Source: Cladopsammia gracilis
Lineage: Eukaryota > Cnidaria > Anthozoa > Scleractinia > Dendrophylliidae
Direction: 5' to 3'
Assembly (NCBI GenBank): GCA_022457155.1
Contig: JAJGOT010000039.1
Location: 21,001-85,000 of the forward strand
DNA length: 64,000 nucleotides
The translations under genes were made by a program, and so were the position numbers. Each line of letters opens with the position of its first letter. Within the stretch, counting starts at the first letter, position 1. The notes beneath the pieces are model-generated. The model did no database searches. It was not told the origin of the DNA and saw nothing but the letters and a program-made list of their open reading frames with translations. Below, one piece after another: positions 1 through 64,000 of the stretch.

Positions 1-206
1 GTGCTAAAATATAACATACAAGGCCTTCTTACTGTGTCATTTCGCACTATTTTTGCAAGCAATCAAAGAAATAAGTGCCATTAAAAACCATGACAAAGTC
101 CATCTGAGCAACCAGCATAAGACCAGCGAAAAACCCATGGGACACCCCACAGGTCAAATACTGTCATGAAGCAGACCGCTGACTTCATTGACTTGAGTTT
201 AACCAC

Positions 207-608
207 ACCAATATCACGCTAGCATGGCATGAAAATATACTTAATTTAATGGGGGAAAGAGTCCAGTATCAAAATCAGTACATCAATATTAGTAAAACTG
301 TAAAGTTTCGTAAAGATTGCTCGTATGCTGACGGAGATATGAGCTTTGAAACTTAGCACTCTGGCCTAATTTTTACAAAGAAATGTATGGGAAAAACACG
401 AAAACGAGGCTGGACGGGCAATCTATGCCCGTCCACCATACATTTCTTTGTAAAAATGCTCAGTTTCAAAATTTCATATCTTCGTCAGTTTTCTAGCAAT
501 CTTTACAAAACTTTGTAGTTTTACTAATATCGATATGCTGAATTTGATGCTGGGCTCTTTTTCCCAATAAACCAAATGTATTTTGTGCCATGCTAGCGTG
601 ATATTGGT
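207..608. repeat. Foldback (MITE-like) element, about 400 bp
   Basis: The outer 23 bp at 207-229 and 586-608 are reverse complements. The whole interior is a long imperfect inverted repeat around a GC-rich turn near 405-435 (GGACGGGCA / TGCCCGTCC). No coding capacity is evident. This is typical of a non-autonomous foldback DNA transposon; I cannot name the family and see no clear target duplication. Confidence 0.75.
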
Positions 609-2517
609 CTACTAGAAATTTTGCAGAAAAGGCGAATTTGAAGCCACAAATGCTGTATACTGACTGCTGTTAAGGCTTTTGGATTTTGGGAATGCACACA
701 AAGCAAACTTTGAGTTTTCTTCGTTTTACCAGGGCTAAAAATTGGCGGTTGCACAGTCGCCAGTGGCGAGTTAAAACTGACCAGGGCCACCAAAAGTTGA
801 GGTTTGATCGCCCGATGTGCAACTATGATACAGAATTTTGAAAAGTTGTAATGTAAATTATGCAAAGTACAAAGTTAAAATAAAACTCAATATGTAATTT
901 AATTGGACTATCTTTCTCCTCATTTCTTTTCCTCGACTCTAAGTTCATCAATTTTAGTGAATATTTAGTTCTGAAGTGGAAATTCCAAGCCGTTTTAACA
1001 GTGTTTCACGAGCGATCCACATTCACAACATAATTTTTATAGATGCCATTTTGATTTTGTGATTGCCACATGACTCTAGACTTAACCAGAGTTCCGTACA
1101 GGATGGTTTCGAAGTCGCACATGTTTTCGCTTTAAGAACAGACTTTACACTGGGATTGGAATCGATTGGAATATAGATTTGACACAAAGATGTGGCGATC
1201 CCTCCCCGGTTGTGAGCCACCGCCACCAAAAAAAAAGTGAAAAGTAAGGAAGATGTCTCCGAATGTATTAAAAATTACAAAAAGAACAAAAGGCAGCGGG
1301 CATTTCAAAACAGATGGAAAACAGGGAGGCCATGGCTAGTTTTCGGCGAAAACGCGATGTTGTGCTCAGTTTGAGTCTTACAAATATGCGAGGCAGTGAG
1401 GCATGCGAGGCATGGTGCGAGGCATGCGAGGCATGCGAGGCATAAAAAAAGTAACGACACAAACAATAAAAATAACTTTTTAATAGCTTTAACAATAACC
1501 TTAACAATACTAACAATAACTTGTAATAGTAACTATGAAAAAATACATTTAACACAACATAAACATAACACATAAGCACAACGAGCTTTTCATGGTATCC
1601 CTAATTCCCATCCAGTCATTGTTTATCTACAGGTCGAGCAGCTACTTTTCTCCTGGAGTCAAACATGGATCAAATTGGAGCGTCATCGTCGATGGGCAGT
1701 ATGGTCTTGTAAATGAATTGCGTGGAATCATAGTAATGCATCTTAATTTGGGGCAAAAGAAGAAGGTCCGCATTATCCAGTTCCGCATTTTGGTTCTGCA
1801 GTGACGGTCTGTTGAGACTTGTATATCATTATCACCGGTATGCAGAAGGGTTTTACGAGTGGCACATTTCGCATCTTTTGTGGAATTGCGTTGGTCTACA
1901 ACTGCGTTGGTCAACTGCGTTGGTCTTTCGAGTTTGGAAGGGAATTCTCGCCACGAAACCTAACTTGCGTCAAAATCTTGAAGCATGCGATATGTGCTAA
2001 GTCTTTAAAATCTGTTCACAATTTCTAGAGCAAGAAGGTGACATTTCACACCATTTTAATTCAGGAAAACTTTCGTCACGTGCTAGGCAACGGGTTTTTG
2101 GCGGCTTCCTTTAATTGGTGTTGCGCAGTACACACTCGCAAATCGCGGAAAATGAAAAGCGGGAAAAAAGACTTGCCAAAAAAGACTACACATTCAAGCG
2201 GGTTTAGCTGTGATTTTTTTTAACTCAAGATTCTTGAGGATTTGGATAGAATCAATACTGCTTGTGATTATTTTTATAGTTAAGATCTTCTCTGTATTTG
2301 TTATCAGTGAAAGATAAATCAGTATTTTATTTGCTTGCTCAATACTGTTAAAAATGTTTTATCAATTTTTACAAATTCTAATTAAAAACAAATAACAATA
2401 CACAATTATTAAATAATACCAAAGGAAAATTATGAATTACCTTCACGCTTGTTGTACGTGAATTTAACAGTTAAATTAGATTAATTAAAAATATAAATGT
2501 TCAACTGATCGAAACTG
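609..2517. other. Non-coding stretch, no gene recognised
   Basis: Open frames here are short, overlapping and low-complexity, and I recognise no protein. A short GAGGCATGC-type tandem repeat lies at 1388-1443. A related repeat in the opposite orientation lies at 8638-8702. Probably intergenic or intronic host sequence. Confidence 0.4.
1388..1443. repeat. Short tandem repeat, unit near GCGAGGCAT
   Basis: Several consecutive copies of a 9-10 bp GC-rich unit are seen. The reverse-complement version at 8638-8702 flanks the other side of the 2937-8398 retrotransposon. Confidence 0.6.
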
Positions 2518-2528
2518 ACCTCGTTGCT

Positions 2529-2703
2529 AGCCTGTTCCAGGCGTTCAGATAGTGGGGAAAGCGCGAATAGTTGGCCGGGAAGGCGCGAAGAAAAGCGAGC
2601 GAAAAAAAAGCGGGGCGGGGAGATTGAGATTTTCGCTCACTTTTCTTCGCGCCTTCCCCAACTATTCGCGCTTTCCCCACTATCTGAACGCCTGGAACAG
2701 GCT
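2529..2703. repeat. Foldback element with 11-bp flanking direct repeats
   Basis: Near-perfect inverted repeat of about 45 bp per arm, ends AGCCTGTTCC / GGAACAGGCT. It is bounded by the direct repeat ACCTCGTTGCT at 2518-2528 and 2704-2714, which looks like a target-site duplication. It is non-coding. A structurally similar element with a CTAGCCTG end lies at 52038-52165. Confidence 0.75.
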
Positions 2704-2936
2704 ACCTCGTTGCTGACAGAGACAACTTGGTGGCAGGCCATATAATCTTCGATTAAACTCATGGCTTCAGTAACTTTGACCTCTATAAACGTCGCAATAA
2801 ATTCGTAGAAACATCGATTTTTAACCCCTGACGGGTCCATCCGCAGGGTGAATCCTTTTTTTTTTCGCTTTCCAGCCGTCTATCCACCATCTATTTACGG
2901 TAAATACCGAATAATGTATATCAATTCAATGCTCTT

Positions 2937-3102
2937 CGCCAGTATTTATGTATGCTTTACATAGGTCAGCGGTTAGACCGCTTTCGTTGCTCATGCGCGT
3001 TTTCGCCTCTCCTCGTGCTCTTGTCCTGTTTTGGTTGTAGTTTACCTTTTCTGATTAAAAAGCCTTTTGTTGTGCTGTGTTGGAAAGCTTCGTTGACTGG
3101 CG
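2937..3102 (+). repeat. 5' LTR of the first retrotransposon
   Basis: Identical over 166 bp to 8233-8398. Short inverted ends CGCCAGT / ACTGGCG. Confidence 0.92.
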
Positions 3103-3114
3103 TGGTGGCAGCGG
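3103..3114 (+). promoter_or_regulatory. Primer-binding site, tRNA-Leu type
   Basis: TGGTGGCAGCGG immediately follows the 5' LTR. It is complementary to the 3' end (CCGCTGCCA plus CCA) of metazoan tRNA-Leu(AAG-type), as I recall that tRNA. It primes minus-strand DNA synthesis. Confidence 0.75.
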
Positions 3115-3212
3115 CGATCGAATTCCTCGCCGAAGAGCGGACAAAGTCGCTCTTAAACTCTCTCAAACGAGCCAACAGAAGTCGACATCACTACGAGCTG
3201 ACAACACAAGCC

Positions 3213-6200
3213 ATGGCTAGTATCCAACAAGCGCCGAAACAGTGGTGCCTATCCAAAACCGAAACCGTGAATTCCTTTGAGAATTGGAGGCAAAATCTCC
3301 TCTATACACTCTCGCTCGATCCCAACTTCGCACCGTTTCTTGTGGATGGCGCAACATGGGCCAAAAAGTCCAAAACTGACCCACTTCGAGGCTTCGAAGA
3401 CGATGGCGAGCCCGTTCCAACCACTAGACGCCGTACTGCCCAACAGAAGTTCAGTATGCTAGAGCTCATGCTTGGTCAAATTGCAAATTACTGCCCGATT
3501 ATATCTAGCAGTACCTTGGTCAAAAACTCCACCTCAATAGAATCCATATGGCACGCCATTCGACTCAATTTTGGCTTCCAGGTCACAGGTGCTCATTTTA
3601 TTGACTTTGTTGACATCCGATTAGAGCCTAACGAACGCCCTGAAGACCTCTACCAGAGTTTAATGGCATTTGTGGAAGATAGTCTGCTACATAGCAACAA
3701 CATCTCTCATCACGGTGAAAACTTGACTGAGGACGAAGAGTTGACTCCAACACTAGAGAACTTTGTTGTCCTTACATGGCTTAAGTTAATCCATCCAGAG
3801 CTACCAAGGCTAGTTAAGCAAAGATACGGCACTGAACTGCGATCTCGTACTCTAGCCTCCATCAAGCCTGAAATTTCCCAGGCTCTACAGTCCTTACTGG
3901 ATGAAATACGTTCCTCAGATGACGCTAAGGTCATGCGTGCTGCAGCTTCTAACTTCCACAGATCTACTCGTTCCAGTCGACCCGTCAACAAGGTCCCTAT
4001 TAGAGCCAACTACCGTGCTAAAACCTGCCCCCTGTGCAAGCAGTCAGGTCGTGCTGATCACACTCATTTTCTAAGTGAATGCCTCAACCTGCCAGAAGAT
4101 GACCGCCGTTACATTGCCAAGGCCCGGCAAGTGGCTGATATTCTGGACAACGACCCATTGCTCGACACAAGCAATAACCATATTAGTACTCGTGAGAGCG
4201 AAGTGTGTGAGAATTTTGATCCTGACCCCCCAACTGCTGCCCTCCGGATACAGGTTAGACAGTCCCCTTACATGGACATGTTCTACCGCCACTATCCCGT
4301 CCGACTTACCATCGACAGCGGCGCTACAGGCAATATGATCCGCCTCTCTGCTGTTCAACGACTTGGTGCTGAGGTCTACCAGAGCGCTCAATCCGCCCAT
4401 CAGGCTGACGGATCCTCCCCTTTAAAAGTTATTGGGGAAACCCGCCTGCCCCTTACTCGTGGGAACCACCAGTTCCAATTTGAAGGCCTGGTTGTTGAAA
4501 ACCTGGACGTTGACATACTTGCCGGTACCCCTTTCATGGAGCTAAATGACATCGCTGTGCGCCCCGCTAGGCGTCAGGTCATCTTAGGCGACAACACCAC
4601 CTATTCCTACGGTTCAGCCTCTCCTAAAGCCAATGATCAATCTGTCCGTCGTGCAGTCGTCCTTCGTGCTCCTCCTACTACGACCACTGTATGGCCAGGA
4701 GAATTCCTGGAGGTAAGCCTACCTCCCGACACCCCAATGGATGCCAAGTACGCCCTCGAACCACGCAGTGATCTCCCTCGTGTACAAATGTCCTCGGCAT
4801 CGCAACCTTGGCCACCTCCCAGTATCGTGTCCAGTGTCGCAGGCAGGATCCGCATTCCCAACCACTCCAGCGAGCCACTCGTTTTCAAACGCAATCAGCA
4901 TTTTTGTCAAGTTAGCCCCGTCTTTGTACCTTCAAGCCCCACCGACGATGGTAACTCAGTCAAACCCATCCCGCCGAAGACCTCCTCACCTCCCACTTCA
5001 TTCCATTCCTCCCAGGTCAGCATCGACCCAGACAACCTACTTCCTCCTACAGTGTCGGCTGAATTCCATTCACTACTGCATGAGTTTGACAGCGTCTTCG
5101 ATCCTAACTTTCCAGGGTACAATGGAGCAGTTGGCCCCTTTCAATCCAAGGTAAACATGGGCCCCGTAGAGCCCCCTCAGCGCAAAGGCCGCCTACCTCA
5201 ATATGCCCCCAACAAGCTCTTAGAACTGCAACAGAAGTTTGATGAGCTTGAACAACTTGGTGTGTTCAAACGCCCCGAGGACGCCGGAATCTCAGTCGAG
5301 TACCTCAACCCTTCTTTCCTTGTAAAAAAAAGCAATGGTGGCCATCGCCTCGTTACCGCGTTCGCAGACGTGGGCCGCTACAGCAAGCCCCAGCCATCCC
5401 TCATGCCCAATGTGGATTCTACTCTGCGCCTCATTGCTCAGTGGAAGCATATCGCTGCAACAGATCTCACAAGCGCATTCTATCAGATCCCACTTGCAAG
5501 CGAATCTATGAGATATTGTGGTGTGGCGACTCCATTCCGTGGTGTTCGTGTTTACGCGCGCTCCGCAATGGGCATGCCCGGATCAGAAACAGCCTTAGAG
5601 GAGCTCATGTGCAGGGTTCTAGGAGATCTACTTCAGGAAGGCATTGTTGCAAAAATTGCGGATGACTTGTACTGTGGTGGTGACACCCCTACTGATTTAC
5701 TACACAATTGGAAACGAGTCTTGTCTGCCTTAGCCAACTGTGATCTGCGTCTGTCTGCATCAAAGACAGTAATCAACCCTAAATCGACCATGATCTTAGG
5801 ATGGATCTGGTCCTCTGACAGCCTCCGTGCTTGCCCTCACCGAATCGCAACTCTTGCCTCATGCTCCGCCCCCGACACTGTGGGTCGCATGAAGTCGTTT
5901 ATTGGCGCGTACAAAGTGTTAGCCAGAGTCCTTCCAGGCTGCTCTAAGCTACTGGCCCCCCTTGATGATGTGGTCGCAGGCCGCTTGTCAAAAGAGGAAA
6001 TCCTGTGGACTGATGACCTCCGCTCTGCATTCTCTACTGCTCAAGCCTCGCTCTCCTCACACCGCACAATCACATTGCCACGACCTAATGACCAGCTCTG
6101 GATCGTAACAGATGGCGCCTCAAAAAATCCTGGAATTGGTGCCACTCTTTACGTAACACGTTCTGACAGCCTTCATCTTGCGGGATTTTTTAGCGCTAAA

Positions 6201-7166
6201 CTGAGAAGTCATCAGCTATCGTGGCTCCCCTGTGAGATAGAGGCCTTAGCCATTGCTACAGCCACAAAGCACTTCAGTCCATACCTCGTACAGTCTAATC
6301 ACAAGGCATGTATTCTCTTAGATAGCCAACCATGCGTTCAGGCTTACGAGAAACTATGCAGAGGAGAGTTCTCTGCCAGCCCACGTGTTTCCACCTTTCT
6401 TTCCACTGTCAGTCGCTATCAAGCAACCGTCCGCCACGTGTCCGGGTCTGCCATTTTGCCCTCAGACTTTGCCAGTCGGAACGCCCCCGATTGCAACGAC
6501 CCAAAGTGCCAAGTGTGCAGCTTCATCTCCCACACAGAAGACTCAGTAGTACGTCATACATCCATTCAAGATGTGCTGACGGGGACTGCTAGGCTCCCGT
6601 TCACTAACAGACCAGCCTGGCTAGCCATACAATCTGATTGTCCAGACCTTCGCCGCACTCATGCCCACCTGAAACAGGGCACCCGGCCATCCAAAAAAGT
6701 AACTAATGTTAAGGATGTGAAAAGGTACTTAAATGTGGCTACGATCTCCAAAGATGGCCTTCTTGTCGTCAAATGCACAGAGCCTTTAACTACAACACGC
6801 GAGCGAATTATAGTTCCACGACAAGTCCTCGATGGTCTTTTAGTGTCACTACACATCCAGTTCTGCCACCCGTCAGCCCACCAACTGAAGATGGCAGTCA
6901 GCCGCTACCTTTTCGCCCTCGATATGGACAAAGCCGTCAACCGTGTCACCAGCAGTTGTTACAGTTGTGCTGCCCCCGCAAGACACCTCATGCCGCCATT
7001 GAGCAGTCCTCTTGTGCTCCACCAGAAGCTGTTGGAGTGTCTTTCGCTGCCGATGTTGTCAAACGTGCACGTCAACTCATACTCGTCGTGCGTGAATGCG
7101 TCACATCTTACACTTCCACTCTACTTCTGGAGGACGAACGACGCCCTACCCTTCGTGACGCACTGA
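3213..7166 (+). CDS. Gag-protease-RT-RNase H polyprotein
   Basis: The frame is open from inside the LTR (2952). I take the ATG at 3213, after the PBS, as the start. An N-terminal gag-like region of roughly 270 residues is followed by a Cys/His knuckle variant (CPLC...H...H...C, about 4026-4083). Next come an aspartic protease with DSGATG (near 4315), an RT whose catalytic box reads IADDLYCGG (near 5656-5685), and an RNase H starting at TDGAS (near 6108). An HHCC-like zinc region of the integrase begins near 6850 (CysSerCys near 6965). The true frame is lost near 6970-7010, and the last roughly 55 codons here are out of frame. Integrase continues in the next entry. The product would be the structural and replication polyprotein of the element. 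Confidence 0.85.
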
Positions 7167-7867
7167 TCCGCCTGTGCATACCATTACGTCCACTAGACGG
7201 TCCACCCGCTGTCATCCGTACAGATCCTGCCCCTGGATTTAGAGCCATTGTTGGTGACGAGTTACTAAGCCACCACAGACTAACTGTGGAGCTTGGTCGT
7301 GTAAAGAATCACAACAAAAACCCTGTAGCGGAAAAAGCCATTCAAGAACTTCAACAGGAAATTCTTCGACGTGATCCTTTGGGTGGAGCTGTATCTCCTC
7401 TAGACCTGTCCATAACCACCGAGACTTTGAACTCACGCATTCGCTTCCGAGGATTATCCGCTCGCGAAATGTGGACGCAACGGGATCAATTTTCCAACAG
7501 TCAAGTACCACTAGTTGACCAAGAGTTAATCTCTAAACAACACGAGCTGCGTGACAAGAATCATCCCCACAGTGAAACGTCTAAGAGCCCGCTTAAACGA
7601 TACCTTCCTACCCAACACCTATCAGTGGGAGACTTGATCTACATCCACTCAGACCGCAACAAATCCTGCTCCAGAGATCGATACTTGGTCGTCTCTGTCG
7701 AAGGTTCCTGGTGTAATGTCCAAAAGTTTGTCGGGTCTCAGTTAAGAAGCTTATCCTACCGCGTTAAGAAGTCTGAATGCTACAAGGTCCCCCCCTTGAG
7801 GTTAGCAGTACCAGCAACTATGCGAACTCAAGTGACGATACCTCTGAGGATGAAGATGTGCCAGTAG
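6970..7867 (+). pseudogene. Integrase core of the first retrotransposon (frame-shifted)
   Basis: An open frame continues the polyprotein after a frameshift near 6970-7010. The DDE catalytic triad can be placed at an Asp in FAADVV (near 7058), the Asp in IRTDPAPG (near 7220) and the Glu in NPVAEKAI (near 7335). The C-terminal part ([15 protein letters not shown]) resembles the usual small beta-rich DNA-binding domain. The frame is lost again at a C-run near 7788. One-base errors at homopolymers, or real decay, would explain both breaks. Confidence 0.75.
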
Positions 7868-8091
7868 CACCAACACCTCCTCCCCCTCCACCACCAGACA
7901 TACCGTGTGAGATTTCCACCCCAGCTGCCCAAGTCGCCCCAACTCATCAGGACCTACCTGTCGCATGCGACACTCCCCCGATAGAGCCTATAGCAAGTGA
8001 GAATCCAGCTCCTGAAACCACACCTCCTAGACGGTCATCTCGACAACGCCGGCCTCCAGTGCACTTTGCAGACTATGTTACTAACTTTTAG
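7777..8091 (+). pseudogene. C-terminal tail of the retrotransposon integrase
   Basis: This continues the integrase frame after the C-run near 7788. It holds an acidic and proline-rich segment (a run of seven prolines near 7885-7905) and ends in a basic RRSSRQRRP stretch, as Gypsy-like integrase tails often do. It stops at 8089-8091, about 140 bp before the 3' LTR. Confidence 0.65.
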
Positions 8092-8232
8092 TCAATAAGA
8101 ACACTGCTAGAAATATGAACTCTCGTTCAGTCTTATACTGTACATTTACCGTGTTCCGGTTTTCTAAGAGACTTGACAATGATTGTTTTTGCCTTTATTG
8201 CTCCAAAAAAAAAATAAAAAAAAAGGCGATCA

Positions 8233-8398
8233 CGCCAGTATTTATGTATGCTTTACATAGGTCAGCGGTTAGACCGCTTTCGTTGCTCATGCGCGTTTTC
8301 GCCTCTCCTCGTGCTCTTGTCCTGTTTTGGTTGTAGTTTACCTTTTCTGATTAAAAAGCCTTTTGTTGTGCTGTGTTGGAAAGCTTCGTTGACTGGCG
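8233..8398 (+). repeat. 3' LTR of the first retrotransposon
   Basis: Identical to 2937-3102. It is preceded by an A-rich purine tract (about 8205-8226) that could serve as the polypurine primer. Confidence 0.92.
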
Positions 8399-9485
8399 CT
8401 TGTTCAGCATGATTAACAAGGCAAAAATCGAAAAAAAAAATCAGAAAAAATCACTTTCTCTACAAATATACAAATAAATGATGAGGATTTACTTTCACTT
8501 GATTCAATATCACTTGATTAGAAATCGTGAAGACGAATCGTAAAGAATCGAAAACCAAGCTCCTCGTGCACTCGTACCGATCACAACGTGGAAAGGAAGA
8601 ACTTCAAGGGGTTTTCTGAATAAAAACCGTAAACCGCGCACCATGCCTCGCATACCTCGCACGCCTCCCACCATGTCTCGCATGCCTCGCATCCCTCACT
8701 GGCTCGCAGTTTGCAACGACCCGCTCAGTTTCAACACCTCAAATGATTTTATATTGCCAAATGAATGACCGAAATGTTAAAAAAATGTCTCAGGGCATTA
8801 CTGAGGGCATAATTTGCCTTTTTGTGTTCTTTCCTTTTAGTTAACGCTATGTTAAAAGCCATGGGGTGTTTATTCAAGTTTTTTGTTTTAAACTAGAGGA
8901 AATTGAGGATGGGCCACTAAGAATTCAAGGAAACTGGCCCGACTGGCGACTAAGCACTGGAGTTAAGTTTTAGCCCTCAGGTTTTACTCCCCAGTTCTTT
9001 TTCATTCTTCTTCCATTGTTTCCCTCGTTGCTGGCCTTTCACTAGACTTTGTTCATGTGGTAAAAGTTTGCTGGAAAATGCCGCAGGAAATGAAATTTTT
9101 TAACAAGAAGTGGCAAGTGGTAGGAAGACCAGATTTTCTTTGACTTTTGCCAGTCAAATCTGACAGATTTTTCATGAATATTCACGAGATCTCTCTCATT
9201 TTGGCACTTTTTGAAAGGTTTCTTTCTTCTGCATGAATTAGTTATGAAAGAAATCTTTTATCATAAAAAGGGATGGCATCACAAATGATGAAGGACTGTG
9301 GTTCAGTCACCGGCGTTTTCAAGTGTTTGAGGTGTCAATGGGTTAACTTTGCCTAAATTGCATGTATAGCCACATCAAACAATTTATGGTATATTATAAT
9401 ATTAGTAGTGTAATTGGTTTCATTACATACTGGTTAACATAGCAATACACACCAAAATGAGTGCAAAGTGCAGGGAAAAGTTGTA
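8399..9485. other. Non-coding spacer, no gene recognised
   Basis: I see no protein match in this stretch. It contains the CCTCGCATG-type short repeat at 8638-8702, the inverted counterpart of 1388-1443, and otherwise AT-rich host-like sequence. Confidence 0.4.
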
Positions 9486-9490
9486 ATACG
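9486..9490. repeat. Gypsy target-site duplication, left copy (ATACG)
   Basis: Directly repeated at 49707-49711, immediately outside the two LTRs. Confidence 0.9.
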
Positions 9491-9660
9491 TGTACTGTTC
9501 CGCGGCGGATGGCAACACAATATCACTCGATTCACTCAGAACTCAACATGTTTAATAATGCTCGCCATGTGATACAAAGATGGCCGCCAACAACTCTATC
9601 CATAATGCTTTGCGGTTTAAAACATACGCATACATGAAGTATTAATACAGGAACACTACA
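9491..9660 (-). repeat. Gypsy 3' LTR (element on minus strand)
   Basis: TG...CA bounded. It matches 49537-49706 over 170 bp with one visible difference near 9537 (C versus T). Confidence 0.95.
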
Positions 9661-9673
9661 TCCCTTCCTTTCC
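9661..9673 (-). promoter_or_regulatory. Gypsy polypurine tract
   Basis: On the minus strand GGAAAGGAAGGGA directly abuts the 3' LTR, the expected position of the plus-strand primer. Confidence 0.8.
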
Positions 9674-9798
9674 GCTATAACTGTATAAATGTTTTGACAC
9701 TATTATGGTTTTAAGTATACCACTGGTTAAACAAATAAAATGTCAACAAGAGTTCCTAACGTCAACAACAATTTCTTACAGATGCATGAAGTTGTCTC

Positions 9799-10131
9799 TT
9801 AAAGTTTACTCAAAACATAATCTTTAAGTCTCTCCGGTAGTTTGATTGTCCTCTTTGGCCTTGAACACTCTAAGTCAGCAGACTTTAAGTTGGACGTGTC
9901 TGTGTCTTTGCCCTTAGTGTCCATGTCTTCAATCTCAGTGTCCCCTGGGTCAAGTTCTACTTCATCAGATGAAATATATGGTTTTACCCAAGAACTGTCT
10001 CTTCTGTACACAGCTCCTTAACTGGATTTCACAGTTACTTCATGTTTATCCTTTGCTAACACAGTGTATGGCTCTGGCTCAAAGTTTGGCGCTAGTTTTC
10101 CAGTACTCTTAGTGTTCAGCAGTACCCGATC
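9799..10131 (-). pseudogene. Gypsy pol C-terminal tail
   Basis: The open segment 9799-10011 ends RLKDYV.., a common end of Gypsy integrase tails after a basic RPKRTIK stretch. The part linking it to the integrase (10012-10131) carries an in-frame TGA (after VP near 10131) and a TAA near 10018. The pol gene is therefore inactivated here at least twice by substitutions. Confidence 0.7.
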
Positions 10132-11238
10132 TCATGGAACTATCGAACTCGGTAACGCACCACGCTTTCCATCAGCATAGGCTTTCTGTGTTAATTTGTC
10201 ACTCCAGTCTCTGTCCCTAATACTCTCATTAATCACTGACTTGTCTGGTCTTAACTCTGGTAATTTGGTTTTGATCTCCCTGCCAAACATCAGAAAGGCA
10301 GGCGTTGCACCTGTACCGACTTGAGGTGTTGACCTGTATGCCAGGAGGAATTTCGGCAGTTCTTCCGTCCACCTCTTCCCTTCTACCTCTGCAATCTTTA
10401 GGGTCTTCAATAAAGTCCTGTTCTGCCGTTCCACATCGCCGTTGGCTTGTGGCCAAAGCGGTGGTGATCTCCTATGCTCAATTCCACACTCATGTAAGAA
10501 CTCCTCGAATTCTTTACTCACAAATTGTGGACCGTTATCCGTCTTGAGTGAATAGGGGTATCCAAATCTAGGGAAGACTCCTGTCAAGGCCTCGACTATC
10601 TTGGGTGTGGTAGTTGACCGCATAACTACCACCTCGTAATAACGACTATAATAATCAACCATGACTAGTAAGTTTTCTCCGCTGGGCATTGGCCCCATAA
10701 GGTCTGCTGCGACATCTTGCCAAGGTCCAGTAGGCGGTTCGGTTCTCTGCATTGGTTCAGGAAGTGAAAAGTGACCCACAACCTGACACCCATGACAGCC
10801 TTTGCACATCCGCTCTGTGTCGCTGTCCATTTTAGGCCACCACACCTTGGTCCTCAGCCTACTCTTCGTTTTTACGACGCTCTGGTGTCCTTCGTGGGCT
10901 GCTTCCAATACCGATTTCCTGAGACTCTGGGGTATCACGATCCTATCTCCCCGGAGCACTAGTTTTCCTATGGTACACAGTTCGTTCTTCACACATACAT
11001 AGCCTGGCATCTTGCACTGCGACCAATCGCCTGTGTGGATGTACTGGCGCACACTTGCTAATTCTGGATCGTTCTCTGACTCCCTCTCAATCTCCCATGG
11101 AGTCAAGGTAGCCGGCGTACTTTCTTGGGCAAGAAATCTGACGATATCCTCTTTCTCACTGCTGGGATCCTTTGGATTGGCCTGGTTCAGACGGGACAAC
11201 GCATCTGCAATGTTTGTCTTTCCGGGGCGGTACACCAC
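10132..11238 (-). pseudogene. Gypsy integrase (plus end of RNase H)
   Basis: Starting after the conserved RNase H/connection motif VYRPGKTNIADALSR, it has the integrase zinc region (CKGCHGCQ). The catalytic DDE core shows Asp in VAADLMG, Asp in LKTDNGPQF and Glu in NGDVERQNR. The GPQF and W-P-Q-A-NG-x-x-E features are typical of Ty3/Gypsy. Upstream it is separated from RNase H by an in-frame TAG (near 11243). Downstream it ends at a TGA that looks like a mutated Arg codon. The family's role is strand transfer of the cDNA. Confidence 0.85.
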
Positions 11239-11253
11239 TCGGTAGTTGTAACA

Positions 11254-11844
11254 CTATAGGCGAAGTACCCAACGTTCGATCCTCGCGGATGGTTTGGATG
11301 TTCTGCTGAAGATGCACTCCAGGGGTTTGTGGTCTGTTTCTAGCTCAAAATCGCGCCCATACACGTAGAGGTTCATCCTCTCGCATGCCCAGACTAGAGC
11401 CAGCGCCTCCTTCTCGGTTTGTGCATAACGCCTTTTAACCGCTGTAAGATTTCTCGAAGCATATGACACTGCTCTCCATTCACCATCTTGCAATTGCAGC
11501 AACACCGCTCCTAGCCCATCCGGCCCCGCATCCGCCACGATTCTTGTCTTGTAGTCACCCCTAAAGTAGACAAGCGCATTTGCTGATGTCATCAGTTGTT
11601 TCAACTTCTCAAATGCGACCTGCTGTTCATTGCCCCAGACAAAGGGCTCTTCTTTCCTGAGTAATTTCCGTAGAGGTTCTGCCACTTGTGAAAAGTTGGG
11701 GATGAACTTTGATGAGTACTGCACAAGCTGTACAAACGACCGTACCTCTGACGTATTCTTCGGAGCCTGCGCATCCACAACTGCAGCAACCTTCTCGCTT
11801 GGTGCAACCCCTTCACCACTAAGGTCATGCCCAAAAAAGGTCAA
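11254..11844 (-). pseudogene. Gypsy RT thumb and RNase H
   Basis: It begins FFGHDLSGEG, the conserved region after the RT palm, and runs into RNase H. The active-site residues are visible: Asp in VADAGPDG, Glu in TEKEALA and Asp in LETDHKPL. It ends at an in-frame TAG after the motif RIERWVLRL. It belongs with the RT palm segment 11883-12716, from which it is separated by a one-base frameshift near 11880. Confidence 0.85.
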
Positions 11845-11882
11845 TCTATGCAGTCTGAACCCACACTTCGCACCATTCAGAG

Positions 11883-12716
11883 TCAGTCCCTCAGACGCTG
11901 TAGAACTGCGTGCAAATTCCGATCATGTTCTTCCAGGTTTGCTCCATGTACAATCAGATCATCTTCAATATTCGCTACTCCGCGGCATCCTCGTATTACA
12001 TCCGATATGACTTTTTGGTACTTTTCTGGCGCAGACGAGATCCCGAACATGAGCCTTTTGTAGCAGTATAGGCCTCGGTGGGTAACAAATGTTGTTATTT
12101 TCCTCGACTCTTCTTCTAGCTCGACTTGGTGGAACCCCCACTTAAGATCCAACTTGCTGAATACTGTGGATCCGTTGAGATCGTACAGAACTTCCTGAAT
12201 GGTGGGGATCGGATGTCGCTCACGCTCTATTGCTTCGTTGGCCCTCCTCATGTCTACGCACACTCGAATGTCCCCGTCCGGTTTCGGAGCTACCACCAAC
12301 GGTGATACCCAGGCAGTAGGAGTGTCCGGGACCTCCTCGATAATATCATTGTCTAGCAAATCATCTAATTTCTGGTCGACCTTTTCCCTGAGTCCAAAGG
12401 GAAGTCTCCGCACTTGCTGAGCAACAGGTTTGACGTCCTTGTTGATGTGTAATTTAACCTGATAATTCTTCAACTTTCCAACACCAGTGAGTATACCTGC
12501 GTACTCCTCACGAATACCTTCATCACTCCCCTCTGTCACCACTGAACACACTCGGGGCTCACTCAAAGGTCCCACTCGTAATACTTTAAGCTTCTCCGCT
12601 GTGTTCCTTCCAAGTAATGGCTTTCCGGTACTTTTGACGACCGTGAATTCATCCATACACCCCTCTCCACTAGCTTCACAAGCTATTTCTACGACAAATG
12701 TTCCTACCACCTCCAT
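11883..12716 (-). pseudogene. Gypsy reverse transcriptase palm (with protease end)
   Basis: The N-terminal portion contains the end of the protease-RT linker (KPLLGRNTAEKL). The RT fingers and palm follow, with PKPDGDIRVCVDMR, the first catalytic Asp in DLKWGFHQV and the catalytic pair in NIEDDLIVHG. The usual aromatic of the YxDD box is replaced (IEDD). The frame breaks near 11880. The upstream protease lies in another frame at 12764-13013. Confidence 0.85.
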
Positions 12717-12763
12717 TGGTTCCCTCTGACCATAAGCAAACAGTTTCTTGTCTCACTATGGAT

Positions 12764-13006
12764 TCACACTTGATATGTTTGTTTCAGATTGTTCCAGGTC
12801 TCAAAATCAATCACGTTACACGATGCACCTGAATCAATTAACACCCTCTGTAATTCCACTCCTCCAACCTTAAGTGTAATTTCTCCAGTTTCCTGCTGTC
12901 CTCTGATAGCAAATGCATATCCATCTTCTGGGCCAGCTTCTCCTTCTGCTAAGTGGTAAGCTTTCCTGTTCCTAGACCGGAAGTCTTCCTTATCGACACT
13001 GGGAAT
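12764..13006 (-). pseudogene. Gypsy aspartic protease, cut by the outer Polinton
   Basis: The catalytic loop LIDSGASCNVID is present (near 12820-12850). The Gypsy coding sequence begins at about 13006-13013, where the outer Polinton terminus joins. The first residues of the open frame (13014-13033) come from the Polinton terminal repeat, not from the retrotransposon. The matching upstream gag end is at 48531 on the far side of the 35.5-kb insert. A stop and frameshift separate it from the RT at about 12730-12760. Confidence 0.8.
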
Positions 13007-13170
13007 AGATAATGTTTGAGAGAACTGGCTCATTTCTATTTTACGCTATTCCCAAACGTTGAGAATAACGTTCACAGTCCCCCGTCCGACAGTTCGTATA
13101 ATTGGCACAGAATGGCAAACCGTTCGGGAATAGCGTGAAATAGAACCAATCCAGTTCTCTCAAATATAAT
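13007..13170. repeat. Outer Polinton left terminal repeat, a foldback hairpin
   Basis: The arms 13015-13058 and 13122-13165 pair nearly perfectly around a 60-base loop. The outer arm carries GGCTCA where the inner arm carries the ATTGG variant. See 48366-48530: the arm order is inverted at the other end, as expected for a TIR, but the loop is not. Confidence 0.85.
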
Positions 13171-13189
13171 CTAATATTCTCTTCCAAAA

Positions 13190-13480
13190 ATTCTGGGAAA
13201 AATTCTTTCCCAAAAATTCTGGCGGCAAATTCTAGCGGACAAAATTCTCTCCGAAATTTCTGGCTCACTTTCTTTCCCAAAAATTCTGGCGGAAAATTCT
13301 GGCGGCAAATTCTAGCGGACAAAATTCTCTCCGAAATTTCTGGCTCACTTTCTTTCCCAAAAATTCTGGCGGAAAATTCTGGCGGCAAATTCTAGCGGAC
13401 AAAATTCTCTCCGAAATTTCTGGCTCACTTTCTCTCCTGAAAATTCTGGCGGAAAATTCTGGCGGAAAATCCATCTCCTG
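13190..13480. repeat. 80-bp tandem repeat next to the left terminus
   Basis: GGCGGCAAAT recurs at 13221, 13301 and 13381, an exact 80-bp period with about 3.5 copies. It is rich in AAATTCTGGCGG. It forms the 3' end of the minus-strand gene 13265-14269, giving a repetitive C-terminus. Confidence 0.9.
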
Positions 13481-14269
13481 ATTCATTTCTCCGACAAAGG
13501 AAATCAAGCAGAAAATTTCCATCCCAATCTCAAAAAAATCTTTTCGCAGATTTCCTCGTGTTCCTTTTTTTCTATTTTCCGTCTTGATCAAAACAAAGTT
13601 TTCCTTCTTCACATCATGCCCCAGTTTTTTCAGCAAATGAAACAAAACAAACTGGGAATGAAGAAATTTCTTTCTCTCCCCGACAAGGCAATCATATTCG
13701 GATGAAAAAGCCTTGAAATCGTCAAGCAGCTGTGTTTCCAAATGACAGATGTCATCAACATATTTTCCCGTGATTGACAGCACCAACGCATTTTCATTTC
13801 CTTTCACAGATTTGACTGCAAATGTCGTCACAAAATCGACAATGTGTTTCCTCGTGATTTCTTCTTTCCTGAAATAACAGAGGATTTCGGCAACTAACTT
13901 TTCAAGCTCGTCTTGTTTCATGTTGATTTTGTTTTTCCCCTGATATTTTTTCACGCAATCGGCGAAATGAGTGATTCGGGAATATGAATTTTTAATCGAA
14001 TTTGTTGAATATGTCTCAAGTTGAATTTTAATTTCTTCATCTTCCGCTTCGCTTCGCTCCGCTTCCCACATGCCAGTTGAAATGAGAAATGGTTTCGCTC
14101 TCTCATTGAATTCATTTTTAAGATCTTCCGACGAGCCGCCTTCGCTTCGCTCAGCTTCGCTTCGCTTCGCTTCCCGAAATCTTTCCATAACATCACCCAG
14201 GAGAGAAAATAGAACAAACCGGTCATTACCGGTTAATTTTTCAACGAGGGAAAGATATTTCTCAAACAT
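13265..14269 (-). CDS. Hypothetical Polinton arm protein with repeat-derived C-terminus
   Basis: I do not recognise a family. The start is taken at 14269 (Met-Phe-Glu), preceded by CTCAAAATG on the minus strand. The first 240 residues are mostly helical and charged, with a low-complexity insert made of KRSEAERSE-type units (DNA unit near GCTTCGCT). The last roughly 70 residues are translated from the 80-bp tandem repeat and are unlikely to be conserved. It is divergent from 14299-14613, and the shared region holds the palindrome TCTCAAACATTTTGAGA. A shrunken remnant of this arm may survive in the inner element at 31930-32120. Confidence 0.55.
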   Translation of the reverse strand: MFEKYLSLVEKLTGNDRFVLFSLLGDVMERFREAKRSEAERSEGGSSEDLKNEFNERAKPFLISTGMWEAERSEAEDEEIKIQLETYSTNSIKNSYSRITHFADCVKKYQGKNKINMKQDELEKLVAEILCYFRKEEITRKHIVDFVTTFAVKSVKGNENALVLSITGKYVDDICHLETQLLDDFKAFSSEYDCLVGERKKFLHSQFVLFHLLKKLGHDVKKENFVLIKTENRKKGTRGNLRKDFFEIGMEIFCLISFVGEMNQEMDFPPEFSARIFRRESEPEISERILSARICRQNFPPEFLGKKVSQKFRREFCPLEFAARIFRQNFWERK

Positions 14270-14298
14270 TTTGAGAAAAAGAAATCTTGCCACTCAAA

Positions 14299-14613
14299 AT
14301 GGATGCGGATGAAAGTAATCATGAAAATTGTCTTACTTGCTCAGAGGAAGAAACAAGAAGCGAAGATGAAACCCCAACAACATCTGACGAGGAATTCATT
14401 GTCTCTGATTCGGAGATGGAGGAAGAAAGCGAAGCTGAGCGAAGCGAAGACGCAATAGAACTCCTCTTTGAGTCATTTGTGAATCTCCAAGAGGAACATA
14501 CGATTCTCAAAAATGAACTCCAAAAGCAAAGTTTCATCCTCGGGGAAATCCGCCGGGAATTGAAAGAAAGCAAAGCGAAGCGAAGGGTGTTTCAAATTCA
14601 TGGATATGAATGA
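14299..14613 (+). CDS. Small acidic coiled-coil protein
   Basis: The start at 14299 is in the motif TCAAAATG. About 104 residues: an N-terminal half rich in Glu, Asp and Ser with an EAERSE insert of the same microsatellite type seen elsewhere, then a helical heptad-like stretch (NLQEEHTILKNELQ) and a basic end. No family recognised. Its 3' part is recognisable in inverted orientation inside the inner Polinton at about 31975-32070. It is therefore an old component of this Polinton lineage. Role unknown. Confidence 0.5.
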   Translation: MDADESNHENCLTCSEEETRSEDETPTTSDEEFIVSDSEMEEESEAERSEDAIELLFESFVNLQEEHTILKNELQKQSFILGEIRRELKESKAKRRVFQIHGYE

Positions 14614-15477
14614 CAAACATTCATATTCTGACGCCAGGTGGCATTCTCGGAAAGCTGAATAAATTTTCTCAGAATAACCTGTCACTCCACGTGCACACAC
14701 ACGCATGCAGGTCCATTGTCTTTTTTGGCTTCTTTTGTCCGGCGCGTGCTACTTATCTGCCTACAATAAATTTTCACGTGAAAGACAATAGATTACATTC
14801 CACACTTCCCTATCAACCCGAGTCGCTGAAGCTCAACACAAAAATTATTTTTGGCGCAGCCTGTTCATAGGGAAGTGTGGAATGTCTCGACGTCATACGT
14901 GACGTGTCTGGGAAGTGAATCATCACAAGACGGCTTTTCCGCTTCACTCAGCGGAACCCAAGAATTAAATTTATCAGAGCTTTTCCATTTTACAAGCGCG
15001 AGTTTTCGCGGGGAATAACCTTTTCAATGCGAAAAAATATTGTGACACAGGGAGGTTACCATTTGTCACACATTAGTTGTCATTTCTCGCACAGGGAGGA
15101 TGTCATCTGTCGCACAGGGAGGATGTCATTTGTCGCACAGGGAGGATGTCATTTGTCGCACAGGGAGGTTACCATTTGTCGCACAGGGAGGTTACCATTT
15201 GTTTTCCGCTGAATTTCAGCGGAAGTCATTTTTGGATTTTTTCCAGTTTCAAAATAGCTTTTGTTTTGATTTGATTTAATTTTAAAATTTTCGATTTTTG
15301 TTTTTTTTTTAACTTTTTACCCGGAAGGAACTTTTCAGAGGATTTTTATTTCAAAATCATTTTTTGGGATGAAAATCATTCTCCAGATTTGTCTCCAGAA
15401 AATCTTTCTCCGGATGAAAAATCATTCTCCAGAAATTATTTTTTTCCCAGTTTTTAATTTTTTTTCTCCTATATAAA
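14614..15477. repeat. Non-coding arm segment with 23-bp repeats, inverted at 42820-43330
   Basis: About 860 bp without a convincing gene. From 15046 to 15200 there are six or more copies of a roughly 23-bp unit (CACAGGGAGG followed by TGTCATTTGTCG). Then come a hairpin CCGCTGAA-TTTCAGCGG (about 15206-15223) and ATCATTCTCCAGA-type repeats to 15450. The same series in reverse complement lies at 42820-43330. The inverted pair encloses the structural-gene core of the outer element. The segment ends in TATATAAAATG at 15478. Confidence 0.8.
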
Positions 15478-16440
15478 ATGTGGGTTTTGATAGATGCTTT
15501 CACGCAAGAGCGCCTCAGTGAAAGATTTTCGTCCCAGGCGGCTCTTGCCCGATTTATGAAGTTCTCCCCTAAATATCTCAACAAGGCAATCAACGAAGGG
15601 AGGAATGTTTTTTCTTTCCGAGGAAGAGAAGTCAGGGTTGCGAACCAAACTGCTGCGCGATTTGAAGTTCGTGATTCTCCCAAAGGACCGCCCCTGAAAA
15701 GCTTTGAGACTATGGCTGAGATGGCTCAGTGGAGTGGAGTGACTCGTCAGGCGGTTTATGCCGCCTTCAATAGATTCTGCGATCACGAAGGTCGTTTTGT
15801 CAAGAAAGATGGGGAGAAATTCTTCCTGTCAAGAACCTTCGAAAAAGGACCGTTGGTCAATCCTTGGTTGGAAGATGAAACGCCGACTCCAAAGAAGATT
15901 CAAGCAATTCCTATCCGCATCATCACGGAATCAACAACAGCAACTTTTCCCAGCATATCAACGGCCACAAATGATCTGGGCATTGATGCGGGAACTATTC
16001 GCAATGCTTTGAAGAGTGGGAGAAACAGCTTCACTAGAAGAAGCGATGGAGAAAAATTCAGGGTGGAGAAAGTGGAGAAACTGACACCGCCATCTCTTCC
16101 TCCCAAGCCCATTCCCCAGCCGCGACGACTTCCGCCTGTTCCCTTTCCGCGAAAACCAAAAGAGGAACAAGTTCCGCCTGTTCCCTTTCCGCGTCATATT
16201 CCCCCAGTCCTCTTACCGCGACAAGCTCCGCCTGTTCCCTTTCCGCGAAAACCAAAAGAAGAACAAGTTCCTTCTCCAGAAGTTCTTTCCCCGCCAGAGG
16301 AGGTTTCTCTTGAAGATTCGCTTCCTTCTCCAGAAGTTTTTTCCCCGCCAGAGGAGGAGGCGGTTTCTCCTGCAGCCGCCAAACAATTATCACAGGCCGA
16401 ACTCGATTGGAATTCCATGTTCGACGACTTCAAGGGTTAA
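15478..16440 (+). CDS. Protein with three NUMOD1-like DNA-binding repeats and a proline-rich tail
   Basis: The ATG lies in TATATAAAATG. Residues about 18-52, 80-120 and 160-200 are three copies of one module. Each has a helix-turn-helix-like stretch (for example AALARFMKFSP, AEMAQWSGVTRQAVYAAF, NDLGIDAGTIRNALKSG) followed by a short beta hairpin ending near GEKFRV. This is the pattern of NUMOD1/IENR1 modules attached to homing nucleases, but no nuclease domain is visible. Residues 205-300 are proline-rich with repeated PVPFPRKPKEEQV units, and the protein ends in an acidic-aromatic tail (WNSMFDDF). It is likely a DNA-binding regulator or terminal-repeat-binding protein. Intact. Smaller relatives: 44190-44660 and 20993-21470. 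Confidence 0.6.
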   Translation: MWVLIDAFTQERLSERFSSQAALARFMKFSPKYLNKAINEGRNVFSFRGREVRVANQTAARFEVRDSPKGPPLKSFETMAEMAQWSGVTRQAVYAAFNRFCDHEGRFVKKDGEKFFLSRTFEKGPLVNPWLEDETPTPKKIQAIPIRIITESTTATFPSISTATNDLGIDAGTIRNALKSGRNSFTRRSDGEKFRVEKVEKLTPPSLPPKPIPQPRRLPPVPFPRKPKEEQVPPVPFPRHIPPVLLPRQAPPVPFPRKPKEEQVPSPEVLSPPEEVSLEDSLPSPEVFSPPEEEAVSPAAAKQLSQAELDWNSMFDDFKG

Positions 16441-16488
16441 ACTCCAGGGCACGAATTTGAGGACGCGATAGCAGGAGAAAACGACAAG

Positions 16489-16698
16489 ATGGTGATACAG
16501 TGTCTAGACACAGGTGAATATATTATTATAAAAGATTATATTGATGTTGCGGAGTTCTTTTTCACTCGTGGTTATAAACATTTTCCCGATGAAAAACAAT
16601 TTAATCAAAATCTCTCCGTGGGGCAATGGTGGTTTGAGGCACGATTAAATGGATCGGGGGAACAGTGGTCACGAATCACATTTATCAAGAACGACTGA
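16489..16698 (+). CDS. Small hypothetical protein, 69 aa
   Basis: An open frame of 69 codons beginning MVIQCLDTG. The body resembles a single degenerate copy of the helix-turn-hairpin module of the preceding gene (DVAEFFFTRGY, then a Trp-Trp-Phe strand). It follows 15478-16440 by 48 bp on the same strand. Function unknown and similarity weak. Confidence 0.4.
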   Translation: MVIQCLDTGEYIIIKDYIDVAEFFFTRGYKHFPDEKQFNQNLSVGQWWFEARLNGSGEQWSRITFIKND

Positions 16699-16738
16699 GG
16701 CATCTTTTTCATTTCGCCAAAAAAGGAAAAATCTTCGC

Positions 16739-16838
16739 TCATTCAAACAGCAACTCATATTTCTTCTCAAACTTCTCCAAATCCAACCCCAAATCAATCA
16801 CAATCCCATCCACCGCCTCCATTGCAGGAAGAAATTCA
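16739..16838 (-). pseudogene. C-terminal fragment of the membrane-protein gene cut by the inner Polinton
   Basis: Read on the minus strand from the insertion site, the frame of the gene at 33350-33759 continues here for about 30 codons to a TGA at 16739-16741. One copy of the AATTCA duplication is counted. This shows that the inner element landed inside that gene. Confidence 0.7.
16833..16838. repeat. Target-site duplication of the inner Polinton, left (AATTCA)
   Basis: Repeated exactly at 33344-33349. Six bases is the standard Polinton duplication. Confidence 0.9.
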
Positions 16839-17866
16839 AGTAGTGAGAATATGAGAGTTCTGGCTCACAGGGGAAAACGCCTCTTTTTAAAATAAAACCG
16901 GTTGAAACCGGTTCAAACCGGTTTTCTTCCCTTACTTTTTTAGCAGAAGCTTTTTCAAAAAGTCAACGAATTATTTTCCCTCATTTTAGGGATTTCCTAA
17001 CTTATTCCCCACATTTAATAAAATGCCTCCTTTTTAGCATTCTATTAAATGTGGTAAAAATGTGGGTTCTTCCCATACTTTTTTCATTTAACTTTAGAGG
17101 CGTTTTCCCCTGTGAGCCAGAACAATCATATCAAAACTACTTCCCCTCCTTCTCTTCATGTTCCTACAAGTTTCCAATGCCCCCATGCCCAAGTGCTAAT
17201 TCCATCTTCTTTCACATATCTTTTATCGTCATTAGCACACAAAGCTGTCTTATTAATTCTTTGTGTGAAAATCTCATGCTTCTGACTTCGAATGCAATTC
17301 ATAAGTCTCATTTGTGGAATATTTGTTTCCAAAGTCAATACATAATCTTCATGCGTTATTCGTTTTTTCACAACTCGCTTTTTCACACCCTTACATTTCT
17401 TTGTTCCACCTCCGCCATGAATTTTAAAGGAATAACACTTTGCTCTCAACCCAACAAATTCTTCAATCACTCCACCGCAAGCTTCATCTTTCATCAAACC
17501 CAAAACTTTTTTATTCATTCTTTTTATCGTTCCATCAACAACTCGAGGATGTGTTTCTGGAAATTCAGAGGTGTCAAAGTGTTTCGACACATCTTCCGAA
17601 ATGTCAACAAACAAATCATCCGTCTCAATTTCATACAACAACGAATCAGTATCGGTGAAACACAATTGAGCCTTTTTCCATTTTTTCTTCACATATCCAT
17701 AATGGAAGTCATACATCAGACTTTTCGATACATCCAATATCGCTTGGCCTACATAAACTGGCTTGTCGAATCTCATTCTTACCCGCTTCATATGAACCCC
17801 AATGAAATTTTCATTGAAGATTGTAAAGTGTTCAAAGTTTGATTTGGAAACCAATTTGCTGAATTT
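16839..17866. repeat. Inner Polinton left TIR (1028 bp), contains the PolB 3' end
   Basis: Near-identical reverse complement of 32316-33343, with one substitution visible near the tip. It holds nested hairpins: TTCTGGCTCACAGG (about 16858) pairs with its complement at about 17109-17123, and CCACATTTAATA pairs with TATTAAATGTGG (about 17010-17053). It also holds a CCGGTT-rich triplet. The inner 711 bp are coding sequence for the PolB C-terminus, including catalytic motif C. Confidence 0.93.
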
Positions 17867-20800
17867 TTTTTGCTCGCAAACAAGTCTCACATCTTTTCTT
17901 TTCCGAATGTTTTCCATTGTCTTTCCAAATACTGCATTATTCATCAGTTTAAAGAAATCTTTTTCAAATGCATTTTTTGATTGCTGCCTCAGAATCACAT
18001 TCTTATCAATGAAAGACTTCAACCAACATTCCTCTTGAAATTTCACACCTCGATGAATTTCAATTAACTTACATCCTAATTCTAAGGCTTGTTTGAGAAG
18101 TCTATGATGCACAATCATCTTTTTCTTATTCCATAAGTTGGGAATCAATTTTTCCACTTGCCCCTTTTTCACACGTTCTGGAAGCGGTGGAAAGTCATTG
18201 AAATGATCATGTAACTTTCTTGGAATCTCAACATCCACTTCCAGAACGCAACTTTTATCTTTCCAATTCTTCAATTCTTTTTCATTCATCCATTCAAATC
18301 CACGTATAGGAAGAGGATTAGACATTGCCCAAGCATAAAGTCCATTTGCATCCCAATAAGCTAGATATTTAGAAGGTTGATTTTTATCAAAATCTTCTCC
18401 CATATATTTATTGTTTGCTTTTGCTTTTCGATGAAAGATGGTTGAAACTCCTCCACGAATTCCCAGCTCAAAGAATAACAACATATCTGGATCAGTCAAC
18501 AACTCCAATTCCACTTTGCTTTCCTTCAAAGCTGCATCCCATGCAAGACCAGGTGAAGTAAAAAACCAAGCAGGATCCAAATCATAATGAGTCCGACAAA
18601 CTTTTCGAAATTCTTGAAAGACATCTGCTAACAATGCAACATCAGCTAAGAGATAGATATCATGAAAGTCTCCCATGTTTTTTATTTTCATTTCATCCCA
18701 AACTCGTTTCGCATATGCCCAATCCTCATCACTCACCCCTTCATCATTTAATTCTGAAAAGAAATCATCTTTTTCAGGCAACGTTTCTATTTTGAATTTC
18801 TTAACAGAATCCAACCATTCATAGGGGAAGATTCCTTTCCTTTTGAATAACTCCCACTTATCTCCAAAGACTTTTTTCGTTTCAATGAAATCTTCATCCC
18901 TTAAATTTCTAACCAAGTTTCCTAAAGGTGCTGCCATGAAAGCTGCTGAATCAATAAATCGAATTTCATGCCAAATCTTTTTCATTTCTCTTTTTCCAGT
19001 TATCATACTAAAGATATTTTCCTCTTTTTCAATTTCAGCAACCGCAATCTTCTTGGAGAAAGAGATGTATTTCTCTTCATTATTCGGGAGGCAGCTTATA
19101 TCTCCTTCAATGTTTCCCAAAGCTTTCACAATGAAGTGCGTGTCATATCCCTTTAGATTGTGAAATACCACTGGAGTGAACTTTGGCTTTCTGAAATTCA
19201 GATTACATGATTCATGCGCTGCTCCTCTGAATTCACCTGTGAAATGACAGTGGTCTCGAACGCGTTCCTCATTCTTTTCAAATGGTTTTTCACATATCCA
19301 ACAGCAGACTGCTTCTTCAAATTCTTTTTTCTCTTTCCATCCAAATATCATTCTTTTGGGGAATGCCACTTCTTTTTGAATCTCCAAAACAAACTCACTC
19401 AGCTTTTCAACGAATTTCTTTCCAACATCTTCCTCGTCACTTTCTGCTCGGAAACGAACTGGTTTTCTTTTTACAAACTTTGATACCAAATGAAATGCGA
19501 ATGAACAAGCCACATGTTTCTGAAAGTTTTCTGTGAATGATTCTTCAGGTGGAGGTTGACAGGAAGAAATAGGAAGTTGTTTTGCTTCAAAATCTGCAAA
19601 GATGACAAACGGAAATTCCATTTTCCGGTTGAAGTTTTTGAATTTCAGTATACTTCCCTCTTCTGGCATCTCAATCTTTACAGCTTCAAACTGCGAACAA
19701 GATTCTTCATGCAGTTTTAATTTCTCTTCATCTGGAAAGTGATTGAGGCATCTTCGGCAAAAAACAACTGATCCATTATGATGAGTGATTTGATTTGAAA
19801 GAAGCCGACTAAGGTTCTTTATCCAGCAATAATGAGTTTTCTCAATAGATTTTAGAAATAACAAGTCAATCTTTCGTCCATCTATTTCTGATATTCTCAG
19901 AGGAAATATAATTTTATTTTCATATCCAAATACATTAATTGATAAACCTGGATTTCTTCTTTCAAACTTAGATATCTCAGTTAAAGGAGTTGGGAAAGAC
20001 AACCCATCCCAATTCAGCTCTTGGCTTTGTTCTCTCAACTTTGCTGTGATTCTCTCTGCATTTTTAACAACTGGAAACACTGCTCTTGTTACACACCATT
20101 TGAAACATTGATCATCTTCATTTTTCATGTTGACCACAGCTTTTCTTTTTGTTAAAGTTGCTGGAAGTTTAATAAAGGAATTCCCACTCAAAGGATTGAA
20201 GGAAGCAAAGGGAATAACCAATTCTAATACTCTTTCAAATCTCCAATTCGATCCTCTCTTTTGGAAATTTGCCATATGTTCCATTACTTTCTCAATCATA
20301 TCATCAATGGCATTCCATTTATTTGTTCCTTCAAGATTCATAAAGATTTGCGAGTGAAAGTCAGCTTTTTCTTCAATTTCTTCTCCAGTTGTCAACATAA
20401 CTCGAGACATTAAACATTTCAGAATGAATTTGACTTTTGTCATATTATTCTGACGAATGAGTGCTCCTACCTGTGGCCTCACTCTTCGGAAGAAATCTCT
20501 AGGAAGTTCTCCAGGAATTCCAAAAATAACAAATTCTCTTGCGAATCGTTTAAATGCGGAAGCCCTTTCAAGTTGTCTCAATTCCCTAACTCGCCGTTTC
20601 AACTTTTCTATTTTTTCATCCTTTTTTTTCTCAGGGAGTTTTGCTTTATCCAACCAATCCAACCAGTCTGTAATTGTTTCTTGTTGATTTTGAATTACTT
20701 GTGGAACTTCTTTGGGAGGAAATAGCTTTCTTTTAGGAATCAAAATAGGGACATTAATTAAAGGATTTTTCTGATTGAGTGGATTGAGAAACTTTTCCAA

Positions 20801-20878
20801 TTCAGCTTTTCTCAATTTTGACCAACCTTTTAATCCAGATGATCGAGCGATACTTTGAAATTCTTTTAATGTTTTCAT
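17156..20878 (-). CDS. Protein-primed family B DNA polymerase (pPolB), intact
   Basis: 1240 residues in one frame, starting at AATAAAATG. This is the Polinton replicative polymerase. From N to C: a SAP/Rho-N-like module (residues about 3-33); a Cys-Cys...His...Cys zinc-finger-like stretch (about 371-395); exonuclease motif I DFEAKQL (about 428); a Cys/His cluster resembling endonuclease VII-type zinc sites (CWICEK...DHCH, about 520-545); ExoII NLKGYD (about 573); and ExoIII YLLADVALLADVF (about 745). The polymerase motifs follow: A YWDANGLYAW (about 845), B KLMNNAVFGKT (about 980) and C FTDTDSLLY (about 1075). All key acidic residues are present, so it could be active. The last roughly 237 residues lie inside the TIR and are duplicated at 32316-33026. 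Confidence 0.95.
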   Translation of the reverse strand: MKTLKEFQSIARSSGLKGWSKLRKAELEKFLNPLNQKNPLINVPILIPKRKLFPPKEVPQVIQNQQETITDWLDWLDKAKLPEKKKDEKIEKLKRRVRELRQLERASAFKRFAREFVIFGIPGELPRDFFRRVRPQVGALIRQNNMTKVKFILKCLMSRVMLTTGEEIEEKADFHSQIFMNLEGTNKWNAIDDMIEKVMEHMANFQKRGSNWRFERVLELVIPFASFNPLSGNSFIKLPATLTKRKAVVNMKNEDDQCFKWCVTRAVFPVVKNAERITAKLREQSQELNWDGLSFPTPLTEISKFERRNPGLSINVFGYENKIIFPLRISEIDGRKIDLLFLKSIEKTHYCWIKNLSRLLSNQITHHNGSVVFCRRCLNHFPDEEKLKLHEESCSQFEAVKIEMPEEGSILKFKNFNRKMEFPFVIFADFEAKQLPISSCQPPPEESFTENFQKHVACSFAFHLVSKFVKRKPVRFRAESDEEDVGKKFVEKLSEFVLEIQKEVAFPKRMIFGWKEKKEFEEAVCCWICEKPFEKNEERVRDHCHFTGEFRGAAHESCNLNFRKPKFTPVVFHNLKGYDTHFIVKALGNIEGDISCLPNNEEKYISFSKKIAVAEIEKEENIFSMITGKREMKKIWHEIRFIDSAAFMAAPLGNLVRNLRDEDFIETKKVFGDKWELFKRKGIFPYEWLDSVKKFKIETLPEKDDFFSELNDEGVSDEDWAYAKRVWDEMKIKNMGDFHDIYLLADVALLADVFQEFRKVCRTHYDLDPAWFFTSPGLAWDAALKESKVELELLTDPDMLLFFELGIRGGVSTIFHRKAKANNKYMGEDFDKNQPSKYLAYWDANGLYAWAMSNPLPIRGFEWMNEKELKNWKDKSCVLEVDVEIPRKLHDHFNDFPPLPERVKKGQVEKLIPNLWNKKKMIVHHRLLKQALELGCKLIEIHRGVKFQEECWLKSFIDKNVILRQQSKNAFEKDFFKLMNNAVFGKTMENIRKRKDVRLVCEQKKFSKLVSKSNFEHFTIFNENFIGVHMKRVRMRFDKPVYVGQAILDVSKSLMYDFHYGYVKKKWKKAQLCFTDTDSLLYEIETDDLFVDISEDVSKHFDTSEFPETHPRVVDGTIKRMNKKVLGLMKDEACGGVIEEFVGLRAKCYSFKIHGGGGTKKCKGVKKRVVKKRITHEDYVLTLETNIPQMRLMNCIRSQKHEIFTQRINKTALCANDDKRYVKEDGISTWAWGHWKLVGT

Positions 20879-20879
20879 T

Positions 20880-20992
20880 TTATTTATAAAAATAAAAAAA
20901 AATAAAAAAATAAAAAAATAGAAAATAAAAAATAAAAAAAATAAAAAATAAAAAAAAATAAAAAATAAAAAAATATATAAAATATAAAAAAA
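20880..20992. promoter_or_regulatory. Poly(A/T)-rich divergent intergenic region
   Basis: Almost purely AAAAAT repeats lie between divergent PolB and HTH genes. It probably holds both promoters. TATATAAAATATAAA is the only motif-like element. Confidence 0.5.
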
Positions 20993-21470
20993 ATGAAGTT
21001 TTCAATTCAAGAAGAAGATGGAGAAAAAAATGTTTATTTTCTTTCAAACAAGCTGCCGCTGAGACAGGAATTCCGCATCTTACAATTTGGAGAGTTTTAA
21101 AGTCTGAAAATGATTTTTTCCGTAGAAGATCAGATAAAAAAGTTTTCTTTATCCGAAAAGAAAACGATTTAGCTTTCATTCAGATAGATGGGGAGGACTT
21201 TTTCACTCATGATGAAGTTTTTAATAAATTTGGTTTGAGTAGGACAGTTTTTTATAATCGGCTTTATAAAAATGGTGGAAAATACGTTTTAGACTCCAAA
21301 GATGTGTTGCATAAAATCACTTGGAAGTCTGATGAGATGGAGAAATCTTTCAAGATGATGAAAGATTATCTCATGTTGGGTGAAGTTCTTTCAAAAGAAA
21401 AAAGAGGAAAAAAAATCCCAGCTGATCTCAGAAAACGTTTAAAAACTTGGGATTTTTTTCAAGAGAAATA
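20993..21470 (+). pseudogene. HTH/NUMOD1-like DNA-binding protein, frame-shifted
   Basis: The start MKFSIQEE is shared with the outer element's 44190-44660. A frame change near 21040-21050 then leads into two NUMOD1-like modules. The first (ETGIPHLTIWRVLKS...FFRRRSDKKVFFI) and the second (HDEVFNKFGLSRTVFYNRL) each have helix-turn-helix-like cores. The gene is divergent from PolB, as in the outer element. Its last 43 bp overlap the convergent SSB-like gene. It probably binds DNA of the element; specific role unknown. Confidence 0.6.
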
Positions 21471-21952
21471 GTTGAACAAGTCACAGTTTGATAATTACCA
21501 CAAAAGATATGTTTTATCCATAAAGTTACTTTCCCACTTAGTTTTTCTCCAATGTGTCTCCATATATGAAAGTTCGATGGAACTCCAATGTCTAATTTAC
21601 AGAAAAGTTTTGGCATTTTACTTTTATCCGTTTTAATCAACTTGAAATCTGTTGCTTCAAAATCACCAATTTCGGAACGGGTTATTCTAATGAGATGATA
21701 AAGTCTTTCTGCAATGAGACTTTGGATATGATTTTCAATTTCCTGGATTTTAAAATGAACTTCTGGTGGAGATTGTTCCAGGTTTATTCCCAAAGAATAT
21801 CCGAAATGATTTTTAAATATCTTAAAGGAGCAAGGAATGGATAGAATAATATTTTTTCCTCGCTTTTGTAGAGGCATCAATGCAAAGACATTTTCCTTTA
21901 TTTTCTTAACTTGTGTTTCCCTTATTTCAATTTCACTTTCATTAAATTCCAT
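21428..21952 (-). CDS. Putative ssDNA-binding protein (inner Polinton)
   Basis: 174 residues. The C-terminal half (LFCKLDIG...LSGKVTLWIKHIFCGN) matches the outer element's protein at 43359-43976, whose counterpart in the AT-rich element is at 55360-56100. The alternating beta pattern, and the acidic tails of the outer and AT-rich versions, suggest an OB-fold ssDNA-binding protein that works with PolB. That assignment is inference. This copy lacks the acidic tail; its C-terminus overlaps the HTH gene end. An unrelated virion or regulatory role is possible. Confidence 0.5.
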   Translation of the reverse strand: MEFNESEIEIRETQVKKIKENVFALMPLQKRGKNIILSIPCSFKIFKNHFGYSLGINLEQSPPEVHFKIQEIENHIQSLIAERLYHLIRITRSEIGDFEATDFKLIKTDKSKMPKLFCKLDIGVPSNFHIWRHIGEKLSGKVTLWIKHIFCGNYQTVTCSTISLEKNPKFLNVF

Positions 21953-21991
21953 TTTTTTTTAAAAAAATTATTTTTTTTAATTTTATATAAA

Positions 21992-22330
21992 ATGGTAGAA
22001 GCAGATTGGAATGAAGAAGTAACTGAAGATAGAGTTGAATCACAAAACTGGATTCAATTTCATTTTATTCAAGACGAAGATGAAGAAGAAGTCTTGATTG
22101 AAGAAATTGGAGAAGAAGACTGGATTGAATTTATTGAAGAAATGATAAATCTCGATTTTAGTGATGATCTAGCAATAAAAATTAGAAATGAACTGGAAAA
22201 AATAGATTATCACCCAGAAGATTTTCTTAGGGATCTCACGGAATATGAATTTGATGGAAATGATTTTAAAGACTTCTCAGCAGAAGAAATTGTTGAAATG
22301 ATCTCAGAACCTCTTGATAATGTAGATTGA
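21992..22330 (+). CDS. Highly acidic protein, 112 aa
   Basis: The start at 21992 lies in TATATAAAATG. About a third of residues are Glu or Asp. No family recognised. It is divergent from the SSB-like gene and convergent with the fibre gene, from which a perfect hairpin separates it. A role as a basic-protein chaperone, or as a DNA mimic, is possible but unproven. No counterpart is seen in the outer element at this place. Confidence 0.55.
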   Translation: MVEADWNEEVTEDRVESQNWIQFHFIQDEDEEEVLIEEIGEEDWIEFIEEMINLDFSDDLAIKIRNELEKIDYHPEDFLRDLTEYEFDGNDFKDFSAEEIVEMISEPLDNVD

Positions 22331-22354
22331 TTCCACTCCAATGGAGTGGAATCA
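22328..22354. terminator. Perfect hairpin between convergent genes
   Basis: TGATTCCACTCC / GGAGTGGAATCA form a 12-bp stem with a 3-base loop. The stem includes the stop codons of both convergent genes (acidic protein and fibre). It may be an RNA 3'-end or insulating structure. Confidence 0.55.
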
Positions 22355-24154
22355 TATTTCAAAAATCAGCGAAAGATAAACTGCCTCATTTAACCCGATC
22401 ACCAGGTCATCTTGAGGGGAAAAAGAAAAATTAGTCATGCCTGGGATTTCAATTCCATCCCCAATATGAAATTTCTGTCTTCTGCTTCCATTTCCAGTCC
22501 AGGTTCTTTCAAATTTACGGTTATTCACTGACATGGAGAAAGTCAAATCAATCTTTGGGACATTCGTTATTGAGGCATGAAATAACCCCACTTCAACCAG
22601 TTTTGTTTTCATTGGGAAGAAAAGAAACCTCGAGGTGCTGCCGATGAATAAAAACTTTTTGCTATCATCATTTTTTCGAAAGACGCCGGTTTCCACAATT
22701 CTACTCCCAGACAAGTTGTGGCCATTCAAATCCAAGTCAGCCTCCATAACCATCTTCCCGCCCTCAAAAACGAAAGGGGAATCGAAGACGCTGCTTTCAA
22801 CATCAGGTTGAGAACCAGCAATGCCATATATGATCAACTTTGCGTTTCCTTTTTCGGCTGACTCGGCAGTTCCCCACCATTTCAGATCCAGGAAAATAAA
22901 TTCAGGTGGGGAAATCCTCCATTTATGCATATGGATAATGGATCTGGAATACCCCGAAAACTTCTTAGTTGATTGCTGATTGATATTCAGACTTGTGCTC
23001 ACGACATTAACACTCACACCATCCATTGACGCGGGGAAGAATTCAATGCAAATCGTGTATTCTCCCTCTGGGAGTTTGAACATATTGAATCCGAGTCTCC
23101 CATCGTATTCATTGAAATGATCTTTTGTTATTTGCAAGTCATACGCCTTCTTGTTGAAAAGATGCGGCGAATTTGAAAAATCAGTTATGCCAGTTACTTC
23201 CATATCATGTTCAGAGCTGGATTCATCCACATTTTCCATCAGATAGCGGAATGCGTCCTTTGGATGGGAGGTTGACGTGATATGCGATTCATTGACATAT
23301 TCTTTAAGATTCTTTTCTAATTCCATCGTGTGGGCTACCACACCTCCTATCGCATTATCCACATAAGATTTTGACGTGGGTTGATGCTTCAGAGTTGGCG
23401 CTGCAATATTGTTGATTTGTTGCGAGTTCATATCCAGGTTTCCGGTCATTGTTCCACCTTCCAACGAAAGCTTTTTCGCGGATTGGGCATCCACATATCG
23501 CATATTTGCGCCTTGGTCGGCAACTTCGGGATCTTTCACGTTAAAAATGGTGTGATTTCCCATATCCAAAGCCGTCTCCATTGGAAACGTCTCTTTGCGG
23601 GATAAGAAGATATTCTTACCATCATTGTAAGAGATCAGGTTGTTATAATGCGCTCCCAAATCATGCCATGTTTGTTGTTTTGAGTTTTTCACGTTGAAAA
23701 GTCCTTTCAAATCCAAATCTTTCGTGACTTCATGAGTGTGAGGGTGGAATTTTTTCAGAGTGATCATATTCACCACTGACAAATCCTGGTTTTCATCCGT
23801 GTCCAGATTGACGATCAATTTGCGATTCATTTCTATTTCCCCGGGGTTGATAAGTTTTTGTCCCCTGAGATCAAGATCCCCAGTCATATGGGAAGACCCA
23901 TCCACCTGGAGAGAATCTGCCCTCAATTGCGTTAATTTGTTTTCGAGGTTTGTTTCAAGAACATCAACTTGATGCTTTGTGATTGCATCACCCCTCGCTG
24001 TTCCTTCAGCGACATTGGTCAATTTTTTCCTTTGGATATCATAATCCCCTGCAGGCGTCAGCTTGAAACCAACGCCTGGCAACCCATCTTTTCCCGTCTG
24101 TCTTTGTGATTGACTTGTTTGATCCCGTAACATTCCATTAGAATAACTCATCAT
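22352..24154 (-). CDS. Fibre-like receptor-binding protein (inner Polinton)
   Basis: About 600 residues, starting at ATGATG after TTTAAA. The N-terminus has a short collagen-like GKDGLPG. A shaft of repeated tail-fibre-type units follows: (M)TG(D/N)LD(L/M)...I.N...P...YVD, for example HMTGDLDLRGQKL, LDMGNHTIFNVKDP, TGNLDMNSQQINN, each followed by KHQVD or YVD-type ends. The C-terminal roughly 110 residues form a separate head. Shaft and anchor are nearly the same as in the outer element (33822-35559), but the head differs from about the last LDLN onward. This is the pattern of viral or phage adhesins. It is likely a virion spike; trimerisation and receptor are inferred. Confidence 0.7.
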   Translation of the reverse strand: MMSYSNGMLRDQTSQSQRQTGKDGLPGVGFKLTPAGDYDIQRKKLTNVAEGTARGDAITKHQVDVLETNLENKLTQLRADSLQVDGSSHMTGDLDLRGQKLINPGEIEMNRKLIVNLDTDENQDLSVVNMITLKKFHPHTHEVTKDLDLKGLFNVKNSKQQTWHDLGAHYNNLISYNDGKNIFLSRKETFPMETALDMGNHTIFNVKDPEVADQGANMRYVDAQSAKKLSLEGGTMTGNLDMNSQQINNIAAPTLKHQPTSKSYVDNAIGGVVAHTMELEKNLKEYVNESHITSTSHPKDAFRYLMENVDESSSEHDMEVTGITDFSNSPHLFNKKAYDLQITKDHFNEYDGRLGFNMFKLPEGEYTICIEFFPASMDGVSVNVVSTSLNINQQSTKKFSGYSRSIIHMHKWRISPPEFIFLDLKWWGTAESAEKGNAKLIIYGIAGSQPDVESSVFDSPFVFEGGKMVMEADLDLNGHNLSGSRIVETGVFRKNDDSKKFLFIGSTSRFLFFPMKTKLVEVGLFHASITNVPKIDLTFSMSVNNRKFERTWTGNGSRRQKFHIGDGIEIPGMTNFSFSPQDDLVIGLNEAVYLSLIFEI

Positions 24155-24155
24155 T

Positions 24156-24788
24156 TTAAATGACCTCATCAAAATTTCGGGAAATGAATTTCCTCGGCTT
24201 ATCAATATAGAGGAAAGAATAAGGGTCATGCGTTGCCTTCACATAATCTTCTTTGGTGATGTTATTCTCTCTGCAGAGCATAGAAATTTCATTGTTGCTG
24301 GGGAATTCAAAGATGCAAAAATGCGAGCAATTTAAACGAATATCTTTTGGTGTTTTATAATAACTTTGCGAAAGATACACGACAGAGCAATTCTTATGTC
24401 TACCCCGGATAAAATAATCAATCAAGGGCTTTTGATTCTTCTCGCAAACAAAATCATCAAAGACAACCAGTTTTTGATTATCATCTGTCAATGCCGAAAC
24501 TGGGATGATTTCATCCGGGGATGCTTCCACGACGTCATACCCAGCTTCTTTGCTGATTGGGCGAAACGTTTTCAGCAGATGATGATATTTAGTTTGGTCA
24601 AGATTTTTCGCATAGAGATAAATTTTATCGTAGAAGAGCAAGCGGAAAATCATATCCAGAAGAACATTTGTTTTCCCCGATCCCGAAGGGCCACAGATCA
24701 ACATTCTGAAATTTTGATTGGGCATGAAAGGATGCAGCTGCTTGTATTTGGTGATTGGATCATTGAAATCATAATTTGGAATCTTCAT
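24156..24788 (-). CDS. FtsK/HerA-type genome-packaging ATPase (A32-like), intact
   Basis: 210 residues from AATAAAATG. Walker A is GPSGSGKTN (residues about 31-39). Walker B is KLVVFDDF, followed by the LSQSY sensor region. This is the Polinton packaging ATPase that would pump DNA into the capsid. It lies directly next to the fibre gene, with a 1-bp gap, on the same strand. It is divergent from the core gene at 24895 across an 11-bp tandem repeat. Same length as the copy at 35561-36193. Confidence 0.9.
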   Translation of the reverse strand: MKIPNYDFNDPITKYKQLHPFMPNQNFRMLICGPSGSGKTNVLLDMIFRLLFYDKIYLYAKNLDQTKYHHLLKTFRPISKEAGYDVVEASPDEIIPVSALTDDNQKLVVFDDFVCEKNQKPLIDYFIRGRHKNCSVVYLSQSYYKTPKDIRLNCSHFCIFEFPSNNEISMLCRENNITKEDYVKATHDPYSFLYIDKPRKFISRNFDEVI

Positions 24789-24807
24789 TTTATTATGTTC
24801 AACATCA

Positions 24808-24873
24808 TGTTCCACATTTATTCCACATTTATTCCACATTTATTCCACATTTATTCCACATTTATTCCACATT
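24808..24873. repeat. 11-bp tandem repeat in divergent promoter region
   Basis: About six copies of CACATTTATTC between ATPase and core gene. The outer element has a different tandem repeat (8-bp ATTATGAG) in the same place (36226-36292). Confidence 0.85.
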
Positions 24874-24894
24874 AATTTATATCTAGTGAATAAA

Positions 24895-25910
24895 ATGAGT
24901 TTACTAAAGTGGAAAGAACTTGCACAAAGCAAAGCTGCTTTGGGAAATAAAATTAATTACGTTCATGATCGCATCACCAAGAAAAAGTTAGGTGAACAAA
25001 CAAGTCAAACAGAATATGAAAAAGTATTCAAACCCATAACATCAAAATTAGATGATGTGGTTGCATCGAATTTGAAACCCCCTCCAAGACTTAGGAAAAA
25101 GAAAGTCATGGGAGAAAAACAAGGGATTGATTATTATCCAGACGTAGATCCATTTGAAGAAATGGATGTTGAAGGCCTGTTTGATGCTGATGAGGCAGCT
25201 GTTGCACCGCAAGCAGCTAAGCAACTTCCAGAAAGACCGCCAACATATGAAGAAGTACTGGCAGAGTTAGAAGGTGAACCATCTATATATGAAGAGGGCG
25301 TTCCTGATTATGCTATGGAAGAGAGTGAAGAAGAGAAAGACGAGGAATCTGAATCTGGGAAGACGCTCAAGAAGACTTTGAAGAAGACGCAGCTAATAAC
25401 ATACTAGATCACCTGGGTTTAGTAAATTATGACACAACGGAGAAAGCCTTAGCTCAGCCAAATGTTCCAGTAGAAAAGAAAAAAAATTTTATTGAAAAAA
25501 GCATTATAAAGCCGGCTTTTGATAAAAGAGGTCAACTGAACAACCGCAACAGCTATCTGAAAAAAAAATTCAAGAAAGGAGAAATAACTAAAGATGAAAA
25601 GGATGTAGAAATGGGGCAAATAATAGCGCAAAGAAAAGTAGTGAATGATTACATGAAATATTATAGAAACAAACTCAAGTCATTTAAAGGCTCTGGCGTC
25701 CGAAAAAGATACGGGCGTGGTATTACATTTTTCTCCGATCCCAAAGAGCTGCTCCAGAAGCTTGAAGTCATCGTTGGGTCCATCCTTGCTGGGAATACAA
25801 ACGTTGACTTGAGAAATATTGGAGTTGCAATTCTCGATCTTCTCCTGAAAGAAGCAGTGATCAATAGATCCCAGCATGAGAAGATCTACAAAAACTATTT
25901 CAAACCATAA
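24895..25910 (+). pseudogene. Polinton core protein (about 330 aa), frame-shifted
   Basis: The start MSLLKW lies in GAATAAAATG. The N-terminal part is basic. The middle is strongly acidic (EESEEEKDEE) and holds PPTYEE, a PPxY late-domain-like motif. The C-terminus (25620-25910) is helical with DPKELLQKLEVIVGSILAGN. A one-base loss near 25365 breaks the frame; the outer copy 36299-37289 shows the intended continuity. The AT-rich element has a relative at 61949-63159. No known family; always divergent from the ATPase, so probably structural or assembly-related. Confidence 0.65.
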
Positions 25911-25911
25911 A

Positions 25912-26682
25912 ATGGAAAGAGAAATCGTTTTATCCTCCTTTTCCGTCAAGACTGGGGGAAACAAACCAGAAAATGTCACAACAAAATTCAATCGACCCAT
26001 TGTTTTGGATCCAAATTCTCAATATGTTGTTGGGTTGAACAGAATTATCAATATGAGTTTTACGTGGTATAACATCAATGCGGCATTGAAAAATCAGCTG
26101 ATCAGATTCAGCTCTGATGGTGGGAAAACATTTTCCGATATCACCTTTCCTGCTGGAGTTTGGGATTATTCCACAATAAATGCGGCAATTCGAAAAGCAA
26201 CAGGCCCACTCGCAGGCTCCACCCCAGGAAAGAATGAAAAATTCCCAATCAATCTTGCTTTCTCTCTCACAACTTTCAGAGTAACAATCACACTGGAAGA
26301 AAACTGGCAACTTGATTTCACTCAATCCAATTTCAACGATCTCGTTGGTTTTGAGAAAAAGATTCTGAAAGACAAAGTTAATGTTGGCCCCAGAGTTCCA
26401 AACCTCAGTCAAGATACTGATATGTTGAACGTTCATTGCGATCTTACAAATGATTCGCTTGTGGATGGGAAAGAGAGTGATATCATCTTCTCCTTTTCAA
26501 CATCTGTTCTGCAGGCCTCCTATAGTTTCACTTTGGAACCCATGAGAATCACATTCAGCCCTGTGAATAAAAACACAATAAGTTCCATTCGGATTTATAT
26601 CACTGACGGCAAAAGGCGGGTTGTTGATTTGAATGGAGCCGATACGGCGTTCTCGCTTATCTTGAAAAAGCAAATAAAATGA
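25912..26682 (+). CDS. Penton-like minor capsid protein, intact
   Basis: 256 residues, start in CATAAAATGG. Begins MEREIVLSSFSV; conserved FNRPI.LDP..QYVVGLNRI and SFTWYNI stretches, also present at 37291-38031 and 59501-60265. Position just before the small basic protein and MCP, together with length, fits the Polinton minor capsid (single jelly-roll penton) that caps five-fold vertices. The fold cannot be verified by eye. It starts 2 bp after the core gene ends and its stop overlaps the next ATG (AAATGA), so the genes are tightly packed. Confidence 0.75.
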   Translation: MEREIVLSSFSVKTGGNKPENVTTKFNRPIVLDPNSQYVVGLNRIINMSFTWYNINAALKNQLIRFSSDGGKTFSDITFPAGVWDYSTINAAIRKATGPLAGSTPGKNEKFPINLAFSLTTFRVTITLEENWQLDFTQSNFNDLVGFEKKILKDKVNVGPRVPNLSQDTDMLNVHCDLTNDSLVDGKESDIIFSFSTSVLQASYSFTLEPMRITFSPVNKNTISSIRIYITDGKRRVVDLNGADTAFSLILKKQIK

Positions 26683-27113
26683 AACCTTATGAATTCTCTC
26701 GTTATTATCACCCCCAGCTGGGGCGATTTGTCTTCCGGCACAAAGGAACAGGTTTGATTGTGGACAATATTTTCAAACCAATGAGGAAGGTCGCATCCGC
26801 AGTTTTCAATAAATTCGCAAAACCCATTGCGAAAAAAGCATTGGAATCAGGTATTTCTCACGTTGGGGATAAACTCGGCAAAAAAGCAGTTGAAAAATCT
26901 GGCGATTTAATCATGAAAAAACTGGAAAATATGAGAATTGGGAGCAAAAAACCGCCAGGTAAAAAACAACCAGCGAGCGAACGCGCAGCCCGCGCGAGCC
27001 GAGCGAAGCTAGCTCGACCACAATCAACCCGACCGCAGGGAGAAAGTTCTGATGCTATATTGAACAGACTTATATCGGGACAAGGCATCCGAAAAAGAAA
27101 AAAAATGATATAA
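26679..27113 (+). CDS. Small basic virion-type protein with an adenain-like site
   Basis: 144 residues; its ATG overlaps the penton stop. Central amphipathic helices (IAKKALESGISHVGDKLGKKA) are followed by a variable low-complexity arginine/alanine linker derived from the AGCGAAGC repeat. A conserved C-terminus LNRLISGQG then precedes a basic RKRKK end. ISGQG fits the adenovirus protease consensus (M/I/L)xGx-G, so the tail may be clipped during maturation. Related to 38028-38440 and 60283-60627. Its role is probably a DNA-condensing or membrane-active minor core protein, by analogy only. Confidence 0.6.
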   Translation: MKPYEFSRYYHPQLGRFVFRHKGTGLIVDNIFKPMRKVASAVFNKFAKPIAKKALESGISHVGDKLGKKAVEKSGDLIMKKLENMRIGSKKPPGKKQPASERAARASRAKLARPQSTRPQGESSDAILNRLISGQGIRKRKKMI

Positions 27114-27114
27114 A

Positions 27115-28393
27115 ATGGCTTTTCGATCGAATGAATATCTTCAAAGAAATGAATTAGTGCGCTTCCAGCTGGATGACACAATCCGAGCTCCAGCTAATAA
27201 TCAACCTCAACAAAAAAATGGTTATAAATTCACGATTAATGACCGATCCGCATTCTACGATTGGTATAATGCTTATTTCGAGGTGCAATTTCAACTCCAA
27301 AAACTGGCGGATGGTGCCGGATATGCGGCAGCTGACAGGATCACAGTGATCAATGGCGCTCATTCCCTGATTAAACACCTGACAATCCGATCTGCGGGAA
27401 AGATTATTTATGACACTGATAATCTGCACAAGGTCTGTTTCGCAAAGAATTTGCTGGAATACTCCGACGACTTCAGCAGATCAGTCGCCAAGAACAGTTT
27501 CTGGTATTTGGATACTGATGCAACAACCGCTAATACGAATGCAGGATTTGAAGCTCGCAGGATACAATCTCAAGCAGTTCAAAACAATGGAAACGGCGGT
27601 GCAAAGAACATTAACACGATCATTCCCCTGAATCGTTTTTCCTTTTTCGAAGAGTTGGAAGATAAGATGCTTGTGCCTATGCAGCTTCAATTCGAGATAA
27701 CACTTCAAGATGATGGGGAACTCATTCATATGGCAAACGGCGTTGATGCTGGAAGAGTTGTGCTGAATCGATTTTTGCTTTGGGTTCCTAGGTTGACTCC
27801 CAAAGATTCTCTTTATGACAAATTTGTCAGCTCATTCCTGAAAGAAACGCAATGGAAATATCTGAGGGAAATGTATCAGCAATCAGCTCCCTCGCAATCA
27901 TCAGGATTCTTCCAGATATCTGCAAGTATTGATAATGTGAGGCATATTTTTGTCTGGCTGAAAAGAACTGCCCCACCCAATGATGACCCTGCAGAAGATA
28001 ACCCTTATCTTATGGACACTTTCAAGCTGAATGCGGCAGATGCAAACTCATCCTTGTCGACCTGCAGGCTAGAGTATGGCAATGGGGTTTTCTACCCGGA
28101 AACAGAGTATGACAGTGAAAGCAAAGTAAGAATATTCCAGGATGTCATGGCTTATGCAATGAGGAAAAATGATTTTAACACAGCTTAATCTGGCCAATTT
28201 CAATTCTCTTTTCCCGTTGATCTATTTCAATCTGACTTATCAAACTGAAAAACCGACAAGAGATCCCAAGCAGTTGATATTCAGATATCGATTGAACGCA
28301 GATGCAGCTGCAAACTTCAATGTACATGCGATAGTTCTCTATGAAGAAATGGTGAAAATTGATAAAATTGGAAATGAACTGGTTATCGTGTGA
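27115..28393 (+). pseudogene. Major capsid protein, frame-shifted near its end
   Basis: The start lies in ATATAAAATGG, 2 bp after the previous gene. About 430 residues in the ancestral frame, as at 38442-39728. Typical Polinton MCP features include an early DWYNAYFEVQF strand and a two-part architecture, compatible with a double jelly-roll. After 357 residues a short deletion near 28180 puts the last 70 residues (NLANFNSLFPLIYF...) into another frame (28189-28393). As read, the protein would be truncated. Confidence 0.8.
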
Positions 28394-28430
28394 AGTGTGA
28401 AGTGTGAAAAAACATATGTTATCATTTAAA

Positions 28431-29306
28431 ATGACAACATATCACCCATATAAAGTAAATTTATCTGAAGGGCAAAAAAACAAGCTTGGAAGAGCATTCC
28501 GAACAAACAGCCCTATCACCCTGAGATTGGGTGACAATCAAACAAGCGGAAGTGATGAGCTGATGCTAACAGCCAATCAAATTAAAAGAATCGCAAAAGC
28601 AAAATCTCTGGGAAAGGGAGTTGAGATAAAGATAACAAAAACACAAATTAGAAAAGTAATGAAACAAGGTGGAAGTCTATATTCTGCTATTGTTCCTTTA
28701 GCTAAAACACTGATACCCACCCTGGGTAAAACACTTGGGTTGTCAGCACTGGCTGGTTCAGCGAGTGAAGGAGCGAGTCAAGTTGTAAAAGCAATCAGTG
28801 GAAAGGGAGCGGGTCAAGTGGGTGGATTTCTCATTCCCCAAAATAAAATTCAGAAACTGATTGACAATAAACATTTGTTGACAAATAAGCAGAAACAGGA
28901 CATTTTGGTTGCCCTTAAATCAGGAGGACAACTGACGATAAAACCATCAGCAAAACAATCTGGTGGATTGTTGGGAACTGTGCTGGCTTCCATTGGAATT
29001 CCACTGGCGCTGGACATGGTGAAAAATTTGTTTGGGAAGGGAGCGGCGCAGCCGCGACCTCGACTGAAAGGAGAAGGCGCTCCAAGAGTTGGAAGGCCAA
29101 AAGGAAAGGGAGCGCCAAGATTGGGGACTCCTTACCCATATCACGCGTTGAATCCACCTCCCCCATTCGTTGGAAGCTGGGGAAAAGGGATGGGTAAAAA
29201 AAAATCAAAAAAGGGAGCGAAGCGACCGCGCCAGCAGGGCAAAGGACTTCTGCTGGGGGACAACAGTCCATTCAACAACATCCCAATTCTCGGGGCGATT
29301 CTTTGA
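28431..29306 (+). CDS. Basic glycine-rich structural protein, frameshift donor for the protease
   Basis: 291 residues; start MTTYHPYKVNL in TTTAAAATG. A middle region resembles membrane-active glycine zippers (GLSALAGSASEGASQ, SGGLLGTVLASIGIPLALDM). A Pro/Gly/basic tail ends NIPILGAIL. Motifs ISGKG and LFGKG fit (M/I/L)xGxG protease sites. An A9 run (29196-29204) and A_AAA_AAG (29207-29213) lie in phase near the end. The -1 frame from there is open into the protease. Counterparts are at 39765-40880 and a stub at 59006. Probably an internal virion protein processed by the protease. Confidence 0.6.
   Translation: MTTYHPYKVNLSEGQKNKLGRAFRTNSPITLRLGDNQTSGSDELMLTANQIKRIAKAKSLGKGVEIKITKTQIRKVMKQGGSLYSAIVPLAKTLIPTLGKTLGLSALAGSASEGASQVVKAISGKGAGQVGGFLIPQNKIQKLIDNKHLLTNKQKQDILVALKSGGQLTIKPSAKQSGGLLGTVLASIGIPLALDMVKNLFGKGAAQPRPRLKGEGAPRVGRPKGKGAPRLGTPYPYHALNPPPPFVGSWGKGMGKKKSKKGAKRPRQQGKGLLLGDNSPFNNIPILGAIL
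29196..29213 (+). promoter_or_regulatory. Candidate -1 frameshift site into the protease
   Basis: A_AAA_AAA (29198-29204) and A_AAA_AAG (29207-29213) are both in the zero-frame phase of the upstream gene. The -1 frame contains no stop before the protease, which lacks an ATG. A 7-bp stem CCAGCAG / CTGCTGG starts about 17 nt downstream, which is rather far. In the outer element the run has ten A's and the two frames are already fused. Confidence 0.45.
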
Positions 29307-29767
29307 AGCCGAAGTTCGTGAACAAACCTCTGAGCAACCTTGATCTTCTCCAGTGGATTGATTTTCTGAAAATTCCCAATTTCAAAGGGATTTTCGCTAG
29401 GGATGAAGCGAGGCTACGAGAACACAGCCCCTGCATTATCAATCTTGATTCGCTTGAAAATGCCGGAACTCACTGGGTGTGTTGCGTTCCTGGTCGCTTC
29501 GCTCCCGGTCGCTTCGTTCCCTCTGGGAAATTCACGTGGTATTTTGACTCATTTGGAATGGGATTTCCCCAAGAATTCAGAAGTTCCAAACCGGTGATTT
29601 GGAACAGCAGTCAGTATCAAAACATAGACAGTGTCCTTTGCGGGTATTATTGCCTGTTTTTCCTCCATCAATGGTCGCAGGGGAAAGATTTCTATGATAT
29701 TCTCAAACCTCTCAGTCTAACTGATACCAGGTTTAATGAAAGATTCATAAAAAAATATTTCGATTGA
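29303..29767 (+). CDS. Adenain-like cysteine protease (maturation protease)
   Basis: Adenovirus-type (C5 family) protease. Catalytic residues are visible in order: His in GTHWVCC, Asp in YFDSFG, Gln in SSQYQN and Cys in CGYYC. The domain is about 150 residues. No ATG exists in this frame between the frameshift site at 29213 and the catalytic His, so it is probably made as a -1 frameshift extension of the upstream protein; 29303 is a TTG. A VPGRFAPGRF insert before the Asp comes from the AGCGAAGC-type repeat and is absent in the outer copy. It would cleave virion precursors at LxGxG-type sites. Confidence 0.85.
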   Translation: MKPKFVNKPLSNLDLLQWIDFLKIPNFKGIFARDEARLREHSPCIINLDSLENAGTHWVCCVPGRFAPGRFVPSGKFTWYFDSFGMGFPQEFRSSKPVIWNSSQYQNIDSVLCGYYCLFFLHQWSQGKDFYDILKPLSLTDTRFNERFIKKYFD

Positions 29768-29769
29768 AA

Positions 29770-30578
29770 ATGAAGTCATATTGCGTGAAAGAGAAAAAAC
29801 AAACTGAATGCACCAATCCATCTGGATATATGACCGCAAAAAATGGAAGAAAGATGTGGTTTTGCCATTGCGCTTCCTGTGGAATCAAAAAAACAAGATT
29901 TGTGAAAAGTTCGGGAAACTGAGTCTGCCCCCACAAGGTGGGGGCATTGGTGAATTAGCATTGACTGGCGTTGCGCATGCTCTTCCCTGGCTCGGGAAAA
30001 AAACAGTTGAAATGGGTCGTTATGGAGCCAGTGAATTGTTGAGAAACAAAAAAGCTCTGAAAAAAGCATTGGATTTTGCCCTGGACAAGATGAAACCATT
30101 TCTTGCCAAAACCTCTTCCGATATGCTGAATGAGCTGAGCACGGCGATAAGGCCAAACAGAAAATATAAGACAGATCGAGCAGATTTAGATGGGGGTGCT
30201 TTAGATGTTCATTCCCTGATTGGAAAGCTGCCAAGGCCAAAGAAAGGATTCACCCTCCCAGGCCATAATTATACCGGCCCGTATAACCCATTGGATAAGC
30301 AAGTTAGATTCGATGAAAAGGGAAAGATTCTCGAAATTTATCAACAACCCACAGGAAAAACAGATGCAGTTGCTATGTAGCACGATGTGGATTATTCAGT
30401 CTGCGCAAAACAATTAAACCCACGTCAATGTAAAAATAAAGCAGACAGGAAAATGGTTGCCGCTTTGGATTCCATTCCTTGGAAAGAAAGGCAATGGGGT
30501 CATACTTTGGCGCGAAATACCATTGATGTAAAACAAAAACTTGGACTTGGCGTTTCAAAAAACGGGAAAAGATTTTGA
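29770..30578 (+). pseudogene. Phospholipase A2 (parvovirus VP1-type) protein, broken
   Basis: The start MKSYCVKEKK is 2 bp after the protease stop. An N-terminal Cys module (CHCASCGIKKTRF) lies ahead of a helical region with glycine zippers. The C-terminal PLA2-like domain has the calcium loop YTGPYNPLDKQ (near 30272) and the catalytic HDVDYS (near 30382). The fold would open host membranes on entry, as in parvoviruses. A frameshift near 29918 and a TAG just before the catalytic His (30378-30380) break this copy. It ends RF-stop at 30578, overlapping the integrase frame. Confidence 0.75.
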
Positions 30579-30599
30579 GTGAAGGCTGGGCTCAAAATC
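30557..30599 (+). promoter_or_regulatory. -1 ribosomal frameshift signal, PLA2 to integrase (inner copy)
   Basis: Slippery heptamer A_AAA_AAC at 30557-30563, in the PLA2 phase (TCA AAA AAC). A 7-nt spacer, then a perfect 9-bp stem GATTTTGAG (30571-30579) / CTCAAAATC (30591-30599) with an 11-nt loop. The PLA2 stop TGA lies in the stem. The -1 frame opens directly into integrase, which has no ATG. Confidence 0.75.
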
Positions 30600-31570
30600 T
30601 GGCAAATGAGTTACATAAACCAGTCAGGCGACGCTTCCCAAAACGGCGAGTCATTTCATATGGGATTGATCAAATATGGGCAGCTGATCTGGTTGAGATG
30701 GGGAAATATTCGAGGTGGAACAAAGGGATGAAATATCTCCTGATGGTGATCGATGTCTTCTCAAAGTTCGGTTGGATTCGACCCCTGAAAGACAAGCGAG
30801 GACAACCAGTTGCCGATGCTTTCCGATCTATATTCAGGGAGCGAGCGAGTGAAACGAGCAAGCGAAGCGCCGCGAAGTGAGCCCCGACGCGAAAACCGAA
30901 AATGCTTTGGACTGATAAAGGAAGTGAATTTTTCAACGGAATAATGAAAGATCTGCTTGATAAGAATGGGATAAAATTGTATGTCACGGAAAATGAAGAG
31001 AAATCATCCGTGGTTGAACGTTGGAATAAGACGATGAAGAACCGACTCTTCCAGATGTTTTCTGCTAACAATAATACGATTTATTTTGACAAATTGGGCA
31101 AATTAGTGGATGAATATAACCACCGTTTTCATTCCCGTATTCGAATGAGCCCCGCAGAGGCGAGTCAAAAGAAAAATGAGAGGCAGGTTTTTGCTAATTT
31201 ATATGGAGATTTAGTTTATGCTAAACGCGATCCAGCTAAATTCAAAGTCGGTGACAAAGTCCGAATTTCAAAATATAAACGAAAGATATTCGACAAAGGT
31301 TTCACACCGAACTGGACAGAGGAGATATTTATTATCGACGAGGTTTTGAACACAAATCCTGTAACGTATAAATTAGTTGATCTGTTGGGAGAAAAAATCA
31401 CCGGATCATTTTACGAGGCGGAACTTCAAAAGACAACGCAAAATATTTTCCGTATTGAAAAGGTTATACGCCGCGATCAGAAGAAAAAGAAAGCTTTCGT
31501 TAAATGGAAAGGATATTCCGACAGATTCAATTCGTGGATTCCGTTGAGTGATGCGGAAAAGCTTGGCTAA
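30575..31570 (+). pseudogene. Chromodomain retroviral-type integrase, interrupted by a 48-bp insertion
   Basis: DDE integrase: first Asp in AADLVEMG (near 30683), second Asp in WTDKGSEFF (near 30912) and Glu in VVERWNK (near 31015). The C-terminal SH3-like region and chromodomain (RIEKVIRRDQ...KWKGYSDRFNSWIPLSD) follow. A 48-bp in-frame insert of AGCGAAGCG-like sequence (about 30845-30893) adds 16 codons including a TGA, which would truncate it. There is no ATG at the start; translation is expected through the frameshift signal at 30557. The integrase inserts the element with 6-bp duplications, and the chromodomain may target chromatin. Confidence 0.85.
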
Positions 31571-31915
31571 AAAACTGTCTAACGCGTTAGACACAAAATT
31601 GAAATTTCAATTTCTTCCCCAAAAAACTGTCTAACGCGTTAGACAAAATTGAAATTTCAATTTCTTCCCCAAAAAACTGTCTAACGCGTTAGACAAAATT
31701 GAAATATTCCAATTTGTTCCCGAAAAACTGTCTAACGCGTAATACGCAAAATTAAAAGTCCAATTTCTTTCCCGAAAAAACTGTCTAACGCGTTAGACAC
31801 AAAATTGAAATATATAAATTGCTTCCCCAAAAAAACTGTCTAACGCGTAATACTCAAAATTAAAATGTCAATTTCTTCCCCGAAAAACTGTCTAACGCGT
31901 TAGACATAATTGAGA
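31570..31915. repeat. Tandem repeat of about 52 bp with ACGCGT palindromes
   Basis: Seven copies of a unit containing AAAACTGTCTAACGCGTTAGAC plus an AAATTGAAATTTC stretch. The core TCTAACGCGTTAGA is a perfect palindrome in most copies. In two or three copies it is altered to ACGCGTAATAC. Lies just after integrase. Could be a protein-binding array or replication element; unknown. Confidence 0.85.
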
Positions 31916-31929
31916 TATGGCATTTTTTG

Positions 31930-32315
31930 ATTGGCCGCCATATGTCAATAACCTGGCAGCTGGGCGCGTCAGAATATGAATGTTTGTCATTCATATTCAT
32001 GATTTCAAAACACCGCTTTCTTTCAATTCCCGATAAATTTCCCCGAGGATGAAACTTTGCTTTGATCAAGATGGAAAATAGAAAAACTCAGCATGAGGAA
32101 ATTTGTGAGAAGATTGGGGTGTAATTTTCCTCTCCCTAAAAAAGCTGGAGGAAAAATTCAAATATATTTTTCCCCTGAGAAAGAAATTTGAAATTCAAAT
32201 TCTTTTTCATTTGACTATTTCGTTTTCGAACCTGCGGAAATAAATTCAGTTTTCATGTGGGTTGAAATTCAAATTATTTTTCATGTGGGTATTTCGTTTT
32301 CGAACCTGCGGAAAT
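31930..32315. other. Scrambled remnant of the ancestral left-arm genes
   Basis: 31975-32070 is a reverse-complement relative of the outer element's 14540-14640 (3' end of the acidic coiled-coil gene). The stretch to about 32110 resembles 13540-13600. A duplicated ATTTCGTTTTCGAACCTGCGG tract occurs at about 32217 and 32291. No complete gene. Confidence 0.6.
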
Positions 32316-33026
32316 AAATTCAGCAAATTGGTTTCCAAATCAAACTTTGAACACTTTACAATCTTCAATGAAAATTTCATTGGGGTTCATATGAAGCGGG
32401 TAAGAATGAGATTCGACAAGCCAGTTTATGTAGGCCAAGCGATATTGGATGTATCGAAAAGTCTGATGTATGACTTCCATTATGGATATGTGAAGAAAAA
32501 ATGGAAAAAGGCTCAATTGTGTTTCACCGATACTGATTCGTTGTTGTATGAAATTGAGACGGATGATTTGTTTGTTGACATTTCGGAAGATGTGTCGAAA
32601 CACTTTGACACCTCTGAATTTCCAGAAACACATCCTCGAGTTGTTGATGGAACGATAAAAAGAATGAATAAAAAAGTTTTGGGTTTGATGAAAGATGAAG
32701 CTTGCGGTGGAGTGATTGAAGAATTTGTTGGGTTGAGAGCAAAGTGTTATTCCTTTAAAATTCATGGCGGAGGTGGAACAAAGAAATGTAAGGGTGTGAA
32801 AAAGCGAGTTGTGAAAAAACGAATAACGCATGAAGATTATGTATTGACTTTGGAAACAAATATTCCACAAATGAGACTTATGAATTGCATTCGAAGTCAG
32901 AAGCATGAGATTTTCACACAAAGAATTAATAAGACAGCTTTGTGTGCTAATGACGATAAAAGATATGTGAAAGAAGATGGAATTAGCACTTGGGCATGGG
33001 GGCATTGGAAACTTGTAGGAACATGA
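32262..33026 (+). pseudogene. Duplicate PolB C-terminal fragment in the right TIR
   Basis: From 32316 on, it encodes the same roughly 237 residues as the end of PolB (17156-17866), including motif C FTDTDSLLY, but lacks exonuclease and motifs A and B. The first 18 codons come from unrelated sequence. It is not a functional polymerase. It arose because the TIR extends into the gene. Confidence 0.85.
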
Positions 33027-33343
33027 AGAGAAGGAGGGGAAGTAGTTTTGATATGATTGTTCTGGCTCACAGGGGAAAACGCCTCTAAAGTTAAATGAAA
33101 AAAGTATGGGAAGAACCCACATTTTTACCACATTTAATAGAATGCTAAAAAGGAGGCATTTTATTAAATGTGGGGAATAAGTTAGGAAATCCCTAAAATG
33201 AGGGAAAATAATTCGTTGACTTTTTGAAAAAGCTTCTGCTAAAAAAGTAAGGGAAGAAAACCGGTTTGAACCGGTTTCAACCGGTTTTATTTTAAAAAGA
33301 GGCGTTTTCACCTGTGAGCCAGAACTCTCATATTCTCACTACT
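32316..33343. repeat. Inner Polinton right TIR (1028 bp)
   Basis: Reverse complement of 16839-17866 with only one visible substitution (CACCTG versus CCCCTG near the tip). Carries a second copy of the PolB 3' end. Confidence 0.93.
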
Positions 33344-33759
33344 AATTCACTTCGATCAAATTTTCCACTCCTCAAGGCAAAACGCAACTCAGCCAATGTT
33401 TTATCATAGGTGGTGAACGCGAACTTCGCCATGTCAATTTTGTTCCCATATTTCTTCATTTCATTCCCTGTTTTGACGACCAATCCTGCACCTGAAATCA
33501 CTCCCAAAACGATGGGATTCATTGTTGCTGCCCCCGCGATCGTTCCAATTGCGACAAGAGCGGAAGATGCCAAATTCACGAGCAGGTTCATTCTCTTGAA
33601 ATGTTTGTGAGCTCTTTTCAAACACCAATATCTTTTGTGATAGAATCGGAAGAGTTGCATGATCTCGGTCAGTTTTTCTTTCCCAATGCATGGGTCGATA
33701 TGGTTGAAACCAAAGATGCTTTGTTTTCGCTTGGCTCGGCTCGCTTCGCTCGCTCTCAT
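33328..33759 (-). pseudogene. Predicted membrane protein of the outer Polinton, cut by the inner one
   Basis: 143 codons as read. The last five codons are inner-TIR sequence; the genuine C-terminus lies at 16739-16838. A helical, basic N-terminal part (FYHKRYWCLKRAHKHFKR) precedes two adjacent hydrophobic stretches (LVNLASSALVAIGTIAGA and IVLGVISGAGLVV). These suggest a hairpin of membrane helices. The first residues contain an AGCGAAGC-type insert. No known family. Downstream of the fibre gene on the same strand, so perhaps a virion or release protein; inference only. Confidence 0.6.
33344..33349. repeat. Target-site duplication of the inner Polinton, right (AATTCA)
   Basis: Exact copy of 16833-16838. 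Confidence 0.9.
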
Positions 33760-33821
33760 TTTTCAGGTAATTTCAAAAAGAAATGTGATTTGGGCAGCCC
33801 TGATATTTAATGATCGCTCAT

Positions 33822-35559
33822 CTATTTTTGCTGAAAATAATTCTCCTTCCTTATAAACAACATTGTAAAAGACAAATAATTGAATTCTATTACTCTGCTA
33901 ACCCTCGTTCCACTTTGCGATTCTTTATCTGGGAGATATAAAGTTAGTTGCGGAAAAGAAGATGTTTTCGATAAAATTTGAGAAAACGCTTTAATTAATT
34001 TGCATCGGATGGGGATGACTATATCATTAAAAAAATTATCAAAAAGTATATTTATGCTGTCTCCAGATGATCTTCTAAATCTTCCAATCAGCATGAAATT
34101 ATTCTTCAAATTTGAATTGAGGATTTGATGGTCATTCAAATCCAAGTCAGTCTCCACAACCATCTTCCCTTCCTCAAAAACGAAAGGGGAATCATAAACG
34201 CTGCTTTCAACATCAGGTTGAGAACCTGCCACGCCATATATGATCAGATTTGCATCTCCTTTTTCAGCTGATTCAGGGGTTCCCCGCCACTTCAGATCCA
34301 GAAAAATGTATTCAGGTGGGAAAATCCTCCATTTATGCATGTGGATGATGGATCTGGCATAACCCGAAAACTTCTTTGTTGATTGTTGATTGATATTCAG
34401 ACTTGTGCTCACGACATTCACACTAACACCATCCATTGACGCGGGGAAGAATTCAACGCACACGGTGTATTCTCCCTCTGGGAGTTTGAACATATTGAAC
34501 CCAAGTCTCCCAGAGTATTCATTAAAATGATCTTTGGTTATTTTCAAATCATAAGCCTTCTTGTTGAAAAGATGCGGCGAACTTTGAAAATCACTGATTG
34601 CCGTTACTGTCATATTATGTTCAGAGCTGGATTCATCCACATTTTCCATCAGATAGCGGAATGCGTCCTTTGGGTGCGAGGTTGACGTGATATGCGATTC
34701 ATTTACATATTTTTTAAGCTTATCTTCTAATTCTATCGTGTGGACTACCACATCTCCTATCTTGCTATCAACATAAGATTTTGGCGCGGGTTGATGACCC
34801 AGAGTTGGCGCTGCAATATTGTTGATCTGTTGCGAGTTCATATCCAGGTTTCCGGTCATTGTTCCACCTTCCAACGAAAGTTTTTTCGCGGATTGGCTGT
34901 CCACATATCGCATGTTTGCGCCTTGGTCGGCAACTTCGGGATCTTTCACGTTGAAAATGGTGTGATTTCCCATATGCAAAGTCGTCTCCATTGGAAACGA
35001 CTCTTTGCGGCTGAGAAAGACATTCTTGACATCATTATAAGAAACAAGGTTGTTATAATGCGCTCCCAACTCATGCCATGTCTGTTGTTTTGATTGGACA
35101 ACATTGAAACGTTCTTTCAAATCAATATCCTTCGTGACTTCATGCGTTGGTGCAGGGGCATTGGGGTGAAAATTTTTCAGAGTGATCATATTGACAGCAG
35201 AAAGATCATTGTCTTCATCAGTTTCCAGATTTGTGATCAGTTTGCGATTCATTTCTATTTCCCCGGGGTTGACCAACTTCTGTCCTCTGAGATCAAGATC
35301 AGTCAGTCATATGCGAGGAACCATCAACCTGCAGTGAATCTGCCCGCAACTGCGTTACCAGCGTGTCAACTTGATGTTTTGTGACTGCATCGTTATTCCC
35401 CGTTCCTTCGGCGACATTGGTCATGCGTTTCCTTTGCAGGTCATAATCCCCTGCGGGTGTCAGCTTAAAACCAACACCCGGCAGTCCATCTTTTCCATCT
35501 TTGCCCGCGCTTGGCGCGCGGGTGCATGTTTCAGAAAGCAGTCCATTTGAATAGCTCAT
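33822..35559 (-). pseudogene. Fibre-like protein (outer Polinton) with a different head
   Basis: The start MSYSNGLL at 35559 follows TTTAAA. Collagen-like GKDGKDGLPG, then the same shaft repeats as 22352-24154, for example LDMNSQQINN and HTIFNVKDP. A small insertion near 35300 (GATCAGTCAGTC instead of GATCCCCAGTC) shifts the frame after the first repeat. The C-terminal head, from about 34130 to 33822, has no evident similarity to the inner copy's head, although the shaft right before it is nearly the same. A clear case of head replacement. Confidence 0.7.
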
Positions 35560-35560
35560 T

Positions 35561-36193
35561 TTAAATGCTTTCATCAAAATTTTTGGCAATGAATTTCCTC
35601 GGCTTATCCACATACAGGAAAGAGAACGGATCATGCGTTGCCTTCACATAATCTTCTTTGCTGACTTGTGTCTCCCTGCAGAGAAGGGACACTTAATTGT
35701 TGTTGGGGAATTCAAAGATGCAAAAATGCGAGCAATTCAGGCGGATATCTTTTGGCGTTTGGAAATAACTTTGCGAAAGATAAATCACAGAGCAATTGCG
35801 GTGTCTGCCCTGAATGAAATAATCAATCAATGGCTTCTGATTCTTCTCGCAAACAAAATCATCGAAAACAACCAGCTTTTGGTTCTCCCCTGACAATGCC
35901 GAAACTGGGATGATTTCATCTGAGGCTGCTTCCACAACATCATACCCAGCTTCTTTGCTGATGGGGCGAAATGTTTTCAGCAGATGCTGATATTTGGATT
36001 GGTCAAGGTTTTTCGCATAGAGATAAATTTTATCGTAATACAACAGGCGGAGGATCATATCCAGGAGAACATTTGTTTTCCCTGACCCAGAAGGGCCACA
36101 GATCAACATTCTGAAAGCTCTATCCGGCATGAAAGGATGCAGCTGCTTGAAATTTGTGATGGGGTCATGGCAATCATAATTTGGAATCTTCAT
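35561..36193 (-). pseudogene. Packaging ATPase (outer Polinton), premature stop
   Basis: 633 bp, the same length as the inner copy. Start MKIPNYDC; Walker A GPSGSGKTN; Walker B LVVFDDF; LSQSY. A TAA at 35693-35695 replaces the Glu codon seen in the inner copy. The frame stays open beyond it to the normal end at 35561. A single substitution thus removes the last roughly 43 residues. Confidence 0.85.
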
Positions 36194-36225
36194 TTTTAAA
36201 AGAGAAGATAACGTTCTTCTTGATA

Positions 36226-36292
36226 TGAGACAACTTGTGAGATTATGAGATTGAGATTATGAGATTATGAGATTATGAGATTATGATTCTTA
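36226..36292. repeat. 8-bp tandem repeat ATTATGAG in divergent promoter region
   Basis: About five copies between the ATPase and core gene, in the place taken by an unrelated 11-bp repeat in the inner element. Confidence 0.8.
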
Positions 36293-36298
36293 ATAAAA

Positions 36299-37289
36299 AT
36301 GAGTTTATTGAAATGGCAACAAATTGCAAAAAGCAAATCTGCTTTGGGTAAAAAAATCAACTTTGTTCATGATGCCATCACCCAGAAAAAGTTGGGTGAA
36401 GAGACAAGTCAAACAGAATATGAAAAAGTATTCAAACCCATAACATCAAAATTAGATGATGTTATTGCATCGAATTTGAAACCCCCTCCAAGACTTAGGA
36501 AAAAGAAAGTCATTGGAGAAAAACCCGAGATTGATTATTATCCAGATGATCCAATATTGGATATAGAAGGTTTATTTGATGCTGATGAGGCAGCTGTTGC
36601 ACCGCAAGCAGCTAAGCAACTTCCAAAAAGACCGCCAACATATGAAGAAGCACTGGCAGAGGCAGAAGGTGAATCATCTATATATGAAGAGGGCGTTCCT
36701 GATTATGCTATGGAAGAAGAAGAGGAAGAAGCGGAAGCGGAAGCTGAAGACGGGGAAGACGCTCAAGAAGACGCAGTTAATAACATACTAGATAACATGG
36801 GTTTATCAAATTATGACACAACGGAGAAAGTCTTAGCTCACCCAAATGTTCCGGTAGGAAAGAAAAAAAAATTCATTGAAAACAGCATTCTAAAGCCGGC
36901 TGTAAAAAAAAGAGCCCAACTGAACAGCCGCATCAGCTATCAGAAAAAAAAAATTCAAGAACGGTGAAATAACGGCAGATGCAATGGGTGTGGCAGTGAA
37001 GCCAATAAAGGATAACAGAAAAGTATTGAATGACTACATGAAATATTATAGAGGGAAACTCAAGTCATTTAAAGGATCGGGCGTCAGCAGAGCTGGGGCC
37101 GTCCGTTTTTTCTCCAACCCCGCAGATCTTCTCCAGAAACTTGAGGTCATCGTTGGCTCCATCAATGCTGGGAACACAAACGTTGACCTCAGAAACACTG
37201 GAGTTGGCATTCTCGATCTTCTCCTGAAAGAGGGGATCATCAATCGATCCCAGCATGAGAAGATCTACAAAAACTATTTCAGACCCTAA
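36299..37289 (+). pseudogene. Polinton core protein (outer copy), shifted at an A-run
   Basis: Start MSLLKWQQIA. Same acidic middle, including PPTYEE and a variable EEEAEAEAED tract, and the same C-terminal helical domain (DLLQKLEVIVGSINAGN). An A10 run near 36945-36955 (A9 in the inner copy) shifts the frame, leaving 36984-37289 in a second frame. Otherwise complete; the single extra A may be a sequencing error. Confidence 0.65.
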
Positions 37290-37290
37290 A

Positions 37291-38031
37291 ATGGAAAGAG
37301 AAATTGTCCTGTCATCCTTTTCCGTCAAGACTGGCGGCAACAAACCAGAAAATTTCACAACAAATTTCAATCGGCCAATTGCTTTGGATCCAAATGCCCA
37401 ATATGTTGTTGGGCTTAACAGAGTCATCAATATGAGTTTTACGTGGTATAACATCAATGCTGGCCGCAAGAATCAACTGATCAGGTTCAGCTCTGACGGT
37501 GGGAAAACATTTTCCGATATCGCCTTCCCAGCTGGAGTTTGGGAATATGAGGGGATGAATAACTTTATTCAAGAAGCAACAGGGGTGAAAGAATCAATCA
37601 ATCTTGCTTTTAATGCAACAACCTTCAGAGTAACAATCACACTGGCGGAAAATTATCAACTGGATCTTTCCAAATCCAATTTCAACGATCTCGTTGGTTT
37701 TGACAAAACGATTCTGAAAGACCCAGTTAATGTTGGCCCCAGAGTTCCAAACCTCAGTCAAGATACTGATATGTTGAACGTTCATTGCGATCTCACAAGT
37801 GATTCGCTTGTTGATGGAGAAGAGAGTGATATCATCTTCTCCTTTTCAACATCTGTGCTGAGGCCATCATATAGTTTCACCCTTGAACCCATGAGAGTAA
37901 CATTCAGCCCTGTGAATAAAAACACAATAAGCTCCATTCGAATCTATATCACTTATGGGAAAAGACGGATTGTGGATTTGAATGGGGCTGATACAGCATT
38001 CTCTCTTATCTTGAAAAAGCAAATAAAATGA
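37291..38031 (+). CDS. Penton-like minor capsid protein (outer Polinton), intact
   Basis: 246 residues, start in CCTAAAATGG. Same family as 25912-26682, with FNRPIALDPNAQY and SFTWYNI conserved. The region after the mid-protein Trp-Glu-Tyr is shorter than in the inner copy. Stop overlaps the next gene's ATG (AAATGA). Confidence 0.75.
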   Translation: MEREIVLSSFSVKTGGNKPENFTTNFNRPIALDPNAQYVVGLNRVINMSFTWYNINAGRKNQLIRFSSDGGKTFSDIAFPAGVWEYEGMNNFIQEATGVKESINLAFNATTFRVTITLAENYQLDLSKSNFNDLVGFDKTILKDPVNVGPRVPNLSQDTDMLNVHCDLTSDSLVDGEESDIIFSFSTSVLRPSYSFTLEPMRVTFSPVNKNTISSIRIYITYGKRRIVDLNGADTAFSLILKKQIK

Positions 38032-38440
38032 AATCATATGAATTTGCTCGTTTTTCCACCCCAAGCTGGGGCGGTTTGTTTATCGGCATAAAGGAACAGG
38101 TTTGATTGTGGATAATATTTTCAAACCACTGCGCGCTGTCGCATCCACCCTCTTCAAGAAATTCGCGAAACCCATTGCGAAAAAAGCATTGGAATCAGGA
38201 ATTTCTCACGCTGGAGATAAACTTGGCAAAAAAGCAGTTGAAAAATCTGGTGATTTGATCATGAAAAAACTGGGAAATATGAGAAAGGGGAAGCGGAGCG
38301 AAGCGAAGCGAAAAAAACAAGAACAGACGCGTGCCAGGGCGCCGCAACCAGCCCCTCCACCAGGAGAAAGTTCTGATGCGATATTGAACAGGCTGATCTC
38401 TGGGCAGGGAGCGAAGCGAAAAAGAAATAAAAGAATATAA
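38028..38440 (+). pseudogene. Small basic virion-type protein (outer copy), frame-shifted
   Basis: Its ATG overlaps the penton stop. A frameshift near 38060 leads into 38102-38440. It keeps the amphipathic helix IAKKALESGISHAGDKLGKKA and the C-terminal LNRLISGQG site before a basic end. The linker is again an AGCGAAGC-derived KRSEAKRKK stretch, differing from the inner copy's. Confidence 0.6.
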
Positions 38441-38441
38441 A

Positions 38442-39728
38442 ATGGCTTTTCGATCGAGTGAATATCTTCAAAGAAATGAATTAGTGCGCTTCCGGCTGGA
38501 TGACACAATCAGAGCTCCAGCTAATGGGCAACCTCAACACAAAGGTGGTTATAAATTCACAATAAATGACCGATCTGCATTCTATGATTGGTATAATGCT
38601 TATTTCGAGGTGCAGTTTCAACTCCAGAAATTAGCAGATGGTGCTGGCTATGCGGCAGCTGACAGGATCACAGTGATCAATGGCGCTCATTCCCTGATTA
38701 AGCACATAAAGATTAGATCTTCAGCAAAGATTGTTTATGATACTGATAATCTGCACAAGGTCTGTTTTGCAAAGAATTTGCTGGAATACTCCGATGACTT
38801 CAGCAGATCAGTAGCCAAGAACAGTTTCTGGTATTTGGATACGAATGCAACAACCGCTAATACGAATCTTGGATTTGAAGCTCGGCGGGTGCTATCTCAA
38901 GCAGTGCAAAACGATGGAAATGGCGGTGCAAAGAACATCAATGCGATCATTCCCCTGAATCGTTTTTCCTTTTTCGAAGAGTTGGAAGATAAGATGCTTG
39001 TGCCCATGCAGCTGCAATTTGAGATTGAGCTTAATGATGATGGGGAACTCATTCATAAGGCTGCTGCTGTTGATGATGGAAGAGTTGTTGTGAACCGTTT
39101 TTTGCTTTGGGTGCCAAGATTGACTCCCAAAGATTCTCTGTATGACAAATTTGTCAGCTCATTCCTGAAAGAAACACAATGGAAATATCTGAGGGAAATG
39201 TATCACCGATCAGCTCCCACAACAACATCAGGATTCTTCCAGATCTCACCGGGCATTGACAATGTGAGACATATTTTTGTCTGGCTGAAAAGAGCCGATC
39301 CACCCAATGATGTCCGGGCAGAAGAGAACCCATATCTGATGGACACTTTCAAGCTGAATGCGGCAGATAACGCCTCATCCTTGTTGAACTGCCGATTGGA
39401 ATATGGAAACGGAGTTTTCTACCCGGAAACAGAGTATGACAGTGAAAGCAAAGTGAGGATTTTCCAGGATGTCATGGCTTATGCAATGAGGAAAAATGAC
39501 TACAACACTGGAACGCAGCTGAATCTGGCCAATTTCAATTCTCTTTTCCCATTGATCTATTTCGATCTGACTTATCAAACTGAAAAACCAACAAGAGATC
39601 CCAAGCAGTTGATATTCAGATATCGATTGAACGCAGATGCAGCTGCAAACTTCAATGTACATGCGATAGTTCTCTATGAAGAACTGGTGAAAATTGATAA
39701 AATTGGAAATGAACTGGTGATCGTGTGA
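38442..39728 (+). CDS. Major capsid protein (outer Polinton), intact
   Basis: 428 residues, start in ATATAAAATGG. It includes the whole C-terminal region that is out of frame in the inner copy (NLANFNSLFPLIYFDLTYQT). Features: DWYNAYFEVQF near residue 45, IKHIKIRSSAKIVYD, and two roughly equal halves, compatible with the Polinton double jelly-roll MCP that forms hexons. Flanked by small basic protein and 39765. The best-preserved capsid gene of the window. Confidence 0.85.
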   Translation: MAFRSSEYLQRNELVRFRLDDTIRAPANGQPQHKGGYKFTINDRSAFYDWYNAYFEVQFQLQKLADGAGYAAADRITVINGAHSLIKHIKIRSSAKIVYDTDNLHKVCFAKNLLEYSDDFSRSVAKNSFWYLDTNATTANTNLGFEARRVLSQAVQNDGNGGAKNINAIIPLNRFSFFEELEDKMLVPMQLQFEIELNDDGELIHKAAAVDDGRVVVNRFLLWVPRLTPKDSLYDKFVSSFLKETQWKYLREMYHRSAPTTTSGFFQISPGIDNVRHIFVWLKRADPPNDVRAEENPYLMDTFKLNAADNASSLLNCRLEYGNGVFYPETEYDSESKVRIFQDVMAYAMRKNDYNTGTQLNLANFNSLFPLIYFDLTYQTEKPTRDPKQLIFRYRLNADAAANFNVHAIVLYEELVKIDKIGNELVIV

Positions 39729-39764
39729 TCTGCGAAGCGAAGAAAACATATGTTATCATTTAAA

Positions 39765-40880
39765 ATGACAACATATCACCCATATAAAGTAAATTTATCT
39801 GAAGGGCAAAAAGTGAAGCTTGGAAGAGCATTCAGAACAAACAGCCCTATCACCCTGAGATTGAGTGGCAATCAAACAAGTGGAAGTGATGAACTGATGC
39901 TGACAGCCAATCAAATAAGACGAATCGGCAAAGCTGCGGCTTTGGGAAAGGGAGTTGAGATCAAAATATCGAAAACGCAGATTAGAAAGGTGATGAGGCA
40001 GGGTGGAAGTTTATTTTCTGCTATTGTTCCTCTTGCTCGTTCACTGGCACCCACCCTGGCTAAAACACTTGGGTTATCAGCTCTTGCCGGACTGGCAAGT
40101 GAAGGAGCAAGTCAAGTTGTGAAAAAGATAAGTGGGAGCGGCCAGGTGGGTGGCTTTCTCATTCCCCAAGATAAAATTCAGAAACTGATTGACAATAAAC
40201 ATCTGTTGACAAATAAACAGAAACAGGACATTTTGGTTGCCCTTAAATCAGGAGGACAGTTGGTGGTGAAGCCATCAGCAAAACAGTCTGGTGGATTGTT
40301 GGGAACTGTGCTGGCATCCATTGGAATCCCACTGGCACTTGACATGGTTAAAAATTTGTTTGGGAAAGGAGCTCCTAGAGTTGGACGTCCAAAAGGGAAA
40401 GGCGCTCCAAGATTGGGGGCGCATCCGTTTCAACCACCCCCAATTATTGGGAACTGGGGGCGAAACCCTGTTGGGATGGGTAAAAAAAAAATCAAAAAAG
40501 GGAGCGAAGCGACCACGCCAGCAGGGCAAAGGGCTTCTGTTACGGACGAAAAGTCCATTCAACAACATCCCAATTCTCGGAGCGATTTTGTGAAGCTGAG
40601 CGAAGGCGCCGCCTGCGCGAAACCGAAATTCGTGAATAAACCCCTGAACAATGTTGATCTCATGAAGTGGATAGACTATCTGGGATTCCCAATTTCAAAG
40701 GCATCTTTGCAAGGGATCAATTCATGCCCAAAAAACACAGTCCATGCATCATCAATCTTGATTCACTCAAAAATGCAGGAACTCATTGGGTATGTTGCGC
40801 CCCCGGGCATGATGCCCTGTGGTATTTCGATAGTTTTGGAATGGGATTTCCCCAAGAATTCAGAAGCGGCAAACCGGTGA
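39765..40880 (+). pseudogene. Basic glycine-rich protein (outer copy), fused in frame toward protease
   Basis: Start MTTYHPYKVNL in TTTAAAATG. Same zipper segments (GLSALAGLASEGASQ, GLLGTVLASIGIPLALDM) and ISGSG, LFGKG protease-like sites. A run of ten A's at 40482-40491 (nine in the inner copy) moves the reading frame to the protease frame. The original C-terminus (NIPILGAIL) survives in the other frame up to 40593. The fused frame runs into the protease N-terminus and is lost again near 40690. Confidence 0.6.
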
Positions 40881-41050
40881 TCTGGAACAGCAGTCAGTAC
40901 CAAAACATCAACAGTGTCCTTTGCGGGTATTATTGCTTGTTTTTCCTCCATCAATGGTCGCAGGGGAAAGATTTCTATGATATTCTCAAGCCTCTCAGTC
41001 TGACTGATACCATGTTCAATGAGAAATTCATAAAAGAATATTTCGATTGA
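40614..41050 (+). pseudogene. Adenain-like protease (outer copy), frame-shifted
   Basis: Catalytic His (THWVCC), Asp (YFDSFG), Gln (SSQYQN) and Cys (CGYYC) are all present in 40690-41050. The first roughly 25 residues are in another frame, so a frameshift near 40685 breaks the gene. No ATG precedes the domain in frame. Lacks the inner copy's repeat-derived insert. Confidence 0.8.
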
Positions 41051-41052
41051 AA

Positions 41053-41856
41053 ATGAAGTCATATTGCGTGAAGGAGAAAAAACAAACTGAATGCGTGAAA
41101 CCATCGGGATATATGGCCGCAAAAAATGGCAGAAAGATGTGGTTTTGTCATTGCGCTTCCTGTGGAATCAAAAAGACAAGATTCCTGAAGGGAAACTGAC
41201 GCGGCCTCCGCAAGGCGGGGGCATTGGCGAACTTGCGCTGACCGGCGTCGCGCATGCTCTTCCCTGGCTCGGGAAAAAGACAGTTGAAATGGGGAGATAT
41301 GGAGCCAGTGAATTATTGCGAAACAAAAAAGCTCAGAAAAAAGCATTGGATTTTGCCCTGGACAAGATGAAACCATTTCTTGCCAAAACCTCTTCCGATA
41401 TGCTGAATGAGCTGAGCACGGCGATAAGGCCAAACAGAAAATATAAGACAGAGCGGAAAGATTTGGATGGCGCTGGGGTTGACGTTCACAGCCTGATTAT
41501 GAAACTGCCAAAACCAAAGAAAGGTTTCACCCTCCCAGGGCATAACTTCACAGGCCCCGGGAAACCCACTAGATAAGCAAGTCAGATTCAATGAAAAGGG
41601 AGAAATCCTCGAAATTCTGCAGCAGCCCACGGGAAAAACAGACGCAGTTGCTATGCAGCACGATGTTGATTATTCAGTCTGCACAAAACATTCAAACCCG
41701 CGCAAATGTAAAAACAAAGCAGACAGGAAAATGGTTGCCGCTTTGGATGCGATTCCCTGGAAGGAAAGACAGTGGGGTCATGCTTTGGCACGAAACGTCA
41801 TTAATGCGAAACAGAAACTTGGTTTGGGTGTCCCAAAAAACGGGAAAAGATTTTGA
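41053..41856 (+). pseudogene. PLA2 protein (outer Polinton), frame-shifted
   Basis: Start MKSYCVKEKK, 1-2 bp after the protease stop. Same Cys module (CHCASCGIKKTRF) and glycine-rich helices. Frameshifts occur near 41190 and in the calcium loop near 41565 (FTGPGK..). The catalytic block HDVDYS (near 41661) and the C-terminus to RF-stop at 41856 are intact. Ends over the frameshift signal. Confidence 0.72.
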
Positions 41857-41877
41857 GTGAAGGCTGGGCTCAAAATC
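41835..41877 (+). promoter_or_regulatory. -1 ribosomal frameshift signal, PLA2 to integrase (outer copy)
   Basis: A_AAA_AAC at 41835-41841 in the PLA2 phase (CCA AAA AAC), 7-nt spacer, stem GATTTTGAG (41849-41857) / CTCAAAATC (41869-41877). Identical architecture to 30557-30599. Confidence 0.78.
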
Positions 41878-42818
41878 TGGCAAACGAACTTTACCGGCCA
41901 ATCCGGCGGCGCTTCCCAAAACGAAGAGTCATTGCGTATGGGATTGACAACATCTGGGCGGCTGATCTGGTCGAGATGGGGAAATATTCGAGGTGGAACA
42001 AAGGGATCAGATACCTCCTGATGGCGATCGATGTTTTCTCAAAGTTCGGTTGGATTCGTCCCCTGAAAGACAAGCGAGGTCAATCAGTCGCCGATGCTTT
42101 CCGATCCATATTCAGGGAGCGAAAATCGAAAATGTTATGGACTGATAAGGGAAGTGAGTTTTTCAATGCAACAATGAAGGATCTTCTGAATAAGAATGGG
42201 GTAACTTTATATACGACGGAAAATGAAGAAAAGTCGTCTGTTGTTGAACGCTGGAACAAGACAATGAAGGAGAAACTTTTCCGGATGTTTTCTGCTAACA
42301 ATAATACAATATACTGGTACAAACTAGACAAGTTAGTGGAGCAATATAATCATCGTTTTCATTCGAGCATTCGGATGACTCCCGCAGAGGCGAGCAAACA
42401 GAAAAATGAGAGGCAGGTGTTCGCTAATTTATACGGAGACATGATTTATGCTAAACATGCCCCAGCAAAATTCAAGGTTGGCGACAGGGTTAGAATTTCA
42501 AAATACATGCGAAAGATATTCGACAAAGGTTTCACCCCGAACTGGACAGAAGAGATATTTGTTATTGACGAAATATTGAACACAAACCCTGTAACGTATA
42601 AATTAGTTGATCTGTTGGGAGAGAAAATCACCGGATCATTTTACGAAGCAGAATTGTCGCCTACTACGCAAGATGTTTTCCGCATTGAAAAGGTTATTCG
42701 CCGGGACCAGAAGAAAAAGAAAGCTTTGGTTAAGTGGAAAGGCTATTCCGACAAATTCAATTCTTGGGTTCCGCTGAGTGATGCGGAAAGCTGTCTTAGC
42801 CATCGTTTCTTGCGATAA
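41853..42818 (+). CDS. Chromodomain integrase (outer Polinton), intact but ATG-less
   Basis: 321 codons beginning at TTG. Asp in AADLVEMG, Asp in WTDKGSEFF, Glu in VVERWNK; SH3-like region; chromodomain RIEKVIRRDQ...KWKGYSDKFNSWVPLSD. There is no in-frame ATG ahead of the catalytic core; expression is expected by -1 frameshifting from PLA2. The tail past the chromodomain (CLSHRF) is short. It would catalyse insertion of the element; same family as Ginger/retroviral integrases. Confidence 0.88.
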   Translation: MSEGWAQNLANELYRPIRRRFPKRRVIAYGIDNIWAADLVEMGKYSRWNKGIRYLLMAIDVFSKFGWIRPLKDKRGQSVADAFRSIFRERKSKMLWTDKGSEFFNATMKDLLNKNGVTLYTTENEEKSSVVERWNKTMKEKLFRMFSANNNTIYWYKLDKLVEQYNHRFHSSIRMTPAEASKQKNERQVFANLYGDMIYAKHAPAKFKVGDRVRISKYMRKIFDKGFTPNWTEEIFVIDEILNTNPVTYKLVDLLGEKITGSFYEAELSPTTQDVFRIEKVIRRDQKKKKALVKWKGYSDKFNSWVPLSDAESCLSHRFLR

Positions 42819-42819
42819 A

Positions 42820-43330
42820 GATCTGGCCCTCCGGAGAAAGATCTGGAGAATAATTTTCATCCCAAAATTATTTTCCGGAGAACGATCTGGAGAATAATTT
42901 TCATCCCAAAATTATTTTCAGGAGAAAGATCTGGATCCCAACCGGAGAAAGATTTTCATCCCAAAATAATTTTGAAAAACAATCCTCTGAAGAGTTCCAG
43001 CCGGGGTAAAAAGTTAAAACCAAAAAAAAAATCCAAAAGATGACTTCCGCTGAAATCAGCGGAAAACAAATGAAAACCCTCCTTGGGTGATAAATGGTAA
43101 CCTCCCTGTGTGACAAATGACAACCTCCCTGTGTGACAAATGACAACCTCCCTGAGCGACAAATGGCAACCTTCCTGTGTCGGTATTCAGCGGAAACAGA
43201 CTCAACCTCCCTGGGTGACAAATGGTAACCTCCTTGAGCGACAAATGACAACCTCCCTGAGCGACAAATGACAACCTCCCTGAGCGACAAATGACAACCT
43301 CCCTGAGTGACAAATGACACCGAATTTGGG
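42820..43330. repeat. Inverted counterpart of 15046-15450, with 23-bp tandem repeats
   Basis: GGAGAAAGATCTGGAG-type repeats (42825-42950), a CCGCTGAAATCAGCGG hairpin (about 43049-43064) and about nine copies of CAACCTCCCTGAGCGACAAATGA-like units (43083-43318). These mirror the left-arm series in reverse order. Non-coding. Confidence 0.85.
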
Positions 43331-43358
43331 AAAATGATTTCACATCCAAGATGTCAAA

Positions 43359-43976
43359 TCAAACTTCATCTTCATCCCTGTCCTCATACTCATCGAAAGC
43401 TGAGGCAGATTGGACCATTTCCTCCACCAAAACTTCATCCACAATGGATGTGATAGATTTGATGTTTCCGCAGAAAAGGTGCTTGATGGAAAAGACAACT
43501 TGCCCGCGAAGTGGAATACCAATGAGCTCTTTCTGTTTCAGGATGGGTTTTTTCTTCCCATCAATCAACTCCCAAAAACGGCAAGAGAAATCCGTCTTGG
43601 GGAGTTTGGAGGGATAAATCTTAGCGTAGATCTTTTCCTGCTCAGATTTGTCGACTTTCAAGAGAGTAAAATCTCCCTCACGGAACTTGGAAAAAGACGG
43701 GGCAAGTTTTTTCACTTCCTCCCGTTTTTCCACTGCAGCTGAGTTGAGATGAGTTTCCAGTTTGTGGAAAAAGGAGATGTTTTCTTCAGGAAGATTTATT
43801 CCCAAAGAGAAAGAATTTCCTTCATGAGCAAAAATTTTGAACTTGGTTTGGAGTTTCAGTTGAAGTCGCTGATCATTGTGGGAACATGGGAGCAGGCAAT
43901 AGGTGATCTTTCCAGCTGATCGCTTCAGAGGAGCTTGGAGAACGATATCGGGAATGGAAATTTTTTCGGGATTCAT
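43359..43976 (-). CDS. Putative ssDNA-binding protein (outer Polinton)
   Basis: 205 residues, start MNPEKISIPDI preceded by AAAATG. A beta-rich middle (IYAKIYPS...RGQVVFSIKHLFCGN) is shared with 21428-21952 and 55360-56100. The protein ends in a short acidic tail (DEYEDRDEDEV), a hallmark of many replication SSBs. Located beside the HTH and PolB genes. OB-fold SSB assignment is inferred, not recognised from a specific family. Confidence 0.5.
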   Translation of the reverse strand: MNPEKISIPDIVLQAPLKRSAGKITYCLLPCSHNDQRLQLKLQTKFKIFAHEGNSFSLGINLPEENISFFHKLETHLNSAAVEKREEVKKLAPSFSKFREGDFTLLKVDKSEQEKIYAKIYPSKLPKTDFSCRFWELIDGKKKPILKQKELIGIPLRGQVVFSIKHLFCGNIKSITSIVDEVLVEEMVQSASAFDEYEDRDEDEV

Positions 43977-44007
43977 TTTCTTGGGTGAGATAAAAAAATA
44001 AGTTTTT

Positions 44008-44166
44008 TCACACCCAGAGCCATTTCTCCATAAACTGCCAGTCTTTTTCAGTTTTGATTTTGATGAAACCAGTTGCCATGTCAACAGCTTTTTGAAAGTT
44101 CTTTTCTGCTTGGCACGCTTTCATCCATTCTTCTTCGCTTCGCTCAGCTTCTTCTTTCTTGTCCAT
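44008..44166 (-). CDS. Small charged helical protein, 52 aa
   Basis: Start in AAAAAATGG at 44166; contains an EEAERSEEE insert of the repeat type seen across the element, then an amphipathic helix and KWLWV end. Lies between SSB-like and HTH genes on the same strand. Unknown function. Confidence 0.35.
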   Translation of the reverse strand: MDKKEEAERSEEEWMKACQAEKNFQKAVDMATGFIKIKTEKDWQFMEKWLWV

Positions 44167-44189
44167 TTTTTCTCCAATGGAGAAAAAAA

Positions 44190-44660
44190 TCAAACTTGGG
44201 TGATGATATCTGAGATGGGAATGTCGAATGATTTTTTTGCCCTTTGCGCCGATTTCAAGACTCTGACACACACTCGGATTTCCCGTATCTTATCAATGCA
44301 TCTTTGAAAGTCTTTTTGCATCCATGTGACTTTGTGAGAAATTTCTTGGGAATCAAGGAAATGATTTCTCATCTTGACGATTTGGTTGATAAAATCCATT
44401 TGGGAGATGTTGAATTTGGAACACACTTCATCAAGATTGAAAAAATCAACATCATCAACTTTGAGAATCGGCCCATCTTCCGGCACTTCCTGAATGAAGA
44501 AAACTTTTTTGTCGGCTCTTCTTGTGAATTTTGATTTGTCAACTCCTCTTTTGAGAACGCTGAGAATGGCTGGAGATGAAATCCCAGTCGCATCTGATGC
44601 TTCCTTGAATGAGAGAAAAATCTGCTTTTCTTTTCCTTCTTCCTGAATCGAAAACTTCAT
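44190..44660 (-). CDS. HTH/NUMOD1-like DNA-binding protein (outer Polinton), intact
   Basis: 156 residues, start MKFSIQEEGK in AAATAAAATG. Module 1: SDATGISSPAILSVLKRG then KFTRRADKKVFFI. Module 2: DEVCSKFNISQMDFINQI. A basic helical C-terminus follows. Same module as in 15478-16440. Divergent from PolB with only 38 bp between start codons, so it may regulate PolB or bind the replication ends. Homologue at 20993-21470 is frame-shifted. Confidence 0.6.
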   Translation of the reverse strand: MKFSIQEEGKEKQIFLSFKEASDATGISSPAILSVLKRGVDKSKFTRRADKKVFFIQEVPEDGPILKVDDVDFFNLDEVCSKFNISQMDFINQIVKMRNHFLDSQEISHKVTWMQKDFQRCIDKIREIRVCVRVLKSAQRAKKSFDIPISDIITQV

Positions 44661-44698
44661 TTTATTTTGGAAATTTTTTTTTTGTTTTGCCAAATAAA

Positions 44699-47600
44699 AT
44701 GAGAACACTCAAAGACCTGAGAAATTGGGCTCGTGAAGAAGGAATTATGGGGTATTCCCGAATGTTCAAAGCCGAATTGATGAAACTTTGGGAAGAAACA
44801 CAACCCGAAAAACCGAGAAGGAAAGGATATCCCACTCCCCCATTTGTTTTCAAAGCCCCGAAAACCCTCCTAGATTCGAGAAATAAAAAAATTTTAGCGC
44901 CTATTTTAGTTCCGGTACAAGCTAATTTTCCTTCCAGAAGAATTCCGGCAGTCATTGAACAAAATGTGGAAACCGTTTCTGATTGGATGAATTGGTTGGA
45001 AAGTGCGGATGATGTTGATGTTCGGAGGAGATCGAATCCCGCGGTTGAAAGATTGAAGAAGCAGATTGCTGAATTGTGGGAAGCAGATTTTGCTGTTGAA
45101 GAAAGAGAATCCGCTTTGAGGGGTTTTGCGAGATCATATGGCATTCGTGGGCGTCCAGGTTTTGGTCCCAGAGAATTTTTGGAGACTGTGCGTCGAAAAC
45201 TCATTGATTTGTTTGAGATGAACAAGAGAACCATGCAGAACAAAGATGATTCTTTCCTGCCGAATGATCCGCACGGATTTGGCAACTGGAGAAGTGATTG
45301 AGGAAGTTGCAGATTTCCATTCCCGAATTGAAGTGAATTTGGAAGGAACAGACCGGGAAGTGACGCTCGATCTCATGGTTGCAAGAATTCTTGAAAATCT
45401 TGCGAATTTTCAAAGGAAAGGATCAAATTGGAGATTTGAGGAAGTGACAGATCTGACAATTCTTTTCACCGAGTATCGGCCATTGGGTGGAAGTTCTCAC
45501 ATTCCACTACCTGCCACATTGAAGAACAAGAAAGCTGTGGTGAACCTGAAGAATGCTGATGAAATGTGTTTCAAATGGAGTGTGACAAGAGCTTGCTTCC
45601 CAGTGGAGAAAAATCCAGAAAGAATCTCGAAAATTCTCCAAATTCAAGCAGAAGAATTTGATTGGAGTGGACTTTCTTTCCCAACTCCTTTGTCGGACAT
45701 TGGGAAGTTTGAAAGAAGAAACTTTGGAATCGCGGTGAATGTCTTTGGTTTTGAAAAGGGATGCGTCGTTCCCCTGAGAATCTCAGAGGTAGCAGACCGG
45801 ATGAAAGAGGTGGATCTGTTGTTGATTCGTGAAGAGGAAAAGAGTCACTTCTGCACGGTGAAGAATCTCAGCCGATTGTTGACAACGCAAGTGTCAAAAC
45901 ACAATGGTGCAGTTGTTTTCTGCAGATGTTTGAACCATTTCCCCAATGAAGAAAGATTGGAGAAACATACGACATCATGTGAGCAATTTGAAGCTGTGAA
46001 AATTATGCCGGAAGAGGGAAGTGTTGTAAAATTCAAGAATTTCAACAGGAAAATGATTTTTCCATTTGTGATCTATGCCGATTTTGAAGCGAGACAACTC
46101 CCCGTTTCATCTGCGGGGCCAAATCCAATGACAAGCTTCACGGAGAAATTTCAAAAGCACATTCCCTGTTCTTTCGCTTTCCATGTGGTTTCTCCCTTTG
46201 TGAAACGAGATCCAGTTTTGTTTCGAGCAGAAGATGATTCAGTTGATGTTGGGGAATGATTCGTGAAAGATTTGGTGCAGTTTGTGAAAGGAATTCAGGA
46301 AGAGGTGAAGTTCCCGAAGCGGATGAAATTTGGGGAGAAAGAGAGAAAGTTGTTTGATGCAGCAACTGTTTGTTGGATCTGTGAAAAAGAATGGCAATTG
46401 GGGGAAAAGAAAGTCAGGGATCACTGCCACTTTTCCGGAGAATTCAGGGGAGCAGCTCAGCTCACGAAGAAAAATATATCTCCTTCTCCAAAAAGATTCT
46501 GTTGGGAACAAGGTTAAAAGAAGGGAAAGTTGTGAAAATTTGGCATGAAATTCGATTTGTGGATTCAGCCCGATTCATGGCAGCCCCCTTGGGAAACTTG
46601 GTGAAGAATTTGACGGATGAAGACTTCCTGGAAACGCGAAAGATCTTTGGTGAGAAATGGAAGTGGATGAAACGGAAAGGAGTTTTTGCATATGAATGGT
46701 TGGATTCAGTTGAAAAATTTCAGGAGGAAAAACTGCCTGAGAAATCCACCTTCTTCTCCAAACTGAATGATGAAGGCGTCTCCGATGAAGATTTTCAGTT
46801 CGCTGAGAAAGTTTGGAAAGAAATGGAGATGAAAAACATGGGAGATTTCCACGATGTTTATTTGAAATCAGATGTGACTTTGTTGGCGGATGTTTTCCAA
46901 GAACTCAGAAAAGTTTGTCGGACGCATTATGGCGTCGATCCTGCTTGGTTTTACACTTCTCCCGGTTTGGCTTGGGATGCAGCTTTGAAGGAAAGCGGAG
47001 TTGAATTGGAACTGCTGAATGACCCAGATATGTTGCTGTTCTTTGAGAGAGGAATTCGTGGTGGTGTTTCAACCATCCTTCACAGGAAAGCAAGGGCAAA
47101 TAACAAATTCATGGGAGATGATTTCGATCCTGGAAAGCCTTCAACATTCGTTCCCTATTGGGATGCAAATGGATTGTATGCTTGGGCCATGACAATTCCT
47201 CTTCCTGTGGGTGAGTTTGAGTGGATGACAGAAGATGAACTCCGAAACTGGGAAGCTGAAAGTTGCGTCCTGGAAGTGGATGTGAGCATTCCAGATGAAT
47301 TGCATGATTTCTTCAATGACCTTCCTCCTCTTCCAGAGAGAGTTGTGATGCGAGGAGTGGAAAAGTTGATTCCCAACTTGAATGGGAAAGAGAAATTGGT
47401 TGTGCATAGGAGAATCCTCAAACAAGCTCTGGATCTGGGCTGCCGCTTGAAGAAGATTTTGGGGGGGGAGTGAAATTCAAGGAAGAAAGGTGGTTGAACT
47501 CCTTCATCATGAAGAATGCCAATCTGAGACAGAAAACCAAGAATGCCTTTGAGAAAGATTTCTTCAAGTTGATGAACAACGCTGTCTTCGGAAAAACAAT

Positions 47601-48366
47601 GGAAAACATCAGAAGGAGAATTGACATCCATTTGGTGACGTCGCAAGAACAACTTCTGAAACTTTCCTCCCGATCTAACTTTGAACATTGGATAGTGTTT
47701 GATGAAAATTTGGTTGGAGTTCATATGAAGCGAATGAAGATGCTTTTCAACAAACCTGTCTATGTGGGGCAAGCAATTCTGGATATCTCCAAGACGTTGA
47801 TCTATGACTTCCATTATGGATATGTGAAAAAGAAATGGAAAAAAGCGCAGTTGTGTTTCACTGACACAGACTCCCTGTTATATGAAATTGAAACGGAAGA
47901 TCTGTTTGAGGATATGGCAGGAGATGTGGAAAGATGGTTTGACACATCTGAATTCCCAGAGACACACCCCCTGATTGTGGATGGAACTTTGGAGAGAAGA
48001 AACAAGAAAGTTTTGGGGATGATGAAAGATGAAGCTTGCGGTGGAATCATTGACGAATTTGTAGGATTGGGATCCAAACTATATTCCTTCCGAATGCATG
48101 GAGGTGGGGGAACAAAGAAATGCAAAGGAGTGAAAAAGAAAGTTGTGAAAAAGCGAATCTCGCATGAAGACTTTGTTGCATGCTTGGAAAGCCAGAAACC
48201 GGCAATGAGACAGATGAATTGCATCAGAAGTTTGAAGCATGAACTCTTTTCCCAAACTGTGAACAAGACTGCCCTGAGTGCAAATGACGACAAACGATTT
48301 GTGTGTGAAGATGGGGTGGCCACTCTCGCTTGGGGGCATTGGAGGTTGAGAGATGGAGGAAAGTAG
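44699..48366 (+). pseudogene. pPolB (outer Polinton), multiply broken
   Basis: Same gene as 17156-20878, starting MRTLKDLR in AATAAAATG. ExoI DFEARQL, motif A YWDANGLYAW, motif B KLMNNAVFGKT and motif C FTDTDSLLY survive. Breaks: frameshift near 45290; TGA at 46257-46259; a deletion near 46458 of about 50 codons that removes the ExoII block (NLKGYD in the inner copy) together with a frame change; and a G8 run near 47461-47468. Its stop codon TAG (48364-48366) is the first bases of the right terminal repeat. Not functional as read. Confidence 0.9.
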
Positions 48367-48530
48367 ATAATATTTGAGAGAACTGGATTGATTCTATTTT
48401 ACGCTATTCCCACACGTTAAGAATAACGTTCACAGTCCCCCGTCCGACAGTTCGTATAATTGGCACACAATGACAAACCGTTCGGGAATAGCGTGAAATA
48501 GAAGTGAGCCAGTTCTCTCAAATATAATCT
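48366..48530. repeat. Outer Polinton right terminal repeat, a foldback hairpin
   Basis: Arms 48373-48416 and 48479-48522. The GGCTCA variant is on the outer arm, mirroring the left end. But the stem tip and loop (from TATTTTACGC to GCGTGAAATA) run in the same orientation as at the left end. Confidence 0.85.
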
Positions 48531-48533
48531 ACT

Positions 48534-49500
48534 ACTGGGTGGTGGTTTTGTAGCTTCCTTCTTCCAACAACACACTGCAAAATGTCCCCTTGTACCACAC
48601 TTCTTACATTCTTTACCTTTTGCTGGACAAGAAGCATCTCTTGCAAAGTGACCAAAACGATTGCACTTGAAACACCTTTGTGATGGATCCACTCCAGGCT
48701 TTTCAATCTTGCGGTTCTGTCCACCTTTCTTTCCCTTGTTCCCACTCTGTCCTCTCCCTTTATTCTGGAATTTCTGTTGCTTGATCCAGTTGACTTGTCC
48801 AGTCGGGTGTGTTGAAGTCTTATCACAAGATTTCATCTGTTCATTAACTGCTTCGAAGGCTCTTGCAATGCGCTGTAGATCAGCTAACGTGGCGTTACTT
48901 TTCTCCAAAAAACTTCCTCCTGAGCTTTTGGTCCTGAAACTTTTCAATCAACTGGTCCCGAATCGCTTCATCCACATCGGTGAACTCGCACGTAATCATC
49001 TTCTGTCTCAACCTGCACACAAACTGATCGACTGTCTCTCCGTTCTGCTGCTCCATTTGCCTGAATACATGTCTTTCAAAGGAAACATTTACCTTCGGTA
49101 CGAAATATTCGTCCAGAATTGCTATGACATCTTTGTAGGGCTTCAGTTCTCCCTCCGTGGCTGCGAGCGTATAGTATAGTTCCTGCAATTCTGTACCCGC
49201 GGTGTGTAACAATAATGCAACTTTCTGTGGGTCGCTTGAAACCCCTTTTGCCAACACATACAGCTCGAATGAACGCTTCCAGCGCTTCCAACGCACAGCT
49301 AAGGTGTTTGGATCTTCCCTGGAATTGAAGCAGGGTAGACTTCGTACTTCTGTTACCGAAAATTGGGTCGGTTGAGCTGCTTGACTCCCTGTTGCCTGAC
49401 TTTCCACCGAGCCTCCCGTGTCACTCGTTGAACTCGTTTCTGTATCTTCCATTCCCCTCAAAATCTCACTTCCTTCTTGAGGATTTTCCAAAATAAACAC
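48534..49500 (-). pseudogene. Gypsy Gag (capsid and zinc knuckle), frame-shifted
   Basis: It starts at 49500, about 16 bp after the PBS. A capsid-like region (NTLAVRWKRWKRSFELY, FRQMEQQNGETVDQFVCRLRQ) ends in a shifted frame near 48905. The second frame holds a basic linker and two CCHC-type knuckles (CFKCNRFGHFARDASC and CKKCGTRGHFAVCC). The frame then runs into the outer Polinton at 48530. The pol continuation is at 13006 on the other side of the insert. Confidence 0.82.
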
Positions 49501-49515
49501 TTACAAAAGCAGGCA

Positions 49516-49535
49516 GAATCCCGTCCTCGTCGCCA
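49516..49535 (-). promoter_or_regulatory. Gypsy primer-binding site, tRNA-Ser type
   Basis: On the minus strand TGGCGACGAGGACGGGATTC, one base from the 5' LTR. It is complementary to the 3' end of metazoan tRNA-Ser (CCTCGTCG plus CCA), as I recall it. Confidence 0.8.
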
Positions 49536-49536
49536 A

Positions 49537-49706
49537 TGTACTGTTCCGCGGCGGATGGCAACACAATATCACTCGATTCACTTAGAACTCAACATGTTTA
49601 ATAATGCTCGCCATGTGATACAAAGATGGCCGCCAACAACTCTATCCATAATGCTTTGCGGTTTAAAACATACGCATACATGAAGTATTAATACAGGAAC
49701 ACTACA
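49537..49706 (-). repeat. Gypsy 5' LTR
   Basis: TG...CA; matches 9491-9660 except one base. Followed by the ATACG duplication at 49707-49711. Confidence 0.95.
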
Positions 49707-49711
49707 ATACG

Positions 49712-50319
49712 GCTGTGCATTTTCATTCACAGTTTTTATTTTTTCTTGCCTATAATATATGCTTGAAAAAATAAAAACTCACTTGTAAAAATGTGCAGCT
49801 GTATATATGTCATAGTTAAAATTTTTCAATAGGTAATTCTTTTTTTAACTGGATAATTGTTTGTTTTAACTACCACTACACTGTAGTAGGTAATTTTTTT
49901 CTATTAAAAATTCTCATATTTCTCCCGTGATGCCATACTTAGTCTACTACCCTCTATCTACATGTGCTCCCTGGAATATCACAGGTGAAATTATGAAATA
50001 AAGAATTTTTTATAGCACTTACCAGGAGCTGAACTCTCTACCTTCAGATCTGCAGTCTAATCTCTATGCCACTACACCACACAGGACAAGGTTAACAAAT
50101 GGCTTAAACTTCTTTGTATTATTGCTTATTATTGGTCCCAGACTCCCTCGGCCAACATTTAATTCATGCAAAACTGAAGCTAGTTCTCTAAGAAATTCTA
50201 TTTATTTTAAGATTGTTATTAGTATGTCAGCTTTTACCTTTAACAATACTAGATGATATCATTTTTCTGTAATCATCTTTCAGTTGAGCATTAAATGTTT
50301 ATTATTTTTCTTGTAATAG
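49712..50319. other. Host intronic or intergenic sequence
   Basis: AT-rich and without open frames of note. Contains the tRNA-like sequence at 50021-50084. Likely the intron upstream of the exon at 50320. Confidence 0.5.
50021..50084 (-). pseudogene. tRNA-Cys-like sequence (tRNA-derived SINE or pseudogene)
   Basis: The minus strand reads TGGTGTAGTGG (A-box-like), GACTGCAGATC (anticodon loop with GCA) and GTTCAGCTCC (B-box-like), in tRNA order. The acceptor ends do not pair well, so it is not a sound tRNA gene. Confidence 0.4.
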
Positions 50320-50385
50320 TTTGATTGTACTTTGGGTGAGGCCCATCTTATACAGCAGAGGTTTAAGGCAAATGGACTAATTGAG
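50320..50385 (+). CDS. Host gene exon a (22 codons)
   Basis: Acceptor ...TTGTAATAG and donor GTACTT. The 66 bp are fully open, starting and ending on codon boundaries, beginning FDCTLGEAHL. It joins in phase 0 with exon b. I do not recognise the protein; the gene continues outside these four exons. Confidence 0.65.
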
Positions 50386-50877
50386 GTACTTTGTGTTCTT
50401 TTGGTGTATTTATTTTTTGTAAATAATATTATATGTATTTTAAGATTCTGTTGGTCACATTTAAAGCACTTCATTGGTTAGCACCATGCTATATCACAGA
50501 AGTTAGTGGGAATTGAGAAACAAGAGCAGGCTTTCAATGTGAAAACAAGAAACAGGAAGTTGCTGCCATGTTAGGTAGTTGACACTTCACTTCAAGAAAT
50601 GTTTCCTTCCTGAACATGACATGTACACTGTACATGCGTTTTGATTGCCTGTGCTCTCTTGAATGACTGATATCAGATGAGATGGAACCCCACTTCCCAC
50701 TTGCAAAAGGCTGGGCATGCCTCCGATACAATGTAGGTGCATAAGAAGAAGAAAAAGAAGAAGAGCCTCTTAATTGTTGGAATCTGTAATAAATCATTAT
50801 CATTCATCATTATCATTATCATAAATACAGTAGTACAGTTGCAAGCGTTTGTTTAACTCAACTGTTGTTAATGTTAG

Positions 50878-50995
50878 GATGAAAGGATTGCACCCAGTCG
50901 CGAGAGTTTAATCAGCAACCTGTTGATAGCACTGAAGGATATTGTTAGTGTAAACATCTCAAAGACAGAAGAGCCCGACATTGCCTCTACAATTG
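50878..50995 (+). CDS. Host gene exon b (39 codons plus 1 base)
   Basis: Acceptor ...TTAATGTTAG, donor GTAAGA. Open; begins DERIAPSRES and looks helical (LISNLLIALKDIV). The one leftover base pairs in phase with exon c. Confidence 0.75.
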
Positions 50996-51405
50996 GTAAG
51001 ACTGCTTTTACATGTACATATATTGACTATGGACTCCAGACTTATTTTTGATCTTGTTAGTGCGTTGTGGCAAAATAAGTCTTTTAATTGTTTATAATGG
51101 TATGAGTGGTTTTCAATTGGGTGTCAAAAGTAATTTCACATTTTCAAAAACACTTAGTGCTCAACATTTTAGGTTAAGATGCCTTTCATGAAAATACAGT
51201 ATGCAAAATTCAGTATGATTTAGGTCAGTTGCATTCTCTCACAAAAGAAAGGTGTACATGTGACTTGCGAATATTTTACTTCTTGGTTATAAGATTACAA
51301 TGCCGTATATGTACCATGGACTGCTTTTGATGTTGTCAAAGTTTAGCAGATATGTTTATTTAAAATATAAATTAATGGTGATGTTATATGTTGATTGAAC
51401 TGTAG

Positions 51406-51476
51406 ACAGCTTCACAGATGAGGCTATCACTGCTTCTAAACACAAAAATGGTCAATTGCTGGAGCGGCCACTTCAG
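51406..51476 (+). CDS. Host gene exon c (71 bp)
   Basis: Acceptor ...GAACTGTAG, donor GTACTT. With the base carried from exon b it reads DSFTDEAITASK and ends on a codon boundary. Confidence 0.75.
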
Positions 51477-51908
51477 GTACTTATTCATGCTCACACTAAG
51501 TGTAATTATCAGTGATTATCATTACTATACAGGGTCGGAAACTTCATTTTGACAGCACTGACCATTTGGGTGAGTGACTTTCAGAACTGCACCAAAAAAT
51601 GTACAATTTGTACTCACTTAGGAAGATTTGACACTTACTGGGCAAGTGGGTGAGTGCGTATTTCCATCCCTGCGATGTAGCTAAAAAGATTTTGCTGGAC
51701 TCACAATAATCTTGGAGATTATTGTGTTAATATAAAAATAAGTTTCAAGTCCAGAAATAATTTGCCTGGGGTGAGAAGATCAGGCTACAACCTGATTAAT
51801 AATACTACATGTTCATGTATAAGGGATTTCAAACTTGGCAAAAAAATAAACTCACCAATAACAAATCTTGCAATCCCTTGACAATTCATTGTTTATTGTT
51901 GTTTACAG

Positions 51909-51971
51909 AAATGGGTTCCTCAGGATGGGGAGCTTCACTTGGGAGGAGGGCTGGATGATAATATGCGAGTG
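51909..51971 (+). CDS. Host gene exon d (21 codons)
   Basis: Acceptor ...TTGTTTACAG, donor GTAATA. It reads KWVPQDGELHLGGG then acidic residues, in phase 0 with exon c. No further exon was identified before 52376. Confidence 0.7.
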
Positions 51972-52037
51972 GTAATATTTTCTGTTGTTGTTGTTGTTGT
52001 TCACCCCAGAGCCAAATCAAGAGTCTTGTGATCTAAC

Positions 52038-52165
52038 CTAGCCTGCGCGCAGACATATTCAATTTCCTTGCTCCCCGCGGAAAAAACACAATTCAAAACA
52101 GCGTTTCGCAGACATCCATTTTCCGCGGGGAGCAAGGAAATCGGATACGTCTGCGTGCAGGCTAG
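52038..52165. repeat. Foldback element with CTAGCCTG ends
   Basis: The arms CTAGCCTGCG... and ...CAGGCTAG pair over about 45 bp (TTCCTTGCTCCCCGCGG inside). Flanks ATCTAAC (52031-52037) and ATTTAAC (52166-52172) look like a mutated target duplication. Confidence 0.7.
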
Positions 52166-52375
52166 ATTTAACCCTTTACCGGTAACTCCCAAGAGTGCAA
52201 AAAAATCAAAATTCAAGAGAAATCCCCAATTTAATTTTTTTTTAAATATTGAAAAACAAATGGTACCATGCAAATGACCATGCAAAAGTACTACTAAAGA
52301 GGTTTCATTTGAATGTTCACATTATTGGATTTTGCTGAAAGACTCAATAGTTAGACTACATAACATGTCTCTGTG

Positions 52376-52828
52376 AGTAGTTATATAAATGTCCCCTCTG
52401 CTACAATCCCAAGATACTTTTTTCTGTGTTTTTTTCTGGGATTCCTTGTATTTAAGAATTTTAAGCAAGTACTTCTCATTTTCTATTTATTTCTGTTATC
52501 ACGATTTCTGTGTCTTTTTGGCGATTTTCAATATAGAAAAATTTTTTTACTCAAGAAATAACCAAGAAAATCACGGTTTTATTTTTTAAAACAAGTTTGT
52601 TTCTGTCTTTTTTAAAGAAAAATAGAAAATTTGCAAAATAAGACAGAATAAAATAAGACGGAATAAGATAGAAGATGACGTTACCTTGGTAATAATGTAT
52701 AAAATGCTCGTTCGCTCCAGTCGTTTCCTTCGCTCACTCCTTCTCGCTCGCTCGCAGAATCCCAGAAAAAAAAAACACAGAAAAAAGTATCTTGGGATTG
52801 TAGCATAGGAGACATTTATATAACTACT
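52376..52828. repeat. Large foldback, likely left terminus of the AT-rich Polinton
   Basis: Starts AGTAGTTATATAAATGTC and ends with its complement GACATTTATATAACTACT. Arms are about 75-80 bp, including CAATCCCAAGATAC. The AG start and position next to Polinton genes fit a terminal hairpin as in the other two elements, but the matching right end is outside the window. Confidence 0.6.
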
Positions 52829-52918
52829 AGAACTACTAGAACTATTATAACTACTCTTTTGGATATTTTTAATAAAATCATTTGTAAGATTGATTAAGAT
52901 TTTATTAAGATTTGCATT

Positions 52919-53100
52919 ATATTCTAAAAGGGGTTTTTCCCAAAAATCTATATGAAAACATGTCAGATTGTTTTGACTGCGTTTAATATTTAATAATTTT
53001 ACACATGGATATTCTAAAAGGGGTTTTTCCCAAATTATAAAAAACGACTTACGCGTAAGCCGGAAAAATATAACAAAAAACGACTTACACGTAAGCTGAA
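52919..53100. repeat. Subterminal repeats with ACGCGT-type palindrome
   Basis: Direct repeat ATATTCTAAAAGGGGTTTTT (about 52919 and 53008). Then two copies of AAAACGACTTACGCGTAAGC (the second CACG variant), whose CTTACGCGTAAG core is palindromic, like the TCTAACGCGTTAGA units at 31570-31915. Confidence 0.7.
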
Positions 53101-53178
53101 AAAAATTATTTAAGATTGATCTTAAGTTGTAGCAGGAAAAATAAAGTTGATTTTTTTTTAAAAAAGAGGCTGAAAGAA

Positions 53179-53658
53179 ATGGAGATGTCAATAAAAAGGA
53201 TGAATAAGCAAAACCAAATCAATAATATCAATGATGAAAAAACAAATTCTATCAATGTTTTTGGTGTTCATTATTTTGATAAAATATTATTTGGTAAAAT
53301 GAATATGATTGATAATCACTTTTTAAGATTATATAAAATGATTAAAAAATATTTTGAAATTAGAAAGAAAGAAATTGAAGATAATTTACATAAAAAAATG
53401 AAATGTAAAGAATTGGTTTCAAAAATAAAAGAAAGTAGAAATGATATTAATTCAGATGATATTAAAAAGAAAATATTAAAAAGAATGAAAAATGAAGTGG
53501 AATACATTAATAAAATTTTAAATAAAGAAGAATATAATCAAAAAGTTAAATATTGTTATCTTGATAATAATGAATTTGATAGTGATTTAATAGGAGATTT
53601 TGAAGACCCAGATTATCCTAGAGAATTAATGAGACGTATTGTTTATTATAAATGTTAA
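53179..53658 (+). CDS. Hypothetical AT-rich Polinton protein, about 159 aa
   Basis: Lysine-, asparagine- and glutamate-rich, predicted helical, ending with an acidic stretch (DFEDPDYPREL). Start at MEMSIKRM; an upstream in-frame Met exists at 53116. No family recognised and no counterpart seen in the other Polintons. The segment 53660-53935 holds further broken frames of similar composition. Confidence 0.45.
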   Translation: MEMSIKRMNKQNQINNINDEKTNSINVFGVHYFDKILFGKMNMIDNHFLRLYKMIKKYFEIRKKEIEDNLHKKMKCKELVSKIKESRNDINSDDIKKKILKRMKNEVEYINKILNKEEYNQKVKYCYLDNNEFDSDLIGDFEDPDYPRELMRRIVYYKC

Positions 53659-54033
53659 ATAATTTTGTTAATTCCAATTATTTAGATAGAGATTTAGTTT
53701 ATGAAATTTTATTGAGAGAAAAAAATATAGAAATGATTATCTTATAATTTCAGATAAAATATTAAAAAATCATTAATGAGAAAAGATGATGAAGTGTTTA
53801 AAGATATTAAAGAAATGATTAAAAGATTTAGAAATTATTTTGAAGAATGTACTGGGGATACAAAATATGTTGAAGATGATGATAATATTGATATTAATGA
53901 ATATTATAGACTAATAGAAAATGAGATTCTTTATTAAATTAATCAACCCATTTATGGGCTTTTTTATGCCGAATTTTATAATTAATTTTTATTATAACAT
54001 TAAAATAAAACGTCTCTTACTTTTCTAGAATAT

Positions 54034-54309
54034 ATGAAAAGAGTGGAAGAATGTATTCAATATTTAAAATCATTTTTAAATAATACAATTAATTATAATA
54101 ATTTTTATATTCAAAAAAGAATCGATGATGAATTTAATAATTTACATTTTATGTTAAGAAAATTTGGTGAAGATAATATTTCATTATTTTTATCAAATAA
54201 ACCTTTATTTTCACCACCAAATCAAGAAATTATTAAAGAATTAAATAGAAGAGAAATATTATTAAAGAATGATTTAGAAAACCTTTTCATTAGATTAATT
54301 GAAATTTAA
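54034..54309 (+). CDS. Hypothetical protein, 91 aa
   Basis: Helical, AT-rich codons, begins MKRVEECIQYLKS. Preceded by an AAATAAAACG motif. No recognised family. Ends 10 bp before the large inverted repeat at 54319. Confidence 0.4.
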   Translation: MKRVEECIQYLKSFLNNTINYNNFYIQKRIDDEFNNLHFMLRKFGEDNISLFLSNKPLFSPPNQEIIKELNRREILLKNDLENLFIRLIEI

Positions 54310-54318
54310 AAATAATAA

Positions 54319-54857
54319 CTTGTGTAAATTCAACTTGCGAAAACTGTAATGGCTAGTCTGAAGTCCAAGCGACTCTTCAGAGACCTTCCTGATATCTGGC
54401 AAACTCGTTGAGCATCTCGCTTAAAGTCCCGTTCGCAATCAGTTCAGCACACGCAATCTGGCCTTATATCGCATAAGGATTCCCGACCGCTAAATATTCA
54501 CGAGAGCATTGTAATAATTGTGAAAACTTGTGAATAACTTGAAGAGTCGCTTGGCAGCGACGAAACAACAGTTGTCAGACTAGCCATTACAGTTTTCATA
54601 AGTTGAATTTACACAAGTTATTCACAAGTTTTCACAATTATTACAATGCTCTCGTGAATATTTAGCGGTCGGGAATCCTTATGCGATATAAGGCCAGATT
54701 GCGTGTGCTGAACTTATTGCGAACGGGACTTTGAGCGAGATGCTCAACGAGTTTGCCAGATATCAGGAAGGTCTCTGATGAGTCGCTTGGCAGCGACGAA
54801 ACAACAGTTGTCAGACTAGCCATTACATTTTTTACAAGTTGAATTTACACAAGTTAT
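54319..54857. repeat. Large inverted repeat with an internal duplicate end
   Basis: Arms of about 220 bp (54319-54540 versus about 54617-54857) are reverse complements, with interior GCGATATAAGGCCAGATTGCG. The spacer is a third partial copy containing GAGTCGCTTGGCAGCGACG, also present in the right arm and missing 20 bp in the left. GC content is higher than the surroundings, so it is probably a foldback element inserted in the Polinton. Confidence 0.8.
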
Positions 54858-54933
54858 TCACAAGTTTTCACAATTATTAAAAAAAAATAATATAAAAAAT
54901 CTATTATTGTTTTTTATCTAAATTAATAATAAA

Positions 54934-55290
54934 ATGAAAACCTATTGTTTAAAAGAAAGAAAAAAATAGAATGTGTATCAAATAGTGAAAAATATGAAAG
55001 AGCTAAGAATGGAGATTGATGTTAAAATGTAAATGTGTTAATTGTGGTGTAACAAAAACTACTTTTGTAAAAGAATTATCTGGAAAAGGGGTTTTAGATG
55101 TTCCATTAAAAGTAGCAAGAACAGCTGAAACTATTACAAAGAAAGTAATTCCATCAACAAAACCAGTATTTGATAAGTATTGGTCAGGAGATATTGCAAA
55201 ATCAGCATTTGGAACTGATCATGGAATTGCATCAAAACAATTTGGACACGTCCTTCAGATGACACTAATCCTGATTGTAATACTTTAACA
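54934..55290 (+). pseudogene. PLA2-protein N-terminal fragment
   Basis: The start in AATAAAATG, MKTYCLKERK, and the Cys module (CKCVNCGVTKTTFVK) match the N-terminus of the PLA2 genes at 29770 and 41053. Stops within the first 30 codons, and loss of the PLA2 domain, mark a fragment. A second, more complete PLA2 gene is at 58194-58739 on the other strand. Confidence 0.6.
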
Positions 55291-55359
55291 TATAATAAAA
55301 AAAGAAAAAACTGGGTAATGGGATATTGTGATTAAAAAAAATTAAGATTTAAAAAATAT

Positions 55360-56100
55360 ATATTTACATTAAAACATTTCTAAAGAAAATCTCATTTTCC
55401 ACGAACCAAAAGAATATAAAGTCAACAAAAATTCAAAATTAAAATATCATAGAATTAAAATTGAAACAAAATATCTAAATAACAAAAAAAGTCCTCTTGT
55501 TATTGAATCACCATTGCTTTTCAGTTTTGGTGTATCTGAGAGAAAGATCAAGAATCTGAAGAATTAGTTGGTTATTCTTTACCAGTTTGTTTATGGTCAA
55601 AAGAAGAAAATCCAACAGAAGAAGAGACTAACTTTTATCAAGCTTTATGAAATATTTCAGATCTTTGTTATAATCATCTTGAAGAAACAACTGGTGTTGA
55701 AAATTCTCAACAATTAAGTTCACCTTTGTATTATAAACAAATAGAATATACTGATAAAAAAAGTAAAAAGAAGAAAAAGAAAGATGAAACTGCTTCACCA
55801 GTTTTATATGCAAAACTTATATACTCAGATAAATCTAAAAAGATTTTATCTATATTTAATTTAAAAGGAAATAAAAATGTTGATCCATTTGATTGTCTTA
55901 ATCAATATTGTAAAGTAAAATTAGCTTTAATAATCGAGAGTATTTATTTGAGTAAATTAGTAATTTCAATTCAAATAAAAGTTCATGAAGTTTATGTTAA
56001 ACCATTAAAACCAAGAGAATCAATATTATCAATAAAAGATAGTGATGAGGAAGAAAGTGAAGATGAACAAAGTAATTCACAAGATTTACTTTTAATATAA
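55360..56100 (+). pseudogene. Putative ssDNA-binding protein (AT-rich Polinton)
   Basis: The open C-terminal part (55726-56100) has YAKLIYSDKSKK and CKVKLALIIESIYLSKLV, aligning with the beta-rich block of 43359-43976. It ends in an acidic tail (DSDEEESEDEQ). Upstream coding (55390-55720) continues in other frames with two breaks (near 55545 and a TGA near 55648). Confidence 0.5.
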
Positions 56101-56109
56101 AAAAATATA

Positions 56110-57240
56110 ATCATATTAGCCCTTTTTAGGGCTTTTTACCTCATGTGCGAAGCGCCATAAGGTCATAAAATAGGCTTCGTTTTTCTTGTTATTATTTTTA
56201 TTATTATTTTTATTTTTTGTGTCACGATTTTGCATGCAAATTTATGCACGCATATTTTAATGACCGGGTCCTCGGGTCACCAACATATTCTACAAAAATG
56301 GCTGCGGCGCTCGGCATGTGCTTGGTTTTTGAAACCGTAGTTTCGTGTCATCGCATTAATTACTCACATTAAAATATTCAAAATGGAAAGAGAAAGCTTT
56401 AAAGAATACCCAAAGCCGCTATAGTGGAAAAATATCTAACTTCACACGCGTCGCCTAATACGCAAGGATATGTCTGTGTATGTTTTGCAATTTTCATTTC
56501 CAAATCAGTTTCTAGGACAATTTTCGATACAACTGGTTTTTTTATTCGAAAATTAATCATACTTGTAATTCTAGACCGAGTAAAAGTTTTTGTGCACGGT
56601 CGCGTAGTTCTGTTATTGAGATTCGCCAAAATTGAAAAAATAGCCCGGTCGTTTGCTGATTTCATTGCTTTTAAAAGTAGCCTTTTCAAATAGATAGATA
56701 GATAGATAATCTTTATTTATCCTCGGACAATAAGTCATGGTTTGGGAAATAAAAGACGAGTGTGTATTTGATTGTCTAGTCAACGAGATGCTTTACATCA
56801 AACAATTAACACCGAGTTTGAATGTGCAAACGGATTCTATCCGTGCTAAAATATTTGTGTAGCCACCTCCGCTATGTAAATTAGTTATTACTCTTGAACT
56901 CGCATTTGTTAATTTTATTCTCATTTGTACCCCTGGTAATGGCGTCATGAGGTCGCTGAAACGTCGCTTGTTTTTACTTGTCTATGTATTTCTAAATCAT
57001 TGTTAATACGAGTGTGTATTTGATCGGGAATCAATAAATGAAATATTCAAAGCGAGTACAGAAAACGTGTTTTAGCGTGTTCTTTAGTATGTCACGCAAA
57101 ATTCGTTGAGGGAGGAAGGGGTGCGTGACCCGTTCAAAACAAACCATAAAACTTTCTTATGCAAGCGCATGAGTGTAGGCTACAATAGTAGCCTCTTGTT
57201 TTTATCTCGCTTGAAACAATTTTTGTAATACTAAAATAGT
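56110..57240. other. Non-Polinton insert, no gene recognised
   Basis: Base composition returns to host-like values. It includes a (TAGA)n run at 56690-56709 followed by TAATCTTTATTTATCC, the kind of 3' end found on some non-LTR elements. No coding match. It separates the SSB-like and integrase remnants of the Polinton. Confidence 0.45.
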
Positions 57241-57244
57241 GTTA

Positions 57245-58193
57245 AAAATCTACCAAATCACTCAAAGGAATCCACGAATTAAATTTATTAGGATAACCAC
57301 TCCATTTAACGAAAGCTTTTTTTTCTTATTATCTCGTTTCAATACTTTCTCAATTCTAAATGTTTCTTGTTTTGCTTTTTGGAACTCTTGCTCATAAAAA
57401 GATCCTTTTACTTCTTCTCCCATCAAATCAACAATTTTATAGGTAATAGGTTTTGTAATTAAAACTTCATCAACCACAAATATTTCTTCTTTCCAGTTTG
57501 GAGTATATCCTTTATCAAATACAGGTCTTTTTTACTTTGATATACGAACTTCATCTCCAATTTTAAATTTTACCTTTCCAGGTTTCAAGTAAATCAAATC
57601 CGAATATAAATGAGCATAAAATTTTTCTTCATTTTTCTTTTCACTTGCTTTAAATGGAGTCATTTTTACACTAGAATGTCTTGTTTTATTATAATCATTA
57701 ACTAATTTATCAAGTTCACCCAGTAAACAGTATTGTTATTTATACTTCACATTTTAAGCATTCTATTTTTAATTGTTTTATTCCATCTTTCAACAATACT
57801 TGAGTTTTCTTCATTCTCAGTGTGATATAATTTAATTCCATTCTTTTCAAGAAAATCCTTAAAATGTTTACTAATAAATTCAGAACCTTTATCTGTCCAA
57901 AGCATTACTGGCAAACGTTTACTTTTTTTAAATATATCATCAAATGCTTTACTAATACTTTCAGTCTTTTTGTTTTTCAAAGGTTCGATCCATCCATACT
58001 TGCTAAAAATATCAATTACCATTAGTAAATATTTTATTCCTTTATTCCATTTACTAAATGTTTGCATTTCAACCAAATCAGCAGCCCAGATTTCATCAAT
58101 CCCATTTGATATTACAGTTCTCTTTGAAAACATTCTTGTGATTGGTTTATGTAACTCTTTGGCTAAATGTTGAGCCCAATCACTATTACTCAA
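57245..58193 (-). pseudogene. Chromodomain integrase (AT-rich Polinton), broken
   Basis: 57747-58193 is open: Asp in AADLVEMQ, Asp in WTDKGSEF, Glu in IVERWNK. 57262-57477 carries the SH3-like/linker portion, and the chromodomain end (NSWIPLSD) is in another frame near 57250. Frameshifts and stops lie at 57480-57745. It begins at TTG (58193) without an ATG, again right after a PLA2 gene with an A_AAA_AAC site. Confidence 0.82.
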
Positions 58194-58211
58194 CGCCGTT
58201 TTACGTTTTTT
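58169..58211 (-). promoter_or_regulatory. -1 ribosomal frameshift signal, PLA2 to integrase (AT-rich copy)
   Basis: On the minus strand A_AAA_AAC at 58211-58205 in the PLA2 phase (ACA AAA AAC), 10-nt spacer, stem GTTGAG (58194-58189) / CTCAAC (58174-58169). Compared with the other copies, one stem pair has changed T-A to G-C on both sides. Confidence 0.7.
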
Positions 58212-58739
58212 GTCTTCTTAGGTAAACCCAAACCAAGTTTCTCTTTAGTATTTATAATAAATCTCGCTGTTTGACCCCATTTTGGCATTTCACCGTATGG
58301 AATCTGATCTAAAGATTTTACCATTTTTTTTATCACATTCATGTTTATTTTTCCCATATCATAACAAATGTCATGATAAGCAGCAATTTCATCTACTTTA
58401 TTATATGGTTAAACTTTCCACTCTAAAACTTCACCAGTTTTAGGATTATATGTTAATTGTTTTTCTAAAGGATTATAAGGACCCATGTACTTATATTTAC
58501 CTTGAGTCCAACCACTTTTTGGTTTTGATAATTTTCCAATCATTTAATGAAAATCAACTAATCCACCTTGTTTTGTTTGTTTTGGTTTACTTTCACCTTC
58601 ATTTGAAACAAATCTGTATTTTTTAATACCACAAGATGGACAAGTACACCAATACATTTTTCTTCCATTTTTAGCAATTTGATAACCATCAGGTTTTATA
58701 CATTCTGTTTGTTTTTTCTTTGATACAATAAGATTTCAT
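58194..58739 (-). pseudogene. PLA2 protein (AT-rich Polinton), shortened and broken
   Basis: Start MKSYCIKEK at 58739; Cys module (CTCPSCGIKK), calcium loop MGPYNPLEKQ (near 58480) and catalytic HDICYD (near 58370) are recognisable in three frames. The long helical middle part of the other copies is missing. The end (LGLGLPKK) leads to the frameshift site and TGA at 58190-58192. Confidence 0.7.
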
Positions 58740-58778
58740 TTTATTATTAATATTATATATTTATAAAAATAAAAAAAG

Positions 58779-58973
58779 ATGGAAAACAGATTTAATTTGT
58801 TAGAGAGTGAAATAAAAGATTTGAATAAAATGTTAGAATCTATATTAGATAATGTTAATTCTACAAATATTTATGAAGATAAAAGAGTATTGAAGATAAT
58901 TACTTTAGTTTTAAATATAAAGAAAAAACTTAATATATTAAGAGGACTGATAAAAGGTAGTATATATGTTTAA
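58779..58973 (+). CDS. Small hypothetical protein, 64 aa
   Basis: Open frame starting MENRFNLLES after AAAAAAAG; helical, coiled-coil-like. No recognised family. Divergent from the PLA2 remnant. Confidence 0.35.
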   Translation: MENRFNLLESEIKDLNKMLESILDNVNSTNIYEDKRVLKIITLVLNIKKKLNILRGLIKGSIYV

Positions 58974-59005
58974 TTTTTTTATATAATTCATTAAATAAAA
59001 AAAGA

Positions 59006-59467
59006 ATGACAACAACAAATTATTTTTAATACAAAGTAAAATTATCAGATGGAAAAAAGTAAAAAAAGGATTAAAACCAATATTTAAGAATATACCATTA
59101 AAGGAATTTATTCTAGAGACTCGCTTAATCATATCCATGAAATAGGATGTTGTATAATTAATCTTGATGATAAAATAGGACAAGGAACCCATTGGGTTGC
59201 AGAATATATAAAACCTCCTTTTATTTATTATTTTGATTCTTTTTCATTTCCACCACCGTTAGAATTTATAGAACATTCAAAAAGATTAAATATGAGATAT
59301 GTATACAAAGGTTATCCAATTCAAGATATTTATTCTGTAAGATGTGGTTATTATTGTTTATATTTTCTTGATAATATTAAAAAGAAATCTTTTTACAACC
59401 TTTTAAAAGTTTTTAAAATTAATGATCAAGAATACAATGAAAACTTTATTAAAAATTATTTTATCTA
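59006..59467 (+). pseudogene. Adenain-like protease joined to a stub of the basic-protein gene
   Basis: The first codons (MTTTNYF, then YKVKLSDGKK after a stop) match the start of the basic protein at 28431, whose remaining roughly 270 codons are missing. The protease follows at once: His in GTHWVAEY, Asp in YYFDSFS, Gln in YPIQDIY and Cys in CGYYC. Several frame breaks before 59140; the catalytic block to 59467 is open. Confidence 0.72.
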
Positions 59468-59500
59468 AAACATTAAATAAAGAAAATTATTCAAAATAGA

Positions 59501-60265
59501 GTGTTAGTTTTTAAAAGTATTGAGGCAAAAAAACAAAATCCATCAAATAAACCAGTCAATATTACAATAAAATTTACTCCTGAATTGAAATTAGATCCAA
59601 ACACTAAACATTTTTTAGCATTAGACCATCTTTCTATGACTGCTAGTTGGCATAATATTAGACCTGAGTATCAAAACAATGAATTGAAAATATCAAAAGA
59701 TAAAGGTAAAACATATCAAACAATAATATTTCCATCTGGTATTTATGATTATGAAAATATAAATAATTTTATTCAAGAAAGAATCGGTAAAATTAGAAAT
59801 ACAGAAAATTATGGTATTAATATATTTTTTGATCTTACCACTTATAAAGTTTTTATTGCTCTTGATCAAAATTATTTCATTGATTTTACCAATAGTGGTA
59901 ATTTTAGTAAATTATTAGGATTTGAAAAGAAAGTTTTAAAGAGAAGTGCATATGGAAAAAAACTTTCCTAATATAAGTAATGATATTGATAATTTATATA
60001 TTAGAAATAGTTTATTGTCTGATAGTATTATCTCAGGAAAACGATCAAATGTTTTACATACTTTTCAACAAATACAAAAACAAGATCGTTACCGTTTGAA
60101 ATTCAACCTATAAATTATTTATGGCATAAAATTAATAGAAATGAAATTTTTGAAGTGACTTTTTATATTACAGATGATCAAGATAGAGAAGTTGATTTGA
60201 ATGATATTGATATAAGTTTAACTGTTGTTATTGGTGAAAGTAAAGGTTTTTCAGAAATATTATAA
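59501..60265 (+). pseudogene. Penton-like minor capsid protein (AT-rich copy)
   Basis: 59501-59971 encodes the N-terminal two thirds (KLDPNTKHFLALDHL, TASWHNIR, LLGFEKKVLK), matching 25912-26682. The remainder follows in other frames to about 60265. The start looks like GTG at 59501; an ATG is not evident. Confidence 0.65.
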
Positions 60266-60282
60266 TTCATATAAATAAAAAA

Positions 60283-60627
60283 ATGGAAATACGAATAAGA
60301 GATTATGATACCGGTGAAGATTATTATACCGATACAGAAACAAAAGGTGGAGGGATATTTGATGCATTTTCTAAATTTAGGGCAAAACTTACTAGTCAAA
60401 CTGCTAAAAAACTTGCTTCAAAAGCAGCAGAGAAATTAATAGAAAAAGGTTCTGAAAAGATAGGTGAGAAAACAGGTGAATTAATTGGTGAAAAGATTTA
60501 TGATAAATTTAAAACTAAACCTAAACAATCAAAAAAGAAAGAGAAAAAACTTGAAAGTATACCAGAAGAAGCTCCACTAACAGAAATAAAAGATTTTGTA
60601 ATTCATCCTGAAGTTCCAAATATATAA
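60283..60627 (+). CDS. Small basic virion-type protein (AT-rich copy)
   Basis: 114 residues. An N-terminal DYDTGEDYYTD stretch, then the amphipathic helix region (KKLASKAAEKLIEKGSEKIG) corresponding to 26679-27113 and 38028-38440, between penton and MCP as in those. The C-terminal LISGQG site is not seen. Intact frame. Confidence 0.55.
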   Translation: MEIRIRDYDTGEDYYTDTETKGGGIFDAFSKFRAKLTSQTAKKLASKAAEKLIEKGSEKIGEKTGELIGEKIYDKFKTKPKQSKKKEKKLESIPEEAPLTEIKDFVIHPEVPNI

Positions 60628-60646
60628 ATAAAATCTTATAAATAAA

Positions 60647-61888
60647 ATGAATGGAAATTTTAGTAATCCAAATTTAGTAAAGAGATATGAATATACTTAT
60701 TATGACTTGGAAACACCATTGATTGATAATGTTGCGAATAATAATAGATAGATAATGGATAATTATCGATTCACTGTTGATAATTCATCAGAAGCAAATC
60801 CAATTGATTGGTATAATGCTTATTTAGAAGTTAACTTTAAACTTGTTACTCTTGCTGATAGTGCACTGAAATAACAGCAGGTACTGGTAATGTTAATACT
60901 TTTTGCACAACAACTAATGGTCATACTTTCATTAATGAAATCCAAGTTGAATGTAATGGAATAACTGTGTATAATAATTCAAGAGCTAATGAAACATCAA
61001 ATGTTCTATCACTTTTGAAATACACAAAAAGTTATGCAGATACAATTGGAAAAGATCAGAACTGCAGAACCACAAACAAATGAAGATTTATATAACGAAG
61101 GTTATGGTTTACGGAAAAAAATTAACAGATGCTGGAAATACTAACAAATTTTCAATTCCTCTGAATTTATATGGTTATTTTGCAGCTTTCAAAAATAATC
61201 TTCATCCTAATATTAAAATGAATATTTTATTAAAATTAGAAAATGATAATTATATTATTTTTAGACATGCTTATGCTCCAAATTCAAAAGTTATTCTCAA
61301 TAAATTACGATTGTGATGTCCAAAAATTATTTTTAATGGTGAAGGAATGAAGTTGTATCTTGAAAATTATTTAAAACTAAAAAAATTGACTTATTTAAGA
61401 GAACATAGTGAAATATTACAATCTGGAGCTGTGAATAGTTACTTCAGAATAAGTACAGGAACTAGGAGACCAAGACATGTGTTTATTTGGTCTGTTCCTA
61501 CAGCAGGTTATAATTTACAAACAGCGAATATATTTACTTGGAAAATTTTTGGAATTAGTGGAAATAGAAAATTTACTAGAGCTCAATTAGAATTAAATAA
61601 CAGTATTAACTATCCTCAAATACAAATGACATCAGATCATATTCTTCAGCTTATAATGACTTTCTTAGTGGACCAATAATAGATCGAACAAATTTCAGAA
61701 ATCTTTTTGGAATTTTATATTTTGATCTTAGAAATCAAGAAGATGTAAAAGATGGTGTTGTTTCTCTAACTTTTAGATATGAGTTAGATGCTGCTCCAGC
61801 AGGAAATTATACAATTAATGCTTTGGTTTTACATGAAAAAGAAATTGAATTATACACTTCTTCTGGAAAATTACTTATAAAAGCATAA
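60647..61888 (+). pseudogene. Major capsid protein (AT-rich copy), broken
   Basis: Start in AATAAAATG. DWYNAYLEVNFKL matches the MCP strand at 38577-38612, and the C-terminal ISGNRKF and YFDL..RFRYEL-type blocks are recognisable. The frame is broken at several points (near 60750, 60870, 61078, 61317 and 61680). Confidence 0.7.
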
Positions 61889-61948
61889 AAAAATAAATAT
61901 ATAATTTTTTCTTGATTTTAATACTAATGAAGTATTAAAATCTTAAAT

Positions 61949-63159
61949 CTATGATTTTACCAATTTATTATACATTTTTTCATGTAATTTTTTATCAATA
62001 GCCCCTATTCTCAATAATTCATCATTAATTTGTGAAATATCATTTTTTATAACTGGTGAATTATTTCCTGCAATAATAGAACCAATTAATACTTTTAATC
62101 TATCTACTAATTCTTTTGGATCTTGATAATACATTATACTTGATCCGATCATTTTAGATTTTCCTGATGATTTAAGAGGTGGCATATTACTTAGCATGTT
62201 TAAATCATTAAAGATTTTTACAGTGTTTATTGAATATTTTGTTTTAGGATTATATCTCTCTGTTAATAAATTTATAAGAGATTTATCAGCATCTGCTTGC
62301 TTCATAAACTAATTTACCACCACGATAAACATTCAGTTTTAAAAATCTTTTTTTAGTTTTGATACATCAATCATTAATCCACCATATTGATTATTTTGAA
62401 TTTTATAAGCATTTCTTCTTGGTTGTTTATATCTTCGAATACCTTGACCTTTTTTTGGTGAATGAACTACTCCTTCTTTTGATTTAATTAAAAGATTACG
62501 TTTATCTCTATATTTGTTTAATGAATTTGCTTCATTTTCTAATTTTTCTAATTTTTCTTCTTCTGTTTTAGTTATTCTACCTTTTGTAGTTTTTTTTTAC
62601 TTTTTATTATTGTTCATGGTTGTGTATTTTTATCTTTTCTCTTAATTTCATAATATTTTTTTTTTACTTTTTGAATTTCTTCTTTTGATAAACTTAAAAT
62701 TTCGTTTAAAGGTTTTAATCCATAATTTTCAAAAACTTCTTTATCTTCATCAGAAATTCCTTTATCTATATCTATATCAATTACTAATGATGGTTTTTTG
62801 CAATTGCTAATTGTTCTTCCTCATCTTCTGGTTGATATTGTGGTAATTCTTGGTTTAATGTAATAAGATCTTCTTTACCCCCTTTTATAGCTTTTTGATT
62901 TTGCATCATCTGTCCAGTCAAAGCAAGTTGGTTTTCTTTCAACTGCTCAGTTATTTTATCCTGTTTTTCATGTCTTTTTCTGTTGTTCAACCAAAGTTTC
63001 TTTTAATGGTTCTCTTAAAGTTTTAACATATTCACTCATAGCAATATCACGGACTTGACCTTTGTCTTTCACTTCATTCTTTACTTTAGTAACAGCTTTA
63101 GCTATTTCATATCCTTTATATTCTGAATTTGCATACTTTTTGATATTTTCTAAATTCAT
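61949..63159 (-). pseudogene. Polinton core protein (AT-rich copy), broken
   Basis: 61949-62305 contains DPKELVDRLKVLIGSIIAGN, matching the C-terminal domain of 24895-25910. Upstream frames (62784-62990, 62968-63159) hold the N-terminal part and an acidic stretch. Divergent from the ATPase, as in the other elements. Confidence 0.65.
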
Positions 63160-63241
63160 ATTTTATAATAAGATTATATAATTATTTGTAAAACTAACAT
63201 TTAATTTAATTTATTTTATATAGTATTATAATAAAAAAAGT

Positions 63242-63866
63242 ATGAAAATCCCAAATTACGATTCAAAACAGAAAATAAAGACTAGAAAACAGTGTGATTT
63301 CTTAGATGAAGATTTTAGGATGCTTATTACTGGTCAAACCCGATGTGGAAAAACAAACACTCTAATGCATATGATTAGAACACCATTAATTTACTTTGAT
63401 AAAATTTACTACTATGGACCTAATCATAATCAAGAAAAAATACAAGACCTTAAAAAAATAATGGTTAAAATTAGTGAAAAAGTTGAATATCAAGTTTTAG
63501 AATTTCCAGAAGATATAATGGAAACAACAGAATATCCAGAAGATAATAGAAAAACTGTTATATTTGATGATCTTGTTAATGCAACAGATTCAATACAGAA
63601 GAAAATAGCAAATCATTATACTGATAGTAGACATCATGGAATTAGTCCAGTGTATTTAAGTCAGAGTTATGATGATGTACCTCAAAATTAAGATTAAATT
63701 GTTCTCATATGATTTTATATCCACCAGCGAGTAAAAATCATTTCAATCTTATTGCAAAAGAAAATTTGATTGATCCAACTCTTTTTAATAAACTTAATCC
63801 TTATGAATTTTTATTTTTAGACAAAGAAAAAAATCAGTTACTAAAAACTTTGATGAGAAAATATAA
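63242..63866 (+). pseudogene. Packaging ATPase (AT-rich copy), frame-shifted
   Basis: MKIPNYDSKQ start is conserved. Walker A reads GQTRCGKTN, Walker B KTVIFDDL, and LSQSY is present. A frameshift at about 63688 moves the last 60 codons to another frame, ending NFDEKI at 63866 like the other copies. Confidence 0.82.
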
Positions 63867-63879
63867 ATGTATAATAAAA

Positions 63880-64000
63880 ATGGGAATATTCAATAAGATC
63901 AACAAATTCGTAAATTTAAATATTAGTGAATATATTAAAGAAATTTCTCAACAAATTGTAGTAGGTCAAGGATCAGGATTAAAATTAGATAAAGATAATA
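63880..64000 (+). CDS. Partial hypothetical gene at window end
   Basis: Starts in AATAAAAATGG, begins MGIFNKINKFV and is open to the last base. It sits where the fibre gene lies in the other elements, but no similarity is visible in the 40 residues available. Confidence 0.35.
   Translation, partial: MGIFNKINKFVNLNISEYIKEISQQIVVGQGSGLKLDKDN

Follow-up and report, generated by a model that had tools for sequence, protein, structure and literature searches.

A probable −1 programmed ribosomal frameshift signal between the PLA2 and integrase frames of Polinton-type elements in Cladopsammia gracilis

The junction between the PLA2 and integrase frames in a Polinton lineage that encodes both a PLA2-domain protein and a chromodomain integrase very probably represents a −1 programmed ribosomal frameshift signal. 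This junction is present in three copies in a window of 64,000 nucleotides from Cladopsammia gracilis (contig JAJGOT010000039.1 of assembly GCA_022457155.1, positions 21,001 to 85,000), and it combines an in-phase slippery heptamer of the X_XXY_YYZ type with an open downstream reading frame in −1 and a putative stimulatory structure downstream, for which 5-9 nt is the expected distance. As detailed below, the −1 frameshift is favoured because the register of the heptamer is maintained, the stem covaries, low synonymous variation is limited to the element, and a subfamily with TCG in place of a possible TTG start has nevertheless retained the signal.

In the inner copy, the heptamer A_AAA_AAC (30557..30563, forward strand) is in phase with the PLA2 stop: AAA (30558-30560) and AAC (30561-30563) are codons of the frame that terminates at TGA 30576-30578, a stop codon that starts 12 nt and ends 15 nt past the heptamer. 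The heptamer is followed by the 7-nt spacer GGGAAAA (30564..30570) and by stem 1, of which the 5′ arm GATTTTGAG (30571..30579) contains the stop codon and forms 9/9 pairs with the 3′ arm CTCAAAATC (30591..30599). Within the hairpin loop lies the 5′ arm of a second stem, GGCTGG (30584..30589), with its 3′ arm CCAGTC at 30620..30625. The phase, the spacer and the perfect 9-bp stem described for this copy in the initial annotation were thereby confirmed, as was the matching arrangement in the outer copy, since all 43 nt of the signal at 41835-41877 are identical between the two. In the outer copy, also on the forward strand, the heptamer is located at 41835..41841, stem 1 (41849..41877) pairs 41849-41857 with 41869-41877, and the arms of stem 2 are GGCTGG in the loop (41862-41867) and CCGGCC (41894..41899). 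The third copy, on the reverse strand, had been reported to share this arrangement at 58211-58169. Indeed, its heptamer (58205..58211) is in phase and its stop is at +19 as in the others, but stem 1 (58169..58194) is not a perfect 9-bp helix; it consists of the 6-bp GTTGAG/CTCAAC (58194-58189 with 58174-58169) plus a bulged 3-bp GGC/GCC. Stem 2 of this copy is formed by GTGATTGG in the loop (58183-58176) and CCAATCAC (58138..58145).

The integrase frame is in −1 and open through the heptamer in all three window copies, overlapping the PLA2 frame by ~9 to 17 codons. As noted initially, it has no ATG at the junction, the first one being found 141, 141 and 78 nt past the heptamer start in the inner, outer and third copy, respectively. 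As a measure of chance occurrence, the 6,586 codons of 13 open reading frames in the window contain an in-phase A_AAA_AAC four times and any X_XXY_YYZ (Y being A or T, and Z not G) 43 times.

The inner copy belongs to a Polinton-type element (16839..33343) bounded by 1,032-nt inverted repeats (16839-17870 and 32312-33343) that are 100% complementary and flanked on both sides by AATTCA, which gives it the terminal repeats and 6-bp target duplication of a Polinton/Maverick. The PLA2-domain gene, followed by the integrase, is close to the right end of this element. From stop to stop, the PLA2 frame spans 29808..30578 on the forward strand, where it is interrupted by an in-frame TAG (30378-30380) and ends at the TGA in stem 1. 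The integrase frame, with rve and chromodomain, runs from the slip site at 30560 to 31570 on the same strand and is interrupted by TGA 30878-30880 within a short GC-rich insert (30839-30895). Directly 3′ of it, a tandem array with a period of ~50 and 6.6 copies (31569-31913) includes five exact copies of the palindrome GTCTAACGCGTTAGAC, which is also present in loci L011 and L018 of the genome survey. The outer integrase frame is open from the slip site (41838..42818, forward strand), and its rve domain and chromodomain, as found in Polinton/Maverick integrases, both score above the Pfam cut-offs; tblastn placed a frame change in the outer PLA2 within 41530-41603. The third copy is interrupted by several stops. 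The window copies are thus partly decayed. For the inner open reading frame, the PLA2 match in Pfam scored below the curated cut-off (17.5 versus 23.9 bits), and most of the listed database relatives of this frame carry PF08398. As regards the protein-primed family B DNA polymerase expected of a Polinton/Maverick, a 1,280-aa open reading frame (17156-20998) contains Endonuclease_7 and an FTDTDS motif and matched no DNA polymerase family at E values up to 10, while the open reading frames scanned, with family profiles alone, gave no Pfam or NCBIfam match to a major capsid protein, packaging ATPase or adenain-like protease. Elsewhere in the window we observed retrotransposon-type open reading frames with reverse transcriptase, RNase H and protease (2904-7163, forward strand) and with Integrase_H2C2 and rve (10135-11253, reverse strand), a C-terminal remnant of another integrase identified by tblastn (14934-15052, reverse strand), and an inverted repeat with 177-nt arms that are 98% complementary and 72 nt apart (54365-54790).

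No relative was found in IMG/VR, GTDB contigs or phage records, and the DNA comparison was therefore limited to the window's own assembly (878 Mb, 1,469 contigs). The queries P0003, P0013 and P0020 yielded at least 125, 127 and 126 genome matches, respectively, the P0003 and P0013 sets being overlapping. From these, 120 loci were combined with the three window copies into a sample of 123 junctions (107 distinct), which represent one genome and three related families. The heptamer was kept in 122 of the 123, with the variant AAAAAAT in L120, and was lost only in L083. Among the distinct junctions it stood in the register of the integrase frame in 105 of 107, the exceptions being L083 and L095, and the zero-frame stop was a TGA at +19 (100 junctions) or a TAG at +25 (five). 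Of the 101 loci with at least 300 nt of upstream sequence, 89 had a PLA2 frame without stops over 90 or more codons. For family 2, translation of the ~90 nt upstream of the junction gave KLGLGLPKKT...KN in the PLA2 frame at six loci; L124 has a stop further upstream in this frame, and in L123 the linker is one base shorter. Inserted sequence upstream, 6 and 15 nt long in family 2 and 30 nt long in L018, L038 and L088, left the phase intact. The 30-nt inserts, like the one in the inner integrase, are short GC-rich insertions in coding sequence, and some ENA relatives (P0014, P0123, P0127) show variable inserts there as well. Of the integrase matches listed, 120 of 126 for family 2 and 108 of 125 for family 1 contained no stop; these counts are biased to intact copies because the best-scoring matches were listed.

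Stem 1 differs in sequence between the families. It is GATTTTGAG/CTCAAAATC in family 1 and GGTTTCGAG/CTCGAAACC in the five loci of subfamily 1b, in both cases as a 9-bp stem after a 7-nt spacer, and GTTGAG/CTCAAC with a bulged extension in family 2, where the spacer measures 7 nt if the bulged part is counted with the stem and 10 nt if only the 6 bp are. Across 19 distinct sequences, 4 of the 9 pairs were altered on both sides and 92.4% of the cells paired, as compared to 0 or 1 double-changed pair and at most 46.7% of paired cells in slid controls; four double-changed pairs were reached in 6 of 500 shuffles. The number of further pair types was not above the shuffles, of which 74 of 500 reached the observed value. 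The two comparisons of aligned junctions that the initial annotation had proposed, namely heptamer phase and stem covariation, thus both came out in favour of the signal within the window's own genome. The fold of the hairpin gave z scores of −3.0 for the inner and outer copies, −3.9 for L119 and −4.0 for L073, and weaker ones for the third copy (−1.6), L093 (−1.6) and L113 (−1.4). Folds of 100 nt were not unusual (z −0.2 to −0.8) with a folding program that does not consider pseudoknots.

The hairpin loop can also pair with sequence further downstream, which would create a potential H-type pseudoknot and make the signal ~26 nt longer than the 9-bp hairpin. This second stem was first spotted by eye and tested afterwards. 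Its far arm is complementary to the loop in all 77 family-1 sequences analysed, reading CCAGCC (40), CCGGCC (35) or CCAGTC (2) opposite GGCTGG. In a set of 12 chosen sequences, 5 of the 15 pseudoknot pairs were double-changed and 94.6% of the cells paired, versus no double-changed pair and at most 50.6% in slid controls. Stem 2 was paired in every cell with letters, three sequences of another stem-2 register having gaps. Further pair types did not exceed the shuffles here either (241 of 500 reached the observed number), and an uninterrupted stem 2 was absent from 6 of 56 distinct sequences, which are family-1 variants with a 14-nt loop. Stem 2 extends to 10-11 bp in family 2 and 8 bp in the third window copy. 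When the downstream codons were randomised synonymously, stem 2 reached P values of 0.0025 and 0.0015 in two family-2 sequences; the third window copy gave 0.09, and the other eight sequences ranged from 0.03 to 0.44. Stem 2 thus clearly beats synonymous randomisation only in family 2; the P values elsewhere are modest because 2-3 bases of pairing are guaranteed between the codons of W (TGG) and P (CCN).

Silent variation was then compared along the integrase frame in 77 distinct family-1 sequences, all with a loop of 11 nt; L083, subfamily 1b, family 2 and sequences with loops of another length were left out. Codons 6-15, the ten hairpin codons, start at the stop of PLA2 and beyond it serve a single reading frame. 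Synonymous differences per pair amounted to 0.0026 in these codons, as opposed to a minimum of 0.0761 and a median of 0.1438 in 71 downstream ten-codon windows and a mean of 0.214 in the 20 upstream PLA2 codons. Per codon, variation was high in codons 16-18, which form the loop separating the stems (0.33-0.50), low in the 3′ arm of stem 2 (codons 19-22, 0.00-0.07) and back to 0.49 in codons 23-24; some later codons were quiet as well (0.025 in codon 25 and 0.000 in codon 27). This distribution of silent changes shows selection at the RNA level on the junction element in the window's genome.

Conceivably, the integrase could be made from a transcript of its own, arising from a promoter or by splicing, in which case the conserved block would be a DNA or splicing element. 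Of the 107 distinct junctions, 34 have an ATG at some point in the surrounding stretch of open integrase frame, so that longer ATG-started products are possible there. However, a separate transcript predicts neither a heptamer that survives in-frame upstream insertions of 6, 15 and 30 nt, nor a stop 12 or 18 nt past the heptamer, nor paired double changes in the stem, and we give this explanation next to no likelihood. Counting in favour of the frameshift, the earliest ATG of the integrase frame within the sequence covered encodes the Met of a VEM motif in 96 of 102 loci, the family-2 loci being too short for this count. This Met lies downstream of D38, a residue that is invariant in a twelve-sequence integrase alignment and whose offset assigns it to the first catalytic Asp in the integrase of PFV, which we take to be D128; a start at VEM would therefore remove D38.

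Another way to reach the integrase frame would be termination of PLA2 at the TGA followed by reinitiation on the codon that overlaps it, which is TTG (within TTGA) or, among relatives, ATG (within ATGA). The codon that overlaps the PLA2 stop is TTG in 117 of the 122 heptamer-bearing loci, and at position 2 the 112 ENA integrases listed have S in 90, R in 19 and N in 3, which fits an overlapping TGA. In addition, two of the best 120 ENA integrases, P0019 and P0110, have Met where the window has Leu, and ATG may thus be present at the overlap in another subgroup. The initial annotation had held that an ATG-initiated integrase in a relative would speak against frameshifting, and these two proteins are in part such a case, but the surveyed codon was TTG or, in the remaining five loci, TCG. 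The latter constitute subfamily 1b, in which TTG has become TCG and the PLA2 stop lies elsewhere, 18 nt past the heptamer, yet the heptamer and a re-paired 9-bp stem are retained. Reinitiation at TTGA can therefore not serve subfamily 1b. Moreover, it requires neither an in-phase heptamer nor covarying stems, and to our knowledge TTG starts are poor in eukaryotes, which leaves reinitiation as a very unlikely explanation.

Protein relatives were consistent with a −1 shift at this site. Of the best 120 among 966 PLA2 matches, 104 contain the tail anchor K-Q/A/E-K/Q-x-G-x-G, followed by KN in 77, LN in 22 and neither in five, two of which stop at the anchor. An NNA codon is available for the residue preceding KN in 77/77, and the residue after KN is V, G or A in 76/77, as predicted by A_AAA_AAC_GNN. 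The LN tails, following the last G of the anchor, would fit GGU_UUA_AAY. At 80% identity the 104 anchored proteins, which are related to one another and not independent samples, fall into 12 clusters, 11 with KN and three with LN members when a GKKN tail is scored as KN. Among the best 120 of 4,368 integrase matches, P0019, P0053 and P0110 are the three that extend upstream of the overlap, and each of them has KKR, which is what the −1 frame encodes as AAA AAA CGN. A protein search for integrases with such upstream-extended calls returned only its own query.

A single frame for PLA2 and integrase was found in P0019, in L022, whose slip site contains a seventh A, and in L064, by way of a different frame upstream; we attribute these cases to sporadic indels. 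L022 and the run of six A could also point to transcriptional slippage, by which RNA polymerase would add one A to the run and part of the mRNA would encode a one-frame fusion. Such slippage, however, would work without the 7-nt spacer, without covarying stems and without a drop in synonymous change 3′ of the A run, and the 22 of 104 anchored ENA tails with LN and not KN would, judged from the protein, suit U_UUA_AAY. We therefore regard transcriptional slippage as extremely unlikely.

Signals for −1 frameshifting are used by retroviruses (Gag-Pro-Pol) and coronaviruses (ORF1a/1b). The junction resembles them in its in-phase X_XXY_YYZ heptamer, short spacer, H-type pseudoknot and downstream frame without a start of its own, and it resembles the retroviral system also in that the integrase is part of the shifted product. 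It differs in belonging to a Polinton-type DNA element, in having a PLA2-domain protein and not Gag upstream, and in being known from sequence. In Polinton relatives, −1 frameshifting has been proposed for adintovirus Penton and Hexon-Adenain, where slippery sites were, in the accessible part of that paper, suggested by KnotInFrame prediction and called hypothetical; these are other genes, neither PLA2 nor integrase (PMC11071296). Sf Mavericks likewise combine a CAP with parvovirus-like PLA2 and a chromodomain (rve-chromodomain) INT, but their CAP is the fourth small open reading frame, INT is listed before CAP, and no fusion frameshift is described in the accessible part of that paper (PMC5803895). 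In the accessible parts of four further papers, the term frameshift refers to mutations, sequence errors or another virus (PMC8097293, PMC10120064, PMC12721341, PMC12567637). In line with the initial remark that no such case is described in Polintons, we found no PLA2-integrase frameshift in the open-access literature, surveyed mostly without full text.

According to the −1 frameshift reading, most ribosomes would end PLA2 synthesis at the stop 12 nt past the heptamer (18 nt in subfamily 1b), while a fraction would pause at the downstream H-type pseudoknot, slip back from A_AAA_AAC to AAA_AAA and continue in the integrase frame, so that a PLA2-integrase fusion would be made in a small and fixed proportion. 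That slippage takes place, and at what rate, we infer from the sequence. Polinton lipases have been suggested, in the accessible part of one paper, to act in entry as in parvoviruses, and a fusion could on that account carry the integrase in the particle (PMC4642659); our guess is that integrase enters the particle on PLA2 in this way. More broadly, and with slightly less than even confidence, we propose that this lineage of dsDNA viruses or transposons has a Gag-Pol-like arrangement, in which frameshifting would tether integrase to a virion-type PLA2 protein. On this view, integrase would be packaged in a small and constant proportion, would accompany the genome into the next cell and would integrate it there; the signal itself would be ancient in these elements, and its heptamer could be swapped from A_AAA_AAC to U_UUA_AAY. 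The frameshift would explain integrase frames without a usable ATG, and an integrase annotation that begins at the first ATG would lose a catalytic Asp. Furthermore, the heptamer and pseudoknot may serve as a marker for recognising the lineage. A conserved frameshift that joins integrase to a membrane-active virion-type protein would thus offer a testable answer to how Polinton integrases are expressed and delivered, and it would bear on particle formation by these elements.
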